Below, in pieces: positions 1 to 40,186 of a stretch of DNA of 40,186 bases (positions within the stretch are counted from its first letter, which is position 1; every line of letters begins with the position of its first letter). Under the pieces are notes generated by a model that saw only the letters and a program-made list of their open reading frames with translations, was not told the DNA's origin and searched no databases. The translations under genes and the position numbers were made by a program. Source of the stretch: Opitutaceae bacterium (lineage in GTDB: Bacteria > Verrucomicrobiota > Verrucomicrobiia > Opitutales > Opitutaceae); assembly GCA_018667915.1 (NCBI GenBank), contig JABIRI010000337.1:1-40186 (forward strand), in the 5' to 3' direction.

Positions 1-3000
1 ACGCTCCTCACCGTTGTCCTTCTGATCGTCTGCCTCTTCGGCGTGCTCGCCGCGCTGCGCGTGCCGGTGCAGATGATCCCCGACCTCGAGATCCGCACCA
101 TCAGCGTTGTCACGTCTTGGCCCGGCGCCACGCCGCAGGATGTCGAAAAGGAAATCCTGATCGAGCAGGAGGAATACCTCCGCAGCATCCCTAATCTTCA
201 GCGCATCGTTTCGAGTGCCTCCACCGGCCGGGCCGAAATCGAACTCGAGTTTCCCTTCGGCACCGAAATCAACGATGCCCTCGTGCGCGTAAACAATGCG
301 CTCAGTCAGGTCCCCGCCTATCCTGAAAACGTCGACGAGCCCCGCCTCCTCACCAGTTCATTTTCCAACAACGCCTTCCTTCACTTCGGCATATCGCCCC
401 TCGAGGGCAATCCACGCCAGTTGGACATGACTCTCATGCGCGACTACGTGGATGACTACGTGCGCACGCGTCTGGAGCGCGCCCCAGGCGTTTCCCAAGT
501 CAACCTGAGTGGCGGAGCCGAACGGCAAATCCAGATCATGATTGATCCGGAGAAACTCGCCTCCCGCGGACTCACTCTCACCCAAATCCGCAACGCTATC
601 CGCGAACGCAATCGCGACCGTTCCGGCGGCGACATTGATACCGGAAAACGCCGCTACCTCATCCGCACCATCTCGCGTTTCGACTCTCCCGAAGAACTCG
701 GCCAACTCATCGTCGCGCAGCGCGGCGATACCCAGATCCGCCTCCAGGACGTCGCCGAGGTCCGACTCCATCATGCCGAGGTGCGCGGCGATCGGCGATT
801 CGCCGGCGTGCCCATCCTACTCGCGTCCATCCAACGCGAAACCGGCGCCAATGTGATCGATGTCCGCGCCGCGGTTCTAGACGCCGTAGTCGAAGTAAAC
901 CGCGAACTCCTCGGTCCTGCCGGGATGAAGATGGAGCTCTTCAACGACGACGTGCAATACGTCGAAGCCTCGATCGCCAACGTCTGGACCAACCTCTCTC
1001 TAGGTGCCGTGCTCGCGGCGTTTGTGATGTTCCTCTTTCTGCGTTCGGTGCCGCTGACGCTGGTCGGCATTCTCGGCATTCCCATCTGCACCATCGCAGC
1101 GTTCCTCGGCCTGTTTATCGCGGAACGCACCATCAACGTGATCTCCCTCGCCGGTGTCGCGTTCGCCATCGGCATGACCGTCGACAATACCATCGTGGTG
1201 CTCGAGGCCATCGAGATCGAACGCCGCCGCGGACTCGGCCCCTTCAAGGCCGCCATCGCCGGTCTTCGTCGAGTTTGGACTGCCGTGCTCGCCTCCACCG
1301 CGACGACGGTGCTGGTGTTCGTTCCCGTGCTCTTCGTGCAGGAAGAAGCCGGCCAACTCTACTCGGACATCGCGATCGCCATCTCCGCCTCGATCGTCCT
1401 CTCGATGATCATCGCCGTGACGCTCGTGCCCGCCGCGACGGCCCGCCTGAATTTCGCCCCGCGCGCCCTCAAGGGAGCAGACCCGGCGCCAGCTCCTTTC
1501 AAACAGTCCTTCATCGCGTTGGTGCATTGGTTGGTCGCCACGGCCCGCCGCCGGACGGTCTTCATCGTCGGCACGATCGCGTTCACCGGCACCGCCCTTT
1601 TTGTGCTGACCCCTCCCGCCGAATATCTCCCGGAGGGTGAAGAGGCCAAAACCTTTGCCCGCATGATTGCCCCGCCTGGCTACAGTCTTGAGGCGATGAA
1701 AGAAGTCGCCGCCAAAGTGGAGGCAAAGTTCGTTCCGCAGGTGAATGCGGATCCCGCTGATTACGCGGCGGGCAGGACCGATGTGCCCCCCCTTAACCGT
1801 TTTCTCCTCATCGTGAACACCGGCTCGCTAACCGCCATTGTCACCACTCACGACCCCGGCGATATCGACGCACTCATGGTGGTATTGAGCGACTACTTTA
1901 AGTCCTTCCCGGGCATGCGGGCTTTCGCTGCCCGGGGCTCCATTATTTCCAGCAATGACGGAGGCACCCGGAGCGTAAACCTAGAGATCAGTGGTTCAAA
2001 TCTACCGGAGATCTACACCACCGCCCTCACCGCGTATCGCCGGGCGGAAGCGGTTTTCGAGAATCCTCAAATTGACTCCTCTCCCTCGAATCTGGTCCTA
2101 GGCCAACCTCTCGTCGAAATCCGTCCGCGTTGGGATCGCGCCGCTGAGTTTGGTTTCACCAATACCGAGTTTGGCTACGCCCTCGCCGCCTTGGCGGACG
2201 GCGCCTACGTCGACGAATTCTTCTACGAAGATAACAAAATCGATATCTACCTCTACAGCAGCGAAGTCAGCAATCGTCAGATCGGAACCTTAGGTGAGAT
2301 GTCCATCCACACCCCCCGTGGTGGCGTGCTCCCGGTGAGTGCTCTGGCCGACATTGTGGAGACCGTGGACACCGACGCCATTCGACGCGTGGACGGCCGA
2401 CGCACCGTGACGCTCAACATCATTCCGCCGCGCTCGATCGCTCTCGAAACCGCCGTCGAAATCGTGCGCAATGAAGTGGTGGGTTATATGCACGAAAACG
2501 GCGAGATCCCTCCCGCCGTGACCGCTTCACTTTCGGGCGCCAGTGACCAACTCGAGGCGACCCGCACTTCCCTCGGATCCAACTTCATCGTCTCGATCGT
2601 GCTCTGTTTTCTACTCCTCGTCGTGATCTTCACCCACTGGGGTTACCCGTTCATTATCCTGTTCACGGTGCCTCTAGGTATCGCTGGTGGCATCATTGGG
2701 CTGTGGCTCTTCAATGTATTCGGAGCGGCCCTACCGTTCATCGGATTGAAGGCGATCAGCCAACCCTTCGACATGATCACGATGTTGGGCTTCCTGATCC
2801 TGCTGGGAACCGTGGTGAATAATCCGATACTGATCGTCGAAGAAACCCTCGCCAACCTCCGCGCAGGAGCGACGAGCACCGCGGCCGCCGTGGAGGACGC
2901 ATTAGCATCACGCCTGCGCCCGATCATGATGACCACAATCACGACGGTGTGTGGTTTGGCCCCCTTGGTCCTGATCCCCGGAGCCGGCACCGAACTCTAC

Positions 3001-3117
3001 CGCGGCGTAGGCGCCATCGTGCTCTTTGGCCTGCTCTTCACCAGCCTCATCACCCTCACGTTCCTCCCCGTCCTGCTCGTAACAGTGCTCAAGTGGATCG
3101 GACCGAAGGCGGGCTGA
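1..3117 (+). CDS. RND-family efflux permease, 5' end cut by window edge
   Basis: Inner-membrane proton-driven RND pump subunit, probably working with a periplasmic adaptor and an outer-membrane channel. The reading frame is open from base 1, and the first residues (TLLTVVLLIVCLFGVL) look like the end of transmembrane helix 1 before the usual porter-domain start (VPVQMIPDLEI). About 1038 codons are visible against roughly 1020-1060 for the family, so only some 10-20 N-terminal residues are missing. Two RND halves are visible, each a large periplasmic loop followed by a helix block. The helix-4 motif reads GMTVDNTIVVLEAIE, with one Asp where HAE-1 pumps usually have two, so substrate class (hydrophobic drug or metal) is uncertain. 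The conserved helix near the C-terminus (LLGTVVNNPILIVEE) is present. No partner gene follows; an adaptor gene may lie upstream of the window. Confidence 0.93.
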   Translation, partial: TLLTVVLLIVCLFGVLAALRVPVQMIPDLEIRTISVVTSWPGATPQDVEKEILIEQEEYLRSIPNLQRIVSSASTGRAEIELEFPFGTEINDALVRVNNALSQVPAYPENVDEPRLLTSSFSNNAFLHFGISPLEGNPRQLDMTLMRDYVDDYVRTRLERAPGVSQVNLSGGAERQIQIMIDPEKLASRGLTLTQIRNAIRERNRDRSGGDIDTGKRRYLIRTISRFDSPEELGQLIVAQRGDTQIRLQDVAEVRLHHAEVRGDRRFAGVPILLASIQRETGANVIDVRAAVLDAVVEVNRELLGPAGMKMELFNDDVQYVEASIANVWTNLSLGAVLAAFVMFLFLRSVPLTLVGILGIPICTIAAFLGLFIAERTINVISLAGVAFAIGMTVDNTIVVLEAIEIERRRGLGPFKAAIAGLRRVWTAVLASTATTVLVFVPVLFVQEEAGQLYSDIAIAISASIVLSMIIAVTLVPAATARLNFAPRALKGADPAPAPFKQSFIALVHWLVATARRRTVFIVGTIAFTGTALFVLTPPAEYLPEGEEAKTFARMIAPPGYSLEAMKEVAAKVEAKFVPQVNADPADYAAGRTDVPPLNRFLLIVNTGSLTAIVTTHDPGDIDALMVVLSDYFKSFPGMRAFAARGSIISSNDGGTRSVNLEISGSNLPEIYTTALTAYRRAEAVFENPQIDSSPSNLVLGQPLVEIRPRWDRAAEFGFTNTEFGYALAALADGAYVDEFFYEDNKIDIYLYSSEVSNRQIGTLGEMSIHTPRGGVLPVSALADIVETVDTDAIRRVDGRRTVTLNIIPPRSIALETAVEIVRNEVVGYMHENGEIPPAVTASLSGASDQLEATRTSLGSNFIVSIVLCFLLLVVIFTHWGYPFIILFTVPLGIAGGIIGLWLFNVFGAALPFIGLKAISQPFDMITMLGFLILLGTVVNNPILIVEETLANLRAGATSTAAAVEDALASRLRPIMMTTITTVCGLAPLVLIPGAGTELYRGVGAIVLFGLLFTSLITLTFLPVLLVTVLKWIGPKAG

Positions 3118-3302
3118 GCGGAGTAATTGCCGCAAAAAGTCACAAAAAGAGAGCCTCGTCTGATCTAAGATCTTTCGTGCGCCTATAGGCGCCTCGAACT
3201 GGCCATGCGCAGAGTAAAATTTTTGCGCCTTTTTGCGGCCATCCAGGTGGCGCGGGCTTTCTCGCCCGCTGAAGTCTCAGCGAAAGTATAACACCCGACA
3301 TA
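3118..3302. repeat. Dispersed intergenic repeat, copy 1 (modules A then B)
   Basis: Most of the gap between the RND gene and the TPR-peptidase gene resembles a second gap at 18108-18320. Module A (3118-3242) contains a 42-base core at 3158-3199 that matches 18236-18277 at 39 of 42 positions by eye. The core includes a near-palindrome (GATCTAAGATC) and a hairpin GCGCC-TATA-GGCGC. Module B (about 3250-3302) carries GGGCTTTCTCGCCCGCTGAAG and resembles 18108-18160. The rest of the gap (3303-3394) is AT-richer and probably holds the promoter of the next operon, but I see no convincing -35/-10 pair. Confidence 0.75.
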
Positions 3303-3394
3303 CTTCTCCGCCCACAATCAACGTTCTCCCAATTTAACTCCAATATTCGCTTATTTAAGGTCGCGAAAATTCATATTCAGGCCCCTCTTACTCT

Positions 3395-6010
3395 GTGCAT
3401 TCAGCCCCGAGTCCACACGTCGCAAACTCCCCCCGAATCTCCGCCCGATTTCGAGCGCTCTGGTTTGCGGTCATGGCCATCGCCGGGGCCACATTGGTCG
3501 CGCAAGATTCGGACGCTCCTCCCTCCTCATCCGGACCTGACTTCGCCACGGCCCACGCACTCTTTCTTCAAGGGGATTTGGAGTCGGCATTAGATATGGC
3601 CCGCGAGGGAACTCGCTCCGAGAGCAACAATGAGGCTTGGTGGCGATTGGAGGGAGAGATCCTCATGCTCAGGGGCGACTACGAGAATCTTTTCGCACGC
3701 ATGACCACGGCGACCGCCGCCATCCCGAATGGCCTCTGGATTATGATGCTGCGCAAGGATGCTGCCCGCTATCATGAGGAACTCTGGCCCCAATCTTACT
3801 ACGAGGAATCTGAAATCGTGCGGGCCATCAACTACGCCGCTTACCAACGGAGTCGACCCGTCGCCGGCGATGCTGATTTTTTAGCCGCGATCAGCCAAGC
3901 AACGCTGCGAGCCGGGATAGAACCCAAGCTGGTATTGGAGAATTTTCTTAAACCAGCGCAAGAGGCCGAACCCGCTTCGCGCGATGCCTTCCTCATCGCT
4001 GGCCAACTCGCGCTCGACAAACAAGATCCCGCCTTGGCCGCCCGCACGTTCCAGAGCGGTTTGGAACGCTTCCCCGACAACCCCGGTCTGCTCGCTGGCT
4101 ACGCCGCGTCCTTCCGCGACAGCAACCCGCGCCAGATGATTGAATTGGCCAAACAGGCTCTGGCCCAAAATTTCACTCAACTCTCAGCACGCCTGCTGAT
4201 GATCGACTACCACATCAACGCGGAGGATTTTTCCGCCGCCCGTCAAGAGATCGACCTGGTTCTGCAGGTCAATCCCCGCCACGCCGACGCTCACGCTTAT
4301 CTCGCTGCCATCGCGAATTTGGAAAATGACACCGAAGCAGCTCAACGGCACCGCGAAACCGCCTTGCGGGATTGGTCCCGAAATCCCCAGGTGGACTATC
4401 TCATCGGTCTAAAGCTCTCTCAGCGCTATCGCTTCGAAGAGGGTGCGGCCGCTCAACGCAGCGCGGTCGCCCTCGATCCGAACTTCTTTTCGGCCAAAGT
4501 GCAGCTCGCTCGCGATCTCCTGCGTCTGGGCGAAGAAACGGAAGGCTGGTATTATGCCCAACTCGCCCACGAAGGCGACGGCTACAACATCGATGCCTTC
4601 AACCTCACCACCCTGCACGATCGTATCGATGATTTCACTACAGTTGATAGTAAAAACTTCCGCATTCGCATGAGCCCAGAGGAAGCGGCTATCTATGGAG
4701 ATCGTGCGCTTGCACTACTCGAGGAGGCTCGAGCCGACTTAACCGTCCGCTACGGCATCGAACTCGAAAAAGTGACTACCGTGGAAATTTATCCAAACTC
4801 TCAGGACTTTGCCGTCCGAACCTTTGGCATGCCTGGGGTGGGTGGATTTTTGGGTGTTTGTTTCGGGTCGGTGGTCACGGTCAACAGTCCGGCAACGCGG
4901 CAGGCAAATTGGGAGTCCGTGCTCTGGCATGAATTCGCCCATGTCATCACCCTGTCGATGAGCCAAAACCGCATGCCACGTTGGTTGAGCGAGGGGATCT
5001 CGGTTTACGAAGAGCTGCGCCGCAACCCTGCCTGGGGGCAGCGGATGTCCGCCGACTACCACCGCCGCATAACCACCGGTAAAACAAATCCAGTCAGTCG
5101 TATGAGCGCCGCCTTCATGGAGGCCGAGGATCCTGCCGCCACCATTTTTGCCTACTACCAATCTTACTTGGTGGTGGACTACCTCATCGGAGAATACGGC
5201 TTCGCTCCGCTCAAAGCCCTGCTGTTCGATCTCGCAGATGGTCGGGAAATCAATCTCGCCCTCGCCGAACATTTCGCCCCGCTCAACGAGCTGGATAAAA
5301 ACTTCGCCGATCACGCTTTGGCTTTGGCCGAAGCGTTTGCCCCCGAACTGGATCTGTCCCGCGACGAAGAAACCCCGGGAATGTTCGTGCAAATCCTGCC
5401 CGATATCGACCTGCCGTTTAGCGACAAGAACCTCCATGAATCGCTGGCACGGATTGGCAACATGATGGACGCCGAAAGCTGGACCAATGCCCGCGCGTTG
5501 CTTGAAATCCTAATCAACGAAGGCACTTACTTTCCGGGTCCAGAAAACCTCCACCTACTGCATGCCCAAGTCTGTCGCGAACTTGACGACGAGGCGGCGG
5601 AGAAGGCTTCCCTACTCACCATCGTCTCTCATCAAGCCGATCAGCTCTATGCCGTGATTCGCCTGCTGCAGCTCGCTGAGGCTGACGAGAACTGGGCCGA
5701 GGTCGCGCGCTGGAGTGATGCATGGCTCGCCATCGATCCGCTTGGCGCGACGCCTTGGCGGGCGCGAATGGACGCCCATCTCGCGTTGAGTAATCCAGAG
5801 GTCGCCGTCTCCGCCGGCGAGACCTTGCTCCGACTCGATCCTCCCGATCGGGCAAACATCCACTATCAACTGGCTACGGCGCTGGAGCCCTCCGATTTAA
5901 CCGCCGCTCGGCGCCACATCCTGCAAGCCTTGGAAGACGCACCTCGGTTCCGCGCCGCCTACGATTTACTGGACCGAATTCCCGCTCCCGCGGTCTCAAC
6001 CTCTCCTTGA
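3395..6010 (+). CDS. Secreted TPR protein with gluzincin (Peptidase_MA-like) metallopeptidase domain
   Basis: Predicted exported protein that combines TPR-like helical repeats with a zinc-peptidase domain. The N-terminus (residues 18-36) is a basic then hydrophobic stretch ending LVAQDS, consistent with a signal peptide. Residues about 45-400 are TPR-like repeats. The motif HEFAH (H512, E513, H516) is followed by PRWLSEGISVYEE, where E533 is the likely third zinc ligand. This is the peptidase-MA signature (HExxH plus WLxEGxAxY). The C-terminal third (about 690-860) is TPR-like again. GTG at 3395 is the first start after an in-frame stop at 3356; ATG at 3473 would truncate the signal peptide. 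The next start codon overlaps the stop by one base, so this is likely the first gene of the MoxR operon. The substrate is unknown; it could process envelope proteins or act mainly as a scaffold. Confidence 0.85.
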   Translation: MHSAPSPHVANSPRISARFRALWFAVMAIAGATLVAQDSDAPPSSSGPDFATAHALFLQGDLESALDMAREGTRSESNNEAWWRLEGEILMLRGDYENLFARMTTATAAIPNGLWIMMLRKDAARYHEELWPQSYYEESEIVRAINYAAYQRSRPVAGDADFLAAISQATLRAGIEPKLVLENFLKPAQEAEPASRDAFLIAGQLALDKQDPALAARTFQSGLERFPDNPGLLAGYAASFRDSNPRQMIELAKQALAQNFTQLSARLLMIDYHINAEDFSAARQEIDLVLQVNPRHADAHAYLAAIANLENDTEAAQRHRETALRDWSRNPQVDYLIGLKLSQRYRFEEGAAAQRSAVALDPNFFSAKVQLARDLLRLGEETEGWYYAQLAHEGDGYNIDAFNLTTLHDRIDDFTTVDSKNFRIRMSPEEAAIYGDRALALLEEARADLTVRYGIELEKVTTVEIYPNSQDFAVRTFGMPGVGGFLGVCFGSVVTVNSPATRQANWESVLWHEFAHVITLSMSQNRMPRWLSEGISVYEELRRNPAWGQRMSADYHRRITTGKTNPVSRMSAAFMEAEDPAATIFAYYQSYLVVDYLIGEYGFAPLKALLFDLADGREINLALAEHFAPLNELDKNFADHALALAEAFAPELDLSRDEETPGMFVQILPDIDLPFSDKNLHESLARIGNMMDAESWTNARALLEILINEGTYFPGPENLHLLHAQVCRELDDEAAEKASLLTIVSHQADQLYAVIRLLQLAEADENWAEVARWSDAWLAIDPLGATPWRARMDAHLALSNPEVAVSAGETLLRLDPPDRANIHYQLATALEPSDLTAARRHILQALEDAPRFRAAYDLLDRIPAPAVSTSP

Positions 6011-6873
6011 TGATTTTCCACCGGTCAGCTCCACCTTCGACATCCCGCCGCAACCGATGGCTGCTATGGGGACTGATCGTCGCCCTCGCCGGAGCCGCGG
6101 TGAGCCTGGCTCAACGCTCCAGACGGGGACGCGGTGAACCACCTAGACCGGTCCCCCAATGGTCCGTCGATCCCAACTTCGAACACGACGTCTTCTCCTT
6201 CGCCCGCCTCCGTTACGAAAGCTGGGATCGAGGTGGTTGGGGCGGCTGGGGGAGCCGCCGGGGTCGAGGCCGTTGGTCAGTCGACGCTCCTGAAGCAGAT
6301 CTAAATCTGATGTATCGGCTGCAACAGATGACCAGCCTCAAGGTAAACCCCGAAGTCACCTATATCGATATCACACCCGAGGAGCTTCGCCACTATCCGT
6401 TCGTCTATATGGTCGAACCCGGCAGTCTCTATTTCACGGACGATCAGGTCGGCGCCCTGCGGGACTATTTGCTCAATGGCGGATTCCTCATGGTCGATGA
6501 TTTTTGGGGTGACGAAGATTGGCAAAATTTTCGTCACGAAATCGAACGCGTTTTCCCGGATCATCCCTTGGTTGAGCTCGAAGTGGATCATCCCATTTTT
6601 CACGCCGTCTTCGATCTGGACGAGAAACCTCAGATGCCGGGCATCGGCAACTATTTCCAAACGGGCGAAACCTCGGAACGCGGCGCCGGCCCGGTGCACT
6701 ATTGGGCAATTTTCGACGACAAGGGCCGCATGATGACCATCATCTGCCACAATACCGATCTTGGTGACGGCTGGGAGCAAGAGGGTGCCGACCCCACCTA
6801 TTTCCACCGGTTTTCCGAGAAGATGGCCTACCCGATGGCGATCAATATTATCTACTACGCGATGACGCACTGA
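6010..6873 (+). CDS. DUF4159 domain-containing exported protein
   Basis: Protein of 287 residues with a basic N-terminus, one hydrophobic helix (about 18-34, LLWGLIVALAGAAVSLAQ) acting as signal peptide or anchor, then an Arg/Gly-rich linker and a DUF4159 domain (about 60-285). Typical stretches are FSFARLRYESWDR, the YPFVYMVEPG block, and LLNGGFLMVDDFWGD, which resembles a glutamine-amidotransferase-like fold. DUF4159 has no firm biochemical function but is a regular partner of MoxR/DUF58/vWA genes in Planctomycetes and Verrucomicrobia. I chose ATG 6010, which overlaps the previous TGA by one base (TGATG); a TTG at 6007 is less likely. The gap to the MoxR gene is 33 bases and very pyrimidine-rich. 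Confidence 0.85.
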   Translation: MIFHRSAPPSTSRRNRWLLWGLIVALAGAAVSLAQRSRRGRGEPPRPVPQWSVDPNFEHDVFSFARLRYESWDRGGWGGWGSRRGRGRWSVDAPEADLNLMYRLQQMTSLKVNPEVTYIDITPEELRHYPFVYMVEPGSLYFTDDQVGALRDYLLNGGFLMVDDFWGDEDWQNFRHEIERVFPDHPLVELEVDHPIFHAVFDLDEKPQMPGIGNYFQTGETSERGAGPVHYWAIFDDKGRMMTIICHNTDLGDGWEQEGADPTYFHRFSEKMAYPMAINIIYYAMTH

Positions 6874-6906
6874 GTTTATTTCACCTCCCTCCCCTTTACC
6901 CTGACT

Positions 6907-7920
6907 ATGAGCGAAGAATCTCCTCCCCCCGAACTCCCCCTCACCGATGATGCGGCTTTTACCGCCCTCGAAAAAGGTCGCGAACGCGTGACCCAAGAAC
7001 TCGCCAAAGTCGTAGTGGGACAAAAGGACGTCATTGAACAAATCCTGATCGCCCTGCTTGCCGGTGGCCACTGCCTGCTTACCGGCGCACCCGGCCTGGC
7101 GAAGACCCTGTTGGTAAAATCTGTGGCTGAGACATTCGCACTTAAATTTCAGCGAATCCAATTCACCCCGGACCTGATGCCCGCCGACATCACCGGCACG
7201 GAAATTCTCACCGAAACGACTGAGGGACGGAAACTGACCTTTGTCCCCGGTCCGGTTTTTACCAATCTTCTCCTCGCCGACGAAACCAATCGCACACCGC
7301 CCAAAACTCAAGCCGCGCTGTTGGAGGCCATGCAGGAGCATCAGGTCACCGCCGGTGGAGTGCGTCACGTTTTAGAAGAACCCTTTTTCGTGCTCGCCAC
7401 CCAGAACCCCATCGAGATGGAAGGCACCTACCCGCTGCCTGAAGCCCAACTCGATCGGTTTCTCTTCAATGTGAAAATCGATTACCTCTCCGAAGAGGAC
7501 GAGGTGAACGTGGTCACCCGCACCACCGCGCGCGCCCCGACGCAAATCGAGCCCGTCTTCGATGCCGCCGAAGCCTTGGCCTTCCAAAAACTCACCCAAC
7601 AGGTTCCCGTCGCCGAGGACCTCGTGCGTTTTGCCGTGCAGCTCACTGCCGCCTCCCGTCCCGGTCAGTCCGGCACGCCTGACTTCATCAACCAATGGCT
7701 CAACTGGGGCGCCGGCACCCGCGCCGCCCAAGCCTTGATCATCGGAGCCAAGGCACGCGTCCTCTGGCAGGGCCGCAGTCACGTGACCGAAAACGACATC
7801 AAGGCCCTCGCCGCTCCCGTGCTCCGGCACCGTCTCCTGCTCAACTATCGGGCCGAAGCGGAAGGCATTGATGCCGATGCCGTAGTCAAACGGCTCCTCG
7901 AAACCGTGCGCTTGTCCTAA
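6907..7920 (+). CDS. MoxR-family AAA+ ATPase
   Basis: Cytoplasmic AAA+ ATPase of 337 residues, the normal size for MoxR proteins. Visible motifs are Walker A GAPGLAKT (G60-T67), Walker B LLLADETNR (D125, E126), the MoxR-typical PPKTQAALLEAMQE, the sensor-1 region ATQNPIEMEGTYPLPEAQ (N167), and the LDRFLF block. MoxR ATPases act as chaperones that help assemble or activate vWA/MIDAS proteins, and three vWA-type genes follow directly, so those are the likely clients. ATG 6907 is preceded by a polypyrimidine tract rather than a Shine-Dalgarno sequence. The C-terminal lid (about 250-337) is helical and complete. Confidence 0.95.
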   Translation: MSEESPPPELPLTDDAAFTALEKGRERVTQELAKVVVGQKDVIEQILIALLAGGHCLLTGAPGLAKTLLVKSVAETFALKFQRIQFTPDLMPADITGTEILTETTEGRKLTFVPGPVFTNLLLADETNRTPPKTQAALLEAMQEHQVTAGGVRHVLEEPFFVLATQNPIEMEGTYPLPEAQLDRFLFNVKIDYLSEEDEVNVVTRTTARAPTQIEPVFDAAEALAFQKLTQQVPVAEDLVRFAVQLTAASRPGQSGTPDFINQWLNWGAGTRAAQALIIGAKARVLWQGRSHVTENDIKALAAPVLRHRLLLNYRAEAEGIDADAVVKRLLETVRLS

Positions 7921-7950
7921 ACACGAACACCCCCGACCGGAATCCCTGAC

Positions 7951-8883
7951 ATGTCCGACCCACCGCCGATCGCCGCCGATCCCACCGCCTTGTTGGCGGT
8001 GGATGATTTGGAACTGCGCACCAAGGTGGTGATGGAAGGCGTCCGCTCCGGCTTGCACCGCAGTCCGTTTTCCGGATTTTCTGCCGAGTTCACCGAATAC
8101 CGGCAATACACTCCCGGGGATGACCTGCGCTATCTCGATTGGCGCGCCTACGCCCGCAGCGACCGCTATTACCTCAAGAAATACGAGGACGAAACCAACC
8201 TACGCGCCCTGGTGATCCTCGATGTCAGCCGCTCGATGAGTTTCGGATCGGGCGAGCATCCAAAAATTGAATACGCCCGCACGCTGGCCGCCACCCTCGC
8301 TCGTTTCCTGCACGAACAACGGGATGTGGTGGGGGCCGCCCTCTTCGATGAGCGGGTGGAGCGGGTGGTCCCACCGCGTTGGCGCCCGGGGCATCTTCAG
8401 CACATCTATGCAACCCTCACTCGCGAGCCTTCCGGCCGGGATACCGCGCTAGGACCCGCCTTGACCGAAGTCGCCCGACTCTGTCGCAAACGCACCCTTT
8501 TGCTGCTGATTTCCGATTTCCTTTCTCCGGTTGAAACGTGGGCCAAGGAACTCGGGGAGCTGACCGCGGCGCGACACGACGTGCGTGCACTGCAGGTGCT
8601 GGATCCCGCCGAGGTGGACCTTAACTTTGGCCGCGCCGCGATTTGGCAGGATCTCGAGGATGGTGCGACCCACTATGTCGATCCCGCGCAGGCGCGCGCC
8701 GGCTATCAGTCCCGGATTCAGGCCCATCTTGAAGCGGTAAAAAATACCTTCGATCACCACGGCGCTCTCCACCATTTCACTACCACCGATCAGCCCATGG
8801 CTGACTCGTTGGTTCAGTTTCTCCAAGCGCGACGAGGACAGGTTTCCTCCCCCGCCACGACAGACGGGAAGGTGCCGGCGTGA
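7951..8883 (+). CDS. DUF58 domain protein with intact vWA MIDAS
   Basis: Soluble DUF58 protein of 310 residues that commonly follows a moxR-type gene. The DUF58 signature is clear at residues 43-80 (EFTEYRQYTPGDDLRYLDWR). It is followed by a vWA fold with a complete metal-ion-dependent adhesion site: DVSRS (D91, S93, S95), T165 in GRDTALG, and D189 in LLLISDF. MoxR-DUF58 pairs are thought to couple ATPase action to metal-dependent protein binding. It lies 30 bases after the MoxR gene and overlaps the next gene by four bases (GTGA), which suggests translational coupling. No signal peptide or membrane helix is visible. Confidence 0.92.
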   Translation: MSDPPPIAADPTALLAVDDLELRTKVVMEGVRSGLHRSPFSGFSAEFTEYRQYTPGDDLRYLDWRAYARSDRYYLKKYEDETNLRALVILDVSRSMSFGSGEHPKIEYARTLAATLARFLHEQRDVVGAALFDERVERVVPPRWRPGHLQHIYATLTREPSGRDTALGPALTEVARLCRKRTLLLLISDFLSPVETWAKELGELTAARHDVRALQVLDPAEVDLNFGRAAIWQDLEDGATHYVDPAQARAGYQSRIQAHLEAVKNTFDHHGALHHFTTTDQPMADSLVQFLQARRGQVSSPATTDGKVPA

Positions 8884-10913
8884 GTTTTTTGTCCCCCTGG
8901 TTTTTCGCCGGATTGCTGCTCGTGGCCGGGCCGATCATCGCGCACCTGATTCGCCGTGCCACCAAGGATCGGATCGCATTCAGCGCTTTGCGGTTCCTGT
9001 CTCCCTCCACGCCCCGATTGGACCGGCGCAGCCGGATCCAGCATCCGCTGTTGCTCGCCATCCGGTGCTTGATTATCGCCTTGTTGGTCCTCGCATTTGC
9101 GCGTCCTTATTGGATGCAAACCGCGCCACCGGTGGAGACGGACGACCAAGCGCGCTTGGTAATTACTCTGCTCGATCGCAGCGCTAGCATGCAGCAAGAG
9201 GGACGATGGGAAAATGCGGTCGAACGCGTCGAGACGATCGTGGAGGAACTGGCCCCCTCCGACGTCTTTGCTCTCGTCGCCTTCGACAATGTGAGCGAAG
9301 TGCTCATCACGGCCGAGCAATGGCAACAGACTCTCGCCCCCGAACGAGCGGGATTGGTGACCGCAAACCTGCGCGGACAATCTCCGACGTGGCAGGCCAC
9401 TTGGGTCGACAACGCCGTGGCCCGTGCTCTGGAAACCGTGCGCGAAGTGACCGAGTTGCTCGGAGGGACCTCCGGGGCCGAATTGATCATCGTTTCTGAT
9501 CTCACCACCGGGACGCGACTTTCCGGACTGGCCGGTTTGGATTGGCCGGCTGATACCATCGTTCGGCTCGAGACCGTCGAGTCTGTCGCCGACACCGAAG
9601 GCTTTGCGCTGCAGTGGTTGGGTTGGGGCACCGACAACGGCCTCGGGGCACCGGCCCGGGTGCGGATATCCGGCGCGCCACCGCCGACTCCCCAAACGCT
9701 TTCCCTGCAGCTGCAAGATGCCAACACCAACGAACCTTGGGGCGATCCTCATGAAATCGTCATGTCCACTTCCGGCACTCAACTCGTGTCGATACCCGTC
9801 TCCAATGATGCGCCCGCGGCCCTGCAGATCGACTTATTGGGAGACCATTCTGACTTGGGCCGATCCCTCTACGTGGTGCGTGACCTCACCCGGGAAGTTA
9901 AGTTTCAGATCTGGGGCGACCCCAACGTAAACGATACGCGCAAGGCCGGATTCTATCTCCAAAGTGCAACCGCCGGTTGGCGCGACCCTCGCGTGGTAAA
10001 CCCTGCCGAAGCGGCGCCCGACTCCCCCGCACTACATGTGGTGACCGGTCGACTCAGCGCGTCGGAGCGCACCGAATTACAACAAGAATTGGTCACGGGC
10101 GCATTCGTGCTCGTCCTCGCCGACTCGACCGAGCTCGTCGACCTTTCCGCCCAATTGGCGGAAGAAACCGGTTGGCACGGACGTCCCTATCAACCCGCTG
10201 AACCTTTACTCTTCGGCCAGATTGATTTCACCCATCCGCTCTTCGCTTCCTTCGCCGATCCGCGCTTCAGCGATTTTACCCGCATCCGGTTTACCCACCC
10301 CGTGGAAATCACGCTACCGGGCGACTCGGCTGCTGTTGTCGTCGCACGATTCGACAACCAACAACCCGCCGTGCTGGAATCGACGGTCGGTTCCGGACGG
10401 CTAATCGTCTGGGCCACCGGTTGGTCGCCCCAAAGCAGCCCGTGGGTGCTATCCACTAAATTTGTGCCTTGGCTGGAAACTCTGGCCGATCGCGCGACCG
10501 GCGGTGACCGACCGGTCGCGGTGACCGACCTGAGCCAGATCGATCGATTGGACCTGCCATCGGATGCGGTCCTTCCCGATGCACCCGGGGTGTTTCCGGT
10601 GAGGGGAAATAACCCGACATCCCGACTCGTCGGTCTCAACGTCCCACCGGGCGAAACCCAGAATACTCTTCTGCGTTGGGATGCTTTTGAAGAGGTGGGC
10701 ATGCCCCTGGCCAACAATGTCGTCGCCACCTCCGTCCTCCCCCGCCAATCCGGCCCATTGCCGGAGTCCGGTTTGGTCAGTGAAAGCCGCCAGCGGGCAT
10801 GGCGTTGGTTCATCCTCATCGCCGTCGGACTCCTCATAATCGAAGGGCTGCTCGCCACGTATTTCAATCGCCGATCCCGCCCGGAGCCGGAACTTGCCGC
10901 TCCCACTGCTTGA
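8880..10913 (+). CDS. BatA-like membrane protein with vWA domain
   Basis: Membrane protein of 677 residues. The N-terminus is a BatA-type block: helix 1 (about 4-24, PWFFAGLLLVAGPIIAHLI), the loop FSALRFLSPSTPRLDRRSR, and helix 2 (about 57-76). A vWA-type domain follows with MIDAS motif DRSAS (D99, S101, S103) and later IVSDLTTG. The middle (about 220-620) is a long extracytoplasmic-type region with a possible glutamine-amidotransferase-like part, and a last helix (about 640-660) precedes a short basic tail. Start GTG at 8880 overlaps the DUF58 stop, so it is coupled. The MIDAS probably faces the periplasm. The C-terminal helix gives a topology suited to anchoring a complex with the next two membrane proteins. 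Confidence 0.88.
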   Translation: MSFLSPWFFAGLLLVAGPIIAHLIRRATKDRIAFSALRFLSPSTPRLDRRSRIQHPLLLAIRCLIIALLVLAFARPYWMQTAPPVETDDQARLVITLLDRSASMQQEGRWENAVERVETIVEELAPSDVFALVAFDNVSEVLITAEQWQQTLAPERAGLVTANLRGQSPTWQATWVDNAVARALETVREVTELLGGTSGAELIIVSDLTTGTRLSGLAGLDWPADTIVRLETVESVADTEGFALQWLGWGTDNGLGAPARVRISGAPPPTPQTLSLQLQDANTNEPWGDPHEIVMSTSGTQLVSIPVSNDAPAALQIDLLGDHSDLGRSLYVVRDLTREVKFQIWGDPNVNDTRKAGFYLQSATAGWRDPRVVNPAEAAPDSPALHVVTGRLSASERTELQQELVTGAFVLVLADSTELVDLSAQLAEETGWHGRPYQPAEPLLFGQIDFTHPLFASFADPRFSDFTRIRFTHPVEITLPGDSAAVVVARFDNQQPAVLESTVGSGRLIVWATGWSPQSSPWVLSTKFVPWLETLADRATGGDRPVAVTDLSQIDRLDLPSDAVLPDAPGVFPVRGNNPTSRLVGLNVPPGETQNTLLRWDAFEEVGMPLANNVVATSVLPRQSGPLPESGLVSESRQRAWRWFILIAVGLLIIEGLLATYFNRRSRPEPELAAPTA

Positions 10914-10917
10914 TCCC

Positions 10918-13900
10918 ATGAGTCACCGCCCCCTCACTCTGCTTTTCTCTCCTCGGTCCCGTCTCGAACGGGAATTGCAGACGATTGCCCAGGGTCATCA
11001 GTCGATTCGGTTGCACCAAAATGGAGTGCGGATCTGGTCTACCGGCGCCGCCCTCTCCGGGGCCCTTCTGGGCTGGCGATTCGCCCAGGAGAGTTTCGCA
11101 CCTTGGTTCGCACCCCTCCTCATTTTCGTCTTTGTGACGGGGGCTGGATTGCAGATGTGGTTTATCCTCCGCGACCGACTGGACCTGTTGGCCGCGGCTC
11201 GCCGCATCGAGCGCGACAACCCCGAGTTGGAGGCGATGTTGCGCACAGCCATGGAGCAAAAGGGCGATGCCAAGGGTAAGCTCAACTTCATGCAAGAGCG
11301 GCTGTTGAAGGAAGCGGTCGAACGCGTCAGCAACAGCGTCTGGCATCTCTCTCCCCGCCAACAATCTCGATGGTTGGCCGCCGCCCACGGGATTTCCATC
11401 ATCGCGGCCATTTGCTTCGCGGCCATCGGAATGCGCCACGCCGTTCCGCTGAATTGGGACTGGGGAAACCTCTTCAATGCCCGGGCCGTGACGGCCTCCG
11501 GTATCGAGGTCACTCCCGGCACGGTTGAAATAGAAAAAGGCACCACGGTCGTGGTCGCGGCTCGATTCAATGAAGGCATGCCGGCTACCGCCGTCTTAGT
11601 TTGGCGTCAGGCCGATGGCCCCTCCGGCCGTTCCACCATGGGTCGCAGTATGTCGGATCCCGTATTTGCATTCACGTTGCCCGAAGTGCCTTCCGATACG
11701 GTGTATCATGTTGAGCATGACGATCACCGCACGGTCGATTTTTCCCTCACCGTCTTTGAGCTTCCCGATCTGGTGCGCGCCGATGCCGCTATCGACTACC
11801 CGGACTACACCGGCCTAAAGGATCGCACCTTCATCGATACCCGCCGCGTCAGCGCCGTGGCCGGAGCGGATCTGGACTACGAGTTCTTAGTCAACCGACC
11901 ATTGGCCCGCGCAAGTTTAGTCGCAGCGGATGGTGAGGTCGTCGAATTGACCGCCCGCGACACCGACCGCACCCGCTTCGGCTTGACGGTCACCTTGTCC
12001 GAATCTCGACGGTGGCAGCTTGAACTCGTCGATGACGAGGGGCGTATCGATCCCGACCCCACTGACATCCGCATCGCCGTTCAGCCCAATATTCGCCCCG
12101 AGCTGAAGCTCGAGTTTCCACGTAGCGACCAACGGGTTTCGCCTCTGGAGGAACTCAATCTCCAGGCCAGCGTAAAGGACGACTACGGCCTGATCGACTT
12201 TGGCCTCGCCTACAGCATCGGCGTGGCCGATCCCGTTTACCTATCGTTCGCCGAGTCCGGTCCGCCGGTGGTGGAAGCTGAATTTGATTACCTGCTGGCG
12301 CTGGAGTCCCACGAGGTTGAGGTCGACGAATTGATCACTTGGTTCGGATGGGCCGACGATTTCGGACCCGACGGAGAATCTCGCCGCACTACCGGCGACT
12401 TGTTCTTCGCAGAAGTGCGGGCATTGGATGCGATTTTTCGCGAAGGCGAAGGGGAGGATGCCCCTCCTGGTGGCGGAGGTGGTGGACCGGCAGGAGATTT
12501 ACTCGAAATTCAGCGCCAAATTTCTGTCGCGATCTGGAATTTAAGAAAGGACGACTCGCCCTCACCGACCTTTGAAGACGACGTGTCAACGTTGGCTACC
12601 AGTCAGGAACAGGCGCGGGCCATGCTCGATGAATTGCGCGGGAACTTGGAGGACGATCGACAAATCGACGCCGCGGAAAGCGCCGCCGAAGCCATGGGCG
12701 ACACCACGGATCACTTGGACGATGCCCGCGCAGAGATCAGTGTTGATCCACTTCCCGATGCATGGGCGGACGCACAACTGGCATTTCGATCGTTGCTAAA
12801 ACTGCAGCCCCGCGAAACCCGCGTGGCACAAGGGCAACCCGGCAGCGCAGGCGGAGGCGGTCGCAATCAATCTCAACTCAACCAACTTCGTTTCCGCCAG
12901 GAACAGGACAACTACGCCTCGCAAAGTGAGGCGGAGTCACCGGCCTCTCCGGAGGAGCGGGAACAACTCAACGTGCTGGCTCGACTCAAGGAACTGGCCC
13001 GGCGCCAAAACGACCTGAACGAGCGACTGCAGGAACTGCAGACCGCCCTCGCCGCCGCCGCGGATGAGGCCGAGCGCGACGAGATTCGCCGGGAACTCAA
13101 GCGACTCGAAGAGGAACAACGTCGCATGCTCGCGGAACTGGATGATACCCGTCAGCGCGTCGACAACATGCCCGCCGGCGAACAGCGCCGTCAGGCCAAT
13201 CAACAACTCGAACAGACCCGCGAGGACATGCAGGAGGCCGGGGAACAATTGGAGGAAGGTAACGTATCCCAAGCCCTCGCTTCCGGCACCCGCGCCCAGG
13301 AATCACTTGAACAAACCGGCGAAGATCTGCGTGAAAACTCCTCCAGTGTTTTCAGCGACGAAATGCGCGAACTCCGCCGCCAAGCACGTGAGTTGGCCGA
13401 GCAACAGGAAACGCTGCAAGAACGCTGGGATGAAACTGATGACGGCCCCCCTTCGCTGGACGGCTCCACGCAACACCAAGAGTTGGCCGAGGCCGTGGGC
13501 GAGCAACGGGAGCGCTACGAGAATCTGCTGGAACGACTCCGACAGGCTTCCGCCGACAGTGAGTCGGCCGAACCCGTGCTGCATCGTCGGCTCTACGATG
13601 TATTACGCCAACAGGGCACCGGCGGCACCGAGCAACAACTGCGCGCCGCCGAAGAGTTGCTGCGTCGCGGTTTTGTTGATGAATCCCGCCGTCAACAGGC
13701 TGGAGTGGGGCCTTCGCTTGATCGCCTGCGCGAAGGTGTTGAACGCGCCGCTGATGCGGTGCTCGGCGATGAAGGCGCGGAGCTGCGATTCGCCCAAAGC
13801 GAACTGGGGGATCTTGCCCGAGAACTTCGGGATGAAGCCGCTGCCCGGAACCGCGAAACAGAGGAGAACTCCGGCGAATCTGGCCAAGAGATCGACGTTC

Positions 13901-14589
13901 CCGGGTCCGCCGAATCTGATGAACTCGGTACCGAATTGGCCGAGGCCAGCAACAACAATGCCGGGGCCGGGACGACTCCCGGCAACCAACCGGGTTCTTC
14001 CCCAACGCCTGACGGCACCGTCGAAGGAACTGAGCCGACATCCGGCGTTGCCCAGTCCCCCGCTTCGGATTCCTCCCCTGCTGGCGAACCCGGCTCTCAG
14101 CCCGGCGACGGAACACCTTCCGAAGAAACCTTGCTGAATCAGTTGGCCGAAGCCTTCGGCACCAATCCATCCGGAGCAGGCAGCCGGGGTGTCACGTCTG
14201 CGGGTCCGTTGACGGGTCAAAACTTCGCCGATTGGGCGGATCGGTTGCGCACCATCGAATCGCTGATGGATGATCCTGAACTTCGCCAACAACTGGGACA
14301 GGCCCGTGGACGCGCCGAGGAACTGCGCCGGGATTGGCAACGTCAGGGCTCCGAGCCCCAATGGGATTTGGTGGACTCCGGGATCGTGAATCCGCTGGAA
14401 GAAGCCCGCGCCTGGCTACAACAGGAGCTCGCGCGGCAGGAGGATCCCGAGACCTTGCAGCCGATCGACCGCGATCCCGTTCCCGACAAATTCGCGGACT
14501 CTGTGCGCAAATATTACGAAACCTTGAGCGCGGCCGAATCCGCGCGGACTGATACCGGGGACACCTCGGAGCCAACGCATGACTTCTGA
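10918..14589 (+). CDS. Large DUF4175-like membrane protein with Gln/Glu/Arg-rich coiled coil
   Basis: Very long protein (1223 residues). Three hydrophobic helices are visible in the N-terminal part (about 43-60, 63-82 and 155-172). Next come Ig-like beta stretches with DYPDYTGLKDRTF, typical of DUF4175-type proteins near MoxR operons, then a Gly-rich linker (about 518-525). A long Gln/Glu/Arg-rich coiled coil follows (about 675-860), then a low-complexity Ser/Pro/Gly/Glu segment (about 985-1075) and a helical C-terminus. The coiled coil suggests a rod-like or scaffolding role in the envelope; no enzyme motif is visible. ATG 10918 follows the previous stop by four bases; a TTG at 10894 would overlap it more. 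The end overlaps the next gene by 11 bases. The DUF4175 label is by pattern and context, so moderately sure. Confidence 0.8.
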   Translation: MSHRPLTLLFSPRSRLERELQTIAQGHQSIRLHQNGVRIWSTGAALSGALLGWRFAQESFAPWFAPLLIFVFVTGAGLQMWFILRDRLDLLAAARRIERDNPELEAMLRTAMEQKGDAKGKLNFMQERLLKEAVERVSNSVWHLSPRQQSRWLAAAHGISIIAAICFAAIGMRHAVPLNWDWGNLFNARAVTASGIEVTPGTVEIEKGTTVVVAARFNEGMPATAVLVWRQADGPSGRSTMGRSMSDPVFAFTLPEVPSDTVYHVEHDDHRTVDFSLTVFELPDLVRADAAIDYPDYTGLKDRTFIDTRRVSAVAGADLDYEFLVNRPLARASLVAADGEVVELTARDTDRTRFGLTVTLSESRRWQLELVDDEGRIDPDPTDIRIAVQPNIRPELKLEFPRSDQRVSPLEELNLQASVKDDYGLIDFGLAYSIGVADPVYLSFAESGPPVVEAEFDYLLALESHEVEVDELITWFGWADDFGPDGESRRTTGDLFFAEVRALDAIFREGEGEDAPPGGGGGGPAGDLLEIQRQISVAIWNLRKDDSPSPTFEDDVSTLATSQEQARAMLDELRGNLEDDRQIDAAESAAEAMGDTTDHLDDARAEISVDPLPDAWADAQLAFRSLLKLQPRETRVAQGQPGSAGGGGRNQSQLNQLRFRQEQDNYASQSEAESPASPEEREQLNVLARLKELARRQNDLNERLQELQTALAAAADEAERDEIRRELKRLEEEQRRMLAELDDTRQRVDNMPAGEQRRQANQQLEQTREDMQEAGEQLEEGNVSQALASGTRAQESLEQTGEDLRENSSSVFSDEMRELRRQARELAEQQETLQERWDETDDGPPSLDGSTQHQELAEAVGEQRERYENLLERLRQASADSESAEPVLHRRLYDVLRQQGTGGTEQQLRAAEELLRRGFVDESRRQQAGVGPSLDRLREGVERAADAVLGDEGAELRFAQSELGDLARELRDEAAARNRETEENSGESGQEIDVPGSAESDELGTELAEASNNNAGAGTTPGNQPGSSPTPDGTVEGTEPTSGVAQSPASDSSPAGEPGSQPGDGTPSEETLLNQLAEAFGTNPSGAGSRGVTSAGPLTGQNFADWADRLRTIESLMDDPELRQQLGQARGRAEELRRDWQRQGSEPQWDLVDSGIVNPLEEARAWLQQELARQEDPETLQPIDRDPVPDKFADSVRKYYETLSAAESARTDTGDTSEPTHDF

Positions 14590-16957
14590 TCGAATGCCGT
14601 TCGCTTTGCTCAATTTCGCCGGATCGTCGTGGTGGTGGATCGCCCTGCTCGCTGTCGCCGTGCTCGCCCCGCTGGCGTGGTATGCCCTCAAACCGGGTGA
14701 GCAACAACGAGGCTCGTTCGCGGTGGGACTCGGACTGCGATTGCTCGGTATCGGGCTCTTGCTGCTTTGCTTGCTTGATCCGCAGTGGCTGTCACCCCGG
14801 GCGAAACAAGGAGCGAACATCGTCGCCGTTTTGGCGGACAATAGCCAGGGGATGACCATCACAGATCGGCCGGATCAACCGCATCGCGGTGACCGGTTAC
14901 GCACCCAGCTGATGGCTCCGACCACATCCTGGTGGGAGGATCTGAATGCCGAATTTCAGGTCCGCCCCTACTTGTTCGACGATGAGCTACAGCGGGTGGG
15001 TGATTTTGGGTCCCTTGATTTCACCGGTCCGCGTTCTGACCTAGGTCACGCCCTATCCCGGGTCCGGGAACGCTTCGCTCAACAACCCCTTGCCGGCGTC
15101 CTGCTATTTACCGACGGCAACGCCACCGACCTCACGCTGGACACCATGGATCTGACCGGCCTGCCGCCCGTCTATCCGGTGGTGGTCGGAGAACCGGCGG
15201 ATCTGCGCGACGTGCGCATCGCTCACACTACGCTCCGCCAAACCGCCTTCGATGATGCCCCTGTTTCTCTTCGCGCCGCGGTCGCCGGCCGCAATCTCGC
15301 TGATGAACCTCTCACCGTCACGGTTCGCCCTCTCAACGCTAGCGACGCGGAGCCGCCGATAGAAGTGAGCACCCGCTTCGCAAACTCCGACGATTCCCAG
15401 GATGTCGACTTTGATTGGCGGCCACGAGGAGCCGGCATCCAGTTCTACGAAGTGAACGCCGGAGCGACCAGCAACGACGCCCTTCCTGAAGCCACCGAGG
15501 CCAACAACCGGCGCTATGTGATGGTGGATCGAGGTCGCCCCATCTACCGCGTGCTCTACGTCGGCGGGCGACCCAACTGGGAATTCAAATTTCTCAACCG
15601 CGCCCTGCGAGAAGATCCGCAACTCGATTTGGTCGGACTGCTGCGTCTCGCTCGACGCGAGCCGAAGTTCGAATTTCGAGGCCGGGCCGGTGAGTCGAGC
15701 AATCCGCTTTACCGCGGTTTCGTCGACGCCACCGACGATACCGCCCGTTACGACGAACCTGTGCTCACCCGGATCAATACCCGTGACGCCGAGGAGTTGC
15801 GCAGTGGTTTCCCCCGCACTCCCGAGGTCCTCTTTGCCTACGACGCCATCATTTTGGATGACGTCGAAGCCGACTTCTTCACCCCGGATCAACAGATGCT
15901 ACTGCGCCGGTTCGCCGCCGAACGGGGTGGCGGGCTGCTGATGCTGGGCGGCGTCGATACCCTGGCGAGTGGAGACTACCAAGATACTCCGCTGGCTGCA
16001 GCCCTGCCGATCTACCTCGATCGTCGCGGCGGGCGGCAACCCGCCGGACAACTCACGTGGGACCTCACCCGCGAAGGCTGGTTGGAGCCATGGGCGCGGG
16101 TCCGCGCCGTCGAAACCGATGAACAGGATCGACTGACCGCCATGCCCCCCTTCCTCATCGCGAACGGCATCTCCGCCACCAAACCCGGTGCCACGGTGTT
16201 GGCATCATTGCGCGACGAAGCCGGTCAGACTTTTCCCGGATTGGTCGCCCAACGATTCGGGGCCGGCCGCGTCGGCGTGCTGGCCGTCGGTGATCTATGG
16301 CGCTGGGGTTTGGCCGGAGCAGTGGAGCAAATGGATCTCGCCCGGTTTTGGAGACAGGTCGCACGGTGGTTGGTCACGGAAGTTCCCACCCCGGTTACCC
16401 TGCGGATCGCACCCACCGAATCGGGCGCGGGAACGCGGATGACCGTGATTGCACGGGACGAAGACTACCTGCCGCTGGATCTGGCCCAAGTGCGCATCAC
16501 GATCACACGAGCAGGGTTCAACGAAGGCGTCACCGAAACTGCCCAATTCTCCTCGGTCACCCTGGAGGCCGAACCGGTGATCGATGCGCCGGGACGATAT
16601 CAAACTGAATTCATCGGCCGTGAAGCGGGAGGATATTTGGCCGAGGTCGAAGTGACTGATGTGGCGGGCCGCCTGATTGGTCGCGCGGAGGCCGGTTGGG
16701 TCAACGACCCCGTGGCCGAAGAGTTCGCTTCACTCGATCCCAACCCCACCCTGCTCGCTGAACTCGCCCGTCGCACCGGTGGCGAATTACTGTCCTTTTC
16801 TGATCTGGATGACCTCACCGCGCGACTGGTGCAGGCCCCCGCGCCTATCACCGAAACCCAAGCCCGGTCGCTGTGGCACAACGGTTGGGTATTCGTTTTG
16901 GTTCTGATCTGTTTTGTCGCTGAATGGGCCTGGCGCCGCTGGAAAGGACTGGCATGA
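14579..16957 (+). CDS. Membrane protein with degenerate vWA and glutamine-amidotransferase-like domain
   Basis: Protein of 792 residues with two N-terminal helices (about 18-36 and 48-66), a vWA-like region, a class I glutamine-amidotransferase-like region, and a C-terminal helix (about 770-785, VFVLVLICFVAEWAW). The expected MIDAS DxSxS reads DNSQG (D87, S89, G91), so the third ligand is lost. The amidotransferase-like block (about 421-458, YDAIILDDVEADFF then GGGLLMLGG) has no Cys at the nucleophile elbow, so catalysis is unlikely. Similar large membrane proteins close MoxR-DUF58-BatA operons in related phyla. Start ATG 14579 lies inside the previous gene, and the stop overlaps the next start (ATGA). 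Probably an extracytoplasmic structural partner of the BatA-like protein. Confidence 0.82.
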   Translation: MTSDRMPFALLNFAGSSWWWIALLAVAVLAPLAWYALKPGEQQRGSFAVGLGLRLLGIGLLLLCLLDPQWLSPRAKQGANIVAVLADNSQGMTITDRPDQPHRGDRLRTQLMAPTTSWWEDLNAEFQVRPYLFDDELQRVGDFGSLDFTGPRSDLGHALSRVRERFAQQPLAGVLLFTDGNATDLTLDTMDLTGLPPVYPVVVGEPADLRDVRIAHTTLRQTAFDDAPVSLRAAVAGRNLADEPLTVTVRPLNASDAEPPIEVSTRFANSDDSQDVDFDWRPRGAGIQFYEVNAGATSNDALPEATEANNRRYVMVDRGRPIYRVLYVGGRPNWEFKFLNRALREDPQLDLVGLLRLARREPKFEFRGRAGESSNPLYRGFVDATDDTARYDEPVLTRINTRDAEELRSGFPRTPEVLFAYDAIILDDVEADFFTPDQQMLLRRFAAERGGGLLMLGGVDTLASGDYQDTPLAAALPIYLDRRGGRQPAGQLTWDLTREGWLEPWARVRAVETDEQDRLTAMPPFLIANGISATKPGATVLASLRDEAGQTFPGLVAQRFGAGRVGVLAVGDLWRWGLAGAVEQMDLARFWRQVARWLVTEVPTPVTLRIAPTESGAGTRMTVIARDEDYLPLDLAQVRITITRAGFNEGVTETAQFSSVTLEAEPVIDAPGRYQTEFIGREAGGYLAEVEVTDVAGRLIGRAEAGWVNDPVAEEFASLDPNPTLLAELARRTGGELLSFSDLDDLTARLVQAPAPITETQARSLWHNGWVFVLVLICFVAEWAWRRWKGLA

Positions 16958-17967
16958 GCATGCGCCGTTTTCTTTGTGTTTTTGTTGGGGTCATGACGTT
17001 GACCATCGGTTCAATTCTGCCGGCGGAAGAGACTCCCGGTCCCCGCGGGGAATTATTGGTGGTGGTGGGTGCACCCGGGGAAGAGAGTTATGTCGAACCC
17101 TTTGAACGGACATCCGCTGCCTGGGTAAAAGCCGGGAAGGCGGCGGGATTAAACACCCACGTGATCGGTGACGAAACAGACAAAGCCGAAACCCATGTGA
17201 TCCATCGAGAGCAACTCCAACAGTGGTTGACCGATCAACACACCACGGGCTCCCATCTGCTTTGGTTGGTTTTTGTGGGACACGGAACCTACGATGGGCG
17301 GCAGGCCAAAATCAACCTGGTGGGTCAGGACGTATCAGCCGTAGAGATGCGCCAGTGGTTGGCTCCAATCCAACGCCCCATGGTCATCGTGCATGGCGGT
17401 TCTGCCAGCGCACCCTTTGTCAACGCCCTGTCGGCATCGGACCGGATCATTGTAACCGCCACGGAAAACGGAAACGAGATCAACTACGCCCGTTTCGGCG
17501 AACGCTTCGCTTTGGCGATCACAAATCCCGACTCCGACATTGATCGTGACGGACAAATTTCCGTGCTGGAGGCCTTCGTATCGGCCGCCATTAATACCGA
17601 AATTTTCTACGACGAAAACGGCAGACTCTCAACCGAACATGCCTTAATCGACGATAATGGCGACGGCCGCGGAACCCCGTTCGATTGGTTCAACGGCACG
17701 CGCCTCAGCAAACAAGCTGAAACCGAAAAAGCGCAACCCGACGGCGACCGGGCACGCCTGTTAAGTTTGATCCCTTCGCCCGAAGAGCAGGCCATGACCG
17801 ATGCCCAACGTCTCGAGCGCGCCGCTCTTGAATCTGAAGTAAAAGACCTGAGAGCACGGAAATCCGAACTCTCCGAAGAAGAGTATTACCACCAGTTGGA
17901 ATCAATCTTCCGCCAACTCAGCCGGGTGTATGTTCCATCGAATGACACCTCGGTGGACGAACGGTGA
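16954..17967 (+). CDS. Secreted caspase/legumain-like protein lacking the catalytic Cys
   Basis: Last gene of the operon, 338 residues from ATG 16954, which overlaps the preceding TGA by four bases. An ATG 30 bases upstream would put extra residues before the signal peptide. Residues 3-24 are a signal peptide (MRRFLCVFVG, then hydrophobic). The body looks like a clan CD peptidase fold: a beta strand before GHGTYDG (H110) and a second strand MVIVHGGSAS (142-152), where caspases and legumains carry the nucleophile Cys. The only Cys in the whole protein is in the signal peptide, so the mature form cannot be a cysteine peptidase. A calcium-binding EF-hand-like loop (DSDIDRDGQISVLEAF) and a second DDNGDGRG follow. 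The C-terminal 80 residues are charged and probably helical. Possibly a binding module for the vWA complex. Confidence 0.72.
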   Translation: MSMRRFLCVFVGVMTLTIGSILPAEETPGPRGELLVVVGAPGEESYVEPFERTSAAWVKAGKAAGLNTHVIGDETDKAETHVIHREQLQQWLTDQHTTGSHLLWLVFVGHGTYDGRQAKINLVGQDVSAVEMRQWLAPIQRPMVIVHGGSASAPFVNALSASDRIIVTATENGNEINYARFGERFALAITNPDSDIDRDGQISVLEAFVSAAINTEIFYDENGRLSTEHALIDDNGDGRGTPFDWFNGTRLSKQAETEKAQPDGDRARLLSLIPSPEEQAMTDAQRLERAALESEVKDLRARKSELSEEEYYHQLESIFRQLSRVYVPSNDTSVDER

Positions 17968-18107
17968 GCGAATCAATCCGGAGCACGTCGCTTTAGCCGG
18001 CGTTTTCGACGCCCTTTCCAACCGTCTCGTCACCCCAACCGTTCGGTTATCTGTTGTCACCTCGCCCTTAAAGCCCGACCCACGTTAAACCGCGGCCCGA
18101 TGGGGGG
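17968..18107. other. Intergenic DNA, no gene seen
   Basis: First part of the 435-base gap between the caspase-like gene and the minus-strand DinB gene. I see no ORF with coding character, no tRNA-like fold and no clear T-tailed terminator for the long + strand operon. The rest of the gap holds the dispersed repeat copy and the DinB terminator. Confidence 0.5.
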
Positions 18108-18320
18108 CCTGGGTTTTCTCGTCCGCCGAAGCCTTGGCGAAGGAGGAACGCCCGATATAGCGTCCACCCAAGAGGATCAATTCCAGAGTGAACGAGGCGG
18201 AGTATTTGCCGCAAGAAGTCAAAAAACAGATCCTCGTTTGATCTAAGATCTTTCGTCCGCCTACAGGCGCCTCGAACCGAGCACGCGCGAGGTGAAATTT
18301 TGCGCGTTTTGGCGGCCCTC
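18108..18320. repeat. Dispersed intergenic repeat, copy 2 (module B then A)
   Basis: Second copy of the repeat at 3118-3302, in the same orientation but with the two modules in reversed order. Module B (18108-18160) contains GGGTTTTCTCGTCCGCCGAAG. After about 35 unrelated bases, module A (18197-18320) holds the conserved core at 18236-18277. The hairpin is kept with a changed loop (CGCC-TACA-GGCG). Short minus-strand ORFs across both copies share RRTKDLRS, but the base differences change amino acids and no start or context supports a gene. It looks like a family of non-coding intergenic elements. Confidence 0.75.
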
Positions 18321-18341
18321 AAATCTGAAGTATTTACCGAC

Positions 18342-18370
18342 TAAAAAACGGAGCCCCGCAGGACTCCGTT
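18342..18370 (-). terminator. Rho-independent terminator of the DinB-like gene
   Basis: Read on the minus strand, ACGGAG-TCC-TGCG-GGG-CTCCGT forms a nine-pair stem (one G-U) with a TGCG loop, followed by six T residues (A-tract 18343-18348 on the + strand). It starts 33 bases after the DinB-like stop codon, a normal distance. Confidence 0.85.
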
Positions 18371-18402
18371 CGAAATAGGAAACGTGTTATAGTCGCCGAG
18401 CC

Positions 18403-18945
18403 TTACTGACTCCAAGGTGGCACAATCTCGTTGGCGCGGGCGTAAGCAATCAACTGGCCCAGATGCTCGTGTTGATGGTCGGCTACAATGGTCGCTAAAC
18501 GAGCGCGAGGTGCGGTCATACCGAAGAACTCAATTTCTTCGGCCATGGCTCCCTCCGTGACGCCCTTGATCGCCTTCTTGGCGAGCTTGGCCGACGCGTT
18601 GTAGATCTTGATCATCTCCGCCTTATCGGCGCCTTCACCCAATGCCCTAGGATTCACGCCTTCGGGGATTTCCGCACCGAGCATGCTGCCAATGTAGTAG
18701 TTTGCCCCGGCGAGATGCATCAGCACCTCACCTACGTTGGAAACCCCTTCCATGGGCATGTAGTCATACTTGTCGGCCGGAATGGCGTCAGCAAGTTGAC
18801 CGATTTTATCTTGGGCAGCCTCGATACTGGCCACGATCATTTGGTTGGCCAACGGAGTTTCATGTTTTCCGTGGTGGGCGGCGAATGCCGAGAACGGCAT
18901 CGCGAGAGCGGTCACTACCGCGAGGGCTTTAGCGAATTTCTTCAT
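18403..18945 (-). CDS. Exported DinB-family protein
   Basis: Protein of 180 residues. The start at 18945 begins a clear signal peptide (MKKFAKALAVV, Ala-rich to FSAFA at 18-22); the longer frame to 19023 needs a TTG and would bury that signal. The mature part is a DinB/YfiT-like four-helix bundle with the usual metal-binding histidine triad: H77 in LMHLAGANYY, then H157 and H161 in DHQHEHLGQLIAYAR. DinB proteins are mostly cytoplasmic metal-dependent thiol transferases or proteins of unknown function; this one appears to be exported. It is a single-gene unit with its own terminator and lies 173 bases from the sulfatase start side. The substrate is unknown. Fold call fairly sure, function open. 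Confidence 0.85.
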   Translation of the reverse strand: MKKFAKALAVVTALAMPFSAFAAHHGKHETPLANQMIVASIEAAQDKIGQLADAIPADKYDYMPMEGVSNVGEVLMHLAGANYYIGSMLGAEIPEGVNPRALGEGADKAEMIKIYNASAKLAKKAIKGVTEGAMAEEIEFFGMTAPRARLATIVADHQHEHLGQLIAYARANEIVPPWSQ

Positions 18946-19118
18946 ATTGAGTGGGAGTAGTATTAGTGAAGATGTTGAAGGGTTGAACCGCGTAGACTCC
19001 ACATCATTACCAACGCGGGTCAACCTGACTAAGAGACAAACTCTACCTCCGGTATTCCGCTATTTTCGCACGGTTTTTCCCGAAGCGAGGGGTCCGGCAA
19101 ATTACGGAACCCTTCCTT

Positions 19119-20507
19119 CTAACGGAACCCAGAGTATTGGGTGACTCCCATTCGTGCTTCCCACTCTGTGAGCTTGCGCAACATCGCCGCGACTTTTTGG
19201 GGATGTTGCTCGGCGAGGTCGTTCTGCTCCACCCGATCTAGCTCTACGTTGTAGAGACTGGTTTTGCCACTGCGATAGCCTAGCAGCTTCCAGTCACCCT
19301 CACGGACCGAACTGTATAAATCTTCGTAGGCCCGGTAACCAAAGATGGGCTCTCCCCGATCAAGCGTGCTGTTGTTCGCCAACGTCGAAAGCAGAGAAAC
19401 ACCGTCGAGGTTTTCGTAATCGTTCGGGTTCCCTCCAGCCAACTCCACCAAAGTCGGAAAAATGTCCGTCGTCTGAACGACGCTTTCATTTTGCACCCCC
19501 GCCTCAAATCCATCGGGCCAACTGATCATAAATGGGACGCGCGCGCCGCCTTCACAGAGCGTATCGATTCTTTTGCCACCGCGATACGGCTCCCACTCAA
19601 ACAGACTGCCTTGGTCCGACGTGAATATGATCACGGTATTTTCATCCATGCCGTTCTGCTTCAGCGCCGCCCGAACACGTCCCACCGACTCGTCCATCGC
19701 CATGATTTGAGTAGCGAGCTGTTCCCGCTTCGGATCTCCGAGGAAGCCACCGCGGCCCTCAAACAAGGGTAGGAAATCTTTGCGACCAATATTGGGTGTA
19801 TGCACATTGTAATACCAAAGCGACATCATGAACGGCTGCTCCCGATCCCACTCATCCAAGAACTCCACGGCTTCATCCGTCAGCTTGTCCGTGAGATATT
19901 TTTCGCTCTCGCCGCCGAACACCTCCGAAGTCTTAAAATAGTCCGGATAGTAGCTGGAAGGTGATCCTTGATTTGTCGTTCCGATCTGCTGAGCGAACCC
20001 TTGGTCAATCGGATGAAACCCCTCTTCTCCGATGTGCCACTTCCCCAGAAACAAATTGTAGTAGCCGAGATCATTCAGGGCTTCCGCATAAGTCACGTGT
20101 TCGAGGTCGACCCAATTCTTACTCGGAAACTGGGCGGGGTCGGTCGGAAGCAAATGGTGAGACGGCCGACCCTGTTCGTCGTGAATAAGTTGGATACCGT
20201 TCTTCGTATCGGTCCGCACATGCCGCACCATCTTAAGACGCGCCGGATGTTTACCCGTCAAAAGAGTCGCCCGACTCGGACTGCAAACGGGGGCCGCAAC
20301 ATATCCCTGTTGGAAATCGATCCCATCCTTCGCCAACTGGTCGATGTTTGGCGTAATAAATAGATCCGGGTTGCGGTAGCCCAAACAGTTCCACCCCAGG
20401 TCATCCACGAACAGTAGCACGATATTGGGTCTCTCCGTCGAACCTACGGTCGACGCGATCAAGAATACTGAAATTAAAACGAGGTAAAAACTGCGCAGGG
20501 ATTTCAT
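19119..20507 (-). CDS. Secreted type I (formylglycine) sulfatase
   Basis: Alkaline-phosphatase-superfamily sulfatase of 462 residues that removes sulfate from an organic substrate, probably a polysaccharide or sugar. The start at 20507 gives a signal peptide (MKSLRSFYLVLISVFLIA); the frame extends to 20594 but without signal character. The metal site begins FVDDLGW (D35, D36). The modification motif C75-S-P-S-R79 is the canonical CxPxR in which Cys becomes formylglycine. The second metal motif reads FTSDQGS, with Gln where Asn or His is usual. Further conserved parts are GKWHIGEEGFHP and DIFPTLVELAGG. A formylglycine-generating enzyme must be encoded elsewhere. The gene stands alone, divergent from the cyclase gene. 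Substrate specificity cannot be told from sequence. Confidence 0.94.
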   Translation of the reverse strand: MKSLRSFYLVLISVFLIASTVGSTERPNIVLLFVDDLGWNCLGYRNPDLFITPNIDQLAKDGIDFQQGYVAAPVCSPSRATLLTGKHPARLKMVRHVRTDTKNGIQLIHDEQGRPSHHLLPTDPAQFPSKNWVDLEHVTYAEALNDLGYYNLFLGKWHIGEEGFHPIDQGFAQQIGTTNQGSPSSYYPDYFKTSEVFGGESEKYLTDKLTDEAVEFLDEWDREQPFMMSLWYYNVHTPNIGRKDFLPLFEGRGGFLGDPKREQLATQIMAMDESVGRVRAALKQNGMDENTVIIFTSDQGSLFEWEPYRGGKRIDTLCEGGARVPFMISWPDGFEAGVQNESVVQTTDIFPTLVELAGGNPNDYENLDGVSLLSTLANNSTLDRGEPIFGYRAYEDLYSSVREGDWKLLGYRSGKTSLYNVELDRVEQNDLAEQHPQKVAAMLRKLTEWEARMGVTQYSGFR

Positions 20508-20518
20508 AAGCTGACGTT

Positions 20519-20547
20519 CTTGTAGATCTTGTTTAGCAACGTGCCAA
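20519..20547 (-). promoter_or_regulatory. Possible sigma-70-type promoter for the sulfatase
   Basis: On the minus strand TTGGCA (20547-20542, 5 of 6 to the -35 consensus) and TACAAG (20524-20519, 4 of 6 to the -10) are 17 bases apart. The -10 ends only 11 bases before the ATG, so the transcript would have a very short leader. The -10 is weak. Confidence 0.3.
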
Positions 20548-20579
20548 GACCGACCATTCGATCCCGATAGGAACCGTGA

Positions 20580-20595
20580 CGTGACGTTGGTCACA
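20580..20595. promoter_or_regulatory. CRP/FNR-like palindromic operator
   Basis: The + strand reads CGTGA-CGTTGG-TCACA, which matches the cAMP-CRP consensus TGTGA-N6-TCACA at nine of ten half-site bases. It lies 73 bases upstream of the sulfatase start and about 250 bases upstream of the adenylate cyclase start, inside a divergent intergenic region. One match of this size can occur by chance, but the presence of a cyclase next to it makes it worth noting. Confidence 0.35.
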
Positions 20596-20627
20596 CTTCT
20601 CCGGCAGCCAAGGCGTTTGACAGGGTC

Positions 20628-20677
20628 GGGACCTCAATTCCGACTGAAGGCATCCCAACGAAGGCGCCTGAGGTCCC
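20628..20677. repeat. Nine-base inverted repeat in the sulfatase-cyclase gap
   Basis: Perfect arms GGGACCTCA (20628-20636) and TGAGGTCCC (20669-20677) separated by 32 bases. No T-tract follows on either strand, so it is not a standard terminator. It could be a spaced operator or a structured leader. The rest of the 341-base gap (20508-20848) shows no gene. Confidence 0.5.
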
Positions 20678-20848
20678 GGACAACGAGTTATGCTTACTTG
20701 CTTCGGTCCAATTGATCTCGAACATTTACGCCTCTTCCCAAATTTCTGTTCCGGACTCGATTGCGCGACTCGTTTGCAACCTTCCTCTCGTGCTCCGCGG
20801 ACACCTCCCACGGCCTCGTCATGATCTTGCAAACCAATACCACCAACC

Positions 20849-22276
20849 ATGGATGATTTCATCATCAACGTCGGGCTCCAGCGCTCCCACCAACTGATCT
20901 TTTGCGGGATGGCTGGCATGGTCGCTCTGCTGCACCTCGGTCTACTCGCCTTCCGTCCTCGTCACCGTGAAAACCTCTCGTGCGCGATCTTCGCTGCCAG
21001 CTACGCGCTGGTGGTTTATGCCAACCTCGAGGCAGGATTGACCGAATCCGCTAGCAACGGACACGTTTTTGTCCGGCTATTTTATATCGCTGCAGGTATC
21101 GCTACGGTCTCGTGGCTGACCACCCTTCGTGACCTGCTACACGTCAGCAACAATCGGCTGCTGAAATTTTTCGTCGCTCCCGTTTTGGCTGTTGCCCTTT
21201 GGGGCAGTATCATGCCGGGGAGAATGCCACTCCTCACGCTGCTGATCATGGTCCTGATTGCCGGCGGAATCGCCTTGCTCTGGATCATCCAAGCCTACCG
21301 CCGCGGGGAGCCCGGCGTGCACGTGCTCGGCACCGGCATGTTGTTGCTGGCGGCGAGTTTGATTTACAGCATCGCACGCTCGGTCGGTATCATCCCTGAC
21401 AGCCAACTCGCCATCTACCTTCCCGTCTACGGTGGTGGCTGCGCCGTAATCTCGCTTTCCCTTTTGGTCGCCCGAAACTTCGCCGTCGTCTCCACCAAGC
21501 TGGAGCAAAAATTGGTTGAAGTCGAAGCACTCGCCGCCACCGACCTCGCCCGCGAACAGGAAAAACGGGTCTTCATCGCCGCCAAAAACGCTGAGTTGGA
21601 AACCCTCGTTGAAGAACGCACCGCGGATCTCCGCGAAGCGCGCGACAAGTCGGATGCACTACTCTACAACATCCTCCCCCGTGAAGCGGCCGACGAAGTC
21701 AAAGCCACCGGTCACACCGAACCTCGCCGCTTTGATGACGTAACCGTCATCTTCACGGACTTTGAAGGCTTCACCAATACCGTCTCCGTGATGCCGGCTG
21801 CCCATCTCGTCAAGGAGCTCAACGAGATCTTCCAGCAATTTGATGATATCATCGACCAACACGGTCTGCAAAAAATCAAGACGATCGGCGACGCCTACAT
21901 GGCCGTCGGTGGCATGCCCGAAGCAGAACCGACCGCAGCGGTCCGCGCGGTCGATGCCGCTCTCGCCCTCGCCGCGTGCATCGAGGAACGCAACCAAGAC
22001 GCCGCCGTCAAATGGCGGATCCGTATCGGCCTGCACACAGGCACCGTCGTCGCCGGGGTCATCGGCAAGCGCCGCCTGATCTACGACATCTTCGGCGACA
22101 CGGTAAACATTGCGAGCCGCATGGAAAGCAACGGACAACCCGGACGCATCAACCTCTCCGCCTACACCTACAACTTGGTGCGGTCACACCACGAATGTGA
22201 ATATCGTGGAAAAATCACGCTAAAGGGCAAAGGCGAGGTCGACATGTATTGTGTCAACCCGCCCAACTCCTCATAA
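20849..22276 (+). CDS. Membrane class III adenylate cyclase
   Basis: Protein of 475 residues. Residues 15-210 hold about seven hydrophobic helices, resembling 7TM sensor modules of bacterial signalling proteins. A coiled-coil linker follows (about 214-280, ending DALLYNILPREAADEVK, typical before bacterial cyclase domains), then a class III catalytic domain (about 290-470). Both metal aspartates are present, D304 in FTDFEGFT and D348 in KTIGDAY. The base-selecting residues are K344 and D413 (YDIFGDTVN), the pair expected for ATP, so cAMP is the likely product. N420 and R424 (NIASRMES) complete the active site, which would act as a homodimer. It lies 25 bases before the outer-membrane gene and is probably co-transcribed with it. 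The 7TM part may sense a membrane or periplasmic cue. Confidence 0.92.
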   Translation: MDDFIINVGLQRSHQLIFCGMAGMVALLHLGLLAFRPRHRENLSCAIFAASYALVVYANLEAGLTESASNGHVFVRLFYIAAGIATVSWLTTLRDLLHVSNNRLLKFFVAPVLAVALWGSIMPGRMPLLTLLIMVLIAGGIALLWIIQAYRRGEPGVHVLGTGMLLLAASLIYSIARSVGIIPDSQLAIYLPVYGGGCAVISLSLLVARNFAVVSTKLEQKLVEVEALAATDLAREQEKRVFIAAKNAELETLVEERTADLREARDKSDALLYNILPREAADEVKATGHTEPRRFDDVTVIFTDFEGFTNTVSVMPAAHLVKELNEIFQQFDDIIDQHGLQKIKTIGDAYMAVGGMPEAEPTAAVRAVDAALALAACIEERNQDAAVKWRIRIGLHTGTVVAGVIGKRRLIYDIFGDTVNIASRMESNGQPGRINLSAYTYNLVRSHHECEYRGKITLKGKGEVDMYCVNPPNSS

Positions 22277-22301
22277 CCTCCTCTCGAATCAAATTCTGCC
22301 C

Positions 22302-23384
22302 ATGAAAATCAAACTATATCTCCCGACCGTTATCGGTCTCTGTGCACTTCTCGCGGTGCCCTCTCTCTTTGCCGATACGGTGAAGCTCAAGAATGGTGAC
22401 ACCCTCACTGGCAAGATTCTCGAGCAAGCCGACGGCAAAATAAAGTTCAAGGGCACGCTTTTCGGCGAGCTCACGATCAACGAATCTGATATCGCCGATT
22501 ATAAAATTGGTGACGACCCCTCGGAAACCGCCGCTACGACCAGTGCCCCAGTCGCTTCGGCGCCGGCCGGTTCGACCGTCAACGCGAGCAAGTCCACCTT
22601 TGCCGGCCAAAAAGGCGCGCCAGCCAAACCGGTGTGGTCGCGTTCCATCACCTTCGGCGGCAACTATCTGACCCCCACTTTCACCCAAGGGCAAATTCCC
22701 GGAGCTCCCGCCGGCACCAAAGGCTCCGCCCTCGGCCTCCCCGGCCGCGTGATCGGCGTTCAGGCTACGGCCAATTTCCTGCGTGCAACCCAAAGCGACG
22801 TGCATGCGCTTGATCTCACCTGGGCCTACACCGACTACGAACCCGCCGGCGTCCAGACCGACAATCACTCCGCCACCTTCATGTGGAACCACAAGATTAA
22901 TGACCGCGCCTACACGGTCAGCCGCACCTCCTACAGCGTCGATGAGATTAAAAATATCGATTACTCGGCCATCCAGCTCTTCGGCGTCGGCTACAAGATT
23001 ATCGACACTCAGCAGACCAAATTCGACATCGTTCCCGGTGCCGTGCTCATGCAGGAAAAGAAGGGCAATGCCTTCGACGATGAGTTCCAATATGGTGGCG
23101 GCTTCCTCGAAAGTTTCATCTACTACTTCAGCGCTAAGGCCTCCTTTGAACAACGCTTGCTCTACCGCCAGAGCTTCAAGGAATCAGAACTCTACGCCAT
23201 CGACGCCTACCTCGGTTTTAAGGGCATGCTCAGCGAAAAACTCGGTCTTACCGTGGGCTTGAGCTACCTCTACGATAACTCGCTGGGGCCCGTATCCTTC
23301 CCGTTCGGCGGCGGCACGGTGACCTTGGACGCCCAGAAAAAAGGTCAACTCACCCTGACCTCCGGCGTCCAGTATAAGTTCTAA
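22302..23384 (+). CDS. DUF481-like outer-membrane beta-barrel protein
   Basis: Protein of 360 residues from ATG 22302, chosen because it starts a signal peptide (MKIKLYLPTVIG to LFA at about 24). The mature N-terminus is a small beta domain (about 25-70, VKLKNGDTLTGKIL then INESDIADYKIG). An Ala/Pro/Ser-rich linker follows, then alternating beta strands ending in a terminal Phe (VQYKF), the usual sign of an outer-membrane barrel. The pattern fits DUF481/YdiY-like proteins, whose function is not established. It sits directly behind the cyclase gene and in front of a strong terminator, so the two form an operon. A link between cAMP signalling and this protein is inference. Confidence 0.82.
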   Translation: MKIKLYLPTVIGLCALLAVPSLFADTVKLKNGDTLTGKILEQADGKIKFKGTLFGELTINESDIADYKIGDDPSETAATTSAPVASAPAGSTVNASKSTFAGQKGAPAKPVWSRSITFGGNYLTPTFTQGQIPGAPAGTKGSALGLPGRVIGVQATANFLRATQSDVHALDLTWAYTDYEPAGVQTDNHSATFMWNHKINDRAYTVSRTSYSVDEIKNIDYSAIQLFGVGYKIIDTQQTKFDIVPGAVLMQEKKGNAFDDEFQYGGGFLESFIYYFSAKASFEQRLLYRQSFKESELYAIDAYLGFKGMLSEKLGLTVGLSYLYDNSLGPVSFPFGGGTVTLDAQKKGQLTLTSGVQYKF

Positions 23385-23406
23385 GTCAGCTCCTCAAAGA
23401 AACTAA

Positions 23407-23423
23407 CCGGCATCTTCTGCCGG
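23407..23423. other. Perfect small hairpin after the barrel gene
   Basis: CCGGCA-TCTTC-TGCCGG, six base pairs with a five-base loop, 23 bases after the barrel stop codon and just before the T-tailed terminator. No T-run of its own; possibly an RNA 3'-end stabilising element. Confidence 0.5.
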
Positions 23424-23428
23424 CCAAG

Positions 23429-23465
23429 ACGGGACGCTTGCGCGAGCAGGTGCCCCGTTTTTTTT
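23429..23465 (+). terminator. Strong rho-independent terminator of the cyclase-barrel operon
   Basis: Long stem ACGGG-A-CGC-TTGC / GCAG-GTG-C-CCCGT with one A-C mismatch and two G-U pairs, closed by a GCGA (GNRA-type) loop, followed by eight T residues (23458-23465). It ends eight bases before the last base of the convergent carbamoyltransferase gene and has no T-run on the minus strand. Confidence 0.88.
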
Positions 23466-23472
23466 GGCCGTT

Positions 23473-25473
23473 TCAGATCACCCCGGGCCTGAGTGCCAGC
23501 ATGCGATTGGCCCACAACTCTCGGATCTCCGGCAACACTGCGGCCACCGCCCCCAAGGTCAGGCCCGCCGCTGCTGCAAGGTTGGCCAAGGGTCGGCGAC
23601 CATCGGTCTCGCCGAGCAACCGATAAGCCTCCGCCGAGAGCTTAGCCTGCTTCCCGTGATGGTAGTTGAAGCTCAAGCCATAACGCCATGTCGGACTCGC
23701 CGCCCCGCCACCACGCTCCGCCTCCAGCTTGACGGTCACCGGGAGTGTCACGACCACGTTTAACCATGCCTCGTCACCGGTCGGCGTCTTCTTCAGCACG
23801 AGCCAATCTCCCACCACCAAGGCGTTTAAGTCGGTCGTAAGAAATGCGACGACCGCGTCATCCACCGAATCGATGATGGGTTCGGCGTGGTTGTTATACG
23901 AGGTGTTCAACAACATCGGCACGCCCGTTCGATCACCAAATGCCTTAATCAAATCCCAGTAGCGCGCGTTGCCGTCCTGCTCCACGGTCTGCACCCGCGC
24001 CGTGCCATCCACATGAGTCACCGCACCAAGTTCGTCCCGCTTCTCGGGCTTGACCTTCAAAATGACACTCATCGTCGGAAAGGTCTTTTGGGTGGGCGTC
24101 GTCACGAAGTAGTCATCCACGTGCTCCGCCAAAACCGACGGCGCAAACGGCCGGTAAGCCTCCCGTTTTTTTACCATGCGGTTGATAATATCCTTATTTT
24201 CCGCCGGTCGCGGGTCGGCCAAAATACTGCGATTGCCCAACGCCCGTGGGCCAAACTCCGACCGGCCCTGCACCCAACCGATCGCCTTGCCGTCCGCCAG
24301 AAGATCTGCCGCCCGACCTACCGCATCGTCGCACCGCTCGATCGTCACAAAGTCAGACCACGTCTGCAGCGCCAGCTCGATCTTCGCGTCATCACCGATA
24401 TCCGTGCCAAAGAAAACATGTCGCAGGGGTTTGATTACCGTATCCGGCACCAACTGTAATTGCACGGCCAGCGCCGCGCCCCACGCGCAACCCGCGTCAT
24501 GCGCTGCCGGCTGAACAAACAACCGCTCAAAACCACTTTCGTAGAGCACCCGCCCGTTCAGCGAACAATTGTGCGCCACACCTCCCGCCAGACACAGATC
24601 AAGATGACCCGTTTTCTTTTGAAAGTGCGTCAACACATGCAGACCGATCTGCTCCGTCGCTTCCTGTAACGCCGCGGCCAAATGCTGGTGCGTCTCGGTA
24701 AACGGCGTGCCTTTGCGTCGGGGCGGCATGATCTGAAAGAGAGACCGCACTCGGTCTAAATGCAGTCGATAATCCCCCTCGGGTAACAATTCGTAAAAGG
24801 TGCTAAAAAGCGCGCGATACCGCGCCGGGTCACCATAGGGCGCCATGCCCATGACCTTGTATTCATCGAACATTTCGTAACCCAAAAATCGGATCACGTC
24901 GCGATAAAGGTAACCCAGCGAATGTTCCTCGGTAAACGAATGCAACGGCGTCATCCCTCGCCCACGACCATCGTAAACCACCCCCGAGATGCCCTCGCCT
25001 TGTCCGTCGAGCGTGACGACCAGCGCCTCGTCGTATCCCGACAACGCATAAGCACTCACCGCATGTCCCGTGTGGTGATCGCAAAAATGAATCTTCGCTG
25101 CGTCCAGCTCGTGGCCCAACTCATCGCGAAACAGTCGCTGCACCATGCCGCGTGGAGTAGGCAGCTCCGTCTGCGAAAGGTCCGCCAGATGCAGCGTTTC
25201 CAAAACTCGTTTCACATAGGGCTCGGTCGCGTAAAATACGACCGCATCCAGTTGCTCCGGCCCGATACCCGCCGTTTCCAAACAAAACCGCAGCGCCTGG
25301 TGCGGACGCTTGTTGGTGTGCTTGATACGATTGAGGCGCTCCTCCTCGATGGCCGCGACCACTTCACCGTCGCGCAATAAGACCACTGCCGCGTCGTGAA
25401 TAAAATCGTAGGGCAGCGCATGGGTATCTTCATGCACCCGATCCAACCCGCCAGTGAAGCCGAGAACCCACAT
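23473..25473 (-). CDS. NodU/CmcH-type O-carbamoyltransferase with extra C-terminal domain
   Basis: Transfers a carbamoyl group from carbamoyl phosphate to a hydroxyl, here most likely one left by a ketoreductase of the adjacent polyketide synthase. From the start at 25473 it has 666 residues. The N-terminal Kae1-like domain (about 1-385) carries H26 in FIHDAA, EEERLNRIKHT, the metal-binding D132-HHTGH-137, CLAGGVAHNCSLN, and H325-D326. The C-terminal carbamoyltransferase domain (about 395-560) has GRSEFGPRALGNRSI and LNTSYNNHAEP. About 100 further residues (567-666) are not part of the usual enzyme and end in a helical stretch. The start lies four bases after the thioesterase stop, with GGAGG inside the thioesterase's last codons. 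Last gene of the PKS operon; no minus-strand terminator is obvious. Confidence 0.93.
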   Translation of the reverse strand: MWVLGFTGGLDRVHEDTHALPYDFIHDAAVVLLRDGEVVAAIEEERLNRIKHTNKRPHQALRFCLETAGIGPEQLDAVVFYATEPYVKRVLETLHLADLSQTELPTPRGMVQRLFRDELGHELDAAKIHFCDHHTGHAVSAYALSGYDEALVVTLDGQGEGISGVVYDGRGRGMTPLHSFTEEHSLGYLYRDVIRFLGYEMFDEYKVMGMAPYGDPARYRALFSTFYELLPEGDYRLHLDRVRSLFQIMPPRRKGTPFTETHQHLAAALQEATEQIGLHVLTHFQKKTGHLDLCLAGGVAHNCSLNGRVLYESGFERLFVQPAAHDAGCAWGAALAVQLQLVPDTVIKPLRHVFFGTDIGDDAKIELALQTWSDFVTIERCDDAVGRAADLLADGKAIGWVQGRSEFGPRALGNRSILADPRPAENKDIINRMVKKREAYRPFAPSVLAEHVDDYFVTTPTQKTFPTMSVILKVKPEKRDELGAVTHVDGTARVQTVEQDGNARYWDLIKAFGDRTGVPMLLNTSYNNHAEPIIDSVDDAVVAFLTTDLNALVVGDWLVLKKTPTGDEAWLNVVVTLPVTVKLEAERGGGAASPTWRYGLSFNYHHGKQAKLSAEAYRLLGETDGRRPLANLAAAAGLTLGAVAAVLPEIRELWANRMLALRPGVI

Positions 25474-25477
25474 GGTC

Positions 25478-25891
25478 TTAGCTTCCTCCCTCTTCCAACC
25501 AGCGGGTAAAGACGACCGGAAAAGGCTTGCGCTCAAGTGTCTGCAAATCGATCGCGACGTGTTCCGTCACCGCGATTGCGACCAGTTTATCACCCGCGCT
25601 CAGATTGATCACGCGATAGTTCAGAGTGAAACTATCCGGCCCGGTGGACGTCCGCGTAAACTCGATGCGCATTCGGTTACCGCTTTGCAACGGTCCCAGA
25701 TATTGCGCCTGACACTTCGCCACCGGAATCAGGGTGCGGTGCTCCCCGAAAAACGTGCGCAACTCCATACCCGCAGCCGCAAGGCTGGCCTCATAGGCCT
25801 CGTGGCACATGGAGAGGTAGTTCGAAAAATAGACAAAGCCCGCGCCGTCGACATCGGCAAAGCGGATCAAACGTTCATAGGGAGTATTCAT
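25478..25891 (-). CDS. Stand-alone hotdog-fold thioesterase (4HBT-like)
   Basis: Acyl-CoA/acyl-ACP thioesterase of 137 residues, normal for 4-hydroxybenzoyl-CoA-thioesterase-like single hotdog proteins. The start at 25891 lies 37 bases after the PKS C stop; an upstream in-frame codon at 25948 would overlap PKS C. The catalytic region reads RFADVDGAGFVYFSNYL: D15 is at the position of the active-site Asp of the DxxGxxY group, and the HEAYEASL helix follows. No PKS in the window has a C-terminal thioesterase domain, so this enzyme is the best candidate to hydrolyse the finished chain from the PKS C carrier protein; it could instead be a proofreading enzyme. It would work as a cytoplasmic tetramer, by family. 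Confidence 0.9.
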   Translation of the reverse strand: MNTPYERLIRFADVDGAGFVYFSNYLSMCHEAYEASLAAAGMELRTFFGEHRTLIPVAKCQAQYLGPLQSGNRMRIEFTRTSTGPDSFTLNYRVINLSAGDKLVAIAVTEHVAIDLQTLERKPFPVVFTRWLEEGGS

Positions 25892-25928
25892 GGGCAAATA
25901 GAAACCGGGGATGAAACGATCGGACCCA

Positions 25929-28900
25929 TCACGCTTGGGCGGCTTCAATCGCCGCCGCCAATTCCGCTATGGTCGGTCCTTCGTAAAGGGAGGAGGAAGG
26001 AAGATTCACGCTAAACTCTTTCTTCACGCGAGAGATCACTTGAACGCCGATAAGCGAATCGCCACCGAGTTCGAAAAAGTTATCATGCACGCCAACTTCC
26101 TGGATGCCCAGCAGGCTCTGCCAGGCCTCGGCCAGAGTCGTTTCCAACGGCGTCGAAGGGGCTTCGTAGGCGTTGCCCAGTGCCGGGCGTGGATACCGTT
26201 TACGCGTCGCCTGCTTCCCCGAGTCCATCGGTCCCGCTTGCGCCACTTGCCCACGCAGGTGATCGAGAATCGGCTGCAAAGGCCGCGGTGAAACCACAAT
26301 CTGGGATGCCCCAGCGTTAAGAATCCGCGCCAGCGCCTGAAGCCCCTCGGCCGGCGTAATGGAGTCCGCGGTCGCGCTGCCCGTCGCTTCACTCGACTTG
26401 GCGGTCGGTTCCATCAATGCGAGTGCCGGCGGCGTGATCGACAGCACCAGTTTACCGATGTGACGCGCACCCGCCATCGTCTGGAACGCTTCACTCACCT
26501 CCGTGATCGGGAACACATCCTTCGGCAGCGGCTTGAAGGTGCCCGCCCGGAAGTAGCCCATGATTTCGTCCAGCATCTCCCGCACGTAAGCCGGTCGCTG
26601 CAGCATTACCGGACCTAACTCGATGGCCATAAACGACAGGTTGTTCGCGAAAGGCCGCAGGCCCATCTGGCTGTTTTGATAAATATCGCGGGCGCCGATT
26701 TCGATGAACCGACCAAACTGCCGCAATACTCCCAAACCCTTCGTGATGAATTCGCCCGACAAGGAGTTCAGCACCACATCGACGCCTTCGCCGTTGGTCG
26801 CCGCCATCACGTCGTCGGCAAAGGACAACGATCGCGAATCAAAGACATGTTGCACGCCCAACGCCTTGACGTAGTCGCGCTTCTCTGGGCTGCCCGCCGT
26901 CGCATACACTTCCGCGCCGACGCGTAATGCACACTGAATCGCGGCCAAGCCCACACCACCCGCCGCCGCGTGGATGAGCACCCGCTCGCCCTTCGACAGA
27001 CGTCCCTGCACGTGCAACGCATAGTGCGCGGTGAGGAATACCAGCGGGATCGTAGCTGCGTCCTCAAAACTCACGCCTTCCGCCAACGGAGCGGCCGCAT
27101 TCTCCACGACCGTGACAAAACCTCCGAAACACTTCGCGCCCATCACAATCACCCGGTCGCCCGGAGCAAAGGCCGTCACGTCGGGGCCAACCCGCACAAT
27201 GACACCCGCCCCTTCACCACCAAAGCCTTGGGCCAACCCGGCGTCATGCTCCGAGGACAACATACCGAGCCCGCGCAATACGTCCTTAAAATTCAGGCCG
27301 GCCGCGTGCATCTGAATCTCGACTTCACCCGCGCCGGGAGCCACCCGCTCGCCCGCCGCTAAATTGAGGGTATCGAGTTGCCCCATCGTCGACATGTTGA
27401 CTTGGAAATTCTCCGCACCCGGGAGGAATGGAAAGCGCTCCGGTGCGCCGCCGGCTGCCGCCGACACGCTGCTGGCTTCTACTTTCTTCAGCAGATAATC
27501 CTCCATCACCACCAGTTCCTCGCCCGCTTCGTCGCAGATCAATACTTCGAAATTCGCGGTCGGTTTTCCGCTCATCAAATCGTCGTGTTGCTTAATGTAG
27601 CTGCGAATCCGCTGTGGCAGCGGGCCAAATACGCGCACGGTGCCATGCGAAAACGGAATATAAACACTCGCAGTTTTGAACGGGAAAAACGCCGTCAGGT
27701 CCACCATGCCCGGATGCAGCGGATGGTCCGCCAAATCCCCCACGTAAGCGTCGGGCAGTTTTTGGGCTGCGATGCCTTCACGATCACCCAGCTTCACCCA
27801 CTCCGGTGTCATCCAACGCGGGCCAACTCGCAGGTGATCCGCTTGCCGCAGCAACTCGCCGGGCACGATCTCCGACTCCGCATCGACGTCATGATGCTCC
27901 ACGGTGCAACGTGCCGCCATCGCCTCGATGTCATGCGTCCGGCGTGCCACCGTCGTTCCCGGTTCCAAGTGACCGCGGGAATGCTCCAGCCAATCATCGC
28001 TACCCGGTGCCGCCTGGCTCTTGATCGTAAAATCAAATCCGTCGCCGGCCTTGGTCAGCACCACGTGCAACTCGCGCACTTGGTCGGGCTCCACCGAGAA
28101 GGTCGCCATGATAAACATGTCGGAAAACGTAAAACTCTCGGTCTCCACGTGCCGGGCAAATGCAGCGCGCGCCAACTCCAGATAGGCCGTGCCGGGTAAA
28201 GTCGGTTTGCCGTAAAGTTCATGATCTGTAATGAACCACGGTCCGGCCTCACTGAATTCGCCGACATAATGAAAACCGTCCGCCGTTTCGCGCACCCGCT
28301 GAAATAGCGGATGCTCGATCGTCTTAAACTCTACGGCCGCGGCCTGGGCCGCTTGAGCCTTCGGGCGGGCCACCGTTTCAACCGCCATGCCGACTTCGGC
28401 CCACGCATCCCAGTTGATCGAAATCGTCGTCGGTCCCCCAGCGCGCTCCGCGGCTTGGGCCAGCACATCGAGACACGAGTTGGCCCCGCAATAATCCACC
28501 TGACCAAACCCACCCGTAACCGCCGCAATCGACGAAAAGTGCACCAAGAAATCCGGATGATCAGCGCCCAATGCGGCGGTCAACACCAGTGCCCCCTTGA
28601 TCTTCGCATTTATCACCGCCGTCGCCGTTGACTTCTCCTTCAGTTGGATGACGCCGTCGCCCGCCACACCGGCCGCATGCAACACGCCGTCAATCCGGCC
28701 AAAGTGCGCCCTCGCCTCCGTCACCGCCGCGGTCATCGCCGCCTCATCCGCTGTGTCTGCGGTCACGAGCAACACCTCGGCGCCCGCCGCCTCCAATTGT
28801 TGCACACTGGAAATTCGTCGGCTCACGCGGTCTCCGCTATCGTTCGAGGCCAGCCACGTCGCCCACTTGTCTCTCGACGGCAAAGCCGATCGATTTGTCA

Positions 28901-31900
28901 ACACCAGACGAGCCTGCACCGTGCGCGCCAGCCAGGCGGCGACCTTCAATCCGATACCGCCCAAACCGCCCGTAATCAGGTAGACTCCGCCCGTCTTGAG
29001 CAAAGGTAACACGGGCCCTTCTGCCTCCAATCGGCGCGCCTCGAACGCTTGCACGTGGCGTTGCCCTTCGCGCCAGGCCACCACCGGTTCAATCGGCAAT
29101 GCTCCCAGTTCCGTGACAACCGCTTTCGCCATGTCCGCCGGCGATCCGGCCACATCGATTGCGACACTCGCCACTTCGGGATATTCCTGCGCAATCACCT
29201 TACTCGGACCAATCAACGTGGCCCGCTCCGGCCCGACGATCTGCTCTCCGTTGACACTTTGTAGTTGTGTGGTAACTACGCCGAGTCGCACCGCTGCCGT
29301 GAGGTTTTCGTCCCCCAAAGCCTGGGCCAAAAACAAGAGACTATAAAAACCTTTGGTCTGAGTATCTTCGAACGCCGCGAGTGCATTGCCCTCAGCGGCC
29401 TGCAGATTCCAGCCATGGACGATTTGCGAAGGGAACCGGGCATCAGTCCGCAACGCCGCCAGCAGCGTGACAAAATCTTGTGGATTCGTTGGATTAATCG
29501 TGAATCGCCCCGCGTCCGCCGAAGCGAAGTCCGCACCACTTTCGACGAGAGTAACCCGACCTCCGGCCCCTTCGACCTGCGACACCAAGGCGTCACGCCA
29601 GTCACTCGCATCCGCCAACACCAACCACTCCGGATCGCCCGCCGCCGCATTGGGCGCCAGCGCCGTCTTGTGCCACACCGGTGCATAAAACCAATCCGCC
29701 AAATCCGCCTGCTTGCCAAACGGCTTCTCCTCACTCGCCGCCACGGGTGCAAGCGGGGAAACCGCTTTGCGCTGCACCCAGTAAGACTGCCGATCAAAGG
29801 GGTAAGTTGGCAGAGAAACCCGCCGGCGCTTCTCGTCACCCGAAAAGCCCTGCCAGTCGATCGCCGCGCCTTGGATCCACAGCTTGCCCAGCGCCGCCAT
29901 CAAAAACACGGAATCCGAAGTCTTCTCCAAGGGATGACGCAATGAGGTCAACGGCGCGCCCGCCGGCCCGATCTCCGGACGCTGGCGTGAGAGTGAACTC
30001 AGGGTGCGCCCCGGACCTACTTCCAGTCCGACTCGCGTTCCATCTTTCAACAACTCCGCGACGCCATCTGTAAAACGCACCGCCCCCCGCAGGTGCTGGG
30101 CCCAATAAGCAGGATCAACCGCCTGCTCCGGCGTGATCCAAGTGCCCGTCAAATTTGAAACGTAGGGCAAGGTCGGCGCATTGCGTTCCACCTTCTCCAC
30201 CAACGCGGTGAACTCCGGCAAGATCGGATCCATCATCCGCGAATGAAACGCGTGCGAAGTCTGCAACCTACGTGCCTCCACCCCACGGCCTTTGAGCACC
30301 GCTTCCAACTCTGTCACCGCCTCATGCGAACCCGAAGCCACGCAGGACCCCGGTGCATTAACGGCGGCCAGTGATAGATTCTCGCCCAAGAGCGGCGCGA
30401 TCTCGGACTCCGGCAATGGCACTGCTAACATCGATCCCGCCGGCAGACTCTGCATCAAGCGACCGCGGGCCGCTACCAAACCCAAGGCATCCTCCACCGC
30501 AAAGACACCCGCGAGGGTCGCCGCAACGTATTCGCCGATACTGTGGCCGATCATGGCCTCGGGCTCCACGCCCCAGCTTTGCCACAACTTCGCCAAGGCA
30601 TACTCGACCACAAACAGCGCCGGCTGCGTGAGCGCAGTCCGCTTCAATTTTTCGGTCGCCGCTTCAGTATCACCAGAATTCGGATACAAGATCGTGCGCA
30701 GATCGAGCCCGAGGTGCGGCTCCAGCAACTCGGCGCAATGATCCACTTCCGACCGATATACCGGCTCGGATTCGTAAAGCTCGCGTCCCATCTCGACATA
30801 TTGGGAGCCCTGTCCCGGAAACAAAAATGCCACGGGCGCCTCGGTCTGGCCCGCCGAATCCCCGGCGTGGCTTTGCCCGGGCTTCTTGTCTTCCAACGCC
30901 GCGACGATTTCCGCCGCATCCCGACCGACCGCAATCCGCCGCTGGCCAAAGGCCTTCCGGCCATTCTGCAACGTATAGGCCACGTCGGCCAGATTCGCAT
31001 CTGGATGCTGGTTTAAATGCTTGATGAGTTGATCCATCGCTGCGCTCAACGCCTCCCCGGAACGGGCGGACAATACGACCAGTTGCACCGCTCGTGATTC
31101 ACCCGAGGGCTCGCGCTCCGGCGGTGCTTCTACCACGGCATGGGCATTGGTTCCGCCCACCCCAAGCGAACACACCAGCGCCCGCCGAGGTGTAGCACTG
31201 CTATCCCACGTGCGCAGCTTCGTGTTCACATAAAACGGGCTGCTCTCAAAATCGATTTTGGGATTCGGCGTCGTGTAATGCAGCGACGGCGGAATGATCC
31301 CCTCGCGCACCACCATCGCGGTCTTCATCAACCCCGCCACGCCCGCAGCCCGGTCGAGATGTCCAAAGTTGGTCTTGGCTGAACCGAGGGCGCAATACTG
31401 CCGCTCTTTCGAACCCGCCGCGCCAAAGGCAGAGGTCAATGCCGTCACTTCGATCGGATCACCGATGAGCGTCGCCGTGCCATGCGCTTCTACAAAACCA
31501 ATCGATTCTGGAGCAACTTCCGCCCGCGCAATCGCCGCCGAGATCGACTCAATCTGTCCCTGCACGCTCGGAGCGGTATAGCCCGCCTTAATTGCCCCGT
31601 CGTTGTTGATCGCCGAACCCCGAATGACCGCGTGGATCTCATCGCCGTCTGCTAAAGCCCGGTCCAGCCGCTTCAGCACGACCACGCCCAAGCCGTTGCC
31701 AAACACCGTGCCGCTGGCCTCCGCATCGAAGGTGCGACAATGCCCGTCCCGGGACTTTATGCTGCCTTCTTCGTAAGAATAGCCGGAAACTTGTTCGTTA
31801 TTCAGTGACACACCGCCAGCCAACACCATCTCGCAATCTCCGCCCAAAATGCTCTGGCACCCCAGATGCACCGATACCAGCGAGGTCGAGCAATACGTCT

Positions 31901-32450
31901 GCACCGTCACACTCGGCCCTTTCAGGTTCAGCTTGTAGGATACAATCGTCGCGAGCGAATCGCGGTCATTGAACAGAGTAAGTGCCGAAATTCCGCCCTG
32001 CCCAGCCGTCAACTCATCGATCTGTGGCATCAGGTTCGCCATGAAATAATTGCTCAGATTCGCCCCCATGAACACTCCGATCCGCCCCGCAAATCGCTCC
32101 GCATCATAGCCGGCGTCTTCCAGCGCCTGCCAGGAACACTCCAACATCAACCGAATCTGCGGATCCATCACCTCCGCCTCATGGGGCGTAAACCCGAAAA
32201 ACGCCGGATCAAACTGCGCGGTATCCCCGACATGAGGGTTCGCCCGCACAAAATTCGCATTGGCGATCAACTCCGGCGGAAAACCCGCCGCCGCCATCTC
32301 CTCTTCATCAAAAAAGCTGATGGATTCGATTCCATTGCACAAATTTTGCCAAAACTCGGCCCGAGTAGTCGCGCCCGGATACCGGAGTTGCATACCAACA
32401 ATAGCGATGTGCTTGGTGGGGTCGAGGGAAGGACGGGACGGCTGACTCAT
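25929..32450 (-). CDS. Type I PKS C: KS-AT-KR-DH-ER-ACP (non-canonical order)
   Basis: Single-module polyketide synthase of 2173 residues; ATG at 32450 begins close to the KS, and the frame's earlier start at 32504 is less likely. Domains: KS (about 14-440; C187 in TYCSTSLV, then EAHGTAT and GHLD), AT (about 539-817; S637 in GHSIGEY, HAFHS 733-737, the malonyl-type motif with catalytic H736), KR (structural half from about 925; NADPH loop TGGLGGIG near 1160; Y1320 in YCGAN), DH (about 1377-1655; H1410 in HELYGKPTLP), ER (about 1698-2004; AAAGGVGLAAIQ near 1827) and ACP (S2132 in GGDSL). All catalytic residues are present, so it should fully reduce its beta-carbon. DH and ER come after KR, whereas the usual order is DH-ER-KR. 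It is followed by the thioesterase, so it is probably the last extension module. Confidence 0.95.
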   Translation of the reverse strand: MSQPSRPSLDPTKHIAIVGMQLRYPGATTRAEFWQNLCNGIESISFFDEEEMAAAGFPPELIANANFVRANPHVGDTAQFDPAFFGFTPHEAEVMDPQIRLMLECSWQALEDAGYDAERFAGRIGVFMGANLSNYFMANLMPQIDELTAGQGGISALTLFNDRDSLATIVSYKLNLKGPSVTVQTYCSTSLVSVHLGCQSILGGDCEMVLAGGVSLNNEQVSGYSYEEGSIKSRDGHCRTFDAEASGTVFGNGLGVVVLKRLDRALADGDEIHAVIRGSAINNDGAIKAGYTAPSVQGQIESISAAIARAEVAPESIGFVEAHGTATLIGDPIEVTALTSAFGAAGSKERQYCALGSAKTNFGHLDRAAGVAGLMKTAMVVREGIIPPSLHYTTPNPKIDFESSPFYVNTKLRTWDSSATPRRALVCSLGVGGTNAHAVVEAPPEREPSGESRAVQLVVLSARSGEALSAAMDQLIKHLNQHPDANLADVAYTLQNGRKAFGQRRIAVGRDAAEIVAALEDKKPGQSHAGDSAGQTEAPVAFLFPGQGSQYVEMGRELYESEPVYRSEVDHCAELLEPHLGLDLRTILYPNSGDTEAATEKLKRTALTQPALFVVEYALAKLWQSWGVEPEAMIGHSIGEYVAATLAGVFAVEDALGLVAARGRLMQSLPAGSMLAVPLPESEIAPLLGENLSLAAVNAPGSCVASGSHEAVTELEAVLKGRGVEARRLQTSHAFHSRMMDPILPEFTALVEKVERNAPTLPYVSNLTGTWITPEQAVDPAYWAQHLRGAVRFTDGVAELLKDGTRVGLEVGPGRTLSSLSRQRPEIGPAGAPLTSLRHPLEKTSDSVFLMAALGKLWIQGAAIDWQGFSGDEKRRRVSLPTYPFDRQSYWVQRKAVSPLAPVAASEEKPFGKQADLADWFYAPVWHKTALAPNAAAGDPEWLVLADASDWRDALVSQVEGAGGRVTLVESGADFASADAGRFTINPTNPQDFVTLLAALRTDARFPSQIVHGWNLQAAEGNALAAFEDTQTKGFYSLLFLAQALGDENLTAAVRLGVVTTQLQSVNGEQIVGPERATLIGPSKVIAQEYPEVASVAIDVAGSPADMAKAVVTELGALPIEPVVAWREGQRHVQAFEARRLEAEGPVLPLLKTGGVYLITGGLGGIGLKVAAWLARTVQARLVLTNRSALPSRDKWATWLASNDSGDRVSRRISSVQQLEAAGAEVLLVTADTADEAAMTAAVTEARAHFGRIDGVLHAAGVAGDGVIQLKEKSTATAVINAKIKGALVLTAALGADHPDFLVHFSSIAAVTGGFGQVDYCGANSCLDVLAQAAERAGGPTTISINWDAWAEVGMAVETVARPKAQAAQAAAVEFKTIEHPLFQRVRETADGFHYVGEFSEAGPWFITDHELYGKPTLPGTAYLELARAAFARHVETESFTFSDMFIMATFSVEPDQVRELHVVLTKAGDGFDFTIKSQAAPGSDDWLEHSRGHLEPGTTVARRTHDIEAMAARCTVEHHDVDAESEIVPGELLRQADHLRVGPRWMTPEWVKLGDREGIAAQKLPDAYVGDLADHPLHPGMVDLTAFFPFKTASVYIPFSHGTVRVFGPLPQRIRSYIKQHDDLMSGKPTANFEVLICDEAGEELVVMEDYLLKKVEASSVSAAAGGAPERFPFLPGAENFQVNMSTMGQLDTLNLAAGERVAPGAGEVEIQMHAAGLNFKDVLRGLGMLSSEHDAGLAQGFGGEGAGVIVRVGPDVTAFAPGDRVIVMGAKCFGGFVTVVENAAAPLAEGVSFEDAATIPLVFLTAHYALHVQGRLSKGERVLIHAAAGGVGLAAIQCALRVGAEVYATAGSPEKRDYVKALGVQHVFDSRSLSFADDVMAATNGEGVDVVLNSLSGEFITKGLGVLRQFGRFIEIGARDIYQNSQMGLRPFANNLSFMAIELGPVMLQRPAYVREMLDEIMGYFRAGTFKPLPKDVFPITEVSEAFQTMAGARHIGKLVLSITPPALALMEPTAKSSEATGSATADSITPAEGLQALARILNAGASQIVVSPRPLQPILDHLRGQVAQAGPMDSGKQATRKRYPRPALGNAYEAPSTPLETTLAEAWQSLLGIQEVGVHDNFFELGGDSLIGVQVISRVKKEFSVNLPSSSLYEGPTIAELAAAIEAAQA

Positions 32451-32530
32451 AGAATAGAAGCTAGGTGGAAAGGGGACTAGAGAGGTCGCACTCGAACGGG
32501 CCAAGCTCAGATACGAATTATTACAATTCT
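32451..32530. promoter_or_regulatory. AT-rich gap with small hairpin between PKS B and PKS C
   Basis: The only real gap inside the PKS operon (80 bases); other junctions overlap or are under 40 bases. Right after the PKS B stop the minus strand reads GAATT-GTAAT-AATTC (32529-32515), a five-pair hairpin, within an AT-rich island. TGTAATAAT there also resembles an extended -10 element, but I find no -35 at a normal distance. No Shine-Dalgarno is seen before PKS C. Confidence 0.35.
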
Positions 32531-35500
32531 TTAAAGAGGCCTACTCGTCAGCTCCGCCACGACCGGTCCGAGCAACCGCGGTGTCGGGGCATCATAAAAT
32601 GCGGCCACCGCCAATACGGTTCCCGTGCGGCGCTTGATCGCCGCAATCGCCTGTAAAGCACTCAACGAATCGCCCCCCAGTTCAAAAAAATTGTCCTCCG
32701 CACCCACCTGCTCCAAGCCGAGCACCTCCGCCCATTGTTCGGCCAGATCGGCTTCCACTCCCGCCGCCGGAGCCGTAAATGGCGTCCTCAAAGCCGGCCG
32801 CGGATAGCGCTGGGCCACCGTCCTGGTTTCCGCTCTGTCGTTCGCTTCCTGCGCCCGAAAACGATCGGGCAACGCCGCCGTCGAAACCAGCACCTTCGCC
32901 CGTGGACGAGCCAGCAATCGCCGTAACACCTCCGCGCCTTCGCTCCCCGATATAGCCCAATCTGTGCCTTGCGCTTCCGCAGCACCCATCCCTATATCCC
33001 GCCACAAATCCCAATTCACCGCCATGGCCGGAACCCCGTGCCGAACCAGCGCCTCCGCCTGGGCATCAAGAAAAGCGTTGGCCGCCACGTAATCGCTCTG
33101 GCCCGCGCTACCCGCCCACACCGCCAGGGAGGAACACAGCAGCACAAAATCAAACGACCGCCCGTCACTCGCTTCGGCCAATCCAGCCCCGCCGCCGACT
33201 TTCGGCGCCCACACCGTCGCTGTCTCCTCGCGAGTCTTCCGCACCGCGATCGTGCGACCCGCCACCCCCGCCGCATGGATCACCCCATGCACCGCACCCC
33301 ACCGCTCCTCCGCCGCCGCAAAAATATCCTGCCAAGCCTTCGTCGAGCTCACATCCAGCGCGAGCGGCAACACCTCGGCGCCCTTCGCCTCCAACGCCGC
33401 GATAACCTTCCCTTTTCCGGTCCCGCCCCGACGCCCCACCAACACCAAACGCACCCCCGTCGTCTCTGCCAGGGCATCCGCCAACGCCAATCCCATGCCT
33501 CCAAATCCGCCGGTGATCACATAAACGCCCGCCGCTCGGATTCCATCCAACTCCGGCGTTGGCATGCTCAGCCGCTCAAAATGTGGCACCCATCGCCCGC
33601 CGCCACGCCACGCCGCCAAGGGCTCCGCTCCCGCCAACTCCGCTTCCGCCGCCAAGGCTTCGACGGTCGCCGCCTCAGACGCGTCGCTCGCCAGATCTAC
33701 CTGCCGCACCTTCAGAAACGGTAGTTCTTTGGGTAAAACCTCCGCCAATCCCGTGGCCAACGCAGACGCCGGCTCCACCGCATCACTCGCCAGCACTCCC
33801 TGCCCCGCTCGCGTTGCTAGGATGACCCGCAAGGGTTCAACCCACCCACCGGCCACCAACGCCGGCGCCAAACCAATCCCGTCATGAAACGCATCCGTCG
33901 CCGCAACTACGCCGCCCGAGGTTAAAAACGTCGTCGTCACCACGCCAGCGATTCCCCCGCTATCCGCTGCCGCCTGCAAAATCTCCTCCCACTGAGCGCC
34001 CGGCTCACGTTCCAGCACGCGCCGACCCGCTGTCCGCCACGTGCTCGCCAGCGCAGCACCAACTCCTGCGGAATCCGCCGTCACGATCCAAGTCCCCTCA
34101 ATCGAGGAGCCACTCACCCGTGCCGTCGATTGCTTCCAGACCGGCGCGTAAAACCAATCATCCAATGGCGCCCGCGACAACGCCTGCCCGGTGACCTCAC
34201 CCCGCTCTGGATCCAACCAAAATCGCTGACGCTCAAAGGGGTAAGTGGGTAACGGAACCCGCACTACCGCTCCCTCCCCCCGAAACCGTTTCCACGACCC
34301 CGGCACACCCGCAATCCACAAGCGTCCGAGCGTGTTCAACAGCGTCACTTCATCTGACTTGCGCTCCCGCGCATCCGGCAACGACGCCCACACACTGCGC
34401 GCATCGCCCGCCGCCAAATTCGGTCGGGTCAGTCCCGCCAGTATCCGTCCCGGCCCGACTTCGATGAACACCCGGTTGGGTTCGGTCGCTAACTCCTTAA
34501 GACCGTCCGCAAAATATACCGTCTGCCGCAACTGCCGCGCCCAATAACGCGGATCCGTCGCTTCCTCCGCCGTGATTCTCCGTCCGGTCACATTCGAAAT
34601 GAAAGGGATCGCCGGAACCGTCAGCTTCACGTTCCTCATCTCCGCGAGAAACGGCTCCACCATCGGCTCCATTAACTGCGATTGAAACGCGTGCGAGGTC
34701 GGCAGCTGCCGCGCCATCACACCGGCTTCTCGCAAGGTGTCCTCCAAGGCAGCGATTTCATCGCTCGGCCCCGCCACCACACAGGCCCGTGGACCATTCA
34801 CAATCGCCAGCGACAGGGTCGTCGTAAGATACGGTTTCACGTCGGCCGGCGCTAGCGTGACCGCCAACATCGCCCCTTCCGGCAACGCCTGCATCAGACG
34901 TCCCCGCGCTGCCACCATCCGCACCGCATCAGCTAGCGAAAATACGCCCGCTACACAACCCGCGGTCACCTCTCCCAAACTGTGCCCCAACATCACTGCC
35001 GGTTTGATCCCCCACGCCTGCCACTGCTGCGCCAACGCATACTCAACCGCAAACAACGCCGGCTGCGCCAATTCCGTCCGCCGCAACCGCGCCTCCACCT
35101 CCGCCCGATCCGCCCCTTCCGGCGGATACATCACCACGAGTAAATCAATTTCAAGTTGGGCCTGAAACAGGCTAACGCACTCATCCAAAGCAGCTCGAAA
35201 TACCGGCTCGGTGGCATACAGTTCCCGGCCCATGTCGATCGTCTGAGCTCCCTGCCCCGGAAACAAAAAGGCCACTTCACGCGTTCCTGCTTCCACCTCA
35301 CCCGTTGCCACGCGCGTCGGGTCAAGTTTCGCCAACGCTTCCACCGCCGCCGCGGTATCCGTCGCTACCACCACGCGACGATGCTCCCACGCCCGCCGAC
35401 CTTCCCGCAACGACTGCGCCACTGCCCCCAATGGGAGATCCGGCTCCGCCGACAGCGTTTTCGTCAAAGCTTCTGTAGCCGTCTGCAACGCCGCCTCCGT

Positions 35501-36871
35501 GCGAGCGGAAATGACTAGCAACTCGTGTTTCCGGGTCGGCCCTACTACCGGCGCCGCCGCCGGCGCCTCCTCCAAAATCACGTGCGCATTCGTTCCTCCC
35601 ACCCCAAATGCACTCACCCCCGCCCGCCGCGGTCCACCCTCAGCCGGCGCCGCCCAAATCGAATGCTCAGCCTGCACCCGAAACGGACTACCTGCGAAAT
35701 CGATTTTGGGATTCGCTTCTTCAAAATGCAGCGTCGCCGGCAACTCCCGGTGATGCAACGCGAGCACCGTCTTGATGAACCCCGCAATTCCACCCGCCGC
35801 ATCCAGATGCCCGATATTCGACTTCACCGATCCCAGTGCGCAATACCCCGTGCGCGCCGAACTCTCACGAAAGGCCTGAGTCAACGCCGTCACCTCGATC
35901 GGGTCGCCCAACGGCGTCGCCGTGCCATGCCCTTCCACGTAGCTAATGTCATCCGCGCTCACGCCGGCATTGGCCAGCGCCTCGCCAATCACGTCAGCCT
36001 GCCCGCGCACCGCCGGTGCCGTGAACCCCGCCTTCACCGCCCCGTCGTTGTTGATCGCCGACCCTTTTATCACCGCCAAAATACGGTCCCCGTCCTTCAC
36101 CGCATCCACTAACCGGCGCAAGGTCACTACCCCCACGCCACTGCCAAACACCGTGCCCCGGGCGTTCGCCGAAAATGGCCGGCAATGGCCGTCCGGTGAC
36201 ATCACCCCGTCTTCCTGATACATGTAGCCACTTTCCTGGGGCAAGCTCACCGCCGCCCCGCCCGCCAAAGCCGCGTCACACTCAAAATTCAACAGTGATT
36301 GCACCGCCACGTGCACCGCCACCAACGACCCCGAACACGCCGTCTGCAATGAATACGCCGGCCCACCGAGGTTCAGCTTATAGCTCACTCGCGAAGTAAG
36401 AAAATCCGAGAAGTTACCTGTGCCCAACACCGCTCCTGCCGTTGCCGCACCCGGGTGCCCCTGCAGATTCTGCAACAGATAGGAACTGGTCGAAGACGCG
36501 CCAAACACGCCCACCAACCCATCAAACTGATCTGCCGAAATTCCCGCTCGCTCCAACGCCTCGTGGGCCACTTCTAAAAACAAACGATGCTGCGGATCCA
36601 TCACTTCCGCCTCCCGCGGAGGAATACCAAAATACGCCGCATCAAATTGATCTACGTCCGCCAACCGCGGTCGCGCCTTCACATAGTTTCGATCCGACAA
36701 CTGGTCTTGACTCACCCCAGCCGTCCGCAACTCATCGTCGCTGAAAAAGTGAATCGACTCCACTCCGCCACACAGGTTCGCCCAAAACGTCTCAACGTCC
36801 GGCGCCCCGGGAAAACGACCGGCCACCGCCGTCACCGCCACCGCCTGATCATCAATCTTTTCCTGGCTCAT
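32531..36871 (-). CDS. Type I PKS B: KS-AT(H to Q)-KR-ACP
   Basis: Single-module synthase of 1446 residues. KS (about 10-430) has C179 in TACSGSL, VEGHGTATP and SNIGHLD. AT (about 534-811) has LFPGQGAQ, S631 in GHSLGEV and the AARGRLM arginine, but its malonyl motif reads HAFQS (727-731). The fourth residue is the catalytic His of the family; here it is Gln730, coded CAA. KR (about 1118-1291) has TGGFGGMG and Y1261 in YVAAN. ACP has S1402 in GGDSL. There is no DH or ER, so the module should leave a hydroxyl, a possible carbamoylation site. It ends right after the ACP with no docking tail. The start overlaps the PKS A stop by four bases (ATGA). AT activity is doubtful; the rest looks functional. 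Confidence 0.93.
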   Translation of the reverse strand: MSQEKIDDQAVAVTAVAGRFPGAPDVETFWANLCGGVESIHFFSDDELRTAGVSQDQLSDRNYVKARPRLADVDQFDAAYFGIPPREAEVMDPQHRLFLEVAHEALERAGISADQFDGLVGVFGASSTSSYLLQNLQGHPGAATAGAVLGTGNFSDFLTSRVSYKLNLGGPAYSLQTACSGSLVAVHVAVQSLLNFECDAALAGGAAVSLPQESGYMYQEDGVMSPDGHCRPFSANARGTVFGSGVGVVTLRRLVDAVKDGDRILAVIKGSAINNDGAVKAGFTAPAVRGQADVIGEALANAGVSADDISYVEGHGTATPLGDPIEVTALTQAFRESSARTGYCALGSVKSNIGHLDAAGGIAGFIKTVLALHHRELPATLHFEEANPKIDFAGSPFRVQAEHSIWAAPAEGGPRRAGVSAFGVGGTNAHVILEEAPAAAPVVGPTRKHELLVISARTEAALQTATEALTKTLSAEPDLPLGAVAQSLREGRRAWEHRRVVVATDTAAAVEALAKLDPTRVATGEVEAGTREVAFLFPGQGAQTIDMGRELYATEPVFRAALDECVSLFQAQLEIDLLVVMYPPEGADRAEVEARLRRTELAQPALFAVEYALAQQWQAWGIKPAVMLGHSLGEVTAGCVAGVFSLADAVRMVAARGRLMQALPEGAMLAVTLAPADVKPYLTTTLSLAIVNGPRACVVAGPSDEIAALEDTLREAGVMARQLPTSHAFQSQLMEPMVEPFLAEMRNVKLTVPAIPFISNVTGRRITAEEATDPRYWARQLRQTVYFADGLKELATEPNRVFIEVGPGRILAGLTRPNLAAGDARSVWASLPDARERKSDEVTLLNTLGRLWIAGVPGSWKRFRGEGAVVRVPLPTYPFERQRFWLDPERGEVTGQALSRAPLDDWFYAPVWKQSTARVSGSSIEGTWIVTADSAGVGAALASTWRTAGRRVLEREPGAQWEEILQAAADSGGIAGVVTTTFLTSGGVVAATDAFHDGIGLAPALVAGGWVEPLRVILATRAGQGVLASDAVEPASALATGLAEVLPKELPFLKVRQVDLASDASEAATVEALAAEAELAGAEPLAAWRGGGRWVPHFERLSMPTPELDGIRAAGVYVITGGFGGMGLALADALAETTGVRLVLVGRRGGTGKGKVIAALEAKGAEVLPLALDVSSTKAWQDIFAAAEERWGAVHGVIHAAGVAGRTIAVRKTREETATVWAPKVGGGAGLAEASDGRSFDFVLLCSSLAVWAGSAGQSDYVAANAFLDAQAEALVRHGVPAMAVNWDLWRDIGMGAAEAQGTDWAISGSEGAEVLRRLLARPRAKVLVSTAALPDRFRAQEANDRAETRTVAQRYPRPALRTPFTAPAAGVEADLAEQWAEVLGLEQVGAEDNFFELGGDSLSALQAIAAIKRRTGTVLAVAAFYDAPTPRLLGPVVAELTSRPL

Positions 36872-39800
36872 GCCCCACCCCTTTCCCGCCGCTGTCGACG
36901 CAACGCGCCGCGCCGCGCTCGCGGCTCATCCGCCGGCCTAGCCTCTTTTCCCACTACCTCTGGGACCAACCGGACCGCCACCTCGGCGACCGTCGGCGTG
37001 TCTAAAAATTCCGCGACCGTGATCTCACTGCCAAACCGTGCATTGACCCGCGCCACAATCTGCACCGCCGACAACGAATCTCCGCCTGCTTCAAAAAAGT
37101 TTTGATCTAGTCCTTCCGCTGCCACCCCCAAGGCCTCTAACCAAATCTCGGATAACGCGCGTTCGGCCTCCGCCCGAGAAAAGGAAGGTGGCGGCACGGG
37201 CTCGGGACTCGAACCCAGCGCGGCGGCAGGCGTGTCCTGCCCTAATCCGCCCGGGCTACCCAGCGCGCGTAAATCTCCTGGCACCACCACCCAGGTGCCT
37301 GCTTCGCCGCGCGCGACGATCCGTCGCAAAATTTCCGCTGCCTTGATGCCGTCCATGCCGCCGTCTCCCGATTGGCCACCCCAAGCAACACTCGTCCACG
37401 CCGTGCCATCTGCCCGTGCTGCCGACTGCTCGACCATTGCCTCCATGGTCGCATTGGCAGCCGCATAAGCGGCCAGACCCGCCCCGCCCACCACGGTCAC
37501 CACTGAAGAGATTGCGATCCGAAAATCCAAATCCTTATGCCCCAAAGCCGCGTCCAACGCCCGCCAACCGTCGACCTTCGCTGTGGCCAACAAATTCATC
37601 ATGGCCGCATCGGTTTCAGCCACCGCTCGCACCGATTCTGGTCCCGTCAAACCCGCCGCATGAATGACTCCATGCACCGCCCCCCAGCGTGTTTCCGCGT
37701 CGGTCACCACGACCCGCATCGCCTGCGCATCGGCCACATCCCCCGCCACCGTTAAAATTTCCGCCCCGAGTGTCTCAATTTTACGGATACGCTCTTCAAC
37801 GCCCGCGCCGCCTCGCCGGCCGATCAATACTAACCGCGCCCGACATGCCCGCGCCAATTCCTCAGCCAGAGCCAACCCCAATCGTCCGAATCCACCCGAG
37901 ATTAAATACACTCCACGCTCTCGCCAAGTTCCCGCCGTTGCTACCGGCACCGGCGACCAATCCCGCACCCAGCGTTGCCCTTTCGCCCATGCTACCACGG
38001 CCTCGTCGCTGGGTGACCCAAGTTCGCGGCGTGCCGCTTCCAACCTTGCCGGGCCGTCAATCCCGCCCGCATCCACATAACGGATACTCAAATCGGGAAA
38101 TTCATGGCGCACCGCCAAGGCAAAACCCGCCACCGCCCGCAGTTCCGGCGCCGTGATTGCCTCTCCGACGGCCCCCAATACTCCGTCCACCAAAATCACC
38201 AGTTCCCGGACCGTGCCTTTCACGGCCAGATCCTTCACGCGCTGAATCGCGTCACCCGCGCTTACCTCCGCCAGATCCAAAATTTCACCGCAACCACTCT
38301 CGGGCCACGACCGGGTAACCCGCCAGGCGGCGCGGTGGGTCCAGGTTTCAATCCCCTTCGACGGAACGACTGCTTCAGGCGGTTTCGCCACTCCCGGTTC
38401 CACCCAAAAACGCGTCCGCTCAAATGCATATGTAGGCAATGCCACCGTCTGCCCGCTCGTCACCTCAGTCTCTGGCCAATTTCCTTCGGTTGATTCCGCC
38501 CAGTCCCGAACCGCTTCCGGCGCATCTGTCGGTGCGACCGCCGGCGCCCGTAGCACCGCGATCGCTTCTACCTGCGAACTGGCGCGCACTACTCGCCGCA
38601 CCGCGAACGCCCGTCTCCCTTGCTGCAATGTAAAGGCAACGTCCGCCATTCGCACAACGGGATGCGACTCCAACCAATCGGCCAACTGCGCCACCATCCG
38701 ACTCAGGGCCGGTTCGGTCCGAGCCGAGACCGGCAACCAAAACGTATCTGCCTCACCGCCTACGATCGACTTGCGCTCCGCCGCCTGCTCCAGCACCACG
38801 TGCGCATTCGTGCCTCCAATGCCAAAGGAACTCACGCCCGCCCGCCGTGGCCCCGAATTCACGGGCCAAGCCATCGTCGCCCCGCTCACCACGAACGGAC
38901 TCCGATCCAACTGCGCCGCCCCATTCGCTTGCGTAAAATGAACTGTCGGTGGGACCGACCCATGACGCACCGCGAGGGCCGCTTTGATCAACCCCGCCAC
39001 TCCCGCCGCCGCATCGAGGTGACCAATATTCGACTTGATCGATCCCAACGCACAACGCTCGCCGTCGGCCTCATCAAAAACCTGCCGCAACGCTGCCACC
39101 TCAATGGGATCTCCCAATGGCGTCGCCGTCCCATGCGCCTCAACGAATCCCAAGCTAGACGCCTCCACCCCCGCCGTCGCCAGAGCCATGCTAATGACTT
39201 CCGCTTGCCCATCCACTGCCGGCGCCGTGAATCCTACCTTGCCGGCCCCGTCATTGTTCACCGCCGCGCCGCGAATCACTGCTACGATATTATCGCCCGC
39301 CGCCACGGCATCCTCCAAACGCCGCAGCGCCACCACCCCGCAACCGCTCGCTGGCACCGTGCCCTGCGCCGCCGCATCGAACGGCCGACAGTGCCCGTCC
39401 GGCGAAGCCACGCCCCCTTCGGTATAACGATAACCTTCCCCGTGCGGCACCTTGATCGACACCCCGCCCGCCAAGGCCAGATCGCACTGAAAATTTTGCA
39501 GACTTTGACACGCCAACTGCACCGCCACCAATGAGGTGCTGCACGCGGTCTGAACCGTCACGGCCGGTCCCCGCAGATTGAGCGCGTATGCCATACGCTG
39601 GGTCAAAGCGTCCTTGTCGCTGGCAATGGCCGCGCCAAACACCCCCACCTGATCCAGTAACCGCGGATTGGATACGAGATTATACAACAAATAGGTATTC
39701 AGGCTCGCCCCACCGAACACGCCTACACTGCCGTCAAATCGCGACGGATCGATGCCCGCGTTCTCGAGCGCCGTCCACCCGCACTCAAAGAACACCCGAT

Positions 39801-40059
39801 GCTGCGGATCGAGCACTTCGGCTTCCTTCGAATTTACCCCAAAAAATGCCGCGTCAAAACAGTCGTGATTTGCGATCTGACCCGACACCGGCACGAAACG
39901 CGAATCGCTACCTGACGGCGCGTCCCCGCGGGTCAGCCCCTCTCGTCCGGCGCATAAAAGCTCCCACAACGCATCCACGTCCGCTGCCCCGGGAAAGCGA
40001 CCTGCCATGCCCACGATGGCAATCGCGTCCGCCGGCAAGTCGTTCATTGCGTCACTCAT
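36868..40059 (-). CDS. Type I PKS A: KS-KR-ACP, AT domain absent
   Basis: Single-module synthase of 1063 residues, about 300-400 shorter than an AT-containing equivalent. KS (about 10-430) is complete: C173 in TACSTSLV, EAHGTATP and SNIGHLDAAAG. The KS-AT linker continues (FTLQQGRRAFAVRR), but there is no GQGxQ, no GHSxG and no HAFH-type motif. Within about 50 residues the post-AT linker appears (LPTYAFERTRFW, about 536-548). KR follows (about 717-895; SGGFGRLG, Y865 in YAAAN), then ACP (S995 in GGDSL). A basic tail of about 30 residues ends RARRGALRRQRRERGGA. It needs an acyltransferase in trans, from another protein of the line or elsewhere in the genome. Start and stop both sit in ATGA overlaps with neighbours. 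Confidence 0.93.
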   Translation of the reverse strand: MSDAMNDLPADAIAIVGMAGRFPGAADVDALWELLCAGREGLTRGDAPSGSDSRFVPVSGQIANHDCFDAAFFGVNSKEAEVLDPQHRVFFECGWTALENAGIDPSRFDGSVGVFGGASLNTYLLYNLVSNPRLLDQVGVFGAAIASDKDALTQRMAYALNLRGPAVTVQTACSTSLVAVQLACQSLQNFQCDLALAGGVSIKVPHGEGYRYTEGGVASPDGHCRPFDAAAQGTVPASGCGVVALRRLEDAVAAGDNIVAVIRGAAVNNDGAGKVGFTAPAVDGQAEVISMALATAGVEASSLGFVEAHGTATPLGDPIEVAALRQVFDEADGERCALGSIKSNIGHLDAAAGVAGLIKAALAVRHGSVPPTVHFTQANGAAQLDRSPFVVSGATMAWPVNSGPRRAGVSSFGIGGTNAHVVLEQAAERKSIVGGEADTFWLPVSARTEPALSRMVAQLADWLESHPVVRMADVAFTLQQGRRAFAVRRVVRASSQVEAIAVLRAPAVAPTDAPEAVRDWAESTEGNWPETEVTSGQTVALPTYAFERTRFWVEPGVAKPPEAVVPSKGIETWTHRAAWRVTRSWPESGCGEILDLAEVSAGDAIQRVKDLAVKGTVRELVILVDGVLGAVGEAITAPELRAVAGFALAVRHEFPDLSIRYVDAGGIDGPARLEAARRELGSPSDEAVVAWAKGQRWVRDWSPVPVATAGTWRERGVYLISGGFGRLGLALAEELARACRARLVLIGRRGGAGVEERIRKIETLGAEILTVAGDVADAQAMRVVVTDAETRWGAVHGVIHAAGLTGPESVRAVAETDAAMMNLLATAKVDGWRALDAALGHKDLDFRIAISSVVTVVGGAGLAAYAAANATMEAMVEQSAARADGTAWTSVAWGGQSGDGGMDGIKAAEILRRIVARGEAGTWVVVPGDLRALGSPGGLGQDTPAAALGSSPEPVPPPSFSRAEAERALSEIWLEALGVAAEGLDQNFFEAGGDSLSAVQIVARVNARFGSEITVAEFLDTPTVAEVAVRLVPEVVGKEARPADEPRARRGALRRQRRERGGA

Positions 40060-40186
40060 TCAGAGGTCCCCCGCGCATTCCGTCGACGCGCCAACGCCGC
40101 CCGCTGCCGGGCCGCCCGGTCCTGCACCGTCGTCTTCGTCGTCGTGACTTCCACCGAACCATCTTGATCATCCAAATGCGCCGCCA
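40056..40186 (-). CDS. C-terminal tail of an upstream operon gene, probably PKS or NRPS/PKS (partial)
   Basis: Only the last 42 codons are inside the window. The frame is fixed by the TGA at 40058-40056 that overlaps the PKS A start codon (ATGA), as at the PKS A/PKS B junction. The visible part begins AAHLDDQDGSVEV and ends with a basic stretch, DRAARQRAALARRRNARG. It resembles the Arg-rich tail of PKS A and tails often seen after the last carrier domain of PKS/NRPS proteins. No catalytic domain is visible, so the assignment as a megasynthase subunit rests on context. The other two frames are either closed or give an Arg-rich sequence without a stop before PKS A. Confidence 0.65.
   Translation of the reverse strand, partial: AAHLDDQDGSVEVTTTKTTVQDRAARQRAALARRRNARGTSE

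Follow-up and report, generated by a model that had tools for sequence, protein, structure and literature searches.

The window, by which we mean the whole 40,186-nucleotide stretch analysed here, is one contig (C213) of an Opitutaceae genome, and it carries on its minus strand the tail of an assembly line: PKS A, PKS B, PKS C and then a carbamoyltransferase (Table 1). The gene just before PKS A ends as an NRPS tail, its counterpart in a related genome (G029) being the C-terminal end of an NRPS, which makes PKS A a post-NRPS module. Contig C86, which has a partial ACP near its end, was considered as the source of that upstream gene and set aside: it holds a different gene, and contig C3 fits by synteny. 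ATGA stop/start overlaps at 36868-36871 (PKS A/PKS B) and 40056-40059 (NRPS tail/PKS A) suggest translational coupling around PKS A.

Table 1. Features of the window that bear on PKS A, its neighbours and their AT domains (positions are those of the window)
Feature	Position	Strand	Basis	Remark
Upstream NRPS tail	40056..40184	minus		C-terminal 42 residues and stop; rest of gene on C3 by synteny
PKS A, 1063 aa	36868..40059	minus	open frame and Pfam	KS - KS/AT linker - post-AT linker - KR - ACP, without AT
KS of PKS A (aa 11-427)	38779..40029	minus	12-row alignment
KS/AT linker domain of PKS A (aa 428-503)	38551..38778	minus	Pfam and model
AT-absence junction of PKS A (aa 504-540)	38440..38550	minus		one short helix in model
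Post-AT linker motif of PKS A (aa 541-552)	38404..38439	minus		LPTYAFERTRFW
KR of PKS A (aa 716-894)	37378..37914	minus	Pfam
ACP of PKS A (Pfam aa 968-1028)	36976..37158	minus		attachment Ser in AGGDS
PKS B	32531..36871	minus	Pfam	KS-AT-KR-ACP
AT of PKS B	34337..35269	minus		HAFQ; Gln730 (codon 34682-34684) at catalytic-His position
PKS C	25929..32504	minus	Pfam	KS-AT-KR-DH-ER-ACP
AT of PKS C	30000..30827	minus		complete Gln/Ser/Arg/His set (HAFH)
Carbamoyltransferase	23473..25536	minus	Pfam	adjoins PKS C in related cluster too

The rest of the line lies on other contigs. C148, C263, C3 and C213 are collinear with a single contig of the related genome (G029:C37, from 99749 down to 34597), and read from sequence the line is a single FAAL-PKS-NRPS-PKS cluster of roughly 60 kb spread over these four contigs, whose joins are placed by synteny, the contig ends tried being without sequence overlap. 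At its head Pfam gives AMP-binding - PP-binding - KS and then, on C263, KS-AT-monooxygenase-KR-ACP; the best NCBIfam matches of the AMP-binding part are fatty acyl-AMP ligase models, at scores below their cut-offs. After this FAAL-PKS comes a second AT-less module (C263:9125-13702), which has a KS, a linker, a luciferase-like monooxygenase, a KR and an ACP, with no PF00698 match, and whose G029 orthologue is likewise without an AT. NRPS proteins, two of which on C3 were scanned with Pfam, and a PhyH-type gene follow.

In G029, where the cluster sits on one contig, three of the five PKS modules have an AT. The line is a mixed cis/trans PKS-NRPS system in which modules with and without an AT stand alongside NRPS modules. 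The sequence-only reading had already called it mixed, and the ATs of PKS B and PKS C, the AT-less PKS A and the collinear G029 cluster bear this out; its description of the line as otherwise cis-AT was too strong, in view of the second AT-less module and of the catalytic His missing from the PKS B AT.

Several further observations concern the line and its surroundings. The AT-bearing upstream neighbour of the second AT-less module (L005) has the same kind of luciferase-like monooxygenase. The usual order of reducing domains is DH-ER-KR; PKS C has them as KR-DH-ER before its ACP, and no thioesterase is among its Pfam matches. Farther out on C148 lie a PPTase-family gene and a thioesterase-family gene, and the frame of an AcrB-type efflux pump occupies positions 1-3117 of the window and runs off the left contig end.

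Anatomy of the AT-less junction in PKS A

In PKS A, Pfam recognizes both ketoacyl synthase halves, a CurL-like (aa 442-503) and a RhiE-like KS/AT linker, a KR and a PP-binding domain; PF00698 is absent in the same scan that returns it for PKS B and PKS C. The CurL-like match stops at aa 503 and the post-AT linker motif starts at aa 541, which leaves 37 residues between them; the equivalent part of PKS B is 360 residues long (aa 514-873). Neither six-frame profile searching across the genome nor a local AT HMM gave an AT at this junction. By its layout, in which KS, linker domain and post-AT linker are kept and the AT is gone, PKS A is confirmed as an AT-less (trans-AT type) module; a canonical cis-AT module has its AT within the module, and PKS A has none.

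The predicted structure agrees with this layout. An AF2 model of aa 1-720, built on the 12-row alignment, has a mean pLDDT of 70.8, with blocks at 83-93 over aa 441-550 and 84-90 over aa 501-550; the part beyond aa 556 is poorly predicted and was left out. The modelled linker domain consists of strands 440-446 and 487-493 and helices 449-465, 471-481 and 496-504, and past it a single 8-residue helix (515-522) gives way to coil that continues across the post-AT linker. The top Foldseek match is 4wky, the OzmN KS2 (E 6.5e-61, 578 columns), onto which aa 8-556 superpose with Z 52.1 and rmsd 2.3 over 532 aligned residues (VIA-align); 8cjh (ClbK) is level with it at Z 52.2. In the matches to KS-AT didomains, about 870 chain residues are spanned and about 510-530 aligned, so that the AT is skipped. 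The superposition search returned no AT-type matches, an absence that carries no weight on its own.

The sequence-only reading had described a module without an AT, absent cleanly at a domain boundary in a trans-AT-like anatomy and with no frameshift, and had named a divergent AT fold in aa 440-540 as the outcome that would overturn it. Pfam, the genome profile search, the local HMM and the AF2 model agree on the missing AT; the linker-to-linker layout matches the described boundary; and the frame is open over 1063 aa, with the same junction in both full-length orthologues found. No divergent AT fold appears at aa 440-540 in the model, and such a domain is ruled out by profile, local HMM and model. 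A frameshift or misassembly behind the absence is unlikely, as two orthologues lack the AT at the same place.

Orthologues, conservation and KS phylogeny

PKS A was searched against 141 genomes, its own included, with at most five candidates scored per genome, and 56 of the 141 gave some match at 1e-30. At least two full-length orthologues exist besides that of the own genome, G029:C37 (66% identity) and G032:C104 (61%), each from another genus, and in both the AT is missing at the same junction; rows L_G029 and B_G032 were left out of the junction comparison, L_G029 being AT-less by the local-HMM labelling instead. Among the orthologues, identity is 73-79% for the KS, 51-57% for the linker, 51-54% for junction plus post-AT linker, 64-71% for the KR and 66-74% for the ACP. 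The KS residues Cys173, His309 and His347 are invariant in the 12-row alignment, the KR residues Lys, Ser, Tyr and Asn, which we take to be the active-site residues, are common to all three orthologues, and the ACP attachment Ser (AGGDS) is kept in three of three.

This conservation bears on two alternatives in which PKS A adds nothing to the chain. One is that it is non-elongating and only relays the growing chain between the NRPS and PKS B. Its AT is missing, and hybrid KSs of this kind after an NRPS module are known, which lack a catalytic His (PMC9582728, in the part available). Against this, PKS A has Cys173, His309 and His347, all three invariant, and its KR and ACP motifs are kept; going by its residues, it falls outside the KS0 type, in which the catalytic His of the KS is missing, and we think a purely transferring role improbable. 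The other alternative is that the module is dead, so that the line makes nothing or skips PKS A. Loss of the AT together with loss of the neighbouring catalytic His could be decay, but the frames are open, the motifs are kept and identity is 61-66% across three genera, which leaves this account barely credible.

The catalytic His in question is that of the PKS B AT. In ATs this residue lies in an xAxH motif (PMC12895367, PMC4207774), and its role is stated in the available parts of these two papers and of PMC11907408. Of 43 ATs aligned (42 recovered from the fetched loci with the local HMM, matches under about 200 aa being dropped, and the FabD-size protein of the own genome), the three from PKS B orthologues have Gln in this column; the 40 others, which include related sequences and are not independent of one another, have His. 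In place of the xAFH of a malonyl-type AT, then, PKS B has HAFQ in three of three. The domain is otherwise well kept: AT identity between orthologues is 67-77% for PKS B, 76-79% for PKS C and 65% for the FAAL-PKS (one pair), with KS identities of 74-80% for PKS B and 79-86% for PKS C. That the PKS B AT is a decaying relic is unsupported, as its conservation nearly equals that of the PKS C AT; so well kept a domain may still be functional or have a structural role. Because two modules are AT-less and the PKS B AT lacks its His, a complete AT is present in two of the five PKS modules, one per PKS block.

The check by KS phylogeny that the sequence-only reading had proposed placed PKS A in a hybrid KS clade and left cis-AT and trans-AT lineage unseparated. 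In a first tree of 73 rows, whose bootstrap had not settled and eight of whose rows have no AT label because their frame ends soon after the KS, the PKS A KS falls within the hybrid clade (support 100/100), where AT-containing and AT-less KSs are mixed, as cis-AT and trans-AT kinds also are in the hybrid KS clade of NaPDoS2 (PMC9582728, in the part available). There it stands beside Opitutaceae cis-AT KSs (83/88), and the KS of the second AT-less module lies outside this clade. When PKS A was constrained to stand with two hybrid KSs that lack an AT, a quick tree of 72 rows scored 22 log units above the free search (p 0.757). In a reduced, more careful tree of 36 hand-picked rows from the 73 plus two PDB rows, which has low support and an unsettled backbone, the AU p values are 0.137, 0.134 and 0.096 for PKS A with AT-less reference KSs and 0.337 for PKS A with Opitutaceae cis-AT KSs. 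As none of the four groupings is rejected, we make no lineage claim for PKS A.

Other Opitutales, too, have KSs without an AT, going by a small local AT HMM whose labels are 'cis' and 'noAT' and which degenerate ATs can escape. Modules that keep the linker and post-AT linker lie at L117:7137-8822 (G091:C47) and L121:6243-7925 (G089:C16), the former on a contig that also has AT-containing modules. Other KSs (L111:14198-15886, L112:4708-6399, L113:9347-11038 and L123:4786-6477, in G001, G010 and G004) lack an AT and apparently the KS/AT linker domain as well; AT-containing modules occur in the same regions. At L119:13988-15685 (G063), sequence resembling a degenerate AT, missed by the local HMM, follows the KS linker.

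Candidate loaders for the AT-less modules

With its AT missing, PKS A must have its building block loaded by another enzyme, and we consider it very probable (roughly 0.85) that its ACP is loaded in trans. The sequence-only reading had likewise called for a loader in trans, in keeping with an AT that is absent by profile, HMM and model, and had listed the PKS C AT, a discrete AT outside the window and FabD. The search for a stand-alone AT that it had proposed shortens this list. Six-frame profile searching finds four PF00698 ATs in the own genome: those of PKS B, PKS C and the PKS on C263, and a stand-alone one on C321. The latter (320 aa, motifs GLSLG and AYHS) is of FabD size and adjoins a LepA-like gene. 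G029 and G032 likewise have one stand-alone AT frame each (391 and 308 aa), and beyond these single FabD-size proteins no dedicated discrete AT was found in the own, G029 or G032 genomes. The donor is accordingly to be sought among the ATs of the line or in FabD.

A dedicated discrete AT might still be hidden if each of the three genomes had an assembly gap at its gene. The own assembly, at 99% completeness, is in 361 contigs, with the cluster split over four of them. The G029 cluster, however, is on one contig, and its three ATs all belong to PKSs; elsewhere in G029 (95% complete) and G032 (100%), one discrete AT of FabD size each is all that was found, which makes a hidden gene highly unlikely.

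Among the donors that remain, the complete AT of PKS C is in our estimate the likeliest, at a little short of even odds. On this model PKS A would be an elongating hybrid module that takes over from the NRPS of the preceding gene, adds one unit to the chain and then reduces it; the PKS C AT, two proteins downstream in the same three-protein block, would load its ACP and would also serve PKS B, whose own AT has Gln for the catalytic His. Near the head of the line, the complete AT of the FAAL-PKS could in the same manner load the second module without an AT. More generally, we tentatively suggest that embedded ATs are shared, each block's complete AT loading its AT-deficient neighbours without any discrete trans-AT; jointly with such sharing, and just as tentatively, the His-to-Gln AT of PKS B could be a structural element or a modified transferase. 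That the line is active is itself assumed here. Sharing from PKS C is favoured by the one complete AT per PKS block and by the likeness of the ACPs within blocks (30-41% identity among A, B and C and 30% between L and F, against 15-22% across blocks), a likeness that may be mere common descent. Counting against it are the good conservation of the PKS B AT and the case of G089 (83% complete), which has a KS called AT-less and a FabD-size protein as the sole AT found.

The last observation speaks for FabD of fatty-acid synthesis, which could load AT-less modules, perhaps PKS B too, in trans. In the own genome, G029 and G032 alike, the only stand-alone AT found has the size of FabD. Six more Opitutales genomes in which KSs are called AT-less likewise contain a single AT with a frame of 316-363 aa, their remaining ATs being in longer frames and G089 showing no other. 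This explanation leaves the one complete AT per PKS block unaccounted for, though, and its comparative support is softened by the completeness of G089 (83%) and G004 (82%), by one G004 AT in a 697-aa frame, and by G063, whose AT-less call is doubtful given the AT-like sequence seen by eye past its linker. FabD is the main alternative donor, if less likely than not.

Known mixed lines and the bearing of this cluster

The nearest precedent for the missing ATs that we found in the open-access literature is the haliamide line of Haliangium ochraceum, a PKS-NRPS hybrid whose modules 2 and 5 have no AT (PMC6274090). As here, some of its modules have an AT, and AT-less module 2 follows an amino-acid module, as PKS A does; the available part of that account differs in proposing a stand-alone AT in the genome as loader, where here the only one is of FabD size, and mentions no His-less AT such as that of PKS B. 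The kirromycin line, as described in part in PMC5818483, also mixes cis-AT and AT-less modules with NRPS modules, but the discrete ATs KirCI and KirCII serve its AT-less modules and its cis ATs are confined to KirAVI.

The best matches to PKS A, by sequence and by structure, include ClbI, ClbK and ClbC of colibactin. The colibactin line uses ATs both in cis and in trans, and the discrete AT ClbG serves it. The oxazolomycin line, too, has a discrete AT. From it come OzmN KS2 (4wky) and OzmQ KS1 (4oqj). These, like PKS A and like the hybrid trans-AT subclass of NaPDoS2 (PMC9582728, in the part available), combine a hybrid KS with an AT-less module. We claim for PKS A and the Ozm KSs a likeness in layout and fold, and none in lineage. 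The mandelalide-producing symbiont we take to belong to the Opitutaceae. This verrucomicrobial symbiont has a trans-AT line with its own AT, MndO (PMC5698493, in the part available). Lines that mix AT-containing and AT-less modules number 473 of 8,799 catalogued, 351 PKS-NRPS and 122 PKS, in the accessible part of PMC10394414.

Mixed lines are thus already known, and what is unusual here is that no dedicated loader was found and that a His-less AT stands next door to the AT-less module. How AT-less modules are fed without a dedicated loader gene becomes a testable question, which this cluster narrows to two candidate loaders, and the conserved loss of the catalytic His in the PKS B AT gives a second handle on loading. 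If embedded ATs are indeed shared, the line would represent a stage between cis-AT and trans-AT architecture, maintained over three genera. The cluster bears on the conversion of cis-AT into trans-AT lines and on the engineering of lines with shared loaders.
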